DNA from: Sedimentibacter sp. MB35-C1
GTDB lineage: Bacteria > Bacillota > Clostridia > Tissierellales > Sedimentibacteraceae
Assembly: GCF_030913635.1 (NCBI RefSeq)
Contig: NZ_CP133188.1
Location: forward strand, 124,001-188,000
Length of the DNA stretch: 64,000 nucleotides
Direction: 5' to 3'
Part shown: positions 1-64,000 of the stretch, one piece after another
Numbering within the stretch: position 1 is the first letter of the stretch
How the letters are laid out: each line of letters starts with the position of its first letter
Made by a program: the position numbers and the translations under genes
Notes under the pieces: generated by a model
Databases searched by the model: none
The model's input: only the letters and a program-made list of their open reading frames with translations
What the model was told of the DNA's origin: nothing

Positions 1-200
1 AAGCTTCTAAAGCGCCTGTCGCATCCAGCACATACATTGATAATCAGCGAACCTGATTTAAGCTGCGGGTTATGACGACAGCACACTTTATGCAATTCAA
101 CTTCCCCATAGTTTTTATTCAAGAATTCTATAATTTTATTTTCAACTTCAGGCTTATATATGCTCAAAGCACAGCCCGGATTAAAATACGTTTTCATCAT
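1..200 (-). CDS. (Fe-S)-binding CCG-type protein, 3' end cut by window
   Basis: Only the first 66 codons are inside the window. They read as the start of a CCG-domain Fe-S-binding protein of the kind seen in Clostridia: a YFNPGCALSIYKPE opening, a KVCCRHNPQL segment and an INVCAGCDRRF segment, giving many paired cysteines suited to an Fe-S cluster. The family resembles the cysteine-rich domain of heterodisulfide reductase; its substrate is unknown. An AGGAGG site lies 7 bases before the first of two adjacent ATGs, so I start at the first. The remainder lies left of position 1. Confidence 0.75.
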   Translation of the reverse strand, partial: MMKTYFNPGCALSIYKPEVENKIIEFLNKNYGEVELHKVCCRHNPQLKSGSLIINVCAGCDRRFRS

Positions 201-300
201 TATATTTCCTCCTGTCTAAATTTGCGCTTAGCTAAGGTACCTTCATTTACTACTTAATTTTAACAGGTGATAAATTAAAAATCTTCTTGATTTTAGATTT

Positions 301-447
301 CTAATTTTTATTTTTCGCAGTTTCCACTGCTCTTCTAAGACCTATCCACCAATCTTGTCTTATACTTTATTCTCCTGAAAATTTATCAATGCTATTAGTT
401 ATTGGTACTTCCGAAAATACTATCGCAATTATTCGTAATTCTCCCAT
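301..447 (-). pseudogene. Possible decayed coding fragment
   Basis: One frame runs from an ATG to a TAG and is broken only by a TAA at 367-369. It has protein-like stretches (IIAIVFSEVPITN, then RQDWWIGLRRAVETAKN). An adjacent frame just upstream (about 450-480) also looks coding. This suggests a short gene lost through a stop and a frameshift. I do not recognise the family. The rest of the gap between the Fe-S protein and the lipoprotein gene shows nothing else. Confidence 0.25.
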
Positions 448-487
448 AAGCAATTAATTCATCATTAAGATATTCCCTACAATTTCC

Positions 488-1588
488 TTATTTTATAACG
501 TCTTCACCGCTTATATCAAATTGTGGTAAGGTTATTAGCTTATCATTTGCTTCCTTGATAAAGGTAATATTAGCTAGGTACCTTCCTTTTTTCTTTTTAT
601 GGAATATCTCCGCTTGAAATAAAAGTTCACCAGTTGGTATATCTATTATAACCAACTCGTTGATACGTTTTCCGTCAACCCCAAATGTCCCATAAAGCTT
701 ATCTCCATATTGCTTAAAGCTTCTGCCTTCGTAATAGGATACATAATTATATTCACTGCTTGCTGTAATCCTCTTTATATCCCTAACATTAAAATCAGTG
801 TCAAAATACAAAAGAATAGGCTTATAAGTCTCGTCCTCCGTACAAAGTGCTACAATTGTGTCACCTAGCTTAGCTAGCTTTTCCAACCTAACAATATTAT
901 CTACTTGGATTGATAATGCTTTTGACTCATCTGTATTTGCATTATATTGATTTATATTCATTATATTATCCTTGATATAAGCTCCATAAAACATATTATT
1001 ATCAATTAGATTAGGTGACATAGATGGCAATTTAATAGTCCTATATGCCATTGATTCAATATCAATATTATATATAATTTCACCACCACATACTAAGGTG
1101 CTATCAGTAGCATCCAGTATGTGAAAACTTTCTTTAGTATCCAGTTCTAAATAAAGAGATTTTAGTTCACCATCAATAAGGAAATATAATTCGCTACGTT
1201 CATTATCAGTACCTACAAAGACCTCATAGCGCTCATTGCAATAGTATTCATCAAGCTCCATAGGCTGCAGATTATCAAAAAGTCCTTGTTTTTTACCAAG
1301 CTCAACAAGTTTTTTAAAGGAATCCTCCGGATAAGTTAATCCACCAAAGCCTCCGACAGTAGGGCTTTGGTTATATACAACCTTGTCCTTCCAATAAAAA
1401 TTCTCCTTTTTTGAAGACTTCGCAATACCTATTTGATAATACAATATTGCATTTAACTCTGTATTATCTAAATTATCCACCTTAATTTCATATGAAATAT
1501 CATCTGCTATTGTTAATTTACTGCTACTATCTTTACTGCATCCACTTAGTACCAATATTAATAGTACAGTTAATATTAATTTTTTCAT
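488..1588 (-). CDS. Lipoprotein of unknown function
   Basis: A 366-residue lipoprotein. The N-terminus has a charged MKK, a hydrophobic run and an LSGC lipobox at about residues 14-17, so it should be lipid-anchored outside the membrane. After a serine-rich linker the body is hydrophilic. It alternates short strands with phrases such as GGEIIYNIDIESMAYRTI and PILLYFDTDFNVRDI, which suits a beta-propeller or WD-like fold. No catalytic motif is visible. A GGGAG site precedes the ATG. It follows the guanine deaminase gene by about 70 bases on the same strand, so co-transcription is possible but no shared role is evident. Confidence 0.6.
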   Translation of the reverse strand: MKKLILTVLLILVLSGCSKDSSSKLTIADDISYEIKVDNLDNTELNAILYYQIGIAKSSKKENFYWKDKVVYNQSPTVGGFGGLTYPEDSFKKLVELGKKQGLFDNLQPMELDEYYCNERYEVFVGTDNERSELYFLIDGELKSLYLELDTKESFHILDATDSTLVCGGEIIYNIDIESMAYRTIKLPSMSPNLIDNNMFYGAYIKDNIMNINQYNANTDESKALSIQVDNIVRLEKLAKLGDTIVALCTEDETYKPILLYFDTDFNVRDIKRITASSEYNYVSYYEGRSFKQYGDKLYGTFGVDGKRINELVIIDIPTGELLFQAEIFHKKKKGRYLANITFIKEANDKLITLPQFDISGEDVIK

Positions 1589-1658
1589 ATATTCTTTCTC
1601 CCTAGATAGTGTAATAAATATAAGTTAGCATATACATGTTGTTGGTTAGTTCTCTTGT

Positions 1659-3005
1659 TCATCTTACTCTGCTTCCTTGAACCCACACTTCTTTTATATT
1701 AGATGACTCTGACAGTAGCAGTATTTTATGAAGCAAATCTTCAGGATTTTTTTCTTTGTAGAATCTTGGTATATTATTTTCTATGTTTATTATTTGTACA
1801 TCAAATGAATAGCCTTTATCAAGTTTTCCTATTGGTAAATTCAGCGCTGTGCCACCTGCTGCGGTAGCAGAGTAAAAAGCATTATTAATAGTTATAGAAG
1901 AGCATGATCGCCCTCTCTCGTCACGACACAGCGAAGGATTAACACCTTCTTGCAGCATTCTTGAAGATATTACAGCTTGCCTTATAGATTGATACATGCT
2001 TGGACTGTAGCCCCCTGATATATCTGTTGCCATCCCTATGTTAACACCCCTGCTGCTAAAATCCTTAAAAGGTAGTACAGCATTTGCAAAGTAAGCATTT
2101 GACAATGGACTATGTGCTATACTTGTTTTTTTATTAGTTATAATCTTTAAATCATCAGGTTCTAAAAATGGCGCATGTGCAATAACTGTTTTCTCAGTTA
2201 TTAAGCCAAAATTATCTAATGCTTGTGTATCACTTACACCATACTTATCTTTGGCAAATTGATGTGCCCAGTCACTTTCACTGCAGTGGGTCTGTATATG
2301 AACATCATACTTCTTTGCTAACCTCCCTAACTCCGTTAAAGCTTCGGAAGTACAGCTTGGAATAAATCTTGGTGTTACAACAGGATAAACCTTCTGCTTG
2401 TATAAATTTTGTATTTCTAATACTTCATTTATAAACTTTTCAGTTTCATAAACAGCTTCCTCCGGAGAAGCATCCCTATAGAACTCTAAATTACTATTTG
2501 GATCATCCATTACAACTTTTCCAACCAAACCGCGCTGCCCCAATTCTCCACATAAGCTTGCTAATAATGTGGACGATTCTCTATCTGCAGTAGCAAAATA
2601 CATTGCTGAAGTTGTGCCATGCCTTAGTGTAGTATTAACCACATCTCGATATACTTCGTTTGCAAATTCTAAATCCTTAAACTTTGATTCCAAAGGAAAG
2701 GTATATTCACCAAGCCATGTCTCAAGGGGCCTGTCTAAAGCGGTACCTGCCTGTGGCCATTGAGAAGCGTGAATATGTAAATCCACAAATCCCGGAAGCA
2801 TAACTTCCGAATCGGAAAGTATTCTTAATTTTCCACTCTTTAAATACTTAGATCTAATTAAATCGTAATCTTTATGCCCTTCTTCGTAAACTTCCTCTAT
2901 ATAACCTTCATTGTTTACACAAAATATACCATTGTTAACATATTTGATTTTGTTGAAATCTATACAATAAAAAGCATTGCCTTGAATAGCTGTGTTATTA
3001 AGCAT
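1659..3005 (-). CDS. guaD: Guanine deaminase
   Basis: A 448-residue amidohydrolase that should convert guanine to xanthine and ammonia in purine salvage. The zinc-site motif PGFVDLHIHASQ is at residues 71-82. The guanine-deaminase signature TALDRPLETWL...YTFP follows. Further metal or substrate ligands are H240 in HCSE, H277 in IAHAPF, and D328 in ATDISGG. Length matches the family. An upstream GGGAGG site decides the start. No purine riboswitch was recognisable in the roughly 150 bases upstream. Neighbours do not form a purine cluster, so the gene appears to stand alone, perhaps with the downstream lipoprotein. Confidence 0.88.
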   Translation of the reverse strand: MLNNTAIQGNAFYCIDFNKIKYVNNGIFCVNNEGYIEEVYEEGHKDYDLIRSKYLKSGKLRILSDSEVMLPGFVDLHIHASQWPQAGTALDRPLETWLGEYTFPLESKFKDLEFANEVYRDVVNTTLRHGTTSAMYFATADRESSTLLASLCGELGQRGLVGKVVMDDPNSNLEFYRDASPEEAVYETEKFINEVLEIQNLYKQKVYPVVTPRFIPSCTSEALTELGRLAKKYDVHIQTHCSESDWAHQFAKDKYGVSDTQALDNFGLITEKTVIAHAPFLEPDDLKIITNKKTSIAHSPLSNAYFANAVLPFKDFSSRGVNIGMATDISGGYSPSMYQSIRQAVISSRMLQEGVNPSLCRDERGRSCSSITINNAFYSATAAGGTALNLPIGKLDKGYSFDVQIINIENNIPRFYKEKNPEDLLHKILLLSESSNIKEVWVQGSRVR

Positions 3006-3160
3006 AATTTATCCTCCCACGCATCCTAGCGTCTTAAAAACATATTTAAATGTAACAAATCTATTGTGTCTTACAAATTTATTGCTTAAATAACTATATT
3101 ACAGCTATAAATATATGTCAACAGAACTTGAAACGCAAAATAGTATAAAATGTTTCCTCA

Positions 3161-3193
3161 TAAAAATACCGCCTGCAATTTCAGCAGACGGCA
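3161..3193 (-). terminator. Intrinsic terminator after the MerR-type gene
   Basis: GCCGTCTGC and GCAGGCGGT pair (two G-U) around a 7-base loop, followed on the minus strand by a T run. It sits 15 bases past the regulator's stop codon. Confidence 0.75.
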
Positions 3194-3207
3194 TCTTCAT
3201 AATCATG

Positions 3208-4026
3208 TTATTTCTTTTTAACGGGATAGCAAACCTCAGTGACGTATTCATTCGGGTTTTGTGTTTCATGTGGGCTGACATGATAGATATTGAAGGATAG
3301 TCCATCAAAATCATATCCATTATCTCTTACCCAAGTAGCTACAGTTTCATTTACTTCATCTACTTTTTCATAGCTTCCCTTGTAGATTGCAGAAGCAATC
3401 TCTATCGGAGGTTCAGTTTTAAAAATCACATTTTCTGTATTAGAATATTTGCCTTTAACAGATTTCTGAACCTCTACATCCACATCAGACTCCTTGTACT
3501 CTCCATCATGGAAGATAGCCATGGTGTAGCAAGGATCGCCATCCTGCATTTTAAGCATTGCAGTTTCCTGCATTAAGATTCCCCATAACATTCCCTCATG
3601 CTCATAAGAAGGAATTGTTTTTCTTACGCTTGCAACATATCGCTCAGGTAAAGTTTTTAAAGACACATTGTAATTCATAGCAGTTTCATCCTTTCTCATT
3701 CTTTGAATGGCTGTATCAAGAAGCAGTAAACGACGGTTTGTTTCTTTAGTCTCTTCTAGGACTTCTGCATATTTTATTGTCAAGAATTCAGCCAGTGCCT
3801 GTGGATTATCATAGCTTTTGAGAATTTCTCCAATGGCAGAAAGACTAAAACCCATATCCTTTAAAGATGTAATCCTACCCGCTGTTGGCAGTTGATCTTC
3901 ACCATAATGTCGGTATCCAGTGAAGCTATCAGTCGTCTTTGGTATAAGCAAACCGATTTCATCGTAATGCCGTAGCATTCGTATACTAATCCTTGATAAT
4001 TTCGAAAAATCACCTATTCTTAACAT
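3208..4026 (-). CDS. MerR-family regulator with GyrI-like effector domain
   Basis: A 272-residue regulator of the BltR/BmrR type. Residues 1-75 form the winged MerR helix-turn-helix (MLRIGDFSKLSRISIRMLRHYDEIGLL). A coiled-coil dimer helix follows at about 76-115. Residues 120-270 form a GyrI-like small-molecule pocket ending in the common PNEYVTEVCYPVKKK tail. Such proteins bind hydrophobic or cationic ligands and activate efflux genes by untwisting a long-spacer promoter. The only such promoter seen is its own. No transporter gene is adjacent, so the target may be itself or distant. Confidence 0.87.
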   Translation of the reverse strand: MLRIGDFSKLSRISIRMLRHYDEIGLLIPKTTDSFTGYRHYGEDQLPTAGRITSLKDMGFSLSAIGEILKSYDNPQALAEFLTIKYAEVLEETKETNRRLLLLDTAIQRMRKDETAMNYNVSLKTLPERYVASVRKTIPSYEHEGMLWGILMQETAMLKMQDGDPCYTMAIFHDGEYKESDVDVEVQKSVKGKYSNTENVIFKTEPPIEIASAIYKGSYEKVDEVNETVATWVRDNGYDFDGLSFNIYHVSPHETQNPNEYVTEVCYPVKKK

Positions 4027-4069
4027 TTTTTATTTCCTCACATATATGTGTATTTTTGAGCTTATCTAT

Positions 4070-4100
4070 ATTGTAGAGTATATCATAATGTGAGAGTCAA
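4070..4100 (-). promoter_or_regulatory. 19-bp-spacer promoter of the MerR-type gene
   Basis: TTGACT (-35, 4100-4095) and TACAAT (-10, 4075-4070) are separated by exactly 19 bp, the overlong spacing typical of MerR-activated promoters. It lies about 45 bases upstream of the regulator's ATG, implying autoregulation. Confidence 0.65.
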
Positions 4101-4281
4101 TAGTTATTTTAAAATTTATCTTTCACTTTCCTTTCCATACGATTTTTCCTTGTATCATTGCTCTTTGCCGCATTTATACAAACAACACACTTCTCAATTT
4201 AGGATATAAAAAACAACCTCTCAAATTGAAAGATTGCTCGTTGTAATTGGACTATATTTAAGGTTAAGAGACATGTGTTGC

Positions 4282-4932
4282 TTATTTTATGCACATCAAT
4301 TCCGAAATAGCAATGCAAATTAAGGGCATATACATAAATAATAATGTTAGCCTTTGCCACATGCCCTCTCTTGCAATTATAGTATTCTTAAATTTTGGTT
4401 TTTCTGCTGCAATAAATAATATAAAAAAAATAAAAGCTAAAATAAAACATACAAGAAATATTATTCCGTCACATATAATTTTACCTTTGAAGGAAAGTAT
4501 CGATAGCATTAAAGGTACAAATAACAAAAATATAAAACCAATTGATGCACCAACTCCATGAACCTTTGATGCTGTTGTGACAACCTCTTTACTTTCATTG
4601 ACACTGAATAACCCTGAAATTATTCCTGCTCCTATTGCAAAAGTGCTCAACAACATAATAACAGAAATTGTTAGCCCTGTAGAAATAAACTGATATTTAA
4701 TATATATTAATTTACTGGATAACAATAATAATACCCCTAGAAGAATTAACCAAAAATTATATATTTTATGTACTGGACTATTAGGATTTCCTAAAGAGCT
4801 CATAACAAAAGTTGAATGTGAATAACCTTTATAAAATGGAGCAAGAGTATATGGAACTATAAAGTCTCCTAAAACAGCTATTAATAATATGGCACTTAAC
4901 ACTTTGTTATTATCAAAAATCATTTCAAACAC
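4282..4932 (-). CDS. DUF998-family membrane protein
   Basis: About 216 residues with six or so hydrophobic helices. It carries the DUF998-type pattern: an early FIVPYTLAPFYKGYSHSTF loop followed by SSLGNPNSPVHKIYN and helices at regular spacing. DUF998 proteins are integral membrane proteins of unknown function. The start is uncertain. A GTG exists 18 bases further upstream, but an AAGGAAG site lies 8 bases before the GTG used here. No partner gene is evident; the neighbours are a MerR regulator and the broken deformylase gene. Confidence 0.7.
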   Translation of the reverse strand: MFEMIFDNNKVLSAILLIAVLGDFIVPYTLAPFYKGYSHSTFVMSSLGNPNSPVHKIYNFWLILLGVLLLLSSKLIYIKYQFISTGLTISVIMLLSTFAIGAGIISGLFSVNESKEVVTTASKVHGVGASIGFIFLLFVPLMLSILSFKGKIICDGIIFLVCFILAFIFFILFIAAEKPKFKNTIIAREGMWQRLTLLFMYMPLICIAISELMCIK

Positions 4933-5122
4933 AGAAAAAACTTCCTTCACAAATAGTATAAATTAACTTTTTATCATATTGCTTAAATTCCATTTATTTC
5001 ATTATACCATATTTAAATTTCAGCTACAATCTGTGTTTGAGAAAGAAATTCAAACACAAGAGTAATGACCAAAGCAAAAATAGCCATTCTGTTGCCTTTA
5101 TCTTAATACTCTCAATACAAAA

Positions 5123-5526
5123 TTACTTTAAGAACTCAATTACCTTATCTAGAAAAATCTCACCATCTAAATGTTCGATTTCATGACAAAAGCATTTTGC
5201 CATTTCTCCCTCTTCGGTCAAAATTATTTTCTCTCCGTTCTCATCAAGTGCTTGAATCGTAACCGACTGTGGACGAATTGTTTTTCCAAAACGTCCCGGA
5301 TAGCTCAGGCAACCTTCAATACATTCCTGAGAGCCGCTGCTGCCAATAATTTTAGGGTTAACTAATTTTAAACACTTACCATCAAAATCAATTACTACAA
5401 GGCGACGCAAAATACCCACTTGATTAGCTGCTAATGCAGCTCCATTAGGAGTTGTATGAAGTGTTTCCATCATATCCTCTAAAAGAGTGCGTACATGATC
5501 ATCTACTATAATAACCTCCTCATATA
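5123..5526 (-). pseudogene. def: Peptide deformylase, 3' part (gene split by IS110 element)
   Basis: This fragment carries all three deformylase motifs: GAALAANQ (motif I, with A in place of the second G), EGCLS (motif II, metal Cys) and HEIEHLDG (motif III, metal His pair). The frame continues upstream of the first ATG (5473) through EEVIIVDDHVRTLLED, a normal deformylase stretch, to the insertion point near 5526. The missing first 23 residues lie beyond the element at 7506-7577. Joining the two through one copy of TATA gives an uninterrupted protein of about 156 residues. A 116-residue product from the internal ATG would lack the N-terminal strand and is probably inactive. Confidence 0.85.
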
Positions 5527-5979
5527 GTCAAGCTTTTTTCCTTGAAAAATCAAGGTTTTTTGTTTCTTTATCTCAGATAAATGGCCATAGTCATGGATAT
5601 TTCTTGTATCGAGTACTAAAATAGTGGTATTAGGGTACACGAAGTAAAACGTCTTTGTTTTTCGCTTTACATGGCCTTGTGTATACCCATCCCTCTATGG
5701 CAGCTAACCTCCTGTATCCACCAGGATCTCCATCCGTTTCCGCATGCGTCCTAACTACCTTCGTCCTGCCTATCCATAACCAGGGTGTCAGCTTAGCTCC
5801 TTAACAGGGTCTATGCCCTATGGAAAATATTCCTGCCGACTACTGGCTCATTCTTTGTTTTGATTACTGATTTTGCTCCTACAACAGCGTTGTTTCCAAC
5901 GGACGTTTTCCTGTTGCTTTCTGTTTATTGTATAGCCACATTTGTGGCAGTTTCCAGCTTAACCTCTTGTTTACTATTT

Positions 5980-6059
5980 ATCGTGGCTGGATTTAATTGT
6001 CAAGGGCTTGCCGCTTTAGCGGTACTAACGTACCCTTGATAATTAAATTCAACCGCGAT
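5980..6059. repeat. 27-bp inverted repeat in the IS non-coding arm
   Basis: Arms 5980-6006 and 6033-6059 match at 23 of 27 positions. The loop itself contains a CCGC-TTTA-GCGG hairpin. Three of the four differences are G-U pairs when the plus strand is transcribed and only one is when the minus strand is. The structure ends about 38 bases past the transposase stop. It may be part of the bridge RNA, a transposase terminator or a block to read-through. Confidence 0.7.
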
Positions 6060-6096
6060 ATCTTTCAACAGAGGTTTAAGCTTATTGCTTTACTTT

Positions 6097-7389
6097 TTAT
6101 GCTGCCTGTGCTGATATCGGTGGTCTCTTGATGTCTCCAAGCATTTTTACAGGATCATAGCTGACTCCTGTTGTTAGAATCTTGTAAATCACCCTAAGCA
6201 ACTTACAGGCAACTGCAATCAGCGACTGCATCTTCTTCAATGGATTATTCTGTCTGGTCGTATAATAATGGTGCAGTTCCCTGAACTCTTTATTTTTTCC
6301 AACTAATGACATTGCAACCTCAAACAGCAGATATCTCAGTCTCTTGCGACCACGTCTGCTTATCGTTGTCTCGCCCTTATGTTTTCCAGAACTGTTCTCC
6401 ACCAGTGCATATCCTGCTAGCTTCTGTATCTGTTTTGGGTTATCAAAACGTCTTATGTCACCCACTTCAGCTATAAATCCAGATACGGTCTTACTTCCAA
6501 TACCTTTAATTTCCAGCAACTTATCTGTGTATGAAATTCCACTCATCAAGTCTTCTATTAGAGCCATTAGTTCATTGACTCTTTTACTATAAACCTCATA
6601 ATCACTGAGCAGATTTTTTATTTCCATACGTGCTGCTGTCAAACCTTCCTGACTGCCAATGCTATGCTCTGCAGCTGCTACCAAGGTCTTTGCCCTCTTT
6701 CGTCCAGCGCCTCTCAGCTTTGCGTCCCGCCAGATTTTGTTCACTCCTTCCACACCTAACGCTGCAATGTCTGCTGGCAATGGTGCCTGTGCTAAAATCA
6801 TCAATCCGCTTTTTGCATCTTTCTTCCCATAAACGTCTTTATACTCTGGAAAGTAAATGCTGAACCATCTTGCAATCCTATTAAGAACTCTTGTAAGTTC
6901 CTCCTGCGCCTGAAATCTCAGGTTTGAAGCCGTCCTAAGCTCTGCATAGACACCTTCCGGAAGGTAAGGGTAAGAGAATCGCCCCTCATTGATTAGTCCT
7001 GCGATTACTTTCGGATCCTTGCGATCAGTCTTTGTTGGATTGTTATCATCTAGTTCTTTGGATTTCTTTACGTGATGAGGATTGACAAGCACCGGTCTCA
7101 TGCCGTTGTCCTGTAGGAACTTTCCTAGTGCAAACCAGTAGTGTCCTGTTGGCTCCATCCCTGGAAGTACAGCCTGTTTCTCATGCTTTTCTCCCAGTTC
7201 ATGCATCCATGCCAAAAAACTGTTAAATCCAGCTTCTGTATTACTGAATGAGAAGGCCTTCTTTGAGTACTCATAACCTCTCCAGTCAAAAGCTCTGGCA
7301 TAGTGTAGTTCACTTCCGACATCAATACCAACCACTAAAGTTTTTTCTGTAATAGTTCCTAATTTTGCGTTCTGTGTGTTATAATTCAT
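6097..7389 (-). CDS. IS110-family transposase (DEDD recombinase)
   Basis: A 430-residue recombinase that moves the surrounding element. The N-terminal RuvC-like DEDD domain shows D23 (VVGIDVG), E79 (MEPTGHYW), D122 and D125 (TDRKDPKVIAG). The C-terminal Transposase_20 domain has the helix-hairpin-helix-like LLEIKGIGSKTVSGF, then KLAGYALVENSSGKHKG with the conserved serine (S333/S334), and RRGRKRLRYLL. Known family members are guided by a structured RNA from the element's own non-coding end. Length is normal and no lesion is seen, so it may be active. Its GC content looks higher than that of its neighbours, consistent with recent arrival. Confidence 0.93.
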   Translation of the reverse strand: MNYNTQNAKLGTITEKTLVVGIDVGSELHYARAFDWRGYEYSKKAFSFSNTEAGFNSFLAWMHELGEKHEKQAVLPGMEPTGHYWFALGKFLQDNGMRPVLVNPHHVKKSKELDDNNPTKTDRKDPKVIAGLINEGRFSYPYLPEGVYAELRTASNLRFQAQEELTRVLNRIARWFSIYFPEYKDVYGKKDAKSGLMILAQAPLPADIAALGVEGVNKIWRDAKLRGAGRKRAKTLVAAAEHSIGSQEGLTAARMEIKNLLSDYEVYSKRVNELMALIEDLMSGISYTDKLLEIKGIGSKTVSGFIAEVGDIRRFDNPKQIQKLAGYALVENSSGKHKGETTISRRGRKRLRYLLFEVAMSLVGKNKEFRELHHYYTTRQNNPLKKMQSLIAVACKLLRVIYKILTTGVSYDPVKMLGDIKRPPISAQAA

Positions 7390-7505
7390 TTCTAGATACC
7401 TCTCTGTTTAATAAGATTTTTTACTAACCGGCAAAGTCAGTAATCTTATTGTACACTGAGGTATTTTTTTCTCAACCTTCTTTCTTGGAATTCCTTATAT
7501 TTGAA

Positions 7506-7577
7506 TTATACAGGAAGCTCCTTGCATCTTTTTTCTAATATTTCATCACCATCAAAACGAATCTCACGAATTGCCAT
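7506..7577 (-). pseudogene. def: Peptide deformylase, 5' part (gene split by IS110 element)
   Basis: Twenty-three codons (MAIREIRFDGDEILEKRCKE...) followed by TAA created at the element junction. This is the usual deformylase N-terminus, and it joins in frame to the fragment at 5123-5526. Its ATG shares one base with the stop of the XRE gene (TAATG), so the original deformylase was translationally coupled to that regulator. Confidence 0.85.
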
Positions 7578-7813
7578 TATAATCCCCCCCTGCTTCTTTC
7601 GGCACGTGATTTTTTAGTGCTTTCCTCAAACAAAAAAACTTCCTCAATTGTACACCCAAACGCCTTTGCAATGTCATATGCAATCCATATAGATGGTTCA
7701 AACTTCTCTGTTTCAATGGCATTAACAGCTTGTCTAGATGTGCCTATTAAATTGCCCAATTGTTCCTGTGTCAGCCCTTTTTTCTCTCGTAATTCTTTAA
7801 TACGATTTTTCAT
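7577..7813 (-). CDS. XRE-family transcriptional regulator (YozG/HipB-like)
   Basis: A 78-residue protein, almost all of it one helix-turn-helix: MKNRIKELREKKGLTQEQ, then LIGTSRQAVNAIE and the FEPSIWIAYDIAKAFGCTIEEVF helix. It probably acts as a dimer on the inverted repeat in its own promoter. The ATG chosen is the one preceded by AAGGAG; the frame stays open upstream but there it covers the promoter. The stop overlaps the deformylase ATG. The pair formed an operon before the insertion. Confidence 0.85.
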   Translation of the reverse strand: MKNRIKELREKKGLTQEQLGNLIGTSRQAVNAIETEKFEPSIWIAYDIAKAFGCTIEEVFLFEESTKKSRAERSRGGL

Positions 7814-7845
7814 AAGCCAATTTTTCTCCTTTTGCCGTTTGCAAA

Positions 7846-7905
7846 GTAATGTTAACCTTACTTTAATTTTATCAACAGTTACAGTATATGTCAAGTTAAC
7901 ATTAC
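7846..7905 (-). promoter_or_regulatory. XRE promoter flanked by a perfect 11-bp inverted repeat
   Basis: TTGACA (7894-7889), a 17-bp spacer and TAAAAT (7871-7866) make a near-consensus promoter. It is bracketed by GTAATGTTAAC (7846-7856) and its exact complement (7895-7905). Each arm includes the palindrome GTTAAC. This is the arrangement expected for autorepression by the XRE protein, whose ATG is about 33 bases downstream. Confidence 0.75.
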
Positions 7906-8037
7906 AAAAATCAAACCTCATGCAAAAACGCTTTTTGTCTGCTGCCTTGAACAACTATTGTAATATTTGTAAAAATATATTAAAATTACATCAATGTTAA
8001 ATGAACTAATTTACTATAAAGAGAAAGGATACGAAGT

Positions 8038-8706
8038 ATGGATAATTACTATGCCGGAAAATTAAATTCTCAAATGTTGTATCAAGTATATGAAACACAA
8101 ATTCCTCGTGTCAAGCAGTACTTACAAGCGGAGATAGATTTTGTCAAGGAAAATCTATCAAAAACACAAAGCGTTTTGGAGCTTGGAGCCGGATATGGTC
8201 GAATTATTAAGGAATTGGCTCCCTTCTGCGGATCTATTGTCGGAATAGATATCTCGGTGGAAAGCGTTGAGTTAGGCAGAGAGTATCTCAAAGACTGCCC
8301 AAACGCGAGCATAGTTGCGATGAATGTCCACAAAATGAACTTCCATAGGCCATTTGATGTCATTTTATGCCTGCAAAACGGGTTGTCTGCCATGCGTGCT
8401 GATTCCACCGTAATTAATAAAATTCTTGAAACGTTGGCACCGGGCGGGACGGCTTATTTCAGCAGTTATAGTGCTAAATTTTGGGATTTTCGCCTGAAAT
8501 GGTTTGAAGAGCAATCCTCCAAAGGGCTTTTGGGTGAAATTGACTATGCAAAAACCCAAAACGGTGTGATTGTCTGCAAAGGAGGCTTTGAGGCAACAAC
8601 CTATTCACCTGAGGACTTACAGAAAATTGGCGAGGAGTCAGGATGTCCCTACTGGGTGCAAGAGGTGGATGAATCTAGCCTATTTCTAATTATCCATAAG
8701 AACTGA
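8038..8706 (+). CDS. Class I SAM-dependent methyltransferase
   Basis: A 222-residue Rossmann-fold methyltransferase. Motif I is LELGAGYG (residues 47-54), followed by VGIDIS with the acidic residue that binds the SAM ribose. Motif IV is about FDVILCLQNGLS, and LAPGGTAYFSSYS is the post-II segment. The substrate cannot be told from sequence. It lies divergent to the XRE-deformylase operon, and its promoter region is adjacent to the XRE operator, so it may share that control. AAAGGA precedes the ATG by 8 bases. A hairpin terminator follows. Confidence 0.85.
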   Translation: MDNYYAGKLNSQMLYQVYETQIPRVKQYLQAEIDFVKENLSKTQSVLELGAGYGRIIKELAPFCGSIVGIDISVESVELGREYLKDCPNASIVAMNVHKMNFHRPFDVILCLQNGLSAMRADSTVINKILETLAPGGTAYFSSYSAKFWDFRLKWFEEQSSKGLLGEIDYAKTQNGVIVCKGGFEATTYSPEDLQKIGEESGCPYWVQEVDESSLFLIIHKN

Positions 8707-8713
8707 CTAAAAA

Positions 8714-8753
8714 AACTCCCTCTAGTACTCAATGTGTTGAGTAAAAGGGAGTT
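8714..8753. terminator. Bidirectional hairpin terminator
   Basis: AACTCCCT pairs with AGGGAGTT, with an inner TACTCAA/TTGAGTA stem. The stronger T run is on the minus-strand side. It separates the convergent methyltransferase gene and the small minus-strand membrane ORF. Confidence 0.75.
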
Positions 8754-8833
8754 CTAACTTTACATTTCTTGGTTTATTTAATTATAGCCGATCCAAAATT
8801 CTGCTTGCCCAAATACAAGTTTCTATTGATTTT

Positions 8834-8980
8834 TCATAGTTGCCTACTGCGTATATTACCAATAATAATGCAACAAAATGCTAATGCTGAAAAAAAGTAG
8901 GGTATATCTGTAAGGACGTTTAACCACAAAAATGCTACAGCCCAACTGTACCAGATTGTCCTTATCCCTTTATTTTCCAT
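8834..8980 (-). CDS. Small hydrophobic protein, possibly frameshifted
   Basis: A 48-residue ORF with one long hydrophobic segment (about residues 8-40: YSWAVAFLWLNVL, then YFFSALAFCCIIIG). A GGAGG site lies 10 bases before the ATG, and it sits just ahead of a terminator on its strand. A shifted frame continues past the TGA as AVGNYEKSIETCIWASRIL and stops near 8782. The natural protein may therefore have been about 65 residues, with one frameshift near 8845-8860. Small membrane proteins of this kind include immunity proteins, but I recognise no family. Confidence 0.4.
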   Translation of the reverse strand: MENKGIRTIWYSWAVAFLWLNVLTDIPYFFSALAFCCIIIGNIRSRQL

Positions 8981-9119
8981 AGAAAACTTACCTCCATTAT
9001 CATTTTAGTTCGCCTAATTCCACAAATATGTAATCGTTTGTATTAATTTATACCATACTTTTTCTTCTAAAATTCATTAATTCTTCAATATAAATCAGTT
9101 CCGAATATACAAGTCTCTT

Positions 9120-9815
9120 TTAATAATTCTCACTTTCCCATCGTCTTAATACCATAAGCTGCTCTGGTGTATGGAACCAATGCTCACCATCCTCCATCAC
9201 CGTCAGTTCATTTTTAAAACAGCTAACAAAATTATCCACAATATATCGACTGGTAAGATTATCTTTACTTGCATAAAGAATTGCTGTTGGTGCCTTCCAA
9301 TCTGCTATCGGATGCATCTTAGCATACTGATAATACTCCCAATCCAAAGTTTCTCCAAAACTGGTTGGTATCACTTTTTGTTCTTCTAAATCTTTTTCAG
9401 TTATTGATGCCCATTGCATCATATCCTTTATTAATTGTTCCATATCTAGAACAGGGGAAACAAACAGGTTCTTCACCAAGGTTTCATTATAAAACGCTTG
9501 CATTCCAAACCATGCTCCTATGCTATTAGCTCTCAAGGAAATCTGATTCCAACTCTCTTTTGCAAATTCCATAACAAATCTCAGTTCCGGCACTATTTTC
9601 CACGGCACAAACAAATCCATCTCATCTTTCCGCTCTCCGTGTCCAGGCAAATCAATGCTAAGAACTTGATACCCCTTGGGACAGACAATCTCTGCAAAAG
9701 CCTCTGCCTCTTCCTTATAGCCACATTTACCGTGAATATAAAGATATAAATTTATTGATGTATCTCCATATAAGACTGCCGGAATATTTTCTATTTTTAT
9801 GTTTTGTTTTTTCAT
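9120..9815 (-). CDS. Alpha/beta-hydrolase
   Basis: About 231 residues with an alpha/beta-hydrolase fold. HG of the oxyanion region is at 28-29 and DLPGHGERKD at about 55-64. The nucleophile S98 is in RANSIGAW, a variant of GxSxG with N in place of the first glycine. A late aspartate is in YASKDNLTS, and the catalytic histidine is in EDGEHWFH. The substrate is unknown; it is most like serine aminopeptidase S33 or carboxylesterase members. An ATG five codons upstream is possible but has no room for its AAGGAA site, so I prefer this one. Confidence 0.8.
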   Translation of the reverse strand: MKKQNIKIENIPAVLYGDTSINLYLYIHGKCGYKEEAEAFAEIVCPKGYQVLSIDLPGHGERKDEMDLFVPWKIVPELRFVMEFAKESWNQISLRANSIGAWFGMQAFYNETLVKNLFVSPVLDMEQLIKDMMQWASITEKDLEEQKVIPTSFGETLDWEYYQYAKMHPIADWKAPTAILYASKDNLTSRYIVDNFVSCFKNELTVMEDGEHWFHTPEQLMVLRRWESENY

Positions 9816-9861
9816 ATTATAACCTACCATTTCCTTATAGACTTATTCATAATTTTCGTAA

Positions 9862-10041
9862 TCATACTACACCTTTAAATATTATTATACCGTCTTTCTC
9901 TGTTTTTTCAACTATGTCAGTAAGTTCATATGGCGATGTATCCTCAAGAATTCTTCTCCCTCGTTTCATTTATGTCACTGACATTAGTTTTATTGAAAAC
10001 TCCAAACCCTCAACGCAGCCATATTCTATATCTAAAATATC
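9862..10041 (-). pseudogene. Probable decayed gene fragment
   Basis: One minus-strand frame of about 59 codons reads like protein (EYGCVEGLEFSIKLM, then KRGRRILEDTSPYELTDI and VEKTEKDGIIIFKG) with one internal TAA at about 9970-9972. The part after the stop is a 35-codon ATG frame without a ribosome site. I see no family match. Nothing else supported a gene between the hydrolase and the ABC operon. Confidence 0.3.
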
Positions 10042-10126
10042 TCAGTTTTAATGCAGAAAGATTAGTTTAAATACTGCCAACATCATACCTTAATTTTACA
10101 ACAGACAAATAGTTTGCCTAATTTAT

Positions 10127-10148
10127 TATACCAAGCAGCTCTGGTATA
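10127..10148 (+). promoter_or_regulatory. Inverted repeat upstream of the ABC exporter operon
   Basis: TATACCA and TGGTATA form a perfect 7-bp dyad with an 8-base centre, about 200 bases before the ATPase start. It may be an operator. No partner regulator gene is adjacent and the promoter elements around it are not clear. Confidence 0.3.
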
Positions 10149-10347
10149 GTTGTTTATACATTTGGATAGGCTACAATTAACTGTATATTTTTCATAATCT
10201 CTTAAGAAGTATACGAAAGAACAACTGCTCTCTTGGCGAGGAAAACAGACTGAATCACAGCCACACAACAACAGACCTAAGACATTATATAGACATATTA
10301 AAAGATGCTTTTTATAGTTAATTAAGTATTTCAAGGAGGGAAAATAA

Positions 10348-11202
10348 ATGATCACAGTAGAACACCTATATCATTCCTATTCCAATGACGAAACATATGC
10401 CGTTAAAGATGTAAGCTTCGAGATTCCCAAGGGCGAAGTCTTTGGTTTCCTTGGCCCGTCTGGGGCTGGAAAATCAACGACCCAGGGTATTCTCACAGGG
10501 CTTTTGAAATTGCAGAAAGGCCATGTTACAGTAGCCGGTTACGATATAGAAAAGATTAAACAGGAAATGTTCAATCAGATTGGCGTTTCCTTCGAGCAAT
10601 CCAATGTATACAGCAAAATGACTGCTTTAGAGAATCTAAAATTTTATGCCAAACTGTTTGATGTTCCTACAAGAAACCCCCAAAAACTGTTAGAGTTGGT
10701 AGGCCTGAACAGCAAGGGTGATATCCGAGCCAGTGAATTTTCTAAGGGAATGAAGCATCGGCTCACATTTGCCCGTTCCATGCTTAACAATCCTGAACTG
10801 TGGTTTTTGGATGAACCCACCACCGGATTGGATCCTGCCATTGCCTCGATTATTAAAGGTATTATCAGAGAAGAGAATAAGAAGGGAGTCACTATTTTTC
10901 TAACTACTCACAACATGTATATCGCCGATGAGCTGTGTGATCGCGTAGCTTTTATTGTCGAAGGTGAGATCAAGCTTATCGATAGTCCCAAAAATTTGAA
11001 GCTCAAGTACGGTCAAGACTTGGTCAAAGTGGAATATGGAGAAAACAGCCGTTTACAAAGTGAAACCTTATCCACCATCGATGAAAAGGACAAAAAAAAG
11101 CTCATAGAGCTGATTGAAAAAGAGAATATACGTACCATGCATACCAAAGAGGCAACACTTGAAGAAATTTTCATAAAAGTGACCGGAAGGGAGCTGATGT
11201 AA
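10348..11202 (+). CDS. ABC exporter ATP-binding protein
   Basis: A 284-residue ATPase that should power the two membrane proteins encoded after it. Walker A is GPSGAGKST, the signature loop is FSKGMKHR (in place of LSGGQ), Walker B is LWFLDEPTTGLDP, and the H-loop is LTTHN. The C-terminal 70 residues match the extension found in ABC-2 exporters of antibiotics or lantibiotics. A GGAGGG site precedes the ATG. The stop abuts the ATG of the first permease, so the three genes form one operon. Substrate is unknown; drug or peptide export is inferred from family. Confidence 0.9.
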   Translation: MITVEHLYHSYSNDETYAVKDVSFEIPKGEVFGFLGPSGAGKSTTQGILTGLLKLQKGHVTVAGYDIEKIKQEMFNQIGVSFEQSNVYSKMTALENLKFYAKLFDVPTRNPQKLLELVGLNSKGDIRASEFSKGMKHRLTFARSMLNNPELWFLDEPTTGLDPAIASIIKGIIREENKKGVTIFLTTHNMYIADELCDRVAFIVEGEIKLIDSPKNLKLKYGQDLVKVEYGENSRLQSETLSTIDEKDKKKLIELIEKENIRTMHTKEATLEEIFIKVTGRELM

Positions 11203-12309
11203 ATGAAGCTGTGGTCCAGTTTCGTCAAAGAACTAACTATCGCATTACGGGGATTCTATTTCTACATCGAGATAGCGATGGCATTTATCATGCTGTTGTT
11301 ACTGTTGTTTGTAGTGCCGGAACAATTTAACAGCAAAGAAAATGAATATCTGTATCTGGACTTTCCGACTGCATCTATTAAAAAATCATACATTGAAGCA
11401 TTCGAAGATTTGGACGGACAGCCGGAGGTCGTAACACTGAAAGTTGAAAAAAATGAAATCAACACCCTGCTCTATGAAACGGCGAATAAGAAGATCTATC
11501 TCTTGGAGTCCGAGGAAGACATGATACTACTGGCCGAAAATAAGCATGAGATTGGCGCCGCCGTCACCATGGACGAAGGCAACTACGAAATGCATTACAC
11601 CTACTATCTGCAGGGTAATGAAACAGATAGGCTAAAAAGTTTGCTGATGATCATCCACGGACAGGATGACGAGCTGCTTAGCAATGCGGTGGAAAATCAG
11701 GAGATACGCAGTCTATCCAATGCAGGCACACAACTTACCGACAGAGAAAATCTGCTGCCCGTTTTTCTAACATTCAACGGGGCTCTGATGGGCTTTTTTA
11801 TCATTGCAGCTTACATTTTTCTGGATAAAAAGGAAGGCGTTATAAAAGCCTATGCCGTCACACCGTCCCCGGTGTGGAAGTACCTGCTGAGCAAGGTCAT
11901 GGTTCTGACAACAACTATGCTGCTGACATCCCTTGTAATAATCGTACCGTTAATGGGTATGCGTATCAATTACTTGATGCTGCTAGCTTTTCTGATACCT
12001 ACGGGGCTGTTTGCCTCCGGGCTGGGCCTTATGATAGCAGGATACTATAACAGCATGGTCAAATCATTTGGGGTCATGTACCTGATTATGATCGCAATGG
12101 GCATTCCGGTCCTTGCATACTTCTCGCCAAGCTGGGACCCCTTGTGGCTGAAGTTCATCCCCAGCTACTATATCGTATCCGGTTTCAAAGAAATTTTTAT
12201 TAATGGCGATATGGGATTTGTCCTGCTGATTGCACTGGGATATCTTGCGGCAGCCGTCCTTCTGTTCGCATGGTCGAATGCCCGCTTTAAGCGGACACTA
12301 TTGGTATAG
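11203..12309 (+). CDS. ABC-2 type permease, subunit 1
   Basis: A 368-residue membrane protein with an N-terminal helix at about 20-40, a large extracytoplasmic domain (about 45-185), and five hydrophobic segments in the C-terminal half. This is the ABC-2 exporter layout. Its ATG follows the ATPase TAA with no gap, and its ribosome site lies inside the ATPase gene. It probably pairs with the second permease as a heterodimer. Confidence 0.82.
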   Translation: MKLWSSFVKELTIALRGFYFYIEIAMAFIMLLLLLFVVPEQFNSKENEYLYLDFPTASIKKSYIEAFEDLDGQPEVVTLKVEKNEINTLLYETANKKIYLLESEEDMILLAENKHEIGAAVTMDEGNYEMHYTYYLQGNETDRLKSLLMIIHGQDDELLSNAVENQEIRSLSNAGTQLTDRENLLPVFLTFNGALMGFFIIAAYIFLDKKEGVIKAYAVTPSPVWKYLLSKVMVLTTTMLLTSLVIIVPLMGMRINYLMLLAFLIPTGLFASGLGLMIAGYYNSMVKSFGVMYLIMIAMGIPVLAYFSPSWDPLWLKFIPSYYIVSGFKEIFINGDMGFVLLIALGYLAAAVLLFAWSNARFKRTLLV

Positions 12310-12319
12310 GAGGTACAGT

Positions 12320-13327
12320 ATGTTAAAAAAGATATTTGCTATATTTGGAAGGGACATTAATATGAGTATACGGGATTTTATGTCCCTTATGATGATTGCT
12401 ATCCCCATTATTATGGCCATTGCGGTAAATCTATTCGCACCCGGAATCGAAGATACCACCGTTAATCTTGCCTTCCTCAAAGGGGAAAACCCGGAAATGG
12501 TTTCATATCTCAAAGAATATGCCAATGTTCAACAGTATGAGGACTACGAAGCGCTTAAGACACGGATCATGAAAAGGGATAATCTTATTGGCATCGTCGG
12601 TGAAGGAAGTGACTCCTATATTCTGGTACAGGGCAACGAGCCAAATGAGGTGGTGGAATATGCCAAGGTACTCAAGACCTTCTTCGAATACGACCGCCAG
12701 CCAGAAGATTCCACTGCGACGATAAAAGAGTTTGGTGTAAAGACACCGCCTGTCAAGATGCTGTGGGCAAACATTGGAATTCTTCTAATGACTGTACTGG
12801 CAGGCATGCTAATTTCATTGAATATCGTGGACGAGAAGATGGACAATACCGTCAGCGCAATCAACGTAACACCTGTTTCGCGTATGGTATGGATATTCAG
12901 TAAAAGCCTGCTCGGTATCTTATTAGCGCTGGCAGGCTGTATAGCCATGTTACTGATTATGGGAGTAACGGGTAATATTAACTTTATCCAGCTGTTAATC
13001 TTTGTGTTAGTCTCTTCGCTGATAAGCATTATGATTGGCTTCCTGGAAGGGCTAACCAGCGATGATGTTATGACGGCAATGGCATCTACCAAGATGATTA
13101 TGCTCCCGTTAGCGGCGTCGGTCGCCGGATACGAATTTCTAGCGACTAAATGGCAGTGGGTGCTGTATTGGTCTCCCTTCTACTGGATATACAAGGGCAA
13201 CATCGCCATCCTAAACGGTAGTATGACATGGATTAATCTTCTGCTGACCAGCGGTATCGTACTAGCAATTACAGCTCTGGTATTCGCCTATACGGCTCCC
13301 CGCATACGCAAGGGGCTGGAACACTGA
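12320..13327 (+). CDS. ABC-2 type permease, subunit 2
   Basis: A 335-residue permease with the same layout as its upstream partner: an early helix (SLMMIAIPIIMAIAVNLF), an external domain, then TM segments from about residue 155 on. An AGGAGGT site 6 bases before this ATG fixes the start. The frame is open further upstream but overlaps the first permease. A hairpin terminator closes the operon 9 bases after the stop. Confidence 0.82.
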   Translation: MLKKIFAIFGRDINMSIRDFMSLMMIAIPIIMAIAVNLFAPGIEDTTVNLAFLKGENPEMVSYLKEYANVQQYEDYEALKTRIMKRDNLIGIVGEGSDSYILVQGNEPNEVVEYAKVLKTFFEYDRQPEDSTATIKEFGVKTPPVKMLWANIGILLMTVLAGMLISLNIVDEKMDNTVSAINVTPVSRMVWIFSKSLLGILLALAGCIAMLLIMGVTGNINFIQLLIFVLVSSLISIMIGFLEGLTSDDVMTAMASTKMIMLPLAASVAGYEFLATKWQWVLYWSPFYWIYKGNIAILNGSMTWINLLLTSGIVLAITALVFAYTAPRIRKGLEH

Positions 13328-13335
13328 CAATACCC

Positions 13336-13376
13336 AAAAGGTGCGACTCAGACAAATCATCTGTGGCGCGCCTTTT
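13336..13376 (+). terminator. Terminator of the ABC exporter operon
   Basis: AAAAGGTGCG pairs with CGCGCCTTTT (one G-U), with an inner CAGA/TCTG stem; TTTT ends the stem. Confidence 0.75.
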
Positions 13377-13447
13377 GCCATACCATATTCTAACCTTAAT
13401 AATATTTTTTATTTAATTCTCCTTCTTCTTTTAGTGTTTTTGATTGT

Positions 13448-13822
13448 TTATTCAATACCACCTGAAGCTTCTAATTTGAATTCACCAATTACAGTTTTAC
13501 CATCACTTGCATATAACGGTATTACTCGTTTCCCGTTATGCTTTTCTTGCCAATTAACGGCTTCCTCTGGCGTACTAAATTCTGGTCCATATAAATCGTT
13601 ACTTAAAATATAACCATATGTACCATCTATGCCTTGTGCAGCTATAAGATCAGGTGAATCTTCTGATTCTAAGCCATATGTTTGTCCATTTTCATTTGTT
13701 CCTTTTAATAAATGGAAATCGAGCACTTGCGGAAAAACTATTTTAATCGATGTTCCAATTAAAGCAATAAATATTGTACAAATGGTTAAATATTTAAACA
13801 ACTTACTCTTTAATATCTTCAT
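13448..13822 (-). CDS. Secreted or membrane-anchored hypothetical protein
   Basis: 124 residues. An N-terminal hydrophobic helix (about 11-30) after four lysines looks like a signal anchor. The outer part reads TYGLESEDSPDLIAAQG, then DGTYGYILSNDLYG, and ends with IPLYASDGKTVIGEFKL. Similar small exported proteins of unknown function occur in Clostridia and Bacilli. AGGAGA precedes the ATG. A 44-bp motif about 140 bases upstream is shared with the VanZ-like gene, and the ECF sigma operon lies next to it, so it may belong to that sigma factor's regulon. Confidence 0.65.
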   Translation of the reverse strand: MKILKSKLFKYLTICTIFIALIGTSIKIVFPQVLDFHLLKGTNENGQTYGLESEDSPDLIAAQGIDGTYGYILSNDLYGPEFSTPEEAVNWQEKHNGKRVIPLYASDGKTVIGEFKLEASGGIE

Positions 13823-13962
13823 TTTGTGTCTCTCCTATGTCAAAACTTGTTAAAACTAAATACTTATAGAATATTTAACTAAAATTAACCCCCAAAGGAA
13901 TCACCTCCAAACAAAACACATCGCACTGAATTATTAGCAATTATGTCTTTCAATTTTATCCG

Positions 13963-14006
13963 TCATATATATAGACCATCCGTTTTTTTATTTTGCAACA
14001 ATATTT
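13963..14006 (-). promoter_or_regulatory. 44-bp promoter-like motif, copy A
   Basis: On the minus strand it contains TGTTGCAA, an A-rich spacer and ATGGTCTATATATATGA. It matches copy B at 18453-18496 in all but about four spacer positions. The two conserved blocks are about 15 bp apart, as in ECF-type promoters. It lies between the anti-sigma gene and the secreted protein gene it would drive. Confidence 0.5.
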
Positions 14007-14021
14007 AAAATTCCTATAAAA

Positions 14022-14735
14022 CTAGTTTGTTATACTTTTCGCAATTTTAATAATTTCTTCTTGCTCTATATAGCCTTCTATTATGAAAATATATTCATCA
14101 AATTTAAAAACCAAGGTACTATGACCATTTTTACTGAATATACTTCCATTTAATCCGTTAATAAACACACTTGTTTCCGTTCTATTTTCCGTATCGATTC
14201 CTGTTTTTGCATCCTTATCAAAATAACAGTAATTAATTATTTCATTGTTTTTATTTATATATGATATTTCAACTCCACTATCATTAATAAATGTACTTTT
14301 AATTTCATAGCCTTCTGGCAAATAATGAGGGTAATATTTTTCATTTAACTCCGCCGGTACATCCGTATTATTGTTTTCTGATAATGATATTAAAGAAAAC
14401 TTTTCCTTCTGCTCCATAATAAAATTTAATACATTGATTTTAAATGCTTCTACTGTGTTAAATGCTACTGCAAATCCTACCACTACTACAGCAATTAAAA
14501 CTGCTGCTTTTAATGCAAGCTTTTTTATTAATTTCTGCTTTTGTTTTCTTTTCTCTTTTTTTTCACATTCTTTTATCATTCCCAATATTTTTTTATCCAG
14601 CTCTTCCTGATCCGGGTTAGCCATAGTTTCATCATCTCGTAATTTATCATAAATCTTTTTATCTTCTTCAGACAAAAGTATTGCAGCTTTTCTGAGTAAA
14701 ATTTCTCCGTATTCATCATTAAAGTTACTTTTCAC
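14022..14735 (-). CDS. Membrane anti-sigma factor with DUF4367 domain
   Basis: About 237 residues. Residues 1-70 are cytoplasmic and charged, with the helical sigma-binding look of anti-sigma factors. One membrane helix follows (LALKAAVLIAVVVVGFAVAF). The outer half matches DUF4367, including YYPHYLPEGYEIKS and a C-terminal EYIFIIEGYIEQEEIIKIAKS. It should hold the sigma factor encoded just upstream until an envelope signal arrives. The gene overlaps the end of the sigma gene. Of two possible GTG starts, the inner one has AAGGA at good spacing. Confidence 0.82.
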   Translation of the reverse strand: MKSNFNDEYGEILLRKAAILLSEEDKKIYDKLRDDETMANPDQEELDKKILGMIKECEKKEKRKQKQKLIKKLALKAAVLIAVVVVGFAVAFNTVEAFKINVLNFIMEQKEKFSLISLSENNNTDVPAELNEKYYPHYLPEGYEIKSTFINDSGVEISYINKNNEIINYCYFDKDAKTGIDTENRTETSVFINGLNGSIFSKNGHSTLVFKFDEYIFIIEGYIEQEEIIKIAKSITN

Positions 14736-15285
14736 TATATTCACTTCCTTTCAGCCTATCCGCCAACATCCTCAGCGCTCTTGTTTTATACATTCTAACG
14801 CTGTTTGTTTGCACTCCTATAGTTTTAGCTATCTGGTCGTCGTCAAATTCATAAACATACTTTAATTTCAGAACCATCTTATATTTATCAGGCATATTTT
14901 CTAATGCCACCAAAATATCGGAGGAGCTGCTTCTTTCTAACACACTTTCGTAATCATCATATGCATCTAAGTCAGATAATTCATCACTATCTATGTATTC
15001 TAGACTTTCTTTTTCTTTATACTTTTTAAGCATCATTGTATTATAAGAGTTTCTAACTATAGAGACCATATAAGAATCCATTTTGCAACAATTTATTTTT
15101 TTGACAGCATCAATACATTTTATTATCTTTTCAAAAGAAATTTGGAGCAGTTCATCTGCCTCATCTTTATTCTTTGTCAAGTACATTGCATATTTCCACA
15201 TATACTTATTATGTTTTATATACAATTCCTCAATAAAATTTCTTTCATTTTCATCCTTAATAGCCATTATAATTGCAATAACCAC
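14725..15285 (-). CDS. ECF-type RNA polymerase sigma factor
   Basis: A 186-residue sigma-70 family protein of the ECF group. Region 2 is about residues 20-85 (ELYIKHNKYMWKYAMYLT and DEADELLQISFEKI). Region 4 is about 125-180 (MPDKYKMVLKLKYVYEF, DDDQIAKTIGVQTNSV, then MYKTRALRML). The start is a GTG with GGGGGG 6 bases upstream; an in-frame ATG six codons later is the alternative. Overlap with the anti-sigma gene marks a sigma/anti-sigma operon. Candidate target promoters are the two 44-bp motifs nearby; its own upstream region lacks that motif. Confidence 0.87.
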   Translation of the reverse strand: MVIAIIMAIKDENERNFIEELYIKHNKYMWKYAMYLTKNKDEADELLQISFEKIIKCIDAVKKINCCKMDSYMVSIVRNSYNTMMLKKYKEKESLEYIDSDELSDLDAYDDYESVLERSSSSDILVALENMPDKYKMVLKLKYVYEFDDDQIAKTIGVQTNSVRMYKTRALRMLADRLKGSEYSEK

Positions 15286-15701
15286 AATTATCCCCCCATT
15301 TATCTTCTATATTTTCCTGGTGCTTTATTTTACTCTATACATGTTTTTTACTTCTTGTTTTCCAAAATGTATTTAGTTTTTCAGTGATCTTAAAATATCC
15401 ATATTATAGAATCCAACATGTAAATAAAAAAATCTAGTCCATATTATACTGTTACAAATAATATATCATAAAATTTTCCATTTTTCGATATATTATTTAA
15501 TTATAAACTGCCAACAATAAAAATCTCAGCGCTGAAATTTTTAGTCTTAGTAGTTTTATAGCATTGGTAGGATTTACACCCCCACTTAATTCTTCATACT
15601 GCATAATTCTTTGTTATTATCCAATTTTCATAAAACAAACCCGTACAAAAACATTCCAACGTCCAATTAAAATCAAGTATATTAAGACGCCTTTTCTTTA
15701 T
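15286..15701. other. AT-rich intergenic region, no gene seen
   Basis: The region upstream of the sigma operon holds no frame with a ribosome site. TCTATAATATGG near 15405-15415 on the minus strand could supply a -10 box for the sigma gene, but no matching -35 stands out. Confidence 0.4.
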
Positions 15702-15734
15702 AAAAGCCTCTAAACTATATAGTTTAGAAGCTTT
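15702..15734 (-). terminator. Hairpin after the DUF5050-like gene
   Basis: A near-perfect palindrome: AAAGC, TCTAAACTAT and complements, with one mismatch. It lies about 60 bases past the stop of the gene it would terminate; the T tail is short. Confidence 0.6.
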
Positions 15735-15792
15735 AAGCAAACTCTGTTTTAAAATTACTGTATGTGTTCTTCTTTTTACAATTAAAGCAGCC

Positions 15793-17253
15793 TTATCTCA
15801 TTTCGACTAAAAAAACTTTCTTATCAAATTCATCAAAATATGTCATTATATTTGAATCAGCAGATACTTCGCTCATTATTCTTGGAAGAATAAAAGCCAC
15901 ATTTCCGTTTTTGTCGTATACTATGCTCCTGTAACTTTTGTCCAATGTTGTATTGAAATTTAAGACAATATAGTCACCTGTCATTTTTATTGTTTCACCT
16001 GTTTCGCCCAAGTTAAGAGAATTTGTATCTCCCTCCTTGTATACTTTTTGGTCCTTGTCGTTAATATAATAAATATCATTTCCAAGCACTTCGTAATTTT
16101 CTCGATATACAGGTCCGCTGCTTTCCAATCTTATTGTTTCATCATCTAAGAACAGTGAATAAAGCATACTGTCATCACTGACAAAATACAATCTTTCATT
16201 ACGATATTTAAACGCTTCTGCAGGTTTTTTGTTAACCAATGTTATTTTACCTGTTTCTTTATTCAGCTTGTAAATTTTGTGCGGATCATTATCTACGTTT
16301 ATGTTTGATGTTATCATATACAGGTAATTGTCCGTTTCATAACTAGATTTTGATTTATACATCAGAAATCCTTCTTCAGATACTTCAGGTGCAATGAAAG
16401 GTCCTATAGCTACGGGCTCCATTGTCGTTCCGTCCGCCTTTATTGCAATTTCATACGTCATTCCCTTTGTTCCGCTTGCACTGTATGAAAAAATTACTTT
16501 TCCATCACGATGATTAAAATATGGCTTCACATATATATCTTCATCCTCACCAAAATAAGTATCTTTTGGCAACTGATATATTTTCCTGTTATTCTTCAAA
16601 TCATTCAAAGGTGCTCGATATATAGTGCCATTATTACCGGTGTAATATATATAATCGCCCTGTACAATAAAACCACCACACCTATCCTCTTCGTGTAAAT
16701 GGTCAACAAGCTCCAACATCTCTGGAGATGCATTCTGGGATTTAATCACAAGTCCATTATTATTGTCAAAATGGTAATCCCATCCGAACTCATTCACACC
16801 GTATTCCCACGTAAGCGGAAAATACGTTATATCCCTAAAGGACAACAGTGGATATTCAGCATTGCTTTTATCAACTGTTTTTCCATTAATCTTAATATTA
16901 AATTCTGGGATTAAAGCAGTGTATTCAGTTGAATTTTTCTGATTTGTCTTATATTCCTCAAAAGGATAGCTGATATTTGTTTTATTAATTTCAAGTCCTG
17001 CTTCCTGATCCCACTTTGTTTCCAAACCAAGGTATCTGCACCCTCCAAATGTCATAGGAAAATAAGTGATATCCTTATAAACAATCAACGGATATTGGCT
17101 ATATGAATTGTTTATTTCACTTCCATTTAATGTAACCTTGAAGGACGGCAGGCTAACGTTTGCATTTTTGTCGGCAGCAAATGCATTTTCACTTGAAAGA
17201 AATAATACTACTGCTATTACAGCTATAAAATTATATATAAATCTATTTTTCAT
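15793..17253 (-). CDS. Secreted protein: two CuAO-N-like repeats plus DUF5050-type propeller
   Basis: 486 residues. A signal peptide ends at about 26 (SSENAFAADK). Two repeats at about 35-90 and 115-170 each have a LNGxxI or INGKTV strand, a YPLxxxxDITYFP core and a W(D/Y) tail ending in GLxI, as in the copper amine oxidase N-terminal-like stalk domain. From about 190 on, repeated units (VQGDYIYYTGNNGTIYRAPL; LGNDIYYINDKDQKVYK) indicate a DUF5050-type beta-propeller. It is likely an exported cell-surface protein with no enzymatic motif. GGGGGG precedes the ATG by 5 bases. Confidence 0.75.
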   Translation of the reverse strand: MKNRFIYNFIAVIAVVLFLSSENAFAADKNANVSLPSFKVTLNGSEINNSYSQYPLIVYKDITYFPMTFGGCRYLGLETKWDQEAGLEINKTNISYPFEEYKTNQKNSTEYTALIPEFNIKINGKTVDKSNAEYPLLSFRDITYFPLTWEYGVNEFGWDYHFDNNNGLVIKSQNASPEMLELVDHLHEEDRCGGFIVQGDYIYYTGNNGTIYRAPLNDLKNNRKIYQLPKDTYFGEDEDIYVKPYFNHRDGKVIFSYSASGTKGMTYEIAIKADGTTMEPVAIGPFIAPEVSEEGFLMYKSKSSYETDNYLYMITSNINVDNDPHKIYKLNKETGKITLVNKKPAEAFKYRNERLYFVSDDSMLYSLFLDDETIRLESSGPVYRENYEVLGNDIYYINDKDQKVYKEGDTNSLNLGETGETIKMTGDYIVLNFNTTLDKSYRSIVYDKNGNVAFILPRIMSEVSADSNIMTYFDEFDKKVFLVEMR

Positions 17254-17459
17254 CTTTTCCCCCCTGTATTCAATACTATTTGTTTATACGACGATATATT
17301 TGTATAAAAAGTTCCGCATAATATAAAGTTATATTAGAACCACGTCAGCTAAACAAATAATATTAATTATAGCGTACATTTATTCCAACAAATATTGTTC
17401 ACTATTTATAAAATTATTTCCAAAATTACATAGCTAGTTATATTATATAAACTAACAGT

Positions 17460-17484
17460 GGGGCCGGATAAGCTATCCCGCCCC
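17460..17484 (-). terminator. GC-rich hairpin
   Basis: GGGGC, GGATA and complements form a strong stem with a short loop just past the stop of the decayed fragment. It stands out in an AT-rich region and probably ended that lost gene's transcript, or the VanZ transcript. Confidence 0.55.
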
Positions 17485-17502
17485 TTACTTTGCAAGTACA
17501 TA

Positions 17503-17646
17503 TTAATTAAATGACATTGTCACATTATCTGAGGTCCATGCAGTATATGTCGCTGACACCTTTCCGTATACAGCAGATGTTGATTGCACCTGTGTCTACT
17601 CTATTGACGCAAGTACATACATAGTAATTACAGTAATGATAATCAA
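17503..17646 (-). pseudogene. Decayed small secreted protein
   Basis: In one frame directly after the VanZ-like stop comes a signal-peptide-like LIITVITMYVLAS, then an in-frame TAG, then TQVQSTSAVYGKVSATYTAW and a TAA. It looks like the remains of a short exported peptide gene that lost its start and gained a stop. No family assigned. The remaining intergenic DNA up to the propeller gene shows nothing. Confidence 0.4.
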
Positions 17647-18327
17647 TTAAGTCATTACATTCATTTTTTGCTTTGCTTTTACATAAATATTTATATATTT
17701 GTAGGTAACATACCCTAAGAGTACTCCTATTAGATTAAAAATTATGTCATCTATATCGAATACGCCTCTGCGAGTAATTAATTGTAAAAATTCAACGCAG
17801 AATATAATTAAAATATTTACAAAAATAAATAATTTTTTTTTGTTTTGTGCAGAAAATAAGTGTAAAGTAAAGATACTCATAGGGATAAAAGCTAATACGT
17901 TTCCTATAATATTTTTTATAACAACTCCAGCATTAATTTGAGCAGAATGAAAAATATTCATTAAAGGAATTAAATTTGTATTATATCTGCAATATGTCAC
18001 AAAATCAATTGTCGATGCATTTTTTGCAAAATCTATTCTAAGACTATTCTGAAACAATACTGAATATAAAACAAAAATATAAAATGCAAACAAATGACAA
18101 ACGATAAATTTTATTGTTTTCTTTTTATTGCTTTTATTAGAATCTATTGTTGTATAGGCGAAAATAGCCATTAGCGCAGAAAACAATAAAAAGGTTATTA
18201 TAATCCCAAACATTGAAAATATAAATCTACCACCTTGAATAATAATAAGCAGATATATAACTAATACAATTCCAATTATATAACTAACTATTCCTATAAG
18301 CTTTTTTAAAAAACTTTTTTTATTCAT
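17647..18327 (-). CDS. VanZ-family membrane protein
   Basis: About 226 residues with five or six membrane helices. The VanZ hallmark is at the end: GNVLAFIPMSIF, then CVEFLQLITRRGVFDIDD and FNLIGVLLGY. VanZ proteins are linked to glycopeptide (teicoplanin) tolerance and membrane stress; the exact role here is unknown. I start at the ATG with GGAGG 10 bases upstream. The frame runs back to 18399, and a strong AGGAGGTGAG near 18384-18393 could serve a non-ATG start. The 44-bp motif lies about 126 bases upstream, matching its distance from the 13.8-kb gene. Confidence 0.8.
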   Translation of the reverse strand: MNKKSFLKKLIGIVSYIIGIVLVIYLLIIIQGGRFIFSMFGIIITFLLFSALMAIFAYTTIDSNKSNKKKTIKFIVCHLFAFYIFVLYSVLFQNSLRIDFAKNASTIDFVTYCRYNTNLIPLMNIFHSAQINAGVVIKNIIGNVLAFIPMSIFTLHLFSAQNKKKLFIFVNILIIFCVEFLQLITRRGVFDIDDIIFNLIGVLLGYVTYKYINIYVKAKQKMNVMT

Positions 18328-18452
18328 GAAGTTTTTACCTCCAGATGTGAATTTTCTTGCCACATTGAATATGTTTACCAGATGCTCACCTCCTGACATA
18401 ATTTATTTATATCTCAAATGCTATGTTGAATAAATTTGTTATTATTTACCTT

Positions 18453-18496
18453 TCATATATATAGACCATTTATTTTTTTAATTTGCAACAATATTA
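18453..18496 (-). promoter_or_regulatory. 44-bp promoter-like motif, copy B
   Basis: Same blocks as copy A at 13963-14006: TGTTGCAA, an A-rich spacer, ATGGTCTATATATATGA. It would drive the VanZ-like gene. Confidence 0.5.
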
Positions 18497-18631
18497 TTTA
18501 TAAAATCTTAAGTTTAACATTTGTTTTTCTGTTACACTCCAAAGCAATTTCGTGAGTAGGAGACGCATTAACAAAAGTTTTTATTGACACAAAAAAATAT
18601 TGTTTCATTTATAGATAAGTTTAATTCTTGA

Positions 18632-18745
18632 AAGAAACATCTTTTTGGTCAGGAAAGCATTCTAGATACATGCGAAATAAATTTACTTAATCAACCCCAG
18701 AAAGCAATAGATAAGTGGGTGATAATTGCAGAAACAATTATGTAA
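18632..18745 (+). pseudogene. Possible coding remnant
   Basis: A 37-codon plus-strand frame without a start codon reads HLFGQESILDTCEINLLNQ and ends KWVIIAETIM before TAA. It looks like the end of a lost protein; the family is unknown. The remainder of the stretch from 18500 to 18980 shows no gene. Confidence 0.25.
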
Positions 18746-18981
18746 AAGAGAAGAATTTTTAAGTTATTTTGTGCATGCAAGCCCCCCTTAAATTAATCAT
18801 TTAGCTTACTGTAGCTGAAAACTTGCCCAGTCCAAGTTATAAATCATAAACTGTATTTTCTTCAATTTTCGATTCAGTCTCCATGTTTTCAAATTGCAAA
18901 TATATTTTATCGTTACTTTTATTTATACTATATGTTATTAGATTTCAACGATTTTGAAATAATGAGGTCACCTTAATTTAT

Positions 18982-19224
18982 TTAAAGTATGGTATCAGGT
19001 AACCATCTCCAGTATACGTCAGTGTCTGGGTACATGTTAAACTGCAATACCTTTTCCTGATTGCTCCAATCTAAATACTTTATTTGCAGTTTTGCTCCTG
19101 TGTCACTTACATTTAACACCTCCAAGGTTTCCATTTTATAGGTTCTTGTATATTCTTTATGTATATCTTCTATGTTTCTTACACAAAGATTTCCGTCTAT
19201 TTCCTTAAAATATGGCAATATCAT
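18982..19224 (-). CDS. Small hypothetical protein, possibly a fragment
   Basis: 80 residues, soluble, acidic, with no signal peptide; it ends in QFNMYPDTDVYWRWLPDTIL. A weak AAGG lies 8 bases before the ATG. The frame opens only seven codons upstream after a TGA. The neighbourhood is rich in broken genes, so this may be the tail of a longer lost protein, possibly related to the C39-like pseudogene upstream. No family recognised. Confidence 0.4.
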   Translation of the reverse strand: MILPYFKEIDGNLCVRNIEDIHKEYTRTYKMETLEVLNVSDTGAKLQIKYLDWSNQEKVLQFNMYPDTDVYWRWLPDTIL

Positions 19225-19276
19225 ACAATATACCTTGGACTTTCAACAATAGTTTACGCTCATACTGGTTATAAAT

Positions 19277-19304
19277 AAAAAAGAGAAGATCTCTCCTCTT
19301 TTTT
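19277..19304 (-). terminator. Hairpin after the C39-like pseudogene
   Basis: AAAAAGAG and CTCTTTTT arms around AGATCT, with T runs on both strands, immediately after the pseudogene stop. Confidence 0.65.
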
Positions 19305-19308
19305 AAAT

Positions 19309-19671
19309 TTAATTATTAGCTGTTACATAATATGCCTCTTTAAGAGTGAAGTCATTCACGCCCCCATCACCTGTAACATAACTCCAAGACATAGCACCTG
19401 TTAGCGTGTCATATCTTCCGTAGTTTGGTGTAGTAGTACCTTGTGTTGTGTTTGCAGAATCAATTACTAAAAAATCAGACTTTGCAGTTCCTGCTTCCTT
19501 ATAGCCATATACTACAACCCAGTGCTCCACACCTTCACCTGTTCCTGTACAATGCAGGAGTACAGGTATTCCAAGGTCAATCTTTGCTTTCAACTCAGCA
19601 AGTGTTTTTTACTGTCATGCTCCAGGAATAGTCCAGTCAATCCCTGCATAAAGATAGTAGCCTGGATCGCA
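19309..19671 (-). pseudogene. C39-like cysteine peptidase, broken
   Basis: The intact 3' part reads as the second half of a peptidase C39-like domain: LGIPVLLHCTGTGEGVEHWV with the catalytic histidine, VVYGYKE, and FLVIDSAN with the following aspartate. Upstream in the same frame CDPGYYLYAGIDWTIPGA is followed by two stop codons (near 19612-19623), then KTLAELKAKIDLG. The N-terminal half with the nucleophilic cysteine is absent. A 94-residue product from an internal ATG is theoretically possible but would be inactive. Confidence 0.7.
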
Positions 19672-19692
19672 TCAACTGTGGTATATGGTTTG

Positions 19693-20166
19693 TTACGAAT
19701 AGTATTTTCCGGTCATTTCAGTTATATCAATTTGTATTACCGCCGTACCTTTAACCATGTTAATTGGTAGTTCCTTATTTGCTAAATGAGGTGTGTATTT
19801 TTCCACAATTTTTTTCAGTATACTTCTTTTTTCATCAATATTATCAACAAGTTTAGGAGTACCAGAAATAATGACACTTTCATATTTTGTATTTGTGTCA
19901 CATGGATTTCCATTTGGGTCCAACAGCAGTTTGTCCATTTCATAAACACAGAATCCCACTCTTGGATCATTGTGTATATTGTCAAGCTTTTTACCTTTAG
20001 GCAATCCATGTAAAAAAATTGCATTATTATAATAAACAAAATGCATTGGAGTAATATATGGTGTGCCATCAGAGTTAAGTGTCGCAAAACTTCCAATTTG
20101 TACTTGTTCAAGCAGTTGATTCATTTGTTGCTCAGTAAGGCGGTGCGTTTTCATTCGATGTTGCAT
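19693..20166 (-). CDS. PNPOx-fold flavin-binding protein
   Basis: 157 residues of the pyridoxamine 5'-phosphate oxidase-like superfamily. It has GSFATLNSDGTPYITPMHFV near the N-terminus, IFLHGLPKGKKLDNIHNDPRV for flavin phosphate contact, and a C-terminal EMTGKYYS. Members bind FMN or related cofactors and often act as reductases or in antibiotic modification; the substrate is unknown. AGGAGG lies 10 bases before the ATG. It lies downstream of a MocR-type regulator on the same strand, a pairing often seen for this family, but a terminator separates the two, so it likely has its own promoter. Confidence 0.82.
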   Translation of the reverse strand: MQHRMKTHRLTEQQMNQLLEQVQIGSFATLNSDGTPYITPMHFVYYNNAIFLHGLPKGKKLDNIHNDPRVGFCVYEMDKLLLDPNGNPCDTNTKYESVIISGTPKLVDNIDEKRSILKKIVEKYTPHLANKELPINMVKGTAVIQIDITEMTGKYYS

Positions 20167-20216
20167 AATAGTACATCCTCCTATTTATACCTTTAGTTTT
20201 CATTTCACTATACTAC

Positions 20217-20245
20217 AAAACCGGCTCTGCTATAAGAGCCGGTTT
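20217..20245 (-). terminator. Terminator after the MocR-type gene
   Basis: AAACCGGCTCT and AGAGCCGGTTT make an 11-bp perfect stem with a 6-base loop and TTTTG on the minus strand. Confidence 0.85.
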
Positions 20246-20271
20246 AAATAAATTTATAGGATACAGATAAT

Positions 20272-21681
20272 CTAACCAAACCAAGCCTGCGATAAAATCT
20301 CCACTGCCCTTGGAATATCATCCTCTGAAATCATGCCATATCCTAATATAAGAGCATTGTTCCTATAATTCTTTTTATTCAGCCAAAAAGGAGATACAGG
20401 GCATACCTTTATTTTATGGTCAAGCGCTTTTTGAACAAGCTCCTCTTCCTGCTGCCCATCCAAAAATTCCAGAAGAATATGCAATCCCGCTTGATACCCA
20501 TGAATTCGTACCTTATTTCCAATACTGTCTTTGATTGCATGAATAAGAATATCATGTTTCTTCTTTTGAGATAGACAGATTCTCCGCATATGTTTTTCCC
20601 AATGTCCATCTTCCATAAAACGAGCTATAATTTTCTGGTCTATCATTGGAACAGTGCATTGATACCCAATAAACCTTTCTCGATATTTAGAAAGCATCCA
20701 TGAAGGCAATATAATATATGCCATGCGAAGCCCGGGAGAAAGTGCTTTGGAAAATGTTCCAATATAAACTACACGTTCATATTCATCAATTGATTGGAGT
20801 GCGGGAATTGGCCGCCCATTGTAGCGAAATTCACTATCATAATCATCTTCAATGATGATATTGTCATGTTCTTGTGCCCAGTTCAATAATTTGATTCGCT
20901 TATGTATTGGCATAACAACGCCCATTGGAAACTGATGGGATGGTGAAATATGAACCATCCTTGCAGATGACGAAGAAAGCTCGTTTATTCCAATCCCATC
21001 CTCATAAACAGGTATAGGTAAAACGTCAAATTCATTACTGCGAAAAATAATGCTGGCACCATTATAACAGGGTTCCTCCATAGCAATTTGTTTTTTCGCA
21101 TAAGGAAATATTTTTATTATGATTTCAAGGGCAGATTGTGTACCACTACACATTACAATCTGTTCCGGTTGACAATTGACACCGCGGCTATGATACAAGT
21201 ATTCTTTCAGTTGAGTCCTCAATTTAATATCACCTTTTACATCGCCGCAGCTGTGAACCTCTTGCATTTCTGCGCCATCCAATACATCAGTCAAATATTT
21301 TCTCCAAAGTTTATCAGGAAAGCTTGCAGCATCAAGATTTCCGTATTGAAAATTATACCTGATAGATTCTGTTCTATGGTTGGAAGAAACAGCTAATTCT
21401 GTGCTCGTGTTAGTTTTTTTTGCTTCTTTTGGATTAAGGTTAAATTGCAGGTTATTCACTAAATAACCGGAGCTTGCTACATTTGTAAGATAGCCTTCCA
21501 ATACCAATTGAGCATAGGCATTTTCTACTGTGTTTCGTCCAATTTGCAATTCTCTTGCCAATGCTCTCGTAGACGTTATTTTCGTACCGATAGGTAGTTT
21601 TCCCGCCAGAATATCATGTTTTATTTGTTCATAAATCTGCTGATAAATTGGTTGTTGGCTTTTATGATCGATATGTAGCAT
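20272..21681 (-). CDS. MocR/PdxR-type regulator (GntR HTH plus aminotransferase fold)
   Basis: 469 residues. Residues 1-75 are a GntR winged helix (QPIYQQIYEQIKHDILAGK; TSTRALARELQIGRNTVENA). The rest is a class I aminotransferase-like domain with YDSEFRYNGRP and the PLP lysine in GTFSKALSPGLRMAY. Members bind PLP and often control vitamin B6 or amino-acid genes. I use the ATG with GGGAG 9 bases upstream; the upstream frame (to 21768) lacks a site. The neighbouring PNPOx-like gene is a plausible target. Confidence 0.87.
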   Translation of the reverse strand: MLHIDHKSQQPIYQQIYEQIKHDILAGKLPIGTKITSTRALARELQIGRNTVENAYAQLVLEGYLTNVASSGYLVNNLQFNLNPKEAKKTNTSTELAVSSNHRTESIRYNFQYGNLDAASFPDKLWRKYLTDVLDGAEMQEVHSCGDVKGDIKLRTQLKEYLYHSRGVNCQPEQIVMCSGTQSALEIIIKIFPYAKKQIAMEEPCYNGASIIFRSNEFDVLPIPVYEDGIGINELSSSSARMVHISPSHQFPMGVVMPIHKRIKLLNWAQEHDNIIIEDDYDSEFRYNGRPIPALQSIDEYERVVYIGTFSKALSPGLRMAYIILPSWMLSKYRERFIGYQCTVPMIDQKIIARFMEDGHWEKHMRRICLSQKKKHDILIHAIKDSIGNKVRIHGYQAGLHILLEFLDGQQEEELVQKALDHKIKVCPVSPFWLNKKNYRNNALILGYGMISEDDIPRAVEILSQAWFG

Positions 21682-21806
21682 TTTCACTTTCTCCCATATA
21701 CTGAAGTTTACAATACTGAAAAAACTAATGGAACTAATTTTACAACTATTATTACATAATGGAAGCAAATTTTAAATTCATGCTCCACGTTACTTAGATT
21801 CAAAAT

Positions 21807-23531
21807 TTAAGGCACATACTGCTCTTCAATTATCACCACAACACTGTCCTGCATTTTAATCCAAAACGGCACATTAACTGCTTTGTTTGAATAAGTATTT
21901 AGATATCTAATAAACTCTTCCTTATCTTTTGTGCTATAGTGAAATCTGTCTTCATCACTGCTTGCGAAATCATTTCCCCAATCAATAAATCTGTATTCTG
22001 CATTCTCACCAACTTCGTATACAATTTGTTCAACTTCTGGATTATAAATATAGTATCCATTAGGCATATCAAATTCTTCTATTTTAAGTTCCTGAATTCT
22101 ATCATTATCCTCTAAAGTTATCCATTCGATGGGATCAAATATAATTTGGTTTCCATCAGATTCTTCGAACCCAGAAATGTAACCAATATATGTGAATTCC
22201 CCAACTTCTTCCGAATCTGTTGTAGGTGGAACCTTGGCATCAATTACTTTTCCATTTTCTAAAACGTAGTTCTGTAAATTAATATATACACTTTCAGAAA
22301 CTGCATAATATCTATATTTTTCTTGGGTGTCTTCATTATAAATCATTGCATAAGTTTCATCAGAATAAAAGTTGATATAATATCCATCATGCAAAATAAT
22401 TCTAAGTGTTGCCGTACCTTCTATTGGAGGATTCATCCTTTTTTCTTTCCATTTTTCCTGTTCAAAAATCTCGAGAAAGCTTGAATTAGGAGAAACACTT
22501 AAAGAATCATTATCTTCAGTTTCTACAGCAATATAGTCGCAGGTTGCCATTGCAGACAAGAAATTATTAATATTCAACAACGACAAATCAGGCTCTTCAT
22601 TCTTAGGATTTGACAGTAATCCAACTACAGCAACTAAAAGAACAATTGTTGCTATCACAACAACATAAAACTTTGGTTGTTTAAAATTTATTATATTTTT
22701 AACTCGTCCTTTGGTCTCCCCTTCGCCAAAGGCAAGAGGTGTCATACCAAAATTCCTTCTTTTTATAGATAAGTTCAGCAATGACTGCGAATAGTCTTTT
22801 TTTACGTTGTGACCTAATTGGCTTATAACGGATTCATCACAAGACATCTCCATGTCTTTACCGCTCAACCAAAACGCAATCCAAGCTAAAGGATTAAACC
22901 AATGAATGCATAAAGCCAGATAGCTGATAAATCTAATAACATGGTCAAATCTCTTGATATGAGTTTGTTCATGTAGCACTATATACTCCTTCTCTATTTC
23001 TGACAAAGAAGCAGACAGATATATCTTCGGTTTAATTAAGCCTAAAACAAACGGTGTTTCTACTTTGTTTGAGTAGTAAATATTATTCATTTCACAGCTT
23101 GCATTTTTTAATCTTTTTTTTATTTTTGTAAGCGACACCGCTCCATATATTAAAAGTACAGCAATCCCCAAGACCCAAATCAACGATCCAAGAAAGATCC
23201 AAACGTGCATTGGATTTACACTAGCAACTGCATCTGCTGTTGGAAGCGAACCACTGATAGATTGATCAATATTGTGCATTCCCGTATTAATATAAGGTTC
23301 TAGATTATACATGACGTCATTAGATATAGGTGTTGGGTTCACAGGAATAAGGCTCAAAATACTATCAAATGAAATTGGTACAATAAGTCTAAATAGAGCA
23401 ACTGTCCATAATATGTACGAATATTTTTTAGGAGCTTTTTTAAGAAGTATTCTTGCAAATAATATGAACATAATAACGATACTGCCAATATAACTCATAT
23501 TGATAACTTGTAAAAATAATTTTTCCAACAT
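21807..23531 (-). CDS. BlaR1/MecR1-like M56 membrane metallopeptidase, module 1
   Basis: 574 residues. Three N-terminal helices lead to the cytosolic zinc protease domain, with HEQTH at 187-191 and a downstream glutamate in MEMSCDES. A fourth helix follows (about 273-295). Instead of the penicillin-binding sensor of BlaR1, the outer part is about 275 residues of unfamiliar sequence, so the signal is probably not a beta-lactam. The start ATG lies one base past the stop of the BlaI-like gene, with GGGAGG inside that gene. The protease should inactivate the paired repressor when stimulated. Confidence 0.87.
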   Translation of the reverse strand: MLEKLFLQVINMSYIGSIVIMFILFARILLKKAPKKYSYILWTVALFRLIVPISFDSILSLIPVNPTPISNDVMYNLEPYINTGMHNIDQSISGSLPTADAVASVNPMHVWIFLGSLIWVLGIAVLLIYGAVSLTKIKKRLKNASCEMNNIYYSNKVETPFVLGLIKPKIYLSASLSEIEKEYIVLHEQTHIKRFDHVIRFISYLALCIHWFNPLAWIAFWLSGKDMEMSCDESVISQLGHNVKKDYSQSLLNLSIKRRNFGMTPLAFGEGETKGRVKNIINFKQPKFYVVVIATIVLLVAVVGLLSNPKNEEPDLSLLNINNFLSAMATCDYIAVETEDNDSLSVSPNSSFLEIFEQEKWKEKRMNPPIEGTATLRIILHDGYYINFYSDETYAMIYNEDTQEKYRYYAVSESVYINLQNYVLENGKVIDAKVPPTTDSEEVGEFTYIGYISGFEESDGNQIIFDPIEWITLEDNDRIQELKIEEFDMPNGYYIYNPEVEQIVYEVGENAEYRFIDWGNDFASSDEDRFHYSTKDKEEFIRYLNTYSNKAVNVPFWIKMQDSVVVIIEEQYVP

Positions 23532-23532
23532 C

Positions 23533-23895
23533 CTATCCCTCCCTATATTCATCAATCAATTGCTGTATTTCATCAATCTCTTTTTTACTTAATTTTTTTC
23601 TCCTAGTAAACGCTGTTAAAAACCTAGGCAAAGATCCGCCAAAGGATTTTTCTAAAAAATCTTCTCCTTTTTCTGCTAAAAAATCTTCCTTTTTTATCAA
23701 TACTACAACAGTTCCGTTATCATTTTTGAAAATCTCCCTCTCGCATAGCCGCTTTAGCATTGTATATGTTGTCGTTCTCTTCCATTCAAATTCTTCAGTA
23801 CATATTTCTATCAATTCTCGAGTTTTAATAGGAGCTTTATCCCAAATAATATTTGCAAATCTTTGTTCCATTTCACCAAGCTTATATTTTTCCAC
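23533..23895 (-). CDS. BlaI/MecI-family repressor, module 1
   Basis: 120 residues. A winged helix at the N-terminus (EQRFANIIWDKAPIKTRELI and WKRTTTYTMLKRLCER) is followed by the dimerisation tail with FGGSLPRFLTAF, where M56 proteases usually cleave. The start is GTG with AAGGAGG 7 bases upstream. It is co-transcribed with the M56 gene. Two dyads overlapping its promoter are the expected binding sites. Confidence 0.9.
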   Translation of the reverse strand: MEKYKLGEMEQRFANIIWDKAPIKTRELIEICTEEFEWKRTTTYTMLKRLCEREIFKNDNGTVVVLIKKEDFLAEKGEDFLEKSFGGSLPRFLTAFTRRKKLSKKEIDEIQQLIDEYREG

Positions 23896-23911
23896 AGAAA
23901 TGCCTCCTTTT

Positions 23912-23963
23912 GTCTAATAGTTTTAGACATTTATAGTCTAACATCATTAGACATATATGTCAA
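23912..23963 (-). promoter_or_regulatory. BlaI operator pair and promoter, module 1
   Basis: Two GTCTAA-N5-TTAGAC dyads (23912-23928 and 23936-23952, 24 bp apart) overlap a promoter with TTGACA (23963-23958), 17 bp, then TAGACT. The -10 box lies inside the second dyad, so repressor binding should block polymerase. Confidence 0.8.
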
Positions 23964-24182
23964 CAATTGGGTAGAAAAAAAGAAGCTAACTGTTGCCAAG
24001 TTTCGTTTATATAAAAAACACACCAAGATTTTTATATCTCAGTGCATTTAAAGTTTTCATTTTCAGTTTTAAATAATTATTTATGGTCTAAAATTGGAAG
24101 CTACTATCTCCTAACTATTTATCTATTTGCCTATATAAAACGCGTATATCGCAATAACTACATAATGTTAATAATGAAAATT

Positions 24183-24809
24183 TTACAATTCTTTATCACT
24201 AAATGTTAATGTAACTACCTGCACTAAATCCATTCCCCCAAACTTAGACGGACTAAAATAGTCTTGAAGTGAATAGCTTCTCATACTTGTACCGCTATCA
24301 TAAACCATAAGCGCGACAGGAATTTCTTTATTGATTTCTATCTTCTTGAATTCCTGTAAAAAGCCTTTAGTAGATGACATTGTTTCTGCGCTAAGCATGA
24401 TTTCATCTGTTCTGTACGAAGCCCTTCCACCAGCATTTATATTTAAATCAATCGCATAATTTTCTTTAAGCTGCATTGCGAAAGTACCAGTTAACTGTTT
24501 AATAGGTTCTCTCTCTGTGCCTATTGAAATAGCTCCTCCACCGATGCGGCTCCAGTTTTTGTCGTTTTCAAGTTTGCATACATTTACTTTTAAAGTTATT
24601 GCCTCTTTTGGTGCATGAAAAGAAATAAGTTGTGAATTACCTTCCATCCCAAAAGATTGTAATATATATTTCTCATTTTCTGATAATTCGTATGGCACAA
24701 TTCCTTCTTTAGTTAAGAGTTTAGGTAAAGTTGCTTTGTTTGAACAAGCAACTAAAGCCATTGCAATGGTAACAATTAGTATTAGTAAAAAAAATCTTTC
24801 CCTTTTCAT
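24183..24809 (-). CDS. Lipoprotein of unknown function
   Basis: 208 residues. Signal with lipobox LVAC at about 19-22, then a soluble extracellular domain. It has a GGGAISIGTEREPIKQLTGT stretch and a near-C-terminal SPSKFGGMDLVQVVTLTF. No known catalytic motif. TAGGAG precedes the ATG. It starts about 40 bases after the M56-like stub on the same strand, so the two are likely one transcript and may act together in envelope sensing. Confidence 0.65.
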   Translation of the reverse strand: MKRERFFLLILIVTIAMALVACSNKATLPKLLTKEGIVPYELSENEKYILQSFGMEGNSQLISFHAPKEAITLKVNVCKLENDKNWSRIGGGAISIGTEREPIKQLTGTFAMQLKENYAIDLNINAGGRASYRTDEIMLSAETMSSTKGFLQEFKKIEINKEIPVALMVYDSGTSMRSYSLQDYFSPSKFGGMDLVQVVTLTFSDKEL

Positions 24810-24849
24810 TATAAATAACTCCTATTTTTCAAATAATTTATTTCACATT

Positions 24850-25080
24850 TTACTTATACACTTCATCATCAAATACAATCTGATCTCCAAGCGTAAATAC
24901 ATATTGGATTTGGTTATTGTTTTCATCGGTCCAACTAACAGAGCCAAAAGAGCCATTTGATGAATCAGTTCCAAATGATGCAGCTGCAATTACAACTACA
25001 ACAACTGCAATAATAACCAACCAAAAATAGGGTTTCCTATAATTCAATACATTTTTAATTCTCAAGAAAATGCTACTCAT
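24850..25080 (-). CDS. Stand-alone M56 C-terminal stub (one TM helix plus short outer tail)
   Basis: 76 residues. The start RIKNVLNYRKPYFWLVIIA copies the segment that in M56 proteases precedes and forms the last membrane helix (compare RIKNVLNYKKPRFW in module 2). No protease domain precedes it. Yet it has its own ATG with GGAGG at ideal spacing, so it is either a truncated gene that remains translatable or a distinct small membrane protein. The outer part (about 40 residues) includes WTDENNNQIQYVFTLGDQIV. Confidence 0.6.
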   Translation of the reverse strand: MSSIFLRIKNVLNYRKPYFWLVIIAVVVVVIAAASFGTDSSNGSFGSVSWTDENNNQIQYVFTLGDQIVFDDEVYK

Positions 25081-25402
25081 CTTAGAACCTCCTCAATCAA
25101 TTTTTCAGCTAATTTTTATTATTACACCTTGGAAAATCATACCATATTAATTAGCGTTTTGCAAATGCTCATAGACTAATTACACATTACCAGTTTCCAA
25201 AAATCTATATATCTTAATACCATCGATAATGCAATTACTGATGGAATAGCAGTTAAAATTTGCAGCTATGATAATTATATCCACCCCGTTTATTATAGCC
25301 GATCCATCACTTGGCACAGTATCGTTAAGGTTCTTTAAAACTGAGCACTTTCTTTAAACCAAAACATATACTAATGTATATTAAATGAAAGGAGTTATCA
25401 AT
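25081..25402. other. Intergenic region, no convincing gene
   Basis: A minus-strand frame without a start or ribosome site runs from about 25340 to 25190 (DTVPSDGSAIINGVDIIIIA). It may be a decayed protein tail. The right end must hold the promoter of the plus-strand gene that follows; no clear -35/-10 pair was picked out. Confidence 0.3.
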
Positions 25403-26629
25403 ATGTATAATAAATATACCTGTCCTCATTACGACAACACTCCAAAAAATATTTTTCCAAGCCCATCGTTACCATTAAGTATGCAAAAATGGATTCATGA
25501 ATCTAGCGACAGCTTAACTCTATTGGGAGATTTTAATGCTAGCTATAATACTTTTCCGTATACAGTGAATCCTAATGTTGAGATTGTAATCAAAGGACAA
25601 TTCCCCTATGCAAGATATTTATCCTATAGTATAGTAGGTAAATCAGACCTTACTATCGCCACAATACCTGACCGAGATTTAATTCCTGATCCAGGAAGTA
25701 CGAATCCTTTTTTGCCTGGTGCTAATTGGAACGCCAAAAATCGTAATTATACTTTAAAAATCCGTTTTACTCCACCACCAGAAGGGTTTGATCATTTTGT
25801 TCCAGCAGCAGGTAATAACATAGCTTATGCAGGAACGTTAAAAAATGGCTTACAAAATACGCATGGAACCATAGGTCTCCGTATTTATGCTCCAAGTATT
25901 GGTTATAATGACATTACGGGAGGTGTAGGTTTTCCTATAATCATGTATAATCACACACCAAATAATAATAAATACTCACTAACCACTCAACCAATAAGTA
26001 AAGCCAATTTTAATCCTGCATTAAAACAAAAAAATAATTTCGAACATAATAAATGGTATATTTCTTCTAATGAAAAGAATTGTAAAGAAAATGGCGATCT
26101 ATCTTGGAGTACCCTAGGTCGCTCATCTGCACTTATACAATATGATTATAATGATGCCTATATACTTTCTAATGAACTTCAAAGAGACCCAAGTAGGTTA
26201 TTGTTTCTTCGTTGGAAAGCCCCTGCATTCCCAGATACGTATCACAACATTGGGATTTTAGGAAATGAAGACATGAGATACTGGAGTATGTCATTTATAT
26301 CCCCAGTAGGCTTATTGGGACTTTATACACTTGCAGATTTTGAGACAGTTATTGATAAGAATGGTTATGTCAATCTAATAATCAGTTTCGGTGCACCACG
26401 TCCATCTTGTTTGACAACAGAAAACGGATTTACTTGGATCGATGCGAGCCATCTTCCTTTAATTCCCCTTCAACTTTTTTATAGAAATAAGATAGTCTCT
26501 CAAGACTTTCCTTATTCAGCAAATAATATTCCACCTGGTAATATTGTTCCACCTGAAGTTATGGGAGAATATTATCCATGTGGTAAATATATCAATCCTG
26601 GCTATTTTAAAAAATATTATTGTGATTGA
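25403..26629 (+). CDS. Conserved-looking hypothetical protein (beta-rich, 408 residues)
   Basis: I do not recognise this protein with confidence. It lacks a signal peptide and membrane helices and is rich in Asn, Pro, Tyr and aromatic residues. Some phrases recall the DUF1254/DUF1214 beta-sandwich type: FPYARYLSYSIVG, LIPDPGSTNPFLPGANW, and a YTLKIRFTPPPEG strand. The second half has SRLLFLRWKAPAFPDTYHNI and SFGAPRPSCLTTENGFTWID. The ATG used has AAAGGAG at 8 bases; an ATG six codons upstream overlaps that site. It is the only plus-strand gene between the two BlaI-M56 modules. Confidence 0.6.
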   Translation: MYNKYTCPHYDNTPKNIFPSPSLPLSMQKWIHESSDSLTLLGDFNASYNTFPYTVNPNVEIVIKGQFPYARYLSYSIVGKSDLTIATIPDRDLIPDPGSTNPFLPGANWNAKNRNYTLKIRFTPPPEGFDHFVPAAGNNIAYAGTLKNGLQNTHGTIGLRIYAPSIGYNDITGGVGFPIIMYNHTPNNNKYSLTTQPISKANFNPALKQKNNFEHNKWYISSNEKNCKENGDLSWSTLGRSSALIQYDYNDAYILSNELQRDPSRLLFLRWKAPAFPDTYHNIGILGNEDMRYWSMSFISPVGLLGLYTLADFETVIDKNGYVNLIISFGAPRPSCLTTENGFTWIDASHLPLIPLQLFYRNKIVSQDFPYSANNIPPGNIVPPEVMGEYYPCGKYINPGYFKKYYCD

Positions 26630-26690
26630 GTTGCAATTTTCCGCAACTTTAAAGGGGCAAAGTCCCTCTCTTTAAGCCGATTATTGCCCC
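26629..26690 (+). terminator. Hairpins after the hypothetical gene
   Basis: AGTTGC/GCAACT (26629-26648) ends in TTT, and GGGGCAA/TTGCCCC (26654-26690) is a perfect 7-bp repeat with a long loop. At least the first could act as a terminator. Confidence 0.4.
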
Positions 26691-26793
26691 AAATTTGCAC
26701 TTTAAAATCACATGTCCTATGATGTTTCTGCATCTTTAAGTTATTTTCTAAGCATTTTGTGTTTATTTTAGGTAAATGCTTTGGTAATTATTT

Positions 26794-27996
26794 TTAATCC
26801 ATCGTTTCCTTCTCAAAAAGGACCCATTCATTATTAATTAAAACAACAATATTCTCTTCAAAATGAGCATACTTTGAACCTATGCTTCCAAAGTTGGTTT
26901 GTCCTTCTTCAGTAGGTTTTTCCGACTGGTCAACCGAAGAACTGACTTCACCAATTATTGCACTTTCATCTATCTCAACAGGTATTTGTTTTCCCGTATC
27001 AAGATATAGCTCACCGTTAACCATAATCATTGGCCTTAAATCTGTAATAGCATTATTTAGTGAATCAGTTTTAGGATTTGCTATTAGACCAATTCCAACC
27101 GCTATCACAACGATAGTTGAAATAGCAACAACCCAAAATCTTGGTTTTTTATAATTTAACACATTTTTTATCCTCCACTTCACATTACCCTCGCCAAAAG
27201 CAAGAGGACTTCCATTTAAAATACGTCTTCCGGTTGCAAGTGTCAATAATGAATTAGCGTAAGATTTTTTAATATCAATATTAATTTCTTTCAATACTCG
27301 TTCGTCACAGGAAAGTTCCATATCGATACTCATTAACATGAATGCAACCCACACAAGAGGATTAAACCAGTGTATTGTCAATATTATGAAGGCTGTTATC
27401 TTAATGATGTGGTCTTTTCGATAAATGTGTGTCTGTTCATGCAAAAGAATGTATTTCCATTCTTCTTTATCTAGTCCCGCTGGCAGGTAAATTTTGGGAC
27501 TTATAATACCCAATACAAAGGGGGTTTTTAAATTATCAGCTTCATAAATATTTTGCTCAATTAATTGTGCATTTTTTAATAGCTTTTTTAGGCGAAAAAT
27601 AGAAATAAGACTATATGCAAGTAATGTAATTATACCTATCATCCAAATATGTGCACCTATTTCTATATAAATATGCATAGGGTTTACACTACCACCTATA
27701 ACCTGTGAAGGAAGTACTTCGTTAACCATCGTATCAACAGATAGTATTCCACTACTTATCAGTAGCTTTTGTTGATAAATTATATCATGAGGAATAGGAG
27801 CAGCAGTCTGCGGTAATAAACTGAATACACTCTCAAATGAAAATGGGATAACAAGGCGAAAAGCTACCACAACCCATAATGCATAGGAAATAACCTTTGG
27901 AGCTTTTTGAATCGCCAGCCTGATGAGTATAACAAAAATAATTACATAACTAGCCGTAATACTCATGTTCAAAATAGCAAGAAATAGTTCACTCAT
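26794..27996 (-). CDS. BlaR1/MecR1-like M56 membrane metallopeptidase, module 2
   Basis: 400 residues. Same plan as module 1: three helices, HEQTH at 186-190, the downstream MELSCDER glutamate, and a last helix (about 290-310). The outer tail is only about 95 residues (MIMVNGELYLDTGKQIPVEI and a C-terminal HFEENIVVLINNEWVLFEKE). There is no penicillin-binding domain. The ATG lies one base past the BlaI stop, with AAGGAGG in that gene. Confidence 0.87.
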   Translation of the reverse strand: MSELFLAILNMSITASYVIIFVILIRLAIQKAPKVISYALWVVVAFRLVIPFSFESVFSLLPQTAAPIPHDIIYQQKLLISSGILSVDTMVNEVLPSQVIGGSVNPMHIYIEIGAHIWMIGIITLLAYSLISIFRLKKLLKNAQLIEQNIYEADNLKTPFVLGIISPKIYLPAGLDKEEWKYILLHEQTHIYRKDHIIKITAFIILTIHWFNPLVWVAFMLMSIDMELSCDERVLKEINIDIKKSYANSLLTLATGRRILNGSPLAFGEGNVKWRIKNVLNYKKPRFWVVAISTIVVIAVGIGLIANPKTDSLNNAITDLRPMIMVNGELYLDTGKQIPVEIDESAIIGEVSSSVDQSEKPTEEGQTNFGSIGSKYAHFEENIVVLINNEWVLFEKETMD

Positions 27997-27997
27997 T

Positions 27998-28360
27998 TCA
28001 TACCTCCTTATGATCATCAATCAGTTTTTTCAATTCTTCTGCTTGATGATTACTTAATTTTTTACCTCCAATAAAAGCTGTCAAAAATTTAGGTAATGAC
28101 CCTCCAAAAGTATCTTCAACGAAGCGTTTACTTTGATTTGAGTAATACTCTTCCTTTGTGATTATCGATGTAACAACAGCATTTTCATTTAGAAAAATAC
28201 CTTTTTCGCATAATTTTTTAAGTACTGTATATGTTGTGGACTTTTTCCATTTCATTTCTTTTTCACATAGCTTGACAAGATCACCAGAACCTATGGGCTC
28301 ATTACGCCAAATGATATCCGCAAACTTTTCTTCACTCTCAGTAAGTTTATATTCTTTCAT
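27998..28360 (-). CDS. BlaI/MecI-family repressor, module 2
   Basis: 120 residues, clearly paralogous to module 1 (EEKFADIIWRNEPIGSGDLV; WKKSTTYTVLKKLCEKGIF; FGGSLPKFLTAFIGGKKLS). GGGAGG lies 6 bases before this ATG; an upstream in-frame ATG at 28396 overlaps the promoter and is not used. It is coupled to the protease gene. Confidence 0.9.
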   Translation of the reverse strand: MKEYKLTESEEKFADIIWRNEPIGSGDLVKLCEKEMKWKKSTTYTVLKKLCEKGIFLNENAVVTSIITKEEYYSNQSKRFVEDTFGGSLPKFLTAFIGGKKLSNHQAEELKKLIDDHKEV

Positions 28361-28399
28361 GACAAGCCTCCCTAGTCTATACAATATCGACCTCACGCT

Positions 28400-28431
28400 A
28401 TTAGTCTATCCTCTATAGACTAATATGTCAA
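28400..28431 (-). promoter_or_regulatory. BlaI operator and promoter, module 2
   Basis: ATTAGTCTAT-N5-ATAGACTAAT is a perfect 10-bp dyad (28400-28424). TTGACA (28431-28426), 17 bp and TAGACT (28408-28403) give the same promoter design as module 1, with the dyad covering spacer and -10. The half-site AGTCTA is shared with module 1, so cross-regulation is possible. Confidence 0.8.
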
Positions 28432-28439
28432 TGCTAAAT

Positions 28440-28776
28440 TTTATATTTATATTTAATTATCCTTATTATCACGTTCCGTAAATTTCTAACGAATCCTTCG
28501 CTCTCTGGTTCTTTCACTTCGAGTTCAAATTTCTGCATTTTGCTCAATGACATATATTAATTCAGTTCCTAAATCTTTATCTATTATCCTAATTGAGGAT
28601 TCTTTAATTCTATTCATTCCTAAAATAATTGAACTATTCGGTTTCCCCGAATAGTTCGCTCTTCTTCATTCTTTCCCAATTTTTTCTGCATCAGACTTAT
28701 ATCCGTATGGACTATTAACTCCAAAGAAAAATCCACCGATATTACACCAGCGGATTCGCATTTAGCATTCATATTT
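28440..28776. other. Intergenic region with possible decayed reading frames
   Basis: Short minus-strand frames look partly protein-like (LIVHTDISLMQKKLGKNEEE near 28650-28730; IKESSIRIIDKDLGTELIYV near 28560-28610), but none has a ribosome site or a recognisable fold. The TetR gene ends at the right edge; no terminator was identified for it. Confidence 0.3.
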
Positions 28777-29451
28777 TTATCTAATTCTTTTAGCTGCAAT
28801 ATATTGACCAAAATACTTCTTAAATTTTTCCAAAGCAGCTTCGATCATTTCTTGATTAACTAATTCTCCTTTAGCATATAATTCCTGGAGCAAACCTGCT
28901 GTTAAAATACCCGCAATATTATTAATATCAATCTTATCTTCTTCCTTAAAATAACCATCTTGAATACATAATTCTACAAGATAAAGAGAACGAACTTCTG
29001 TATTTGGACCATTGACAAACTTCTCAATGCGTTCATTGCGAAGATCACGATGTAGCCAATCTGGAAACGCTTCTGAAACTATCTTTAAATTTCTTTGTAT
29101 ATTACTCGATTGAGATGAAAAAAATATATATGAATATAATTGAGGATTCTGAAATGCATATCGGCAATATGTCAACCAAATTTCCATCAGATTATCGAGA
29201 CTATCAATTCTCTGCGCAAGAATATCACAGCATTCACTTAAGTAATCAGTTATACAATAGATAGATGCCCATTCTTTCAACTCATCAAAGTTATCAAAGT
29301 AGTTATATAATGTAGCACTGTTATAACCTGCTCTTTCCGAAACATTACGTATTGTTAACTGATCCACACCTTCATTTGCCATAATATTAGCTGCGGACTC
29401 TATAAAATATAACATAACTCTTTTCTTTTTTAATGTAATATTCGTTTTCAT
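28777..29451 (-). CDS. TetR-family regulator of the BCCT/cyclodeaminase locus
   Basis: 224 residues. The N-terminal helix-turn-helix is ANEGVDQLTIRNVSERAG, then YNSATLYNYFDNFDEL; the rest is an all-helical ligand domain. AAGGAAG precedes the ATG by 7 bases. A perfect ATAATCA-AA-TGATTAT palindrome lies 18 bases upstream of its ATG, and imperfect copies lie in front of both BCCT carrier genes, so it likely represses itself and the carriers. Its inducer may be the transported compound. Confidence 0.85.
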   Translation of the reverse strand: MKTNITLKKKRVMLYFIESAANIMANEGVDQLTIRNVSERAGYNSATLYNYFDNFDELKEWASIYCITDYLSECCDILAQRIDSLDNLMEIWLTYCRYAFQNPQLYSYIFFSSQSSNIQRNLKIVSEAFPDWLHRDLRNERIEKFVNGPNTEVRSLYLVELCIQDGYFKEEDKIDINNIAGILTAGLLQELYAKGELVNQEMIEAALEKFKKYFGQYIAAKRIR

Positions 29452-29468
29452 TACTAATCTTCCTTATT

Positions 29469-29484
29469 ATAATCAAATGATTAT
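29469..29484 (-). promoter_or_regulatory. TetR operator (perfect palindrome)
   Basis: ATAATCAAATGATTAT is a 16-bp perfect palindrome about 18 bases before the TetR start. Related sites occur at 32370-32385, 32389-32404, 34237-34252 and 34256-34271. Confidence 0.65.
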
Positions 29485-29550
29485 TTTTTATAAAACTATC
29501 ATATCACTAAACTGCAGATTTAATCAACAATAATTTAACTTGCATAATTT

Positions 29551-29589
29551 AAAAAATACCTTCAAGGCTTATTATTAAACCTTGAAGGT
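29551..29589 (-). terminator. Terminator after the cyclodeaminase-family gene
   Basis: ACCTTCAAGG and CCTTGAAGGT form a perfect 10-bp stem, followed on the minus strand by a T run (29556-29551). Confidence 0.88.
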
Positions 29590-29617
29590 GAGATATATTT
29601 AAATTTACGAGAACTAA

Positions 29618-30583
29618 TTACTTACAAGCTTCATATGTTGCTATAGCCATAGATACATCTAGTACGCAAGATCCAACACTTTCATATAGAGTGATTTCTT
29701 CATCATTTTCACGAGCTTTAACATTGCCAACAAGGCAATCACCTACAGATCCAACGACTTTTTCTTTAGAAACTACTCCCTTTTCTACAGGAATTAGGAT
29801 ATCTCCTGCAGCTTCCCAAAGTCCTTCAACATGTTCTGTAATGATGCGCGCTGCTTTTACAACTGTTTCTTCATCAATTTCTTGCATAAATGGTGTAAAA
29901 GAGCCTATGGCATTGACATGAGTACCAGGTTTTAATTCAGAGCCATTAAATACTGGGGTAAGGGAAGGTGTGCATGTGCAAATAATATCAGAATTAGATA
30001 CCAATTCACTAGCTGATTTACATTTTATGATTATGTACGGTTTATTTTGAACTTTTGCGATTCTCTCTGCAAATTTATCCACTCTATCAGGAAGTGAATC
30101 ATAAATTCTTAACTCTGTAAGTTCTCTAACTTCCTGTACAGCAAGAACCTGCGTATAGGCTTGTTCACCAGTTCCGATTACACCCAAACAATGAGCATCT
30201 TTTCTAGCCATTACATCTGTGGCAACACCAGCACTACCACCAGTCTTAATTGCAGTTAGATAATTTGCATTGATTAAAGCAACCTGTTCTCCAGTTTCGG
30301 CAGAATAAAGACTAATTTTAGAAATTACGCTTGGCAGTCCCTTTGTAATATTGTCTTTAAATACTGCAGAAAACTTAGATCCAAAGAATGGAACATCTAA
30401 ACAATTTGCCACTAGCCATTGACCACAATTTTCTTCTCCTCGGATTGGTCCAACAACCCTACCTGGTGCATATCTTTTTCCTTCTGCAGAAGCCTTGTAT
30501 GCTTCTCTTATAGTTTCAAGAGCCAGACTCATATTCATTGTTTCTTTAACTTGTTCCTCATAAATAAATACCATTTTTTCCAT
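29618..30583 (-). CDS. Ornithine cyclodeaminase / mu-crystallin family enzyme
   Basis: 321 residues. The N-terminal part binds substrate (EGKRYAPGRVVGP; GQWLVANC; FGSKFSAVF with the conserved lysine). A Rossmann dinucleotide site follows at GVIGTGEQAYTQVLA, then NAIGSFTPFMQEID, the usual GS(F/Y)xPxMxE signature. Family reactions include ornithine to proline, ketimine or imino-acid reduction and alanine dehydrogenation. The substrate here is not defined by sequence. AGGAGG lies 7 bases before the ATG. It follows a BCCT carrier gene by about 190 bases on the same strand, so it may act on the imported compound. Confidence 0.83.
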   Translation of the reverse strand: MEKMVFIYEEQVKETMNMSLALETIREAYKASAEGKRYAPGRVVGPIRGEENCGQWLVANCLDVPFFGSKFSAVFKDNITKGLPSVISKISLYSAETGEQVALINANYLTAIKTGGSAGVATDVMARKDAHCLGVIGTGEQAYTQVLAVQEVRELTELRIYDSLPDRVDKFAERIAKVQNKPYIIIKCKSASELVSNSDIICTCTPSLTPVFNGSELKPGTHVNAIGSFTPFMQEIDEETVVKAARIITEHVEGLWEAAGDILIPVEKGVVSKEKVVGSVGDCLVGNVKARENDEEITLYESVGSCVLDVSMAIATYEACK

Positions 30584-30772
30584 TTATAAGCCTCCTAGTA
30601 TAATTAATGTCGTAGCCACTAATGGCTATGCAGTTAATACATTTTTATTATCTAATAACAGAAGAAGGAGTTCTTCCTTCTCCAGATGTTACTTTTCTAT
30701 TTCAACAAATTATCAATATTATTTTATTTCACTGTTAATATTTCTTATCTAGGTTTCATTATCCCATTCAAC

Positions 30773-32314
30773 CTATTCATTATCAATTCTTAATAATACA
30801 TTATTATACAAAAGCTTTCCAGCTTTAAGTACACTCGGAATTAGTGCAACATAGAAGAAGATTAAAGGTAACCCGCAAATTACAATAAAATTTTGCATAG
30901 CACTCATTGCATCATTTCCACCAATTATTACCAAAGCTGCTGCTACAGCGCCTAGAAGAGCTGCAAAAAGAGCACGAATCCATGGATACGGTTCTTCCAT
31001 ACGAGTAGTTTGTACAGCCATACTGTACGCAGCTCCTGCTCCTGTTGTCACTAGGAATAATACAATCAAACTAAGAGCTAGCGGTATCATAAAGAATGAA
31101 CCCGGAATATGCTGTAGCAAACTTATTAATACACTAGGTAACCCTGCCGAATTAAGCGATTCTGAAAGAACTCCTGGATTTAACATTTCAAAACCAATTG
31201 CAGAGCCACCAAAAATAGCAAACCAAATTCCTGTAATAAGTGGACATACAACTGCTATACCAAGTAATATCTGGCGTAAAGAACGTCCTTTTGACATGCT
31301 TAAGGTTAACACTGCCATTGATGGCCCATAAGCAAGGAACCAAATTTGATAGAAGACTGTCCATCCACCCATCCATGCGATATCTAATCTAGAAAAGGAC
31401 ATAATGAAGAAATTCTGAATAAAAATTCCAAGACTATTTACATAATTGTCAACTACAAACATTCCAGTACAAAGAAGTAAAATAGATACAGCAAATATCG
31501 CTCCTAAATATATTGTCGCTTTAGAAAGATAATCCATACCCTTTTTAAGCCCTGTAGCCGCACCAAATATAAATGCTACTGCTGCAATCAGAATAACCAC
31601 TATTTGTGTCATAACTGTATTCGGAATGCCCCATACAGCATTTAAAGCAAATGCAATCTGAAGTCCAAGGAAGCCTGTTGGCCCAATTGTCCCTGCAGCA
31701 ACACCAATTAAAGCAAAAATGTCAAAAGCTTTACCTGCAACACCATTTGCTGCTTTTTCACCACCAATTAGATAAAGCATAGAGCTTGGTCTATTTGGGA
31801 GTCCTTTCTCATAAATTACATAAGCTAAAAGTGGAATACAGAAAGCTGTTGCTCCCCATACCAAATACCCCCAATTAAATGCACCTTGAGCTAAAGCATA
31901 GCCAGCTGCTGTAAATGTTCCTGCTTCAACACCTTCAAAATGTGGGGGTACATTTACAAAATGATAAAATGGTTCTGCTGCTGCATAAAAAACACCACCA
32001 CCGGCAAGCATTGTTGTAATGATAATTGCATACCAGCTAAATGTATTAGTTTCTACTTTTGCATCTTTCCCACCAATTCTTATATTTCCGAATTTTGAAA
32101 TTGCTATAAATAACGCTATCAACCAAAAACTTACCATCATCAGCTGTATAAATCCGCCAAAGTAATTAGCAACAACATTAAATCCATTGGAAATGACTCC
32201 GTATGTAGCTTCACCATTAACTAATGAACATATTACGAATAGAATTAAAAATCCTGCCAAAATTCCAAATCGTAACCACTCAATGTTTCCCTTTTTCATT
32301 TCACTTTTTTCCAT
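30773..32314 (-). CDS. BCCT-family transporter, copy 1
   Basis: 513 residues with about 12 membrane helices. BCCT carriers import betaine, carnitine, choline or similar compounds. The core is recognisable (TMLAGGGVFYAAAEPFYHF and WTVFYQIWFLAYGPSMAV), but the usual aromatic-rich helix 8 pattern WWxxW(A/S)PFVG is replaced by FYQIWFLAYGPSMA. The substrate pocket is therefore atypical. AAGGAGG precedes the ATG by 5 bases. It is a tandem duplicate of the next gene, with the promoter region also copied. Likely controlled by the nearby TetR protein. Confidence 0.88.
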   Translation of the reverse strand: MEKSEMKKGNIEWLRFGILAGFLILFVICSLVNGEATYGVISNGFNVVANYFGGFIQLMMVSFWLIALFIAISKFGNIRIGGKDAKVETNTFSWYAIIITTMLAGGGVFYAAAEPFYHFVNVPPHFEGVEAGTFTAAGYALAQGAFNWGYLVWGATAFCIPLLAYVIYEKGLPNRPSSMLYLIGGEKAANGVAGKAFDIFALIGVAAGTIGPTGFLGLQIAFALNAVWGIPNTVMTQIVVILIAAVAFIFGAATGLKKGMDYLSKATIYLGAIFAVSILLLCTGMFVVDNYVNSLGIFIQNFFIMSFSRLDIAWMGGWTVFYQIWFLAYGPSMAVLTLSMSKGRSLRQILLGIAVVCPLITGIWFAIFGGSAIGFEMLNPGVLSESLNSAGLPSVLISLLQHIPGSFFMIPLALSLIVLFLVTTGAGAAYSMAVQTTRMEEPYPWIRALFAALLGAVAAALVIIGGNDAMSAMQNFIVICGLPLIFFYVALIPSVLKAGKLLYNNVLLRIDNE

Positions 32315-32369
32315 TTTTGCCTCCTTAAATGTATGATTGGTAATAATTTCAAGTTATAACTTTCACAAA

Positions 32370-32404
32370 ATAATCGATTGATTACATTCTAATCACTTGA
32401 TTGC
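32370..32404 (-). promoter_or_regulatory. TetR-type operator pair before BCCT copy 1
   Basis: ATAATCGATTGATTAC and CTAATCACTTGATTGC are 19 bp apart. Both match the TetR palindrome imperfectly. They lie about 55-90 bases before the carrier ATG, where a promoter should be. Confidence 0.55.
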
Positions 32405-32540
32405 TTTTTGTCAATAGGCTTTATTTATTTTTTTAAACAATTTTTGCACTTCCATTCTTTTCTTCAAATAAACTAGTCTGGACATTTTTTTCATGTGTTC
32501 AATTTTAAAAATAAACCTTCAAACCTTTTATTGATAACAT

Positions 32541-32571
32541 CAAAAAAGTTCATCCATAATAAGACGAACTT
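32541..32571 (-). terminator. Terminator after BCCT copy 2
   Basis: AAGTTCGTC pairs with GATGAACTT (one G-U), loop TTATTATG, then TTTTTTG on the minus strand. A duplicate stands at 34405-34435. Confidence 0.83.
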
Positions 32572-32619
32572 CGATTAAGATTATATTTTAATAATTTTCA
32601 ATTAGAACCGATAAAGAAA

Positions 32620-34179
32620 TTACTCTTCTGTTTCTAGTATCCCTTCCTCAACTCTCAGTTGCTTGTTTTGATATAGCAACCTAGCTGCTTTAAAAACACT
32701 TGGAATTAACATAATATAAAATACAATAAGCGGTAATCCACATATAACTATAAAGTTCTGCATAGCGCTCATTGCATCATTTCCTCCAATAAGAACTAAA
32801 GCTGCAGCTGAAGCACCTAGTAGAATTGCTAATAGGGCTCGAATCCATGCATATGGCACATCCATATTAGTGACCTGAACAGACATACTGTATGCAGCTC
32901 CAGAGCCTGTCGTGACAAGAAATAATGTAATTAATATTAAGGCTAAAGGAATCATAATGTAAGAATGGGGTAACTGTTGAAGCAAGGTAATAAGAACACT
33001 TGGTAACCCATCTGTGTTCATAACAGTTGATAATATTCCAGCGTTTTGCATTTCAAATCCTATTGCGACTCCACCAAAAATCGAGAACCACACACCCGCA
33101 ATCATTGGACAGATTACTCCAATTCCAATCATCACTTCTCTTAATGTACGCCCTTTAGACATACTTAATGCTAATACCGCCATAGATGGCCCGTATGCCA
33201 GGAACCAAATCTGATAGAAAATTGTCCAACTACCTAACCAAGTAGGGTCTACTCTTGTAAATGCCATAACAAAAAAATTATGCATAAACACACCTAGACT
33301 ATTGATATAGGAATCAAATACAAACATTCCACATCCTAAAGTCAAAATGCCCGCAGCAAAAACTACTCCTAGATACACTGTTGCCCTCGATAATAAATCA
33401 ATACCTTTCTTCAAGCCTGTCGCTGCACCAATTACAAATGTAATGGAAGCTACTAAAATAACAACAATTTGTGTTAATGCTGTATTTGGAATTCCCCACA
33501 CCGCATTTAGCGCAAAGGCAATTTGTAGCCCTAGAAATCCTGTAGGTCCAATCGTTCCAGCTGCAACACCAATTAAAGAAAATATATCAAAAGCCTTACC
33601 TAATACACCATTAGTTACTTTTTCGCCACTGATTAACCAGAGCATAGAACTTGGCCTATTTGGTAAACCCTTTTCATAGATAACATAAGCTAATAGTGGA
33701 ATACAGAAAGCTGTTGCCCCCCATACCAAATATCCCCAATTAAATGCACTTTGAGCTAAAGCATATCCTACTGCTTTTGTTGTTGCAGACTCTATTCCAT
33801 TAAAATGCGGAGGCAAATTTATAAAATGATAAAATGGCTCTGCTGTTGCGTAAAACACTCCTCCACCTGCAAGCATTGTTGTAATGATAACAGCATACCA
33901 ACTAAAGGTATTTGTTTCTTTCTTTGAATCTTTGCCGCCAATACGAATATTTCCAAATTTTGATATTGCAACATAAAGTGCAATCACCCATAAGAGAAAC
34001 ATCAAAATTTGTGTAAGGCCACCTAGATTTGTTGAAATAAAGTTAAACCCTACGATAATCGCTTTGTAGGTAGTACTACCATTTATTAGAGAACCTAGAA
34101 TAAACAAGATTAAAAAAACTGTAAGAATACCAAATCGCAACCACTCAATTTTCCCCTTTTTTGTCTCAATTTTTGCCAT
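32620..34179 (-). CDS. BCCT-family transporter, copy 2
   Basis: 519 residues, closely similar to copy 1 over its length, with the same atypical helix 8 (WTIFYQIWFLAYGPSMAVLA). The main differences are at the C-terminus, where this copy has a longer acidic tail (EEGILETEE). GAGGAGG lies 6 bases before this ATG; an ATG five codons upstream overlaps it. Having two carriers suggests different affinity or substrate range for related compounds. Confidence 0.88.
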   Translation of the reverse strand: MAKIETKKGKIEWLRFGILTVFLILFILGSLINGSTTYKAIIVGFNFISTNLGGLTQILMFLLWVIALYVAISKFGNIRIGGKDSKKETNTFSWYAVIITTMLAGGGVFYATAEPFYHFINLPPHFNGIESATTKAVGYALAQSAFNWGYLVWGATAFCIPLLAYVIYEKGLPNRPSSMLWLISGEKVTNGVLGKAFDIFSLIGVAAGTIGPTGFLGLQIAFALNAVWGIPNTALTQIVVILVASITFVIGAATGLKKGIDLLSRATVYLGVVFAAGILTLGCGMFVFDSYINSLGVFMHNFFVMAFTRVDPTWLGSWTIFYQIWFLAYGPSMAVLALSMSKGRTLREVMIGIGVICPMIAGVWFSIFGGVAIGFEMQNAGILSTVMNTDGLPSVLITLLQQLPHSYIMIPLALILITLFLVTTGSGAAYSMSVQVTNMDVPYAWIRALLAILLGASAAALVLIGGNDAMSAMQNFIVICGLPLIVFYIMLIPSVFKAARLLYQNKQLRVEEGILETEE

Positions 34180-34236
34180 TTTTTGCCTCCTCAAATGTAT
34201 GAATTATTAATAATGTTAAGTTATAACTTTCACAAA

Positions 34237-34271
34237 ATAATCAATTGGTTATATTTTAATCATTAGATCTT
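34237..34271 (-). promoter_or_regulatory. TetR-type operator pair before BCCT copy 2
   Basis: ATAATCAATTGGTTAT (34237-34252) is a good palindrome match; TTAATCATTAGATC (34257 on) is a weak one. Spacing is the same as before copy 1. Confidence 0.5.
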
Positions 34272-34404
34272 TTTTTGTCAATAGACTTTGATTATTTTTT
34301 TAACAATTTTTACACTTCCATTCTTTTCTTCAAACAAATTAGCCTAGACTTTTTTCATGTATTTAATCTTATAAATAAACCTTCAAGTCAATTTTTGATA
34401 ACAT

Positions 34405-34435
34405 CAAAAAAGTTCATCCATAATAAGATGAACTT
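34405..34435 (-). terminator. Terminator copy upstream of BCCT copy 2
   Basis: AAGTTCATC and GATGAACTT form a perfect 9-bp stem, then TTTTTTGATG on the minus strand. It lies about 120 bases past the MGMT-type gene and is the duplicate of 32541-32571, 1864 bp away. Confidence 0.8.
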
Positions 34436-34554
34436 CGATTTAGATTATATTTTAATAATTTTCATTTTACTTCTTTACGAAATCAGAATATTTACCGATT
34501 CACTATATGTAATTAACAATAAGAAAAGTCAATAATCATCTCTAAGTTTTACTG

Positions 34555-34863
34555 TCAGCAGTCCCATTGACATTTCTTTAAGTCAACATGGGTTTCATCT
34601 TTTAGAGGAATACCCTCGTTGCGAAGCAATGCACCTTGTTCAACCCATCCTGGCGCTAGTCTACCAGCATGATTAACTACTCTATGACAAGGATAGTCTC
34701 CATAACATTCTGCCCTGCTGAGTACTTTTCCAACAAGTCTTGCATTTTTATCTCTTCCAATTAGCCTTGCTATTTGTCCATATGTAGCAACACTACCCTC
34801 CGGAATTTCCTCTACAACGGAAAGAATCTCATAAATCAAATCTTCTTCTAACACTCGCTTCAT
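34555..34863 (-). CDS. MGMT-fold DNA-binding protein (short alkyltransferase-like)
   Basis: 102 residues matching the C-terminal domain of O6-alkylguanine-DNA alkyltransferase: EEIPEGSVATYGQIARLIGR, the arginine finger region ARLVGKVLSRA, and the active-site loop YPCHRVVN with C59. Short stand-alone homologues (ATL proteins) usually have tryptophan in place of this cysteine; here it is kept, so it might still accept alkyl groups. It probably recognises O6-alkylguanine in DNA. It ends in a short Cys-containing tail (KKCQWDC). No operon partner. Confidence 0.83.
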   Translation of the reverse strand: MKRVLEEDLIYEILSVVEEIPEGSVATYGQIARLIGRDKNARLVGKVLSRAECYGDYPCHRVVNHAGRLAPGWVEQGALLRNEGIPLKDETHVDLKKCQWDC

Positions 34864-35024
34864 AGTACCTCTCTATCTTCTTTATGTGCTTTTTCATGCA
34901 ATTCAGATATCCTTTTGGCATAAGCTCATATTTCTTGAAAATTCTCTTCAAAATTCGTTTTACGAAGGACTCGATTGGCTGCCGACCAAGCTGAACTATT
35001 CTGAGTTCCTCTGTTTCCTGTTCT

Positions 35025-35774
35025 CTAAATTGTATCTATAAGTGCATGTAATAGTATACATGGTGTTAATGACTTTGTTTGAATACATATTTTCCCAAAT
35101 ATAAATCCTATAAACATTTGAATGCAAGTTGATAGAAGTATGCCTATAGATATTTCTTTATAACCAACAATATGAACTATACCAAAAATAATAGATTGAA
35201 TTATATTTGCTTTATCTTCTCTTATATGAAATGCAAGCAGCCCATTTATGAAAAGACCCCTAAAAAGTACTTCCTCTATTATACTTGGATAAAATAATTT
35301 CTGTATGAAATTTTTGATATAAAAGCTAATCGTATTGCTCTCCGTTTGCAAGTCAACAATTGTTACTGACTCCAACAAAATAAATATCATTATAACTATA
35401 AAAAAACTTTTAGTAGTAATAGCCCAGTTGAAATCGTTCAGCCTAACTTTAAATAAATATCCTAATAAAATAGTCATTGTCAATGGCACTTGAAATAACA
35501 GTCTCAATTGATTAAGCGTATAGTGATCTGTATTCACTAAATTAGCAATAATCTGAATAATCATATATGCAATAAAAACTAAAATAAATGCATATAAAAA
35601 TTTTTTTTCCTTCTTTATTTCGACTTTATAATTTGTTAATTGATTCTCGAAAACAATTAATACCATTAAAGATAATATGAATGAGAATACATACTTTGTA
35701 CGAACCAAAAAAATGAGAATCATGCATACGCAAAGGAAAGCCAATTCCATGAATGACAACCTTTTAATTTTCAT
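35025..35774 (-). CDS. CPBP-family intramembrane glutamic protease (Abi)
   Basis: 250 residues with about seven helices. Motif 1 is EEVLFRG (E167, E168, R172), motif 2 is FGIVHIVGY (H201), and motif 3 is near the end (LLHALIDTI). These are the catalytic elements of CAAX/bacteriocin-processing proteases, which cleave within or near the membrane. The substrate is unknown; possible roles include bacteriocin self-immunity. I start at the ATG with GGGAG 5 bases upstream; a GTG four codons earlier is possible. Confidence 0.83.
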   Translation of the reverse strand: MKIKRLSFMELAFLCVCMILIFLVRTKYVFSFILSLMVLIVFENQLTNYKVEIKKEKKFLYAFILVFIAYMIIQIIANLVNTDHYTLNQLRLLFQVPLTMTILLGYLFKVRLNDFNWAITTKSFFIVIMIFILLESVTIVDLQTESNTISFYIKNFIQKLFYPSIIEEVLFRGLFINGLLAFHIREDKANIIQSIIFGIVHIVGYKEISIGILLSTCIQMFIGFIFGKICIQTKSLTPCILLHALIDTI

Positions 35775-36007
35775 CTCAGCTCCCACCTCTATTTCTCTAA
35801 GTAATTATTAATGCTACTTTGTAGGCAATAGATATATTAATCTCTACCAAAAGCTTATCACAATTTTGTTACAATTTCTATTACTATAAATATATTTTTT
35901 CTAGAAGATACACCACAATATTAGTGTTATAATTAAAGACTTTTGTTTGTACAAATTGGAATCACTTTATTTACATTGCCAAGATGTTGAGCAGTTAGTA
36001 GTACCAT

Positions 36008-37225
36008 TTATATTTCTTGGAAATTTAAATGGTAAGCTTTCAAAATTTTTTCAAGAGCACTGCAGAAGCTGTCGATTTCACTTTCTGAAAGGGTCAAAGG
36101 CGCATAGAGATGAATAAAATTATATAGCTCAGAATAACCAACAAAGAAACCGCTACTAAGAAGCTTGTGAAATACAACCTTGGATTTAAAAGTTTTATTG
36201 AGCATGACCACGTTCATCATGCCTCTGCCTCTTATTTCTCCAATGCCATCAATTTCAAAGAGCCTTTTTCTGAAATATTCACCGGTTTTTTGTGATTTTT
36301 CTATGAGCTTTTCCTTTTCTATAATTTCTACAACTTTTCTTGCCACAATACATCCCAGTGGATCATCTGTGTGGGACTGCACATATTTAAAGTTAGTTTT
36401 TTCTGTAGCTTCTGCAAGATTTGAACGAATTAGCAGGCAACTCACGGGATATCCGTTGCCGAGGCCTTTGCCAAGGCATATTAAATCAGGGAAATTTTCT
36501 TTGCTGTCAAAGCAGTTGTAATGCTGAAATCCAAACCACTTTCCTGTTCTTCCAAAGCCTGTTGTTACTTCATTTGCTATTATCAGGCAGTCTTCTTCTC
36601 TGCATTTTTGCACAAAGAAATCTATGAGCTTTTGTGGTTGACAAAGAACCAGACCTGCTGAGTTACCCGGCTCAAATACAAAAGCAGCATATTCTGAAAA
36701 ATCAATAGAATTAAATTTGCCGCATTCGCCGCATGTTATATTTTTTTTGCAGTTAAGGCAATCATTTATATTCACATCATTCCAAAATTTTGTATCTCTC
36801 GGCATTCGCAGCTCTCGTGCCGAACCTAAATTAGAAATTGAAAAGCAGAGTTTTTTTTCTCTTCCTGTGAGAAGCTCTGCAAGAACAACTGACAGAGATA
36901 CAGCTTCACTTCCTGATGTCATAAATGTACCCTTGTAGCTGCATTTGAAGTTTGCAGCTTCTCCAAGCTCCTTCACCAACGCTCCCGGATGCTCTGTACC
37001 TATCATCTGATTGGTGTGAAACAGCATGCCTGCCATTTCCTGAAGTACGTGAGTAATTTCATAGTTGCAGTGACCTAAGACAGCAGCCCAGCAGCCAGAT
37101 TCCAAATCAATAATTTCTCCGTATTCCTCAGTAAGAAGTTTTGTTCCGTAAGCTTTAACGGCAGTGATGGAAACGCTGGGATCAGGAAACATTCTAATAT
37201 GCATGTCATTGTAGGATTTGTTCAT
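36008..37225 (-). CDS. Class III PLP aminotransferase with a tetracysteine insertion
   Basis: 405 residues of the ornithine/GABA aminotransferase class. SGSEAVSLSVVLA is the PLP phosphate region, ANEVTTGFGRTG the coenzyme ring region, and the lysine K253 is in CLGKGLGNGYP. Two features stand out. The usual DEVQTG aspartate is Asn (N218). A segment at 150-172 carries C156, C159, C165 and C168 as CxxC-x5-CxxC, which could hold zinc or an Fe-S centre. GGAGG lies 6 bases before the ATG. The MocR-type gene is divergent and 113 bp away, so it likely controls this gene. The substrate is not known. Confidence 0.82.
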   Translation of the reverse strand: MNKSYNDMHIRMFPDPSVSITAVKAYGTKLLTEEYGEIIDLESGCWAAVLGHCNYEITHVLQEMAGMLFHTNQMIGTEHPGALVKELGEAANFKCSYKGTFMTSGSEAVSLSVVLAELLTGREKKLCFSISNLGSARELRMPRDTKFWNDVNINDCLNCKKNITCGECGKFNSIDFSEYAAFVFEPGNSAGLVLCQPQKLIDFFVQKCREEDCLIIANEVTTGFGRTGKWFGFQHYNCFDSKENFPDLICLGKGLGNGYPVSCLLIRSNLAEATEKTNFKYVQSHTDDPLGCIVARKVVEIIEKEKLIEKSQKTGEYFRKRLFEIDGIGEIRGRGMMNVVMLNKTFKSKVVFHKLLSSGFFVGYSELYNFIHLYAPLTLSESEIDSFCSALEKILKAYHLNFQEI

Positions 37226-37307
37226 TTTTTTCCTCCAATAATGATTTATTTTTTTCATTTTTAATATATAATATAATGTATAATAGTTCAATTGCAAATA
37301 TTTCATT

Positions 37308-37321
37308 CTGTACTACTACAG
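37308..37321 (+). promoter_or_regulatory. Small dyad in the aminotransferase/MocR divergent promoter
   Basis: CTGTA and TACAG flank CTAC, 18 bases before the regulator's ATG. It may be an operator for the MocR protein; evidence is limited to position. Confidence 0.3.
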
Positions 37322-37338
37322 TTTCTTTGAGGTGTGTT

Positions 37339-38706
37339 ATGGAAATAAGTAAGGTTGATTTAGTTAAAAACTATATTTTTAATGAAGTTAAGTCAGGAAA
37401 AATTAAAGCAGGCCAGCGTCTGCCAAGCTGCAGAGAAATATCTTCAAAGCTTGGAGTCAATAAAATTACCGCAAACAAAGCCTACAATGAATTGGAGGAT
37501 GAGCACAGAGTATACAGCATTCCAAGAGGAGGATTCTATCTTGTGGATTCAGCTCAGAACTCAAGGGACACTGAAGATGATTTGGTTGACTTTTGCACTG
37601 TCAAGCCTGATGAAAAACTTATTCCCTACAGAGAGTTTGCCCACGTGATGAACAATGCTGTGGATTTATACAAAGGTGAGCTCTTTGGATACGAGCATGA
37701 GGGAGGGCTCAGCTCTTTAAGAAATACTCTTAAAACTGAATTTGAAAAGGACGGTGTGTATACTTCTTCTCAGCAGATGATAATAACTCACGGAGCCCAG
37801 CAGGCACTGTGGCTTGTGCTTCAGTCTGCTTTTAGGACAAGAAATGGAAAGCTTCTTGTTGAATCTCCCACCTACAGCCTTGTTCTTGACATGGCAAGAC
37901 AATTAGGTGTTGAAGCTGTGGGAATCGAAAAAAAAGTTGATGGCTTTGACTACAATGCTATGGAAAAAATTTTTCGCACAGGTGAAATAGTGTGCTTTTA
38001 CATAATACCAAGGCACCACAATCCAACAGGTTATTCTCTTTCGGAAAATGACAAACTTAAAATTGTAAAGCTTTCTAAAAAATACGAGGTTCTTGTAATA
38101 GAGGATGATTATCTTGCAGACCTTGGCTCTGCAAAAGGGTTTATGCCCATTCACTACTATGATACAACGAAAAGCTCTGTGTACATAAAAAGCTTTTCAA
38201 AGACCTTCATGCCTGGAATAAGAACTGGGGTGGCGGTTCTTCCAAAATCAATTTACGAAGATGTGCTTAATCTTAAGCACGTGAGCGATTTAAATACATC
38301 CTTGATCCCTCAGGCGGCTCTTGATTTGTTTATTAAGTCTGGGATGTATGAAAAACACATTAAAAAAGTCAGAAAATCATATGAAGCAAAGCTTAGAATC
38401 TGTGATGCGATTTTCAAAACCTCTTCTTGTGAGGATGTAAGCTTTCACGTTCCACACCACGGAATATTTTTGTGGCTCAGCTTGCCCTTCGGTGTAAGGG
38501 GAGAGGAGCTCGAAAACAATCTTAGGCACAAGGGCATTCTCATAAAGACAGCAACAAATTGCTATCCGTCAAACTGCTTTCAAGGTAATGATTCAGTAAG
38601 ACTTTGCATATCCGGAGTTATGGAAGAAAGATTGAACAGTCTGAGAACAGTAATCATGGAAATTAATAACTTGAGAAATAAGTACAGCGCAAAAAATCAT
38701 AAATAA
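37339..38706 (+). CDS. MocR-type regulator divergent from the aminotransferase
   Basis: 455 residues. GntR winged helix at 1-75 (VKNYIFNEVKSGKIKAGQ; SCREISSKLGVNKITANKAY). Then a class I aminotransferase-like domain with PRHHNPTGYSLS and the PLP lysine in IKSFSKTFMPGIRTG. GAGGTG precedes the ATG by 4-5 bases; the frame upstream to 37276 covers the promoter. By position it should regulate the divergent class III aminotransferase, perhaps sensing PLP or its substrate. Confidence 0.86.
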   Translation: MEISKVDLVKNYIFNEVKSGKIKAGQRLPSCREISSKLGVNKITANKAYNELEDEHRVYSIPRGGFYLVDSAQNSRDTEDDLVDFCTVKPDEKLIPYREFAHVMNNAVDLYKGELFGYEHEGGLSSLRNTLKTEFEKDGVYTSSQQMIITHGAQQALWLVLQSAFRTRNGKLLVESPTYSLVLDMARQLGVEAVGIEKKVDGFDYNAMEKIFRTGEIVCFYIIPRHHNPTGYSLSENDKLKIVKLSKKYEVLVIEDDYLADLGSAKGFMPIHYYDTTKSSVYIKSFSKTFMPGIRTGVAVLPKSIYEDVLNLKHVSDLNTSLIPQAALDLFIKSGMYEKHIKKVRKSYEAKLRICDAIFKTSSCEDVSFHVPHHGIFLWLSLPFGVRGEELENNLRHKGILIKTATNCYPSNCFQGNDSVRLCISGVMEERLNSLRTVIMEINNLRNKYSAKNHK

Positions 38707-38708
38707 AT

Positions 38709-39194
38709 GGACAATTTTTACGATTTTGGTGACGGGCATTTGAATAATATTAACATCAATTATTTCTTTGCTGTGCAATCTTCCTCAACTATCAAACCTC
38801 TCTTGAAAGTAAAAGTTACTGAATAAGGATTCAAAGTCCATCTTTCAATTTTGAAATAAACTCTCCAATATTAAGAAATATTATTTCAATTCTTTTTACC
38901 TGATTAGCTAACTCTAATAGAAGCGCTGTGTTATTGATATTAGCGATTTTTTCATCAATGTTATTTTATATTTTATCACCGTCATTGACATATTTGTTAG
39001 CCCACACCAACACCTAATTGACCATCTACTGATTCCGTATTCTTTATTTAAAGATCGTGCAGTCTGTCCGTCCTTCTGTTTTTCTATTATCTCAATTCTT
39101 ATCTCTTTTGCTTTATTTCTTTTTTCCCAGACATAATTATAACCCCAATCGTAGTTTTATTATCCTACAATTGGGGGCTTTTTGTCTATTGTCC
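38709..39194 (-). mobile_element. Remnant of an IS3-like element
   Basis: GGACAAT at 38709-38715 and its complement at 39188-39194 look like terminal repeats. Between them lies a broken orfA-like frame and no orfB. A CCCCAAT...ATTGGGG hairpin is near the right end (39146-39178). An internally deleted element of about 490 bp is the simplest reading. To its right, up to 39340, I see nothing. Confidence 0.5.
38831..39134 (-). pseudogene. Broken IS3-type orfA (HTH protein)
   Basis: One frame reads VWEKRNKAKEIRIEIIEKQ, then DGQTARSLNKEYGISRWSI, a helix-turn-helix typical of IS3 orfA. After a frameshift near 39020 and a stop it resumes as IDEKIANINNTALLLELANQ and ends KLKDGL. No complete product can be made. 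Confidence 0.6.
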
Positions 39195-39339
39195 GTTTAT
39201 TGTTATATTTTCAATTATTTCATAGTCTCTTTTTTCATCAGGATTCTTTTCAGATAAAAGAGTTTTTTCTAAAGAGAACATTTTAGACAAGAACAAGAAT
39301 AAATAGGCAATGAAAAAGTGGCTTTAACAGTATCCTGAG

Positions 39340-39385
39340 AAAAATCTTCGATTGTCGAATTTTTAGCTACCTCTTAAGAGATAGC
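39340..39385 (-). terminator. Terminator hairpins after the FtsX permease operon
   Basis: GCTATCTC/GAGGTAGC (39366-39385) then AAAAATTCGA/TCGAAGATTTTT (39340-39364) follow the permease stop within 75 bases on the minus strand; the second ends in a T run. Confidence 0.65.
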
Positions 39386-39411
39386 AGTATTATGTTCTTT
39401 AGGGTTTTGAT

Positions 39412-41928
39412 TTATTCAACTTCTCGAAGCCTTTCTACTATGCTTTCTTTGGCAGATAATTTGTAGCACAATATAGGTACTAAAATGGCGATAGCTATGA
39501 ATATTGGCACGCAGTATATAACTGGAATTATTGTATAGTGAGGTGTGAAAAACCACATATCTCCAACAAGTGTATTAACTCCAAAATAGCCTAGCATACT
39601 TCCTATAGTTAATGTAAATATTAGAGTTAAGAATGCATGCATTAACCCTTCAGTCATAAGCATTTGTCGTAACTGGCTGTTTGTCATGCCTATACTTTGG
39701 AGCATAGCAAGTTCTCTTCTCCTTGCAATAACCGATGTTGCTATTGTATTTATAAAATTCATTATTCCTATAAACCCTATTATAAAGCTTAGAACTAATC
39801 CAACAGACAGATACGTTTTTTGTAGATTTTCAAATTCTTTTTCAAATACTGCTTTGGATTCGTACTGCATTTCGTCGTTAACATTGTTGCAATAGTTTTT
39901 TAGATAAGTTTCCATATCATCTTCACTATCATCATTTGTATTAAGTATTGTTATCATTGGGGCCCTATCGCTATATTCTTTTAGGAATTCCTTGGATGGT
40001 AGATAAAAATTTGGGTCTATTGGGTGGGAGTGACGAACAGAAACGCTGTGCTCTATATTTCCAACAGCCATTACCTCGTATTCCTTTATATTTCCATCTT
40101 CAAAATCCAAGCCAACTTTATCCCCAACATTATAATAGTTAACTTCTCCATTACGATCAAATGAAGAAACTATAATGTAATTTCCTGTTTTAAACTTCTC
40201 CCAATCTATCTCCCCAGCATAAACCTCTATTGCATCTACACACATTTTATCTAATCCATAAAGATGCCCACTGGCAATACCCGAATCTATATAATACTGG
40301 TACATTTCTTTATCCTTCTCCGAAAAAGGGGATTTTGCATCCGCTTCTTGCAAAGCTCTCATAATGTTTTCGTCTATTTTATATGGTAGCTCTATAAAAT
40401 ATATTTTTCCTATTTCCTCTACACCATTTTGCGAGGAAAGTTCATTTAAAAACTCATCTGTTAATGTGTTCTCATTACTATATCCGTTATAAACATTAAA
40501 ATACCGTGCATCGGCAACAGCAAAATCACTTACTATAGAACCTTTTAAAAATTTATCCATATCAAAGCAATTGACTGCCGAAAATGTTATATTGAGCATT
40601 ATTAAGCTTAAAGATAAAGAAAGAGTTACTAGTACTACTTTTTTCTTGTTGCGAAGAACATTGGAACAGGCTATCTTGGCAGGACTAGCTTTACCGCTTT
40701 TCCTAGTATTTTTTCTAATATTTTTCTCCATTATATCTGTGCTTCTAATAGCTTCTATTGGGCTTACTTTTCCTGCCATTTTTGCGGATTTATTAACGCT
40801 AATAAGTACTGTAAATAGTGCAAAAAGTGCTGAACCTATAAATATTAACGGATTTAAAGACATTTTTATTACACTGACATTTGTAATACTAATAACAACA
40901 GGAGTTAATATTGCACCAACTAAATAACCCAAAACTAAACCTGTTGGTATTCCTATAATACACAAAAATAATGCTTGTTTCTTTACAAGTTTTCGTATCT
41001 GTCTACTTGTTGTTCCCACAGTCTTTAGTAGACCATAGGAGCGAATATCTTTTGCTATAGAAATGTAAAAGATGTTCGAGATTATTAGATATCCACAAAG
41101 TGTTATAAGCAAGGAACTTCCCACAATTACTACAACAGAAACCATATCCACTTCGCCAGAACCTATATATGCCCAGTTTACACCGATAGAAATATCTTCT
41201 GCTTTATATCCACTATCCTCTATAACTTTTGTCAGTTTATCTTCAATATTATATTTGTTGGAAAAGTTAATATCTGCATTAATTCTTCCGATAAAATCAT
41301 ATTCATTATTTGGAACATAACCTTCCAGTTTTTCCTCTATATAGTCTTTAGAAAGCCAAGCTTGGCTCGCTTTCATCACTTTATCGCCTTTCCAAAAGCC
41401 AACCAAAGTAAATGTATCCTTATGCTTTTTATCGTGTATAGAATATTCGAGAGTTACCTTTTCACCTAATTTAGGCTCAACTCCAAGCTTATTTAAAACT
41501 ATAGTATCTACTGCAATTTCGCCTTTGTCTTCAGGCATTCTTCCTGCAGTAGGTTTAGAAAACATTAGTTCAGCTTCTCTATCACTAGAAGCATAACGAA
41601 TCTCTGTTGGACGCTTTATAAGCTCCTTATTTTCCGCATTGCCTAAAACAACAGTGTAGTGAATCTCTTTTATGGATTTGTTGTCTTTTAGCTTATTATA
41701 TTGTTCCTCGGTTAAATATTTAAAACCACCGTGAGAACTTCCGCCAACCTGACGCATAGTGCTCTCTTCCATAGAATCAATCATGTTCATACTAATTGTA
41801 AAAACACTTGTGAAAAGAACTGTTGTCAATATAATTCCTACAATCGCAAAAACATTTCTCAGCTTATTAAATTTAACAGTGGCTTTAGCAAGATTACTAA
41901 TTGTTTTTTGGTTGCTAACTTTAATCAT
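39412..41928 (-). CDS. FtsX-type ABC permease
   Basis: 838 residues with two FtsX-like blocks. One has helices at about 20-45 and three around 265-390; the second has a helix near 430-455 and three at the C-terminus. Large external domains separate them. This is the architecture of MacB/BceB/VexF-like permeases for antimicrobial peptides or lipoproteins. The ATG overlaps the end of the ATPase gene (ATGATTAA), with AGGTGG upstream. Probably functions with the ATPase, and the kinase may sense via it. Confidence 0.86.
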   Translation of the reverse strand: MIKVSNQKTISNLAKATVKFNKLRNVFAIVGIILTTVLFTSVFTISMNMIDSMEESTMRQVGGSSHGGFKYLTEEQYNKLKDNKSIKEIHYTVVLGNAENKELIKRPTEIRYASSDREAELMFSKPTAGRMPEDKGEIAVDTIVLNKLGVEPKLGEKVTLEYSIHDKKHKDTFTLVGFWKGDKVMKASQAWLSKDYIEEKLEGYVPNNEYDFIGRINADINFSNKYNIEDKLTKVIEDSGYKAEDISIGVNWAYIGSGEVDMVSVVVIVGSSLLITLCGYLIISNIFYISIAKDIRSYGLLKTVGTTSRQIRKLVKKQALFLCIIGIPTGLVLGYLVGAILTPVVISITNVSVIKMSLNPLIFIGSALFALFTVLISVNKSAKMAGKVSPIEAIRSTDIMEKNIRKNTRKSGKASPAKIACSNVLRNKKKVVLVTLSLSLSLIMLNITFSAVNCFDMDKFLKGSIVSDFAVADARYFNVYNGYSNENTLTDEFLNELSSQNGVEEIGKIYFIELPYKIDENIMRALQEADAKSPFSEKDKEMYQYYIDSGIASGHLYGLDKMCVDAIEVYAGEIDWEKFKTGNYIIVSSFDRNGEVNYYNVGDKVGLDFEDGNIKEYEVMAVGNIEHSVSVRHSHPIDPNFYLPSKEFLKEYSDRAPMITILNTNDDSEDDMETYLKNYCNNVNDEMQYESKAVFEKEFENLQKTYLSVGLVLSFIIGFIGIMNFINTIATSVIARRRELAMLQSIGMTNSQLRQMLMTEGLMHAFLTLIFTLTIGSMLGYFGVNTLVGDMWFFTPHYTIIPVIYCVPIFIAIAILVPILCYKLSAKESIVERLREVE

Positions 41929-42601
41929 TATCCACACCACCTATGATTTTTCCATCTTCAATTCGGATAATTCTATCTGCCATCTGTGCAATTTCTTCAT
42001 TATGAGTAATCATAACGATAGTTTGGTTGAAATTGCTACTAGTCACTTTGAAAAGCCCCATAACATCAAGGCTTGTTTTGCTGTCTAAGTTACCTGTTGG
42101 TTCATCTGCTAGGATTATAGCTGGTTTTGTTGCAAGTGCCCGTGCAATTGCAACCCTCTGCTGTTGCCCTCCAGATAAATTATTTGGTAGATTATATAGT
42201 TTGCTTTCCAAACCAAGAGATTTAATAATCTGGTTCAAATATTTTTCATCTGGCTTATTTCCATCCAACTGTATTGGAAGCACAATATTATCATAAACAT
42301 TAAGAACTGGAACTAGATTATAGTTCTGGAATACAAAGCCTATTTTTCTCCTCCTAAAGATGGTTAATTCATCATCTTTTAGTGTAAATATATTTTTGCC
42401 ATCCACCAAAACAGTTCCGTTTGTTGGTCTATCCAATCCTCCAAGCATGTGCAATAATGTGGATTTACCACTACCCGATGTTCCAATAATGGCAACGAAT
42501 TCTCCGTTTTTAACTTTTAGATTAACACCGTCCAAAGCTTTCACTGTGGTGCTACCTTTGCCATAATATTTTTTTAAGTCGCTTGTTTCTAGAATTGTCA
42601 T
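41921..42601 (-). CDS. ABC ATPase (LolD/MacB-type)
   Basis: 226 residues. Walker A is [10 protein letters not shown], the Q-loop is [11 protein letters not shown], the signature is [15 protein letters not shown], Walker B is [12 protein letters not shown], and the H-loop is MITHN. This is the classic partner of FtsX-type permeases. GGAGG precedes the ATG by 7 bases. It sits 114 bp after the kinase gene, with an inverted repeat in that gap. Confidence 0.92.
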
Positions 42602-42677
42602 TCTACTACCTCCAGTAAATAATCTATATATAATTATTTCTCTCTATATATAGACTTTAGCAAACCTTTCTTTCCAC

Positions 42678-42710
42678 AATCTTTCGAGAATCTAACAGTT
42701 TTGAAAGATT
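42678..42710 (-). promoter_or_regulatory. Inverted repeat between kinase and ABC genes
   Basis: AATCTTTC and GAAAGATT form a perfect 8-bp repeat with a 17-base centre and no T run. It could be a response-regulator operator or an attenuator ahead of the transporter genes. Confidence 0.35.
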
Positions 42711-42715
42711 TACGA

Positions 42716-43639
42716 CTAGTCTGGACATTCAGTTGGCAGAAAAACAGAAAAAATGGAACCTTTCCCTTTTTGGGATTTAACTTTTATATATCCTTGTTGG
42801 GCAAAAATTATCTCTCTTGCAAGATATAATCCTATTCCGACTCCATCTTTATCTGCTACAGATATAGAACGATAAAACCTTGCAAATATTTTTGATTGTT
42901 CGAATTCTTCTATTCCTATTCCACTATCCTTAATATCTATTCTGCAAAACATTTCGTACATCTTAGCTTTAACATTGATTTTAGAATTTGGGCTAGAGTA
43001 TTTTATAGCATTATCTAGAATATTATAAACGGCTTCCATAGTCCACTTCATATCAAAGTTAGCTGTATAATCGCACTTTTCCAAAATAATTTTTATTCCT
43101 TTGCTTTGAGCTTTTGGTTTGGCTTGACTTATAGTCGAGTATATTAAATCAACTACACTATTTTTCTTTGGTAAAACAGAGATAATTCCTGTTTCTAGCC
43201 TTGAAGTTTTTACAAGAGATCCTATTAAAAAGCTAAGCTTTTCGGATTGATATATTAAATTATTAACTAACTCTTTACATTCATCATTGAGCTGATACTC
43301 AGAAAGTAGTTGAGAATACAGCAGAATATTGGATACTGTTGTTTTTGTTTGGTGTGAAATATCCGAAATTAGTGTGCTTATTTTCTCTTTTTCTTTCTTT
43401 ATATTCTTTGAAGAGACAACACAACCAGCCAAATATCTGCCCATTTGCGACTCTATTGCAGAAACCTTTGTTTCATCATAAATTTCTTCATTAAAACTTC
43501 CATCTATTGCACTATCCAACATTTTTTTTAAATTTAAAAGTGTTTTATCAGTATTTTTTCGTTCTCTAAACACTAGAAAAATGGAGATTATAATCGAAAA
43601 AGTAGCGACTAATATACAAACATAATTAATTAGGCTCAT
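42716..43639 (-). CDS. Sensor histidine kinase with one N-terminal helix
   Basis: 307 residues. One clear membrane helix (about 4-23), no large sensor domain, then HisKA with H96 in ISDISHQTKTTV and a HATPase with N-box YNILDNAIKYSS, G1 IKDSGIGIE and G2 GVGIGLYLAR. The lack of an input domain suggests sensing through the ABC transporter, as for Bce-type modules. Its ATG lies one base past the response-regulator stop. Confidence 0.86.
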   Translation of the reverse strand: MSLINYVCILVATFSIIISIFLVFRERKNTDKTLLNLKKMLDSAIDGSFNEEIYDETKVSAIESQMGRYLAGCVVSSKNIKKEKEKISTLISDISHQTKTTVSNILLYSQLLSEYQLNDECKELVNNLIYQSEKLSFLIGSLVKTSRLETGIISVLPKKNSVVDLIYSTISQAKPKAQSKGIKIILEKCDYTANFDMKWTMEAVYNILDNAIKYSSPNSKINVKAKMYEMFCRIDIKDSGIGIEEFEQSKIFARFYRSISVADKDGVGIGLYLAREIIFAQQGYIKVKSQKGKGSIFSVFLPTECPD

Positions 43640-43640
43640 A

Positions 43641-44318
43641 TTATTTCACCGCCCATGTGTATCCAATTCCATAGACTGTTTTTATATATTTTGGCGAAGG
43701 CTGCTTATCCTCCAGTTTATCCCTAAGACGTTTTATCGCCACAGACAGAGCATTTTCGTCAACATATTCCGTACTGTCGGTCCAGATTCTATCAACAAGT
43801 GTAGCTCTTGCTACGGTATTTCCTTTATTTTCTACTAGAATTTTAAGTAGCTTCTGTTCTGTTTTGCTAAGTTCAATAACTTGTCCATTATTATAAAACT
43901 TCATTTTTTCAAAGCAGAATTTGAAATTATCTATTAATATTATCTGGGAATTTGAGTTTATAGCTTTCCTTAGCTGAGCATTAACTCTGGCACGTAGAAT
44001 CATAAGGCTAAATGGTTTCGTTATGTAGTCATCTGCTCCCATTTCTAACCCTGTCACAATATCTGTTTCCAAATCATTGGCAGTTAACATAATTACAGGC
44101 ATAGATGAAGATTTTCTTATGTCTATGAGAAAATCAATCCCGTTTCCATCTGGTAAATTTATATCCAAAATTATTAAGTCATATTTATTTTCGTTTACAA
44201 GGCATCTAGCTTCTTTAATAGTATTTATGCAGGTAAATCCATAGTTTTCTTGTTTTAGAGCAAGTGTTATACCTTTGCTTAAAACTAAATCATCCTCTAC
44301 AATTAATATGTTATACAA
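43641..44318 (-). CDS. OmpR-family response regulator
   Basis: 225 residues. Receiver with acidic pair at 9-10, D52 as phosphate acceptor (LIILDINLPDG) and K in ADDYITKPFS, then a winged helix ending in YIKTVYGIGYTWAVK. The start is TTG, since GGAGGGG lies 6 bases upstream; the frame is open five codons further to another TTG that overlaps that site. First gene of the regulator-kinase-ATPase-permease operon. Confidence 0.88.
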   Translation of the reverse strand: MYNILIVEDDLVLSKGITLALKQENYGFTCINTIKEARCLVNENKYDLIILDINLPDGNGIDFLIDIRKSSSMPVIMLTANDLETDIVTGLEMGADDYITKPFSLMILRARVNAQLRKAINSNSQIILIDNFKFCFEKMKFYNNGQVIELSKTEQKLLKILVENKGNTVARATLVDRIWTDSTEYVDENALSVAIKRLRDKLEDKQPSPKYIKTVYGIGYTWAVK

Positions 44319-44421
44319 GGTTATCCCCTCCAACGTAATGTTAAACTTATATTACCACTTTTTACATTTCTCATAAACCCAAACACATGCCTAAAATATA
44401 AATTATTTGGAATATTTACGA

Positions 44422-44451
44422 ATTATATTACAATTAGTATATAAAAGTCCA
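44422..44451 (-). promoter_or_regulatory. Putative promoter of the regulator/ABC operon
   Basis: TGGACT (44451-44446), 18 bp, TATAAT (44427-44422), about 105 bases before the TTG start. Confidence 0.5.
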
Positions 44452-44459
44452 CATAGATT

Positions 44460-44488
44460 AATCGGTGTAAAGCCGATTTTTTGTTTTT
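44460..44488 (+). terminator. Orphan plus-strand terminator
   Basis: AATCGG and CCGATT pair, followed by TTTTTTGTTTTT on the plus strand. No plus-strand gene lies within 5 kb upstream, so it could end a small RNA or an antisense transcript. Confidence 0.5.
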
Positions 44489-44497
44489 GGTCATAAA

Positions 44498-44549
44498 AAA
44501 TAGGCTAAGTCTGTAGGTCGTTTAAGTTGACCTAAGGCTTAGCCTATTT
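44498..44549. terminator. Long hairpin between operons
   Basis: AAATAGGCTAAG and CTTAGCCTATTT form a perfect 12-bp stem with an inner TAGGTC/GACCTA stem. A runs on the left make it terminator-like on the minus strand. Confidence 0.6.
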
Positions 44550-44641
44550 ACGACTTATGAATTTTTTGCTTATAAAATTGATTTAAACTCTTATAAAATT
44601 TATTTATCATACCATACCGAATGATACAATGCCCCAATTAC

Positions 44642-44673
44642 AAAAGGTGACCGGGAATTTCCCGGTCACCTTT
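44642..44673 (-). terminator. Terminator of the SLH-protein gene
   Basis: AAAGGTGACCGGGAA and its complement form a nearly perfect 15-bp palindrome ending in TTTT, 18 bases past the stop. Confidence 0.85.
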
Positions 44674-44690
44674 ACTTCAAAAAGATTGAA

Positions 44691-47600
44691 TTACCTAGAC
44701 ACGTTCTGGCAAAAGTGCATTAAAATTGTCGCAACCTCTGCACGAGTAGCCTCTCCACGTGCATCAATCACATTATTGTCCTTACCAGACATCAACTTTG
44801 CGTTTACGGACCACGTTACCGACTCAAGCGCCCAATCTGAAATCATGTCGTAATCAGAAAATTTTTGGACAGCCATACCGCCTTGTGTCGTATCATATCC
44901 CTTAAACTGCGAATATCGATACAAAATTGCCGCCATCTGCTCACGAGTAATGGTATCTGTAGGACCAAAGTTTCCGTTTCCATAGCCCTTCACGATGTCA
45001 TTTTCTACCCCCCAGTTGACTGCATCCTCATAATACTTGCCCTCGGTAACGTCTGAGAAACTGGCATCACTGGAAGCCTCAGGTTGTCCTTCCAATCTCC
45101 AAAGGATAGTAACAATCATCCCACGGTCAGTGTTGATATAAGGACCAAACTCATCATTGCCCATTCCGCTCATAAGACCTTCATTAGTAACGTAGTAAAC
45201 TGCATCCTTAAACCAATCGCTATCTTTTACATCATCATAGGTAATTGTTTCAGGTTGCTCAACAGACTTAACAAAGCTAGCTGTAATAGTATGATTCTTT
45301 GCAACATTTTCAAAGATATACGATGTTACTGCTCCTACACTCACTCCGTCTACCAAGACATCAGAAACAACATACCCACTGTCAGGGGTAATGGTGAAGC
45401 TTTTGTCTGAATTTTTAACCACATTGACCTTACCATTAGCACTGATGCTACCATTTTCTCCTGCCGTTGCAGTGATGGTATATGATGTTGTGCTGCTACT
45501 TCCACCTGAACTACTATTCTTTTTCAGAGTCAGTTCACCTACTGCATTGGAAAGGGTTACTGGTGTATAATTTTCATCGGTTGCGGACAGGATATTACCG
45601 CTCGTTACGATGCTCCAGTAGGTATACCCATAGCCACTTCTATCGCCTATGGCACTGGCAATTTCCGTGCCGCTTGGAAGCAATGTCGATGACACATTCA
45701 GTGTCTCACTCTGGGATTTTGTTGTACTTTTATCCACTACACAAATTGCAGCAACTGCTGCATCTGCGGTGAAGATACTGGAATCATCCACAGTAAAGGT
45801 TCCGTCCTCTATATACACGCCGTAGTCACATCCCACTGTAAGTGTCGATCCGTCAGTGACAGAAATGCCACCGTCTAAAGTATGTATACTGTAATACTCT
45901 GCGCTTACATTTAACGTTGCACCCCCTTCTACCCGTACAGTATCGCAACCAATGGCGTAAGCACCAGTAGAAGGAATAGACATGGTAGTTCCTTCCCCAG
46001 TTACTACCAACGTACCGTCTGTTCCGGAAGCACCGATGGAAATAAGTCCGTTTATCGTTAACTGTGCGCCGTCTTGCACGGTAATCGTATCGCCATTCGT
46101 AAAACCGACAATATCTCCGTTAATACTCAGCTCTGCAGTTCCGGTAAAGGTAAAATCAATAAGATAGGAGCCAGCACCCTGGATAACACCATTAATGACG
46201 CTGTCTGCAGTCGTGTGAATCTTCACAGGGGAATTGTCAGGCAGGGTAAGATTGCCGTCCACATAAGCACCACCCAAAGTCAACGTGTAGCCGTCTGTAC
46301 TATTGCCTGTCCAGGTGTAACCATCGTCTGCAAGCGTTGCACTACTGTGGTCACCGCGTGCCAAATCAAGATCACCGTGAATCACGGTAATTCGTTCGCC
46401 GCTATTGGAATAAATAGTATTGTTTGTTCCATCAACTCCATCATACACCTGAATTTTGCCGGTGCCTGAAGCTTTTAAAACATTCTGGGCAATTGTTTTG
46501 ACCTGAACCTCTGTCAGCCCATTCGGCAAAAGAATGATTCCATTGTTAACCAGAGTCCCATTATTGATAATGTATTCTCCGATGTTATCCGCCGTTACTC
46601 CCGACATAACTAATCCTGAAGCATTTCCTGCCGTATACATCTTAGAGTCACTGTCGATCGTCCATCTGCTGCCACTGGAGATCCTAAGAATATATTTAGC
46701 GGAATACTGCGATATGCCAGTTTGCATTGTTTCATTAGACAATGCACAGTCACCATAAATCGTGTTAGTGATGATGAAATTGGCAGCATCTACAGTTAAG
46801 ACACTGGCATTGAGTGTGCCGCCGGTATAGGTAACTGTTCCGATGCATACCAGTCCATAAGAATCTAAAGAATGATAGTTGGCTGTTCCACCCGTCATAG
46901 AAAAATCTCCCTGACAAATACCAGCTTTTTCGTTATAAATCGTTCCTCCGTTAATCACGGTATCTCCACTGGAATATAAATTGCCTTTAAGATAACCACT
47001 ATCCATGACAAAATTAACTGCGTAGATGTTTTCTGTATCAATATTTCCACTGCTTGCGATAATCAGTGTACCATCTGTGGAAATTGGTATTTTACTATTT
47101 GTCTCCGTTTCTAAGGTTCCATCCCCTAAGAAAGTTAGTTTGTAGTCCTGCGGAACTTGTTTCACAGGATTGTCCTTGTCAATCACTGCGATACCGCCCT
47201 GCTTAATAATAGCAATTATATCATTTGCATCAACATTATTGGTCAAGCTATTCTCACCCTCAAGTTCAACAATAACGTCAACGGTTGGAAGGGTAATCAA
47301 CGCTTTGTACTCGTTTGCTTCCATGGTCGCATTGTGAAGTGTAAGTGTGCCGGCGGTAACGGCTTCACTTTCCACCGTCGGTTTCCACAGAACATAGCCA
47401 TTTCCTGCTATGTAGACAGTGTCAGTAGTTGGGGCACCTGTACTTAAATCGAGAGTACTATTGCTGATTTCAATGTTAGGGGAATAAAATTTTCCGTCAA
47501 CTACTAAAACAGGGGTGCCGTTCACCTGAACACTACCGTCCCCCGTGAGGTTCAATGCCGTAATCGTTGCGGCGGAAATAGTTTCGCCTTGGAAATTAAT

Positions 47601-49508
47601 GGTTCCGTTATTAACAATGGTACCGTTATTTGTAATTTCCGTGCCGTCTTCAACCGTAATGGTCACTCCATCGTCAATGGTCAGCGTCCCGCCGTATGCC
47701 ACAGTCAGCCCATCCTCATCAGTCCAAGCAGTAATGGTTTTATCGTCGGTCAGTTCATAACTTCCATAAACTGTCTGAACCAAGTTATTATAATAGTTTT
47801 CCTTGCCCTCCGAGACCCAAGAGCCAGTCAAGTTACCGCTTTGGTACGAAAAGTAACCTGTCGATATTCTCTGCGCGTTCACAGTTCCAATGGTATTGAC
47901 GGTAATACTGCCATTGGAATAAATTCCCCTTGAAACTCCAGATACTGTTACGTTAGCATTACCGGAGATTGTCAATGCCTTCTGGGCGTTAATGCCGTAA
48001 GACATATTACCCGTTGCACTTGCTACGGTCACATCACCTGTAATTGTCAAAGTATCATTGCCTTGACAAATCCCATCGCTACTACTACCATTGGATGTAA
48101 CATTTAATATCCCACTCCCCTGGATGTCGGTATCGCCACTATCGTGAAAAATCCCAGTGGAGGATGATGTGATATTGTTTTCTCCTTCCACCTCAATGGT
48201 AACAGGAAGGTTAGGCAGGTACAGTGCACCACCGCTTGTGTTGTTAATCGTCGCATTGTGCAGGGTCAAGGTTCCGCTGGTAACCACACTACTGTCGTCC
48301 AACGTTGGTTCCCACAGAACGTAGCCATCGCCTGCGGTGTAGAAGCGTTTTTCAGTGGGAGTGTCCGTATTCAAGTCAAGTTTATCATTGCTGATATCAG
48401 AGTAAACTGTATTAAATTCGCCGCCAATCAGCAAAACATTATTGCTGTCTATCTGGATTTTGCCGCAGCCGCTCAAATTCAAATTATTAATCGTTTCAGC
48501 GGTGATGCTTTCATCCATAAAATTGATGGTGCCGTTATTAATAATGGTACCGTTATTTGTGATTTCCGCACCATCTTCTATCGTCAGGGTTACCCCTTCG
48601 TCGATGGTCAGTGTTGCGCCAGTTAAGACGGTCAGACCATCTTCCCCAGAACAGGAATTAATGGTTTGATCTGTGGTCAATGCAAAATCGCCGTAAACCG
48701 AATAAACAAAATTTTCGTAATAGTTATCCTTGCCCTCAAGAACCAAGGAACCGGTCATGGTACCGCTCGTATATGTAAAATCAGCTGTTGTTCTAATATT
48801 CGGTGCATTCACTTCTCCGGTGGTATTAATGGTAATCGTGCCGTTTGAGTAGATATTCTGCTCACCGCCGCCCGAGGCCATTACATTGGCATTGCCGGAG
48901 ATGGTCAGACCATCCTGGGGATTTTGGCCATAAGCTGCTATTGGTCCAGCCGAATTGGCAACCACAGTCACATCGCCTGTAATGATCAATAAATCATTAT
49001 TTAGACAAATTGCGCCATATTCGATATGTGAAACGGTCAGCGTGCCGCTGCCTTCGATGGTGGTTGTTCCAATGTTTTTATAAATTCCATAAGAGCCGCC
49101 TGAAATTGTGTTTTCTCCTTCCACATCGATGGTTATTTCTACGTTTGGAAGTTTCAGGGCTGTGCCGCTGGTGACGGATATAGATGCGCCGTTCAGCGTC
49201 AGCGTACCTCCTGTGACATTACTATCGGTATCCACAGTCGGCCCCCATAGGATATAGCCGTCTTCCGCTATGTAGGCGGTCGTCTCTGTGGGGGTACTGC
49301 TGGACAAATCAAGCCCCGCGTTGCTAACGTCGCCCTTGTATGTATAGCTTACGCCGTCAATGGTGATGGTGTCCGTATCAGCGGTTAGCGTTACGTCCTC
49401 TGCCATCGCAGCCGTCCAATCTTGGTAGTCTTCCGCCAGTGCCATCACTGGCAACATAGCCATAATCATACATACTGTAAGCAGTATGCTTAAGATTCTT
49501 TTCTGCAT
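44691..49508 (-). CDS. Large repetitive surface protein with C-terminal SLH domains
   Basis: 1605 residues. Signal peptide MQKRILSILLTVCMIMAMLP ends near AEDYQ. Three N-terminal units of roughly 200-250 residues repeat (LDLSSSTPTETTAYIAEDGY and IEVEGENNI patterns), each with GTLTLxxA and TIDDGVT strands, suiting a beta-helix or carbohydrate-binding-like fold. A Gly-Ser linker and an InlB-type repeat (TITATAGENGSISANGK) follow. Three SLH domains close the protein (about the last 190 residues: WFKDAVYYVTNEGLMSG; FGPTDTITREQMAAILYR) and should bind secondary wall polymer. AAGGAGG precedes the ATG by 5 bases. Probably an adhesin. Confidence 0.86.
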   Translation of the reverse strand: MQKRILSILLTVCMIMAMLPVMALAEDYQDWTAAMAEDVTLTADTDTITIDGVSYTYKGDVSNAGLDLSSSTPTETTAYIAEDGYILWGPTVDTDSNVTGGTLTLNGASISVTSGTALKLPNVEITIDVEGENTISGGSYGIYKNIGTTTIEGSGTLTVSHIEYGAICLNNDLLIITGDVTVVANSAGPIAAYGQNPQDGLTISGNANVMASGGGEQNIYSNGTITINTTGEVNAPNIRTTADFTYTSGTMTGSLVLEGKDNYYENFVYSVYGDFALTTDQTINSCSGEDGLTVLTGATLTIDEGVTLTIEDGAEITNNGTIINNGTINFMDESITAETINNLNLSGCGKIQIDSNNVLLIGGEFNTVYSDISNDKLDLNTDTPTEKRFYTAGDGYVLWEPTLDDSSVVTSGTLTLHNATINNTSGGALYLPNLPVTIEVEGENNITSSSTGIFHDSGDTDIQGSGILNVTSNGSSSDGICQGNDTLTITGDVTVASATGNMSYGINAQKALTISGNANVTVSGVSRGIYSNGSITVNTIGTVNAQRISTGYFSYQSGNLTGSWVSEGKENYYNNLVQTVYGSYELTDDKTITAWTDEDGLTVAYGGTLTIDDGVTITVEDGTEITNNGTIVNNGTINFQGETISAATITALNLTGDGSVQVNGTPVLVVDGKFYSPNIEISNSTLDLSTGAPTTDTVYIAGNGYVLWKPTVESEAVTAGTLTLHNATMEANEYKALITLPTVDVIVELEGENSLTNNVDANDIIAIIKQGGIAVIDKDNPVKQVPQDYKLTFLGDGTLETETNSKIPISTDGTLIIASSGNIDTENIYAVNFVMDSGYLKGNLYSSGDTVINGGTIYNEKAGICQGDFSMTGGTANYHSLDSYGLVCIGTVTYTGGTLNASVLTVDAANFIITNTIYGDCALSNETMQTGISQYSAKYILRISSGSRWTIDSDSKMYTAGNASGLVMSGVTADNIGEYIINNGTLVNNGIILLPNGLTEVQVKTIAQNVLKASGTGKIQVYDGVDGTNNTIYSNSGERITVIHGDLDLARGDHSSATLADDGYTWTGNSTDGYTLTLGGAYVDGNLTLPDNSPVKIHTTADSVINGVIQGAGSYLIDFTFTGTAELSINGDIVGFTNGDTITVQDGAQLTINGLISIGASGTDGTLVVTGEGTTMSIPSTGAYAIGCDTVRVEGGATLNVSAEYYSIHTLDGGISVTDGSTLTVGCDYGVYIEDGTFTVDDSSIFTADAAVAAICVVDKSTTKSQSETLNVSSTLLPSGTEIASAIGDRSGYGYTYWSIVTSGNILSATDENYTPVTLSNAVGELTLKKNSSSGGSSSTTSYTITATAGENGSISANGKVNVVKNSDKSFTITPDSGYVVSDVLVDGVSVGAVTSYIFENVAKNHTITASFVKSVEQPETITYDDVKDSDWFKDAVYYVTNEGLMSGMGNDEFGPYINTDRGMIVTILWRLEGQPEASSDASFSDVTEGKYYEDAVNWGVENDIVKGYGNGNFGPTDTITREQMAAILYRYSQFKGYDTTQGGMAVQKFSDYDMISDWALESVTWSVNAKLMSGKDNNVIDARGEATRAEVATILMHFCQNVSR

Positions 49509-49670
49509 ATTTTCCTCCTTATCATCCTTATGTAATAAATTCTGACAAAGAAATTCAATATTGATGATGGAACCACAGCTTGCAATCCATGATTCCTTTT
49601 TATTGCTTCTTTGCCCCATTCTTCGATTCAAGTCTCACCTAAACCTCGGTTTTCTCCTTCTGTTCCCCTG

Positions 49671-50042
49671 TTATCTCTGCTTTTCGCAACGTGACAGTGC
49701 TTCGCAAAGCTGACTGTACCCGACAGGCTTTACAAGATAATGTACTACATGCAGATCATAGGCTTCCATTCCGTATTTCGGAGTATCACTGATAAAAACC
49801 AGCTCACAGGCTTTGTACAATTCTCTAATATGTCGTGCTGTTCGAATCCCCTTATCATCATCCAGACATATCAGCGCAATATCCGGAACATTTGCTTCTA
49901 TGCTTTCATCAAGGAAAGCTCCTGAACCGAGCGCATGAATTTTGACAGCCATGTTTCTTCCGTGGTAATAGCTTTTGATATAACAGATTATCATTTCCTG
50001 TTCCGTTACATTATCATTGTAAACAGAGATATTCAATGTCAC
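49671..50042 (-). CDS. Orphan receiver-domain protein (LytTR-type receiver, no output domain)
   Basis: 123 residues resembling only the receiver part of LytTR regulators. D10, D61/D62 (ALICLDDD) and K105 (HYLVKPVGYSQL) align with phosphorylation residues, but the first acidic pair is ND and the phosphate site is offset, so it may not be phosphorylated normally. It lies upstream of the SLH-protein gene on the same strand and is divergent to a complete LytTR regulator. It could act as a phosphate sink or protein-protein switch. Confidence 0.7.
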   Translation of the reverse strand: MTLNISVYNDNVTEQEMIICYIKSYYHGRNMAVKIHALGSGAFLDESIEANVPDIALICLDDDKGIRTARHIRELYKACELVFISDTPKYGMEAYDLHVVHYLVKPVGYSQLCEALSRCEKQR

Positions 50043-50152
50043 ACCTCCTTGCTTGTTCTTTTCATAAGCAGTAACGAAAACAAAAGTCTCTGATATATAA
50101 GAAAATCAGACTACATATATTTTATGATTTTTGAGAAAGTTATTCAATAAAG

Positions 50153-50193
50153 TCGATGTAAACAGCATCTTTTCGATGTAAAAAGCACATCGA
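50153..50193. promoter_or_regulatory. Direct and inverted repeats in the LytTR divergent promoter
   Basis: TCGATGTAAACAGC (50153) and TCGATGTAAAAAGC (50173) are direct repeats 20 bp apart, close to the spacing of LytTR half-sites. ACATCGA after the second makes a TCGATGT-N7-ACATCGA dyad. A likely operator for both divergent units. Confidence 0.6.
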
Positions 50194-50304
50194 ACCCTAT
50201 AAAAAACTTGACAAAAAGAAATTCATGTCCTTTACTATAGAAAAATTAACAAAAATATGTTATTCTAGCAATGAAATATTATATTGCAGAATGGAGGAAA
50301 TCAA

Positions 50305-51033
50305 TTGAATATTGGTATCTGCGATGATTTATGTTCAGATCTAGCGCTTTTGGAAAAATATATCTTGCATTATATGAATACACAAAGTATCGACTGCACG
50401 ATCTCTAAGTTTGAAAGCGGAGAGGATCTGTTAGAGAATTTAAAATATAAACAGTATGACATCTTGTTTCTGGATATTTACATGGAAGGAAAAAATGGCA
50501 TAGAAATAGCCCACACCATAAGGGATGCAGGTCTGGAATGCCTAATCATTTTTACTACAACAAGTCCAGATCACGCTTTAGACGGGTTCGAGGTTGGTGC
50601 AGTACATTATCTAATGAAACCACTGAACTATGAAAATGTCAAAAGTGGTTTGGAACGTTGTAAACAGGTATTTACACAGTCCAGACAGTACATAGAGGTA
50701 AAATCCGGACGGACAATTACCCGCATTCTTTTGAATGATCTGATTTTTGCTGAGATATATAGCAACACCCTGTTAATTCATACTCCTTCCAAAGAAGTGA
50801 AGACCTATATATCATTGGATGAGTTTATGAAACTTCTTCCAGCGGAAAACTTTCTGCGCTGTCATAGAAGTTATGTTGTCAATATGAATTTCATCGCATC
50901 TCAGGACGATTCCGACTTTGTCCTAAAAGATGGTGTGAGAATCCCAATTCCCAAAAAAGATAGACAGTTAATGCGTCAAAAGTACTCTGACTATTTGTTT
51001 AGCACAATAAGGAGGAGGAGCAGTGTTTGCTGA
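50305..51033 (+). CDS. LytTR response regulator (AgrA/LytR-type)
   Basis: 242 residues. Receiver 1-120 with acidic D7 D8, D57 (ILFLDIYMEG) and K in YLMKPLN. LytTR DNA-binding domain about 135-235 (IEVKSGRTITRILLNDL; FLRCHRSYVVNMNFI; IPIPKKDRQLMRQKY). Start is TTG with GGAGG 7 bases upstream. It overlaps the kinase gene by 11 bases. It probably binds the repeats just upstream and controls the SLH-protein operon and itself. Confidence 0.88.
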   Translation: MNIGICDDLCSDLALLEKYILHYMNTQSIDCTISKFESGEDLLENLKYKQYDILFLDIYMEGKNGIEIAHTIRDAGLECLIIFTTTSPDHALDGFEVGAVHYLMKPLNYENVKSGLERCKQVFTQSRQYIEVKSGRTITRILLNDLIFAEIYSNTLLIHTPSKEVKTYISLDEFMKLLPAENFLRCHRSYVVNMNFIASQDDSDFVLKDGVRIPIPKKDRQLMRQKYSDYLFSTIRRRSSVC

Positions 51034-52351
51034 TACCATAACTTTTATATATATCGTCATTTTTGTAGCTCCTTTTGCGACACTTCGATTTTATCCGTTT
51101 CGGGATAAGCTTAGAATTTCCGTTAAGACTCTTTTCCTGCTCTATGTTGTTCTAATCTTAGTTCAGGCAAGTCTTTTTTGTTTTGCTACCCGGCAACCAT
51201 TTTGGGATTTATCTATGACCCAGCGCTATCAACTGGCTTTTTCTATTTTTAATTCGATTTTATCCTTTTTTCTGGTCCGCGAAAAACTAATAAAGCAAGT
51301 ATTTGTTTGGGGTATTGCATTTTCCCTAGCAGGATTTATAATGACAAACGCTAATTTTTTGGAAAGCCTGTTTTTTGCAAAATACACAGATTCTGTCCCT
51401 TATTATTTTTTTGCTAATATTGCCTCAGCTTTACAGATTGCCATCATTTTTCCTTTTGTAATTAAGCATATGGAACAGAATGTAAGACCTGCGTTGCAAA
51501 TCGCCTCAGGAAAGTCATGGCATATAGTTTGGATTATTTTTATTCTTCTTTACAGCGGAACATTCCTTACAACAGGAGGTCTGGGTTTTGAGCGATCGGA
51601 TACGCTCTATGACTATCTGATTCGAATATTTTGTTTCGGCAGTATTATGGGGAGTAGTATCATTTTTTCCATAGCACTGAAACAAACTGCAGAAAATATC
51701 TATCTGGAGGAAAAAGCCAACCTGAGTGAACGCCAGCTTGCATTGGAGCATGAATATTTTCAGGCGATTGTAGCGCATATAGATGAAACAAAGGCTGCAC
51801 GGCATGATCTGCGCCACCACCTTACACTGCTTCAGGCGTATTTAGCTGCGGGCGAACAGCAGAAACTTAAGGAATACATCGGTCAGTATCTGCAAACAGT
51901 TGCGGAGGATTCCACAATCATACTTTGTAAAAATTATGCAGTTGACACTATTGTCCGCCATTATATAGAGAAGGCTAAACATTCAGGGGTTCATACAGAT
52001 GTTCTATTGAACCTCCCTGAGAAAATTAAAATTGCTGATAGTGACTTGTGTGTAGTTTTCGGAAACTTGCTAGAAAACGCTTGGGAGGCATGTAACCGAC
52101 AAAAAACAGGAGAAAAATTTATCACTGTTAGTGCAGCAGTGGCAGGCGAATATATCATTATAACTGTAGATAACAGTTATGAAGGTTCCATTTTAAAAGA
52201 AAATAATGCCTTTCTTTCTTCAAAACGGGACGGAGAAGGTATTGGTATTACTTCTGTTCAGGCAGTATCCGATAAATATTACGGTGAAGTAAAGTTTGAG
52301 TTTTCAGATCAAATATTTCGTTCATCTGTTATGTTGAAACTTGTAACGTAA
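51023..52351 (+). CDS. GHKL-domain sensor histidine kinase (AgrC-like)
   Basis: 442 residues. Six or seven N-terminal membrane helices (to about 220), then a dimerisation helix with ETKAARHDLRHHLTLL, where the RHD/RHH histidines include the phospho-acceptor, and a HATPase_c_5 with VFGNLLENAWEAC and DGEGIGITSVQAV. No HisKA. This is the AgrC/quorum-peptide kinase type; the ligand is unknown and no signal-peptide gene was found nearby. Start GTG, with AGGAGGAGG upstream. Confidence 0.86.
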   Translation: MFADTITFIYIVIFVAPFATLRFYPFRDKLRISVKTLFLLYVVLILVQASLFCFATRQPFWDLSMTQRYQLAFSIFNSILSFFLVREKLIKQVFVWGIAFSLAGFIMTNANFLESLFFAKYTDSVPYYFFANIASALQIAIIFPFVIKHMEQNVRPALQIASGKSWHIVWIIFILLYSGTFLTTGGLGFERSDTLYDYLIRIFCFGSIMGSSIIFSIALKQTAENIYLEEKANLSERQLALEHEYFQAIVAHIDETKAARHDLRHHLTLLQAYLAAGEQQKLKEYIGQYLQTVAEDSTIILCKNYAVDTIVRHYIEKAKHSGVHTDVLLNLPEKIKIADSDLCVVFGNLLENAWEACNRQKTGEKFITVSAAVAGEYIIITVDNSYEGSILKENNAFLSSKRDGEGIGITSVQAVSDKYYGEVKFEFSDQIFRSSVMLKLVT

Positions 52352-52395
52352 TAAGAAAATTATAAGGAACGGGAGACATACATGATATCATAATT

Positions 52396-52433
52396 TGCCT
52401 ACCAACAAAAATTAAGGTTGCAAATGGTAGGCA
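52396..52433 (+). terminator. Hairpin after the kinase gene
   Basis: TGCCTACC and GGTAGGCA form a perfect 8-bp stem with a 22-base loop, 45 bases past the stop; no T run, so confidence is limited. Confidence 0.4.
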
Positions 52434-52526
52434 GATTGAGTTATTCTTCATTATTTAAAATTGTTGTTAATTACCCGTTATTAGCAATACAGTTTCCACA
52501 TGTGTTTTGGCATAAGATGATACAAA

Positions 52527-52567
52527 TACACATTAATATTGGTTTTGCGTAAAGATGTACCCCCTAA
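52527..52567 (+). repeat. 41-bp direct repeat, left copy
   Basis: Matches 56007-56047 at 35 of 41 positions in the same orientation; the shared core is TTTTGCGTAAAGAT. A second GTAAAGGTG follows at 52569. The pattern recalls the multiply repeated ends of IS21-type elements. Confidence 0.65.
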
Positions 52568-52579
52568 TGTAAAGGTGCC

Positions 52580-53161
52580 CTAAGAAGTTAGTAATACCGC
52601 TATTATAATCGCAAATATGGGAATCACACTACCCCAAAGTAATTGCGGCACCGTATGACGTTTCGTTTTTATTGATGCCCAATATACCAGTGCAAGGACA
52701 CATACACTGACAAGAGCTTTAATACCTATAAAATATATTAAAATTAAAATTGGAGCTGCTATCCCAGCAGCATGCCCACTTGCACGAATTTTAAATATTT
52801 TATTAAAAACTAAAATTCCAATACCTGATAAAAAATAAACTAAATAAATCATTAGTAATTCTTTAGTAGTATGATAGCACAACACGAAAACAATACCAAA
52901 TAAGTACCCTAAAACTCCAGTAATGATAGCGAGATTGCGCTGCCCCTCTCTGCCTTTGTTACGGTATTTCGGTAAAACTAATTGTAAGGGATAAGCAGAT
53001 AACGGTAATACTATAAAAAATATAATTGATATAATATATTGGGAGGTTTCCTGAAAAATATTAGGCTGTAATCTATAAAGAATACTAAGTGTGATTAATG
53101 CCATAACTGGCACTACAGTAATCACCCGGATTATTTTTGCAAATTTATTTTCTCTATTCAT
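52580..53161 (-). CDS. PAP2-like membrane protein
   Basis: 193 residues with six helices. ASGHAAG and KRHTVPQLLWG correspond to the SGH and SRxxxxxH motifs of membrane phosphatases of the PAP2 family; the N-terminal KxxxxxxRP motif is not evident. It might dephosphorylate a lipid or isoprenoid phosphate, but missing motif residues leave activity in doubt. It closes an apparent operon with two DegV genes. Confidence 0.6.
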   Translation of the reverse strand: MNRENKFAKIIRVITVVPVMALITLSILYRLQPNIFQETSQYIISIIFFIVLPLSAYPLQLVLPKYRNKGREGQRNLAIITGVLGYLFGIVFVLCYHTTKELLMIYLVYFLSGIGILVFNKIFKIRASGHAAGIAAPILILIYFIGIKALVSVCVLALVYWASIKTKRHTVPQLLWGSVIPIFAIIIAVLLTS

Positions 53162-53199
53162 TTATTTTACCTGCGATACAATTATAAATTTGAATTAAA

Positions 53200-54093
53200 C
53201 TAATCTTCACGCCTGTCACCTAAAAAGAAAAGTGCCACGGTTCCTGGACCGGTATGAGAGCCGATTACGGTGCCAACGCTGTTTATCATTACACGCCCAT
53301 TGAGTAAAGGGAATTTTTCTTCTACTAAATCAGCCACCCTGCGTGCATCTTCATAACATGCTGAATTGGAGATAAAACACTTTCCAGAGTAATTTATACC
53401 ATCCTTTGCATGCAGCTCCATCATATGAACAATTTCCGAAATCACATGCTTTTTGCCACGAATCTTTTTACGTGGAGTAAGTTTTCCATCGTAGCTCATA
53501 TTTAGCAACGGGCAAATATTAAGCAAAGTTCCTACAGTTGCAGATGCAGCTGATATACGACCACCGCGTTTATAGTGTGTAAGGTCCGTAGAGAAAAACC
53601 AATGATGTACATTAAGCTTATTTTCCTGAAGCCAATTATATACTTCATCAATTGATGCTCCATTATCCCGCATATCTGCCGCCATACTTGTAAGCAGCCC
53701 ATAGCCTGAGGACGCACCTAAGGAATCTACAATGAGGATATTTCTATCCGGATATATTGATAGCAGCTCATCTCGAGCAATAGTAGCAGAATTATAGGCT
53801 CCTGATAAGCCAGAAGAAAACGAAATATGGAGAATATCTTTTCCATTCTTCAGAAATGGTTCGAAAAACTCTATATACTGTCCTACATTTACTTGTGAGG
53901 TTGTAGGCATTGATCCTGCTGAAATTCTTCTATAAAACTCTTCAAAAGGTATGGTTTGGCCCAAATCATCAAAATATTCTTTCTTATCTAAAATATAATG
54001 AAAACTTACAAATGGAATATTCCTTTTTTTAAAATAATCATAGGGCAAGTCTGCTGTAGAACAACAAGTTAAAATATATTTAAACATATTCAA
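53200..54093 (-). CDS. DegV-family fatty-acid-binding protein, copy 2
   Basis: 297 residues. DegV/FakB fold: CSTADLPYDYF, TSQVNV, the fatty-acid carboxylate site HISFSSGLSGAYNSA, DSLGASSGYG and the C-terminal SHTGPGTVALFFLG. FakB proteins present fatty acids to FakA kinase for use in phospholipid synthesis; no fakA-like gene is in the window. Start is a TTG 5 bases from AAGGAG or the ATG two codons later; both are plausible. Confidence 0.85.
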   Translation of the reverse strand: MNMFKYILTCCSTADLPYDYFKKRNIPFVSFHYILDKKEYFDDLGQTIPFEEFYRRISAGSMPTTSQVNVGQYIEFFEPFLKNGKDILHISFSSGLSGAYNSATIARDELLSIYPDRNILIVDSLGASSGYGLLTSMAADMRDNGASIDEVYNWLQENKLNVHHWFFSTDLTHYKRGGRISAASATVGTLLNICPLLNMSYDGKLTPRKKIRGKKHVISEIVHMMELHAKDGINYSGKCFISNSACYEDARRVADLVEEKFPLLNGRVMINSVGTVIGSHTGPGTVALFFLGDRRED

Positions 54094-54234
54094 TCATTCT
54101 CCTTTATAACCTGATAATAGGTATTCGCCTTAGATGCAGACATCATATAATCTTCCTAAGTAAACAAGTGATTTTTATTGCGATTTAAAATTAAAATGAT
54201 AATACCAGTCCACCGTCATGTGCATAAGTTGAGC

Positions 54235-54381
54235 TCAACCCAACATTTCTACAATTTCAAGTTCCTCTAGCCCACTTTCTGCAAGATCATGTATTTTTCT
54301 GCAAATCAATGTCTCACCGGCTGAAGCGCTTAAAGAATCAAAAACATGTATAAATTTTTGTTCTATTTCTTCAACAAACAT
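54235..54381 (-). CDS. Small acidic protein between DegV genes
   Basis: 48 residues (MFVEEIEQKFIHVFDSLSAS, ends GLEELEIVEMLG). AAGGAG lies 9 bases before the ATG and inside the preceding gene's end region. It is helical and acidic, with no family match. Its position, 13 bases past the first DegV stop, suggests co-translation and perhaps a partner of the DegV proteins. Confidence 0.5.
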   Translation of the reverse strand: MFVEEIEQKFIHVFDSLSASAGETLICRKIHDLAESGLEELEIVEMLG

Positions 54382-54394
54382 ATAAGCCTTCTCC

Positions 54395-55246
54395 TTATTT
54401 TGACATATATAATATGCCAACTGTATTTGGACCACAATGGGAAGAAATTGTACATCCCGCGCGTGTAACTAAAATTTCTTTAAAATCAGATATTTCTTCT
54501 ATAGTTTCTCTTATAAGGTTAATATTCTCGGAAGATGTGCCAGAGTGGCTAATAAAAATCCTATCGTCTTTTAAATCAGTTTTGTTACTTAATTTATCCA
54601 ATGTGTAATGTTTTAGAACTCTGGGCAAAGTACCACGGTACTTTCTTCCTACCTTCATTTTTCCACTTGAATTATCAACCTCTATGCTTGGCTTAATATT
54701 AAATAAATTTGCACCTAGAGCAGCAACGGCTGAACATCTTCCGCCCTCACGAAGATAAGTAAGGTTATCTACTATAAAACTTGCATGTACTTTAGTCTTT
54801 AATTTATTAACTTCCTGACAGATTTGATTTGCCACCATTCCCTGCGCTATGCGTTCAGCAGCTTCTATAACAAGCAGTCCCATTCCTGTAGAAAGATTGC
54901 CTGAATCTATTGGATAAACATTCCCTAGTTCTTTTGCTGCTATGCAGCAATTTTGGTATGCAGAAGAAATTCCCGAGCCAATGTTTAAATGAATAACCTG
55001 ATAGCCATCATCTGTCCACTTTTTAAAATAATCCATATATTCTATAGGGTTAGGAGCTGATGTTTTCGGTAAAATTAGATGCTTTTGGTATGTATCATAA
55101 ATGTTATCCGGCGTAATATCTATCCCATCATTATATAGTTTATCATTTAAATTAATATGAAGCGGATGTATATTAACTTCATATCGTTCTTTTAATACAT
55201 CACCAAGGTCGCAGGTACTATCTGCACTTAAAATAATTTTATTCAA
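54395..55246 (-). CDS. DegV-family fatty-acid-binding protein, copy 1
   Basis: 283 residues, with SADSTCDLGDV, LPKTSAPNP, LNIGSGISSAYQNC, DSGNLSTGMGLLV and SSHCGPNTVGILYM, each matching DegV/FakB landmarks. It is distinct from copy 2, so the two may prefer different acyl chains. Start is TTG with AGAGGTAG 6 bases upstream. First gene of the degV - small ORF - degV - PAP2-like operon. Confidence 0.86.
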   Translation of the reverse strand: MNKIILSADSTCDLGDVLKERYEVNIHPLHINLNDKLYNDGIDITPDNIYDTYQKHLILPKTSAPNPIEYMDYFKKWTDDGYQVIHLNIGSGISSAYQNCCIAAKELGNVYPIDSGNLSTGMGLLVIEAAERIAQGMVANQICQEVNKLKTKVHASFIVDNLTYLREGGRCSAVAALGANLFNIKPSIEVDNSSGKMKVGRKYRGTLPRVLKHYTLDKLSNKTDLKDDRIFISHSGTSSENINLIRETIEEISDFKEILVTRAGCTISSHCGPNTVGILYMSK

Positions 55247-55477
55247 GTTATTCTACCTCTCTTATAAATAAAATATTGAAAATCTGCACTATATCGTACT
55301 TTTATAAAACCACTATAGTAGTCAATTTCCAATAATCTAAAATCCAAAATAAATAATTATTAAAATAAAGTTGATTTCTTATATATAATTTACTATACTA
55401 AGGTGGATGTTATAATTGTAACATCGCATATCTTATTTATCAATAAAAACTAAAGGGATGTTACAAAAGGAGTTCTT

Positions 55478-56002
55478 ATGTCACTAGCTTCAAACCTAGA
55501 AATTAAGAAAATATCGAAAGAAAGTATTCAAACAGCATTAATACTGCTTCTAAAAGAGAAAAAGTTGGACGATATTACTATAAACAATATTGTTGAAAAA
55601 GCAGGCGTATCACGTATGGCTTATTACCGCAACTATAAATCTAAAGAGGATATCCTAATGGATATTTTTGATGATTTTATGACAAAGATAACTAAAATAT
55701 CTCTTCCCTATATACAAACAAAACAATGGTATGAATATTGGAAGGTTCTATTTGATCATTTTGCAGAGCATGTAGAAAGCGTCAGGTTATTATTTGACTG
55801 CAACTATAAGATATTCATTCTGAACTACCTGAATAACTTTTACATTAACAGCATAAAAATCTCTTCGGTTACAGAACGTTACCGTATCTATGGTCTAGTT
55901 GGGATGTTCTTTAATATGCTTGTTGAATGGATTGAAACTGATATGTTAATTAGTTCTGAAGAATTAGCGGGAGTGTGCTTTAAATTATTTTATGATCAGT
56001 AG
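55478..56002 (+). CDS. TetR/AcrR-family regulator divergent to the DegV operon
   Basis: 174 residues. N-terminal helix-turn-helix (DDITINNIVEKAGVSRMAYY and RNYKSKEDILMDIF), and a short C-terminal domain of the TetR_C_8/DhaS type. AAGGAG lies 5 bases before the ATG. Divergent position with a 231-bp shared control region makes the DegV operon its likely target; perhaps it senses a fatty acid. Confidence 0.83.
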   Translation: MSLASNLEIKKISKESIQTALILLLKEKKLDDITINNIVEKAGVSRMAYYRNYKSKEDILMDIFDDFMTKITKISLPYIQTKQWYEYWKVLFDHFAEHVESVRLLFDCNYKIFILNYLNNFYINSIKISSVTERYRIYGLVGMFFNMLVEWIETDMLISSEELAGVCFKLFYDQ

Positions 56003-56006
56003 AATT

Positions 56007-56047
56007 TACGCATTAATTTTGCTTTTGCGTAAAGATATGCCCCTTAA
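56007..56047 (+). repeat. 41-bp direct repeat, right copy
   Basis: Partner of 52527-52567, starting 5 bases after the TetR stop. The two copies bracket exactly the DegV/TetR cassette. Confidence 0.65.
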
Positions 56048-56189
56048 AATAATGTGGACGTGGAATAATGATATTAATAACTTATTCTGCTAGATATAGT
56101 CATAATGTAAATAATTGTGGCCAGATTCATATTTTTAGTAAAAACAACGCAAACCCTTTAATTCCGCTACATTGAATACCCGCTATGCA

Positions 56190-56231
56190 AAAAATCTGAT
56201 AATTGATTTTACTTCTTTTTATCAGATTTTT
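56190..56231. terminator. Hairpin terminator beside the parA fragment
   Basis: AAAAATCTGATAA and TTATCAGATTTTT form a perfect 13-bp stem with a 16-base loop and T runs on both strands. It probably ends the sigma-54 operon transcript. Confidence 0.75.
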
Positions 56232-56349
56232 CTATCTTGAGGGTAACGTCAATGCTAAGAACATTTTTAACTTTTAAAACTAGAGCTGCGCACAGATTAA
56301 CATTTGTAGTAGTCTTACCCACCCCAACCTTTTGATTAAATATGCTTAT
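56209..56349 (-). pseudogene. ParA/Soj-type ATPase, N-terminal fragment only
   Basis: Forty-six codons in one frame match the start of ParA/Soj ATPases: SIFNQKVGVGKTTTNVNL is the deviant Walker A box (first G changed to V), followed by VKNVLSIDVTL where the family has VLLIDxDPQ. A stop follows and the rest of the gene is missing. It abuts the stop of the sigma-54 regulator, so the regulator operon or a deletion joined here. Confidence 0.65.
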
Positions 56350-56353
56350 TATT

Positions 56354-57727
56354 TTAGTTGTTTATTTTAGCCTCTTCATTATTATATTCTTTTATTTTGT
56401 TATATAATGTTTGCCTTTTTATACCTAAGGTCTTAGCAGTCATTGTTTTGTTTCCATTAAATCTACTTAATGTACTCATTATTATCATCTTTTCATAATC
56501 AGACAGTGTTTTTTCTGTTTTTTCTTCCTCTAACTCATTATGTGTAATGCCAGTTATTTCTTTAGGAAGATATTCTCTCATTAAAAATTCCTCTTCCTCA
56601 GGTGCAATCAGAACAGCGTGCTCTATTGCGTTTCTTAGCTCCCGGACATTACCCTTCCACTCATACTCTAACAAATATTTTATAGCAACAGGATCAAAAT
56701 ATTTTAATTTTTTATTATATTCCTCAGAAAATTGTGCCATATATAAATCTGCAAGAGAAGGAATATCTTCTTTTCTCTCTCTTAATGGTGGAATTTCAAT
56801 ATTAACTACATTTAATCTATAATACAAATCTTCTCTGAAGGTACCGTTCTTAGCCTCATCAGACAGGTTTTTATTTGTAGCAGCAATAATCCTTACATCT
56901 ACATTTATACTTTTTTCAGATCCTATTTTATTAACTTGTTTTTCTTGCAGTACTCTTAAAAACTTTACCTGTGCTTGAAAGGGAAGCTCCCCAATTTCAT
57001 CTAAAAATAAAGTGCCACCATTAGCTAACTCAAATTTACCCTTCTGAAAACGATCAGCACCTGTAAATGAACCCTTTTCAAATCCAAATAGCTCAGACTC
57101 AATAAGGTTTTCAGGTATTGCACCACAGTTAATAACAACAAAGCTTTTGTCTCTTCGGCTACTCATATTATGAATTAATTTAGCTATTACTTCTTTACCT
57201 ACTCCACTTTCACCTGTTACCAAAATGCTTGCTCTGCTATTTGCTACTTTATTTACTATATCAAAAACCCTTTGCATTTTTTCGCTCTTAGCAATAACAC
57301 CATCATATTCATATTTACTTTCTATTCTTCGTTTTAGGTTTCTGTTTTCCTCTTTTAAACTTCTATGCTCAATAGCTCTTTTTATTGCAAATATAAGCTC
57401 ATCATTAGAAAATGACTTTTCTATATAATCTATAGCTCCCATTTTCACAACCTTTACTGCTGATTTTACATCTGCATATGCAGATATAAATATTGTTTCT
57501 ATATACGGGTCAACTTCTAATGCATGTTTCATTAACTCAATGCCATCCATCTTTGGCATTCGTAAATCGGTAATAAGAATATCTATAATATTATTATTTA
57601 AAATATCTAAAGCTTCAAATCCATCCATTGCGGTAAAAACATTGTAATTTAAGTCGCTCAATATGACCCTTAGTGTTTCTCTAATAGACTTTTCATCATC
57701 AACTATCAATAAATTAGCATTTTTCAT
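56354..57727 (-). CDS. Sigma-54-dependent response regulator (NtrC family)
   Basis: 457 residues. Receiver with D54 (ILITDLRMPKMDG). AAA+ domain with Walker A GESGVGKE (172-179), the sigma-54 contact loop GSFTGA (219-224, S in place of the usual A), and Walker B LFLDEIGE. C-terminal Fis-type helix-turn-helix (MTAKTLGIKRQTLYNKIKEY). GGAAG precedes the ATG; the gene starts 4 bases past the kinase stop. It should act on the -24/-12 promoters at 60854 and 63408. Confidence 0.92.
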   Translation of the reverse strand: MKNANLLIVDDEKSIRETLRVILSDLNYNVFTAMDGFEALDILNNNIIDILITDLRMPKMDGIELMKHALEVDPYIETIFISAYADVKSAVKVVKMGAIDYIEKSFSNDELIFAIKRAIEHRSLKEENRNLKRRIESKYEYDGVIAKSEKMQRVFDIVNKVANSRASILVTGESGVGKEVIAKLIHNMSSRRDKSFVVINCGAIPENLIESELFGFEKGSFTGADRFQKGKFELANGGTLFLDEIGELPFQAQVKFLRVLQEKQVNKIGSEKSINVDVRIIAATNKNLSDEAKNGTFREDLYYRLNVVNIEIPPLRERKEDIPSLADLYMAQFSEEYNKKLKYFDPVAIKYLLEYEWKGNVRELRNAIEHAVLIAPEEEEFLMREYLPKEITGITHNELEEEKTEKTLSDYEKMIIMSTLSRFNGNKTMTAKTLGIKRQTLYNKIKEYNNEEAKINN

Positions 57728-57731
57728 AATG

Positions 57732-59306
57732 TTACTTCCTTTCTTTAACTATAGGTAACATTAATGATACCGTAGTTCCTCTAGATATATCGCTTTCAAT
57801 AAATATGTCCCCGCCTAATTTTTTTATAATGTTAAAAACAATTGATAAGCCTATACCTGTACCACATTCCTTTGTAGTAAAAAAGGGATCAAAAATGAGG
57901 TTAATATCATTTTTAGAGATACCTGTTCCATTATCCTTAATATCTATATAAGCATCGTAGGTTTTTTTATTTATACGAATTTCAATAATTCTTTCTTTAT
58001 TTTCTTTTATTGATTTTAATGCATCAATTGAATTTAATAACAAATTTATAAATACTTGTTTTAAATTATCCTTGTTATAAGGTAATATAATTTCATCCGA
58101 ATTATATTCTATGTTTAGCTTTATTTCATTCTTATTAATAGTATATTTTAATAATGTTAATACCTCATCAATAACTTCATCTAAATAGCAGTTTCCTATA
58201 GAATAATAGCTATCCTTGCTCATGCTTACAAGTTGATCCGTAACCCTATTTAATCTGTTACTCTCTTCCTTGATAATGTTTAAAAGATTTGATAACTCAG
58301 TTCCCTCATTACCATATTTAGACAATAGGTATTCACTAGCATTCCTTATTGGCAATAGTGGATTTCTAATTTCATGAACTAAACCCGCTGTTAACCTCCC
58401 TAATGCAGCTAACTTATCTGCCATAACTATCTGCCTTTGAAGTTTTTCTATTTCCGTATTATCTCTAAATATGCAAATGCAGCTTTTTATAGTGTTGTCA
58501 TAATTATACATAAATGATGTACTAAACCTTATTCTTAAAGTACTTCCATCTTTTCTTACCAAATACCCGGGCTCTTCAAAAAATGTTCTTTGATTATTAA
58601 GGCTTAATGCTTTTTCTTTATTTTCCAGTTCAAGCTGTAAAACTTCAATATTTATACCTAATATTTCACCAACGCTGAACCCTGTTATTACTTCTGCTGA
58701 CTTATTAAAAATAATTATATTACTTGAATTATCAATAACCATAATACCGCTATTAACGTTATCAAGTATTTTGTTTGAAAAATTTTTAGTTTCCTTAATG
58801 TTACTATTTAGCTCCAATAATAATGCTGCTTGGGAAGCAATGATATTGATTAATTGAACCTCATAATCAACATATTGATTAGTTTTTGAGCTAGATACAC
58901 TCAAAATTCCTACGCTTTTATCTCCAACAACTAATGGTACTGCTAAGAACGATCTTATAATGGGATCCTCATTATAATATTGCCTTACCTTTACTTCATT
59001 ATTTTTAAGAGCATCATTGATAAGTATTGATTTTTTATTTTTTGCAACTAATCCAACTGCCCCCTCACCAATTTTAAAGGGCATTCTTCTTTTTAGTTTT
59101 TCTGCATCACTTCCTAGACAAGAAGCTATTTCTAAAGTGTTTTCATTGTCATTTATTCTATATATGACCGCCATATCAAATACAATAAATTTTTTTATAA
59201 AATTAAATATAATATCAGATGCAGCTTGAAAATCCTTAACCTTTGAAATTTGATCAAATGTTTCTGATAGTAAATATAAATCAGTACCCTTCGTATTTTT
59301 TGCCAT
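57732..59306 (-). CDS. Cytoplasmic GAF-PAS histidine kinase
   Basis: 524 residues with no membrane helix. GAF domain about 20-165 (GEGAVGLVAKNKKSILI; PLVVGDKSVGILSVSS), PAS about 175-285 (NSGIMVIDNSSNIIIFNKSA), HisKA with H311 (AGLVHEIRNPLLPI), and HATPase with LNSIDAL, DNGTGIS and GTGIGLSIV. It likely senses an internal metabolite or redox state and phosphorylates the adjacent NtrC-type regulator. Confidence 0.91.
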   Translation of the reverse strand: MAKNTKGTDLYLLSETFDQISKVKDFQAASDIIFNFIKKFIVFDMAVIYRINDNENTLEIASCLGSDAEKLKRRMPFKIGEGAVGLVAKNKKSILINDALKNNEVKVRQYYNEDPIIRSFLAVPLVVGDKSVGILSVSSSKTNQYVDYEVQLINIIASQAALLLELNSNIKETKNFSNKILDNVNSGIMVIDNSSNIIIFNKSAEVITGFSVGEILGINIEVLQLELENKEKALSLNNQRTFFEEPGYLVRKDGSTLRIRFSTSFMYNYDNTIKSCICIFRDNTEIEKLQRQIVMADKLAALGRLTAGLVHEIRNPLLPIRNASEYLLSKYGNEGTELSNLLNIIKEESNRLNRVTDQLVSMSKDSYYSIGNCYLDEVIDEVLTLLKYTINKNEIKLNIEYNSDEIILPYNKDNLKQVFINLLLNSIDALKSIKENKERIIEIRINKKTYDAYIDIKDNGTGISKNDINLIFDPFFTTKECGTGIGLSIVFNIIKKLGGDIFIESDISRGTTVSLMLPIVKERK

Positions 59307-59364
59307 TAGTTCATCCCCTTTAACATATGCGAAATTTATTTAACTAAATGCCCCTTTAGAAAGG

Positions 59365-60765
59365 TCAGTAACTAATCATTTGTGCAACAGTTACTAAAAC
59401 AACAGCTACAATGCTAAGTATTATATTTAATTTTATTATATGTTTAACCCAAACATTATAAGGAATATCCGCAAAAGTTAAATAGTAAATCATAGCAGGC
59501 CATAACATGTTTGTTATGCCATCTCCAAATTGAAAAGCTAATACAGCTGTCTGTCTCGTAACTCCTAATACATCTGATAATGGAATCATAATAGGCATAG
59601 TTGCTGCTGCTAATCCACTACTTGATCCGATGAAGAAATTCAATATTGATTGAACAGCAAACATTCCAACTGCAGCTACAGATGAACCCAACACCATTAA
59701 TGGCTGTGAAAATGAGAATACCAATGTATCCAGTATCATTCCCTCTTCCAATATTAACACAATAGCTCTAGCGAAGCCTACAATTAATGCTCCATATGTT
59801 ACACCTTTCATACCCTTAGTAAATTCACTGGCAACCTTATTTGGTGTAAACCCTCCTACAAGTCCAGCTAATATACCAACGCCTAAAAATAAAGCTGATA
59901 ATTCGATTGTATACCATCCGTGTTTTATAACTCCGTATACTAATAATAATAAGCTACCTCCAAATACAAGTAAAACCAGCTTATGTTTTATTGTTAATTC
60001 ACCAGTGTCTCTAAGTTCAAAATCACTGGAATCTCTTTGACTTTCATAACCATATAAAACACTTTTGGTTGGATCAACCTTTACTTTTTTGGCATAGCTT
60101 AAAATAAACCAAATGCCAATTAAAAAAAATACTGCATAACAAAATAAACGATACCCTAAACCTGAAAACATAGGCAGCTCTGCTATACTTTGAGCAACAC
60201 CAATTGAAAAAGGATTTAAGAATGCACCAGCAAAGCCAATCCATGCTGCAGTTCTTACAACATGAAAGCCAACCATTCTATCATAACCTAAAGCTAGACA
60301 CATTGATATGCCTAGCGGTATAAATGGAATTGTTTCTTCTGCAAAGCCGAAAACAGCACCTAGCATTGTGAACAAAAATGATATAAATACTAATAACAGT
60401 GTATCTTTACCTTTCATTTTATTAACTAAATGCAAAATAGCTGAATCCAGTGCACCAGTGCTTCTAATAACCTCTACGGCTCCAGATATGATAAATATAA
60501 ATGCTATAATTCCGCCTGAATCTGATATACCCTTTGGAATAGTTTTAAGAGCTCCAAATATACCTACTGACCTATCTTCTATGTATTTGAACGAATCCGG
60601 ATCTATAACCGTCCTTCCAGATGCAGGGTCTTCTATCCTGTCAAAGCTTCCTGATGGTACAATCCAAGTTAACACCATACTTATAATAATAATTGAAAAT
60701 ATAATTATATATGAATTAGGATTCTTTATACCCTCAATAAAACTACTCTTTTTCTTATTAATCAT
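59365..60765 (-). CDS. YfcC-family carrier, copy 1
   Basis: 466 residues, 11-12 helices, matching YfcC/DcuC-like carriers: WIVPSGSFDRIEDPASGRTV near the N-terminus, FAEETIPFIPLGISM, FLNPFSIGVAQSIAELP and FFIGSSSGLAAATMPIMIPL. Family members move dicarboxylates, amino acids or peptide-like compounds; the substrate is unknown. The ATG chosen has GGAGG 8 bases upstream. A sigma-54 promoter lies about 90 bases before it, and kinase and regulator genes follow, so the circuit controls its own carrier. Confidence 0.86.
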   Translation of the reverse strand: MINKKKSSFIEGIKNPNSYIIIFSIIIISMVLTWIVPSGSFDRIEDPASGRTVIDPDSFKYIEDRSVGIFGALKTIPKGISDSGGIIAFIFIISGAVEVIRSTGALDSAILHLVNKMKGKDTLLLVFISFLFTMLGAVFGFAEETIPFIPLGISMCLALGYDRMVGFHVVRTAAWIGFAGAFLNPFSIGVAQSIAELPMFSGLGYRLFCYAVFFLIGIWFILSYAKKVKVDPTKSVLYGYESQRDSSDFELRDTGELTIKHKLVLLVFGGSLLLLVYGVIKHGWYTIELSALFLGVGILAGLVGGFTPNKVASEFTKGMKGVTYGALIVGFARAIVLILEEGMILDTLVFSFSQPLMVLGSSVAAVGMFAVQSILNFFIGSSSGLAAATMPIMIPLSDVLGVTRQTAVLAFQFGDGITNMLWPAMIYYLTFADIPYNVWVKHIIKLNIILSIVAVVLVTVAQMISY

Positions 60766-60853
60766 TACAGCTTCCTCCCTTGTATACTTCAAATAAACTT
60801 TCCAAAAATTAATTCAGCTTTTTCAAATCAATTTTCTCCATTTCTTTTAATAT

Positions 60854-60869
60854 TTCAATAATAGTGCCA
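60854..60869 (-). promoter_or_regulatory. Sigma-54 promoter of the YfcC1-kinase-regulator operon
   Basis: TGGCAC-TATTA-TTGAA matches the -24/-12 consensus TGGCAC-N5-TTGC(A/T), with A for the C of the -12 box. About 90 bases before the carrier's ATG. Confidence 0.7.
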
Positions 60870-61159
60870 TGTTAATTCTTATAATAGCTATTAATTTTAC
60901 TTTATTATACCTAATAATTTACAATTCATCAATTTATAACATTACTTAAAATACAATAGACTGTAAATAAATTAGACAATCTTAATATATTTAATAAAAG
61001 ATTCGTCAAATTAATTGACACTAATGTATAATATATAAAAATATTTGAAATATTAGAAAGTTTATAATAAAAAGAGATACACAATATAAGGATATTATAA
61101 TAGTTTGTTAAAGTTAGAGGCTAGTTAAACCAGTCTCTAAAAATTTAATAAGTATTCAA
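60870..61159. other. Upstream region of the sigma-54 operon; possible activator sites
   Basis: A long imperfect repeat (AGACAATCTT near 60974 and AAGATTCGTC near 61001) lies about 105-140 bases upstream of the -24 box, where enhancer sites would be. A TTAGAG/CTCTAA hairpin (61114-61140) follows the stop of the second carrier and may be its terminator. No gene. Confidence 0.35.
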
Positions 61160-62575
61160 CTAAAATGGTCCGTATCCTATAAAGTATGCTATTGAAACTG
61201 CTATACAAGCTACTACTATTAAAGTAGCTGTTAACTTCCATATATGTTTGAACCAACTACCATATGGTATATCTGCAAATGAAAGTACGTAAATCATATT
61301 TGGCCAAATCATGTTGGTTATTCCGCCACCTAATATAAAGGCTAAAATTGTAGTTTGTCTAGTTATTCCTAATATATCGCTTAATGGAATTAAAATAGGA
61401 AGAGTAGCTGCTGCTCTACCTGCAGATGAACCAATAAAGAAAGTTATTACACTATAAAGTAAAACCATTCCTATTACTGTAACAACTCCACTTACTTGAG
61501 ACAATGGTTGAGCTAATGAGTACACTATAGTATCTAATATTTTACCATTTGCTAAAATAATAGCAATTGCACCTGTGAAACCAGCTATTAATGCTCCACT
61601 AGTAATCCCAGCCATTCCAGTAGTAAATTCCTTAGCTATAGTGTCTGGCTTATAACCACCAGCGAAACCAGCTACTACACCAGCTATTAATAATACAGCC
61701 GCCATTTGATTAGTACCCCAACCAAACCCTTCAATCCCATAAACTGCAATTATTAGACCTAAAGAAAATATTAATAATATAAATTTATGTCTTGTTGTTA
61801 AAGGTCCAATATCTTGAATTTTGAACTGAGATTGATCTTCTTTGCTTTCATAATTACATATTACACTATTTTTAGGATCTTCTTTTACTTTCTTAGCGTA
61901 ATACAGGAAGTATGCGGTGCTTATTGCCATAAATACCACATAGACTCCAGTACGATATCCTAAACCAGACATAATAGGAAGTCCTGCCATCTCTTGAGCT
62001 ACAGTTACAACATATGGATTTATTGTTGAAGCAGCAAATCCTACCCAAGTAGACGTTCTTACTATGTTAAATCCAACTACTCTATCGTAACCTAGACTGA
62101 GTGCCATTGCCACTCCTAGAGGAATAAACGGTATTATCTCTTGAGCAAACCCTAGCAAAGAACCAGCTAGAGAGCATATGATAATAGTTACAATTAATAA
62201 AGGTGCATCCTTTCCTTTAAACTTTTCTACTAATGCTAGAAGTCCAGCATCTATTGCACCAGTACTTTTTACTACAGCTGTGGCACCAGCAACAATAAAT
62301 ATAAATGCAATTATACCAGACATGTTTTTTATCCCTAATGGTATAGCTACTACGGCGTCAAAAAGCCCTACAGGTGAACGTTCTATATACTTAAAAGATA
62401 AAGGATCCACAACTTCTCTTCCAGTTGCTACATCTTTGACTCTCTCATACTGACCAGCTGGTACTACCCATGTAGCTATAACTGCAAGAAATATTAATAA
62501 TATTATTATAGTATAACCATTTGGGTTTAAAGGTTTTCTTTTCTTTACTGTTTCATTTCCAGTTTTATTTTTCAT
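61160..62575 (-). CDS. YfcC-family carrier, copy 2
   Basis: 471 residues, paralogous to copy 1 (WVVPAGQYERVKDVATGREV; FAQEIIPFIPLGVAM; FFIGSSAGRAAATLPILIPL). GGGAG precedes the ATG. It starts 37 bases after the amidotransferase stop, so the two are one operon, and the carrier may import the substrate of that enzyme. The gene carries no sign of damage. Confidence 0.86.
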   Translation of the reverse strand: MKNKTGNETVKKRKPLNPNGYTIIILLIFLAVIATWVVPAGQYERVKDVATGREVVDPLSFKYIERSPVGLFDAVVAIPLGIKNMSGIIAFIFIVAGATAVVKSTGAIDAGLLALVEKFKGKDAPLLIVTIIICSLAGSLLGFAQEIIPFIPLGVAMALSLGYDRVVGFNIVRTSTWVGFAASTINPYVVTVAQEMAGLPIMSGLGYRTGVYVVFMAISTAYFLYYAKKVKEDPKNSVICNYESKEDQSQFKIQDIGPLTTRHKFILLIFSLGLIIAVYGIEGFGWGTNQMAAVLLIAGVVAGFAGGYKPDTIAKEFTTGMAGITSGALIAGFTGAIAIILANGKILDTIVYSLAQPLSQVSGVVTVIGMVLLYSVITFFIGSSAGRAAATLPILIPLSDILGITRQTTILAFILGGGITNMIWPNMIYVLSFADIPYGSWFKHIWKLTATLIVVACIAVSIAYFIGYGPF

Positions 62576-62612
62576 ATAATGTCTCCCTTTAATAATTTAT
62601 TTTATTTTTGAA

Positions 62613-63338
62613 TCATTCTTTAGTTTTAGCCGCTTCTATAAACCATTTAAATATTTCTCCAGCAGTTTCATCCTTCCATGATAACTCCTCTGGATGGAAT
62701 TGAGTTCCTACTAGAAATGGATAACTTGTTGACTCGATACCTTCAATAACATCATCGTTAGTCTTTGCAGAAACAATAAAGTCTTTAGGTAGCTTATCTG
62801 CCTTTTGAACATGAAAACTGTTGACATTCCATGTTTCAGCACCTACTATTTCGTATAACTTGCTATCTTTATTAACCTTAACTTCATGCCACGGATCTCC
62901 ACCATATAAGTTTTGCTTATGACCATCAATAACATCATCAGACAAACTGCCACCGAAAACTTCCAGTATCATTTGAAACCCTCTACAGATTCCTAGTATA
63001 GGTATTCTTTTTTCATAAGCTTTCTTCATTAGAGCAGCTTCAAAATCATATCTTATTGGCTGCTGATCTCTCAATGTTGGGAGTCCTTCTTTTGATTTTC
63101 TTTTAACGTCCCCTCCTCCTGTAAATAGCAATCCATCAACTACATTCAATATTGAATCTAAATAAGAATCTAAAGAGTCGTCATTATATTCTGGAGCTAT
63201 TAGTAATGGAACTCCGCCAAATTTAACTATCGCTTGCGAATAAGGACGACCTGCATAATAATAGCCGCCGCCTTCAATAGAATCACCCCAGGTTTCAACG
63301 CTCCATGGGCATGTTACTCCAATAACTGGCTTTTTCAT
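62613..63338 (-). CDS. Class I glutamine amidotransferase-like gamma-glutamyl hydrolase (PuuD type)
   Basis: 241 residues of the peptidase C26 / gamma-glutamyl-GABA hydrolase family. The nucleophile C118 is in LGICRGFQMI, the oxyanion-hole GGG is in LFTGGGDV, and the His-Glu pair H215/E217 is in TQFHPE. PuuD-like enzymes release glutamate from gamma-glutamyl amines; other members act on folate polyglutamates. With the YfcC carrier downstream and a sigma-54 promoter upstream, import and hydrolysis of a gamma-glutamyl compound for nitrogen or carbon is a reasonable reading, but inferred. Confidence 0.86.
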   Translation of the reverse strand: MKKPVIGVTCPWSVETWGDSIEGGGYYYAGRPYSQAIVKFGGVPLLIAPEYNDDSLDSYLDSILNVVDGLLFTGGGDVKRKSKEGLPTLRDQQPIRYDFEAALMKKAYEKRIPILGICRGFQMILEVFGGSLSDDVIDGHKQNLYGGDPWHEVKVNKDSKLYEIVGAETWNVNSFHVQKADKLPKDFIVSAKTNDDVIEGIESTSYPFLVGTQFHPEELSWKDETAGEIFKWFIEAAKTKE

Positions 63339-63365
63339 TTCGTACCTCTCTTTAATTAAGTGGTA

Positions 63366-63380
63366 GTGTCAACTAGACAC
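63366..63380 (-). promoter_or_regulatory. Dyad between sigma-54 promoter and amidotransferase
   Basis: GTGTC-TAGTT-GACAC is a perfect dyad located 28 bases downstream of the -12 box. Possible repressor site. Confidence 0.35.
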
Positions 63381-63407
63381 CCCTATTTTTTATGACATTA
63401 TAGTATA

Positions 63408-63423
63408 AGCAAAATTTGTGCCA
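63408..63423 (-). promoter_or_regulatory. Consensus sigma-54 promoter of the amidotransferase-YfcC2 operon
   Basis: TGGCAC-AAATT-TTGCT is an exact match to TGGCAC-N5-TTGC(A/T), about 70 bases before the amidotransferase ATG. Confidence 0.85.
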
Positions 63424-63562
63424 AACCCTATATAAACTTTAGTTATAGCTGAAATCATTGCAGTGTTGGGTAATTTGACTAATATTATAGTTGCTTTTAA
63501 AAATATGATTAATAATACTGTCAAATAATTAGGCACCTTAGTAGAATCTTTGGTTTTTGCTG

Positions 63563-63640
63563 TTAATTATTTTTACACACTTTAATGTTTTGTTCTTTTA
63601 TCTTATTATAAAATACTTGCCTTTCTATACCTAAGACTTT
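63563..63640 (-). pseudogene. C-terminal Fis-helix remnant of a second sigma-54 activator
   Basis: Twenty-five codons read KVLGIERQVFYNKIKEQN and on to a TAA, aligning with TLGIKRQTLYNKIKEYN at the end of the regulator encoded at 56354-57727. A stop lies just upstream in frame. It indicates a lost paralogue or an old duplication. The stretch 63424-63562 shows nothing definite. Confidence 0.6.
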
Positions 63641-63653
63641 TTAATTTGTGATA

Positions 63654-63797
63654 ATGTTGATTCAAGCATTAGCTAAAATAACGAGACTTTCTAATGCTAG
63701 AACTACAATGGAGTCATACATACATTCATTAGATACCATAGAAAAGAAATCAGCAACTGAATTAGAAAACTTTATTAATGATTTGATGGCGAAATAA
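63654..63797 (+). CDS. Small ORF or gene tail
   Basis: 47 codons from ATG to TAA (LIQALAKITRLSNARTTMES, ends ATELENFINDLMAK). No ribosome site precedes it. Amphipathic helical; it looks like the C-terminal tail of a longer protein. No family recognised. Low confidence that it is expressed. Confidence 0.35.
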   Translation: MLIQALAKITRLSNARTTMESYIHSLDTIEKKSATELENFINDLMAK

Positions 63798-63801
63798 TAA
63801 A

Positions 63802-63841
63802 CGGGCAAATTTATAGCAAGTAAATGCTAAAAATTTGCCCG
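63802..63841 (+). terminator. Hairpin after the small ORF
   Basis: CGGGCAAATTT and AAATTTGCCCG form a perfect 11-bp stem with an 18-base loop, 5 bases past the stop. The remaining bases to 64000 hold a short minus-strand frame at the edge that I cannot assign. Confidence 0.55.
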
Positions 63842-64000
63842 AGATTATTAATCAATGTAACCATTGAAATTAACGCATATCATGAAACCTTTCTGTATAA
63901 ATATAAAAGATAATTTATAACAGAATATCAGGAAAATGGGTAGTTTCCAATGTTAAAAAATATTTTTTGCCCCAGATTTGCCCAGAGCACATATCCTAGC

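Follow-up and report, generated by a model that had tools for sequence, protein, structure and literature searches.

A class III PLP enzyme subfamily with a four-cysteine loop and asparagine at the ring-nitrogen position, encoded in one lineage beside a divergent MocR-type regulator

The enzyme gene described here lies within a 64,000-nucleotide stretch of the Sedimentibacter sp. MB35-C1 genome (the window). As judged from its sequence and predicted structure, the encoded protein is a class III, fold type I PLP enzyme of an unnamed subfamily, and its two unusual conserved features, a loop with four cysteines and an asparagine at the position that contacts the PLP ring nitrogen, are real. What is new is, in addition, that a MocR gene shares the intergenic region with the enzyme gene and that this region carries a conserved 37-bp operator-like element. 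The coordinates are collected in Table 1.

The enzyme and its relatives

The ATG at 37225 was taken as the start of the enzyme gene, while the start in the program-made list of open reading frames lies farther out, at 37306; frame 1 of the plus strand is broken by stops across 36008-37225. The protein matched PF00202 (Aminotran_3) with 178.1 bits at a curated cut-off of 30.5, which places it in class III. The motif GFGRTG is present, and K253 as well as the phosphate-binding loop S104-G105-S106-E107-A108 were invariant in all 52 rows of the alignment. An AlphaFold2 model (mean pLDDT 94.0, pTM 0.92) was compared with known structures by VIA-align and gave tied scores for dialkylglycine decarboxylase (Z 44.7) and ArgD (Z 44.3). 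The aspartate that usually contacts the PLP ring nitrogen in fold type I was not found in the window enzyme, where N218 takes its place; since this residue lies outside the Pfam cut-off definition, class III membership stands. Of the 69 matching NCBIfam models 25 were listed, and all of these stayed below their cut-offs; the top one, argD (TIGR00707), scored 152.3 bits (cut-off 410.05). This agrees with the initial annotation, in which a distinct enzyme had been proposed.

Scanning of genome contigs yielded 73 loci. In whole-genome searches, each including the window's own genome, the enzyme was detected in 3 of 27 genomes of the family (E<=1e-60), 7 of 249 genomes of the order (E<=1e-70) and 6 of 398 genomes of a phylum sample (E<=1e-60), so that the gene is rare and patchily distributed. 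Plasmid and phage records gave no match at E 1e-30 and 1e-20. The alignment (A1) comprised 52 full-length rows. Fragments or sequences with N (L016, L039, L042, L051, L055 and L099) were left out before counting, and duplicate records of the same genes were recognized (L005/L012 = L097, L006 = L089, L007 = L095, L008 = L096); L035, which is nearly identical to L034, was kept outside the alignment but is among the 58 loci used for gene context. In one of the fragmentary cases, Caloramator australicus (L016:8193-9207), the enzyme gene consists of two separate open reading frames, perhaps owing to a frameshift or a sequencing error, and the MocR gene still adjoins.

Six close relatives from Tissierella, Alkaliphilus, Sedimentibacter and a Clostridiales metagenome-assembled genome share 53-61% identity with the window enzyme, and the other 45 rows, which include Bacteroidota, Chloroflexi, Desulfobacter-type, Ignavibacteria and Gemmatimonadetes sequences, share 31-38%. 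In a quick tree, from which the loop columns as well as columns 218 and 372 had been excluded, the window's clade comprised seven rows (support 100) and was set off by a long stem of 1.16 changes per column.

Table 1. Features of the enzyme gene and the adjoining regulator in the window
Feature	Coordinates	Strand	Basis
Class III PLP-dependent aminotransferase-type enzyme, 405 aa	36008..37225	-	PF00202 match, AlphaFold2 model, fold match
His372, replacing the substrate-carboxylate Arg	36110..36112	-	Arg in 45/45 wider rows; window's clade (7 rows) 6 His, 1 Gln
Lys253, predicted Schiff-base lysine	36467..36469	-	Invariant in 52/52 rows
N218EVTTG motif (218-223), Asn where Asp contacts the PLP ring nitrogen	36557..36574	-	N 44, E 5, D 3 among 52 rows
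Four-cysteine loop C156LNC159KKNITC165GEC168	36722..36760	-	Quartet in 25/52 family rows
Asn132 at the PLP-stacking aromatic position	36830..36832	-	Tyr or Phe in 51/51 other rows; Asn in window protein alone
Ribosome-binding site GGAGG of the enzyme gene	37232..37236	-	6 nt upstream of ATG; GGAGG in 6/6 aligned upstream regions
Promoter-like TTGAAC-N17-TATATT of the enzyme gene	37263..37291	-	Consensus scan; conserved in aligned upstream regions
Predicted MocR operator CTGTAGTAGTACA-N17-TTGAACT, 37 bp	37285..37321	-	Direct half-sites 30 bp apart and one inverted half-site
MocR-type regulator, 455 aa (GntR DNA-binding and aminotransferase-like domains)	37339..38706	+	PF00392, PF00155; best NCBIfam model PdxR

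Cysteine loop and PLP-contacting residues

Cysteines are located at positions 156, 159, 165 and 168 (CLNCKKNITCGEC), exactly where the initial annotation had placed them. The window protein contains 16 cysteines, and the pattern CxxCx5CxxC arose in 140 of 200,000 shuffles of its own residues (1008 of 200,000 for the looser CxxC-x(4-7)-C-x(2-3)-C); we regard conservation in relatives as the stronger argument for the loop. Both CxxC pairs were kept in 6/6 aligned close relatives, and the possibility, raised in the same annotation, that the cysteines are not conserved in close homologues can be set aside. In the complete alignment the quartet was found in 24 rows in compact form (C-x(1-2)-C-x(4-7)-C-x(2-3)-C) and additionally in L097, whose two CxxC pairs are both intact but set apart by a long insert. 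Two changes account for the distribution of this old loop on the tree: the quartet is present in all rows of a 39-row clade (SH-aLRT 91) except for a 14-row subclade with 0-3 cysteines, and it is absent from the remaining 13 rows. Three uncounted sequences (L042, L055 and L099) also have, by eye, at least four cysteines in the loop. As 27 of the 52 rows lack the quartet, it is dispensable. The loop was modelled with high confidence, the AlphaFold2 block means for residues 151-170 being 94 and 96. Conservation of two CxxC pairs over such a distance and across an insert is as expected of a structural metal site, and the four cysteines fit a candidate site of this kind, with zinc as the most likely metal; redox sensing by the loop is possible but favoured less. 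Among open-licence PubMed Central papers none was found on a class III PLP aminotransferase with a four-cysteine zinc site.

The hexapeptide NEVTTG at 218-223 stands in place of DEVQTG, as had been noticed before, and N218 aligns with the aspartate of DEVQTG/DEAQTG in ArgD and dialkylglycine decarboxylase. Thr221, which corresponds to the glutamine of DEVQTG, was invariant in 52/52 rows. Asparagine at 218 is thus a subfamily trait that extends beyond the window's clade and is not peculiar to the window protein, while the three Asp and five Glu rows indicate that it is not essential to the subfamily. All eight of these rows fall within one 9-row Bacteroidota/Ignavibacteria group of the tree. 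Homologues sharing both features, which the initial annotation had proposed to look for, do exist, and the cysteine quartet and Asn218 both belong to the subfamily. In fold type I PLP enzymes Asp is usual at the ring nitrogen and Glu occurs in some, according to excerpts of PMC6411801; a search of open-licence PubMed Central papers found none on a fold type I enzyme with this Asp swapped for Asn. With natural Asp and Glu members beside the Asn majority, and a subfamily spread over several phyla, the role of the ring-nitrogen contact becomes testable on nature's own series.

Two further active-site positions deviate in the window protein (Table 1). Position 372 we take to be the carboxylate-binding arginine of ornithine aminotransferase, and position 132 presumably holds the aromatic residue that stacks on the PLP ring. 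The loss of the arginine suggests a changed reaction partner in the window's clade, and Asn132 together with His372 could mean a changed or lost activity of the window copy.

The divergent regulator and the gene neighbourhood

The presence of a divergent MocR regulator, claimed earlier, was borne out by a gene on the opposite strand with GntR (PF00392, 41.2 bits) and aminotransferase-like (PF00155, 70.2 bits) domains, both over cut-off. Its start was taken as 37339, which leaves a gap of 113 bp to the enzyme gene; the longest open frame begins at 37276. The best-matching model was PdxR (NF052282), with 265.1 bits against a cut-off of 320. This cut-off was passed by the regulators of L020, L049, L053 and L094 and failed by those of L089 and L097.

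The operator pattern YTGTANYRGTACA-N17-TTGNACY was conserved in 6/6 aligned upstream regions (the window and five clade members); exact matches were also found in L011, L089 and L090, whereas the copy in L092 has two mismatches. Its second half-site overlaps the -35 element of the promoter-like sequence of the enzyme gene, which is not significant by itself, since the consensus scan yielded 10 sites versus 8.3 in shuffles. Searching 13 enzyme-bearing genomes gave nine exact copies, one per genome and each between the MocR and enzyme genes, at an expectation of about 0.02 chance matches in ~45 Mb under even base composition. Since these same sites served to define the pattern, what is informative is that no further exact copies occur. 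In the four genomes without an exact copy (G246, G600, G557 and G443), a one-mismatch copy was located beside MocR at a contig end in G246 (L108) and a two-mismatch copy between both genes in G600 (L111); at the loci of G443 and G557 themselves, no copy with two or fewer mismatches was found. Allowing up to two mismatches raised the number to 55 matches in the 13 genomes versus 32 for a reversed control. Eleven of the 55 adjoin this MocR gene (the nine exact ones, L108 and L111), and flanks were examined for 30, including all nine exact ones; one single-mismatch match in G247 (L121) adjoins neither gene. With 44 weaker matches against 32 in the control, no wider regulon is proven, and for the window genome the predicted regulon is this MocR-enzyme pair.

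In 17 of the 58 other loci, among them the six complete members of the window's clade, a divergent MocR gene is located no more than 1.1 kb upstream of the enzyme gene; one more locus has it on the same strand at a distance of 1.5 kb. For 40 of the 58, the available DNA, in which some contigs are short, yielded no MocR resembling either of the two queries. Four Chloroflexi-type loci (L020, L024, L049 and L053) have the enzyme gene between the MocR gene and pdxS, which follows ~60-100 bp downstream (between match ends); PF01680 was confirmed in 3/3 of the pdxS loci scanned, and L024 also encodes a pdxT-type protein. An EamA permease gene adjoins the enzyme gene in five of the 58 loci by tblastn (L033, L090, L092, L093 and L098) and in L094 by Pfam, and in the sister clade it follows the enzyme gene in four of six rows. 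When the neighbours of 53 loci were clustered (open reading frames of >=90 aa), MocR was the only cluster in more than four loci. An operon with the CPBP protease (35025-35786) or alkyltransferase (34555-34863) gene, both downstream on the minus strand as well, was rejected, as neither is among the clusters that recur in at least three of the 53 loci.

The 102-aa alkyltransferase-type protein (34555-34863, minus strand) matches only the DNA-binding domain of O6-methylguanine methyltransferases and keeps PCHRV. Also in the window, 29618-34194 (minus strand) holds two tandem BCCT transporters of the betaine/carnitine/choline type followed by an ornithine cyclodeaminase family gene; together with a TetR gene further on (28777-29451), these possibly form a quaternary-amine uptake cluster. 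A second MocR-type regulator (GntR and Aminotran_1_2; 20272-21768, minus strand) is encoded ~15 kb away beside a gene for a BlaR1-type M56 peptidase (21807-23555). The 1646-aa protein at 44691-49631 (minus strand) has as its sole Pfam match at E 1e-5 an S-layer homology domain, with the best stretch near the C terminus.

The link that these neighbourhoods make between the subfamily and B6 economy is one of association only. Searches of the window genome for pdxS, pdxJ and pdxH gave no match, and the surroundings of the window enzyme gene yielded no B6 gene; a strong Phos_pyr_kin gene lies elsewhere, in a family that includes thiamine-pathway kinases. Among 15 enzyme-bearing genomes, pdxS was present in three, PdxJ in none and PdxH over cut-off in none (three weak partial matches), and 12 had a Phos_pyr_kin-family kinase over cut-off. 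In the order, pdxS was over cut-off in 79 of 248 genomes and in none of the seven that carry the enzyme, a weak difference; its absence from the other 169 genomes marks it as background that is not specific to enzyme-bearing genomes, and it was discarded as support for B6 salvage. Excerpts of PMC9997740 name Tissierellia among the groups that lack both B6 synthesis routes and report that ~93% of salvage-only genomes encode only the kinase, suggesting pyridoxal-only salvage. In Tissierella (L096:9405-12864), the MocR gene is closely neighboured on its far side by what looks by eye like a thiamine salvage operon (thiD-cytX-thiM-thiE). A thiamine/B6 kinase link at this locus was considered and dismissed as coincidence, since the Phos_pyr_kin gene, 633 bp beyond MocR, is followed by what appear by eye to be cytX, thiM and thiE.

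Proposed function, alternatives and comparison with known systems

We tentatively favour, at a little less than even odds, a transaminase whose amine or amino acid substrate is connected with B6/PLP economy, encoded in a two-gene unit under a PLP-sensing MocR and equipped with a structural-metal cysteine loop. MocR would sense PLP, either alone or joined to the substrate, and switch mainly the enzyme gene. The four cysteines would hold one structural metal, most likely zinc, and Asn218 would leave the pyridine nitrogen unprotonated or weakly protonated, which may render the enzyme slower or more selective than ordinary transaminases; transamination would still be the most likely reaction. The PF00202 match and the fold, the retention of 46 of 47 constrained columns and a cysteine quartet that needs two changes on the tree are consistent with this reading, as are the divergent MocR in 17/58 loci, the exact operator in 9/13 genomes and the downstream pdxS in 4/58 loci, with regulators above the PdxR cut-off in three of these (L020, L049 and L053) and in L094. 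Against it, the pdxS link comes from distant relatives (31-33% identity), while the window MocR stays below the PdxR cut-off, most loci yielded no MocR, Asn218 is not essential and the quartet dispensable, an exact operator copy is lacking in 4/13 genomes, and Asn132 and His372 may point to changed or lost activity.

Possible but less probable is a catabolic transaminase for amines or omega-amino acids. In this case MocR would respond to the substrate, which the EamA permease would carry in the relatives, and the Chloroflexi pdxS link would reflect shared PLP-sensing regulators only. GabR senses GABA and TauR senses taurine, and the two-gene arrangement, with the exact operator occurring just once in each of 9/13 genomes, would suit such a role, as would the adjoining EamA genes. 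The hosts, too, include amino-acid fermenters, as which we regard Tissierella, Alkaliphilus and Sedimentibacter. However, no cluster in three or four of the 53 loci looks by eye like a dehydrogenase partner, and the loss of the carboxylate arginine in the window's clade speaks against an ordinary GABA/2-oxoglutarate enzyme. Asn218 could also be read as keeping the pyridine nitrogen neutral, which disfavours the quinonoid and hence transamination; the enzyme would then be a racemase, decarboxylase or lyase. The pyridine nitrogen is kept neutral by Arg in alanine racemase and by Ser in serine racemase, and class III already holds racemases and dialkylglycine decarboxylase, the top structural match tied with ArgD. 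In excerpts of PMC6411801 an unprotonated ring nitrogen is linked to racemisation. We nevertheless consider this unlikely, as sequence models ranked ArgD first and Glu or Asp at 218 within the subfamily implies that not every member needs a neutral nitrogen.

PdxH is an oxidase that uses oxygen, and in anaerobes devoid of it a dedicated transaminase under MocR/PLP control might instead form the aldehyde from pyridoxamine or pyridoxamine phosphate, with Asn218 and a metal-held loop fitting a B6 vitamer as substrate. The tallies in the 15 enzyme-bearing genomes (PdxH 0, PdxJ 0, PdxS 3, kinase 12) are consistent with such oxygen-free salvage, but pdxS is also absent from most genomes of the order, and we rate this as quite improbable. 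That the window copy is decaying or no longer catalytic is very unlikely. Such decay could explain Asn132, His372 and Gln196 (Pro in 50 of the 51 other rows). On the other hand, 46 of the 47 columns that hold one residue in at least 95% of the 51 other rows are kept, as are K253, the operator, the ribosome-binding site and an intact reading frame; departures from clade-shared residues (18/157) do not exceed those of L097 (21/160), though they are above those of the other five members (0 to 13). We read this as divergence under selection rather than decay. Through the MocR link, the way in which anaerobes without PdxH handle B6 becomes open to testing.

With ArgD-type acetylornithine aminotransferases (7nn1, 2ord and 2eh6) and dialkylglycine decarboxylase (1d7r) the window enzyme shares the fold, the lysine, the phosphate loop and the order of motifs (Z 43.6-44.7, 23-28% identity), whereas these enzymes have Asp at the ring nitrogen, keep the arginine and show no four-cysteine loop among their alignments listed. 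To this extent the cysteine pattern is, as the initial annotation put it, not typical of the class; the statement has to be narrowed for the same-genome paralogue L002 and for L073-L077, class III enzymes with cysteine clusters at about the same alignment position. These clusters differ in their longer cysteine spacing and in sequence, and the Asp is kept in L002 and L073. Among the alignments listed to solved relatives (five of L002, three of L073) none has the quartet there, and 3n5m keeps two cysteines.

A MocR regulator next to a class III transaminase is also the layout of GabR-GabT type pairs, from which the present pair differs in that no gabD-like partner was seen beside the enzyme. 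Parallels are also offered by PdxR and PdxQ regulons: in excerpts of Suvorova and Rodionov (2016; PMC5320631), PdxR-regulon genes include ArgD-family aminotransferases, and PdxQ-regulon genes include DMT permeases and aminotransferases. Asn at the PLP aspartate or a cysteine loop is not described in these excerpts, and the main text nowhere mentions Tissierella, Alkaliphilus or Chloroflexi. The arrangement MocR-enzyme-pdxS resembles PdxR regulons, and MocR-enzyme-EamA resembles PdxQ regulons.
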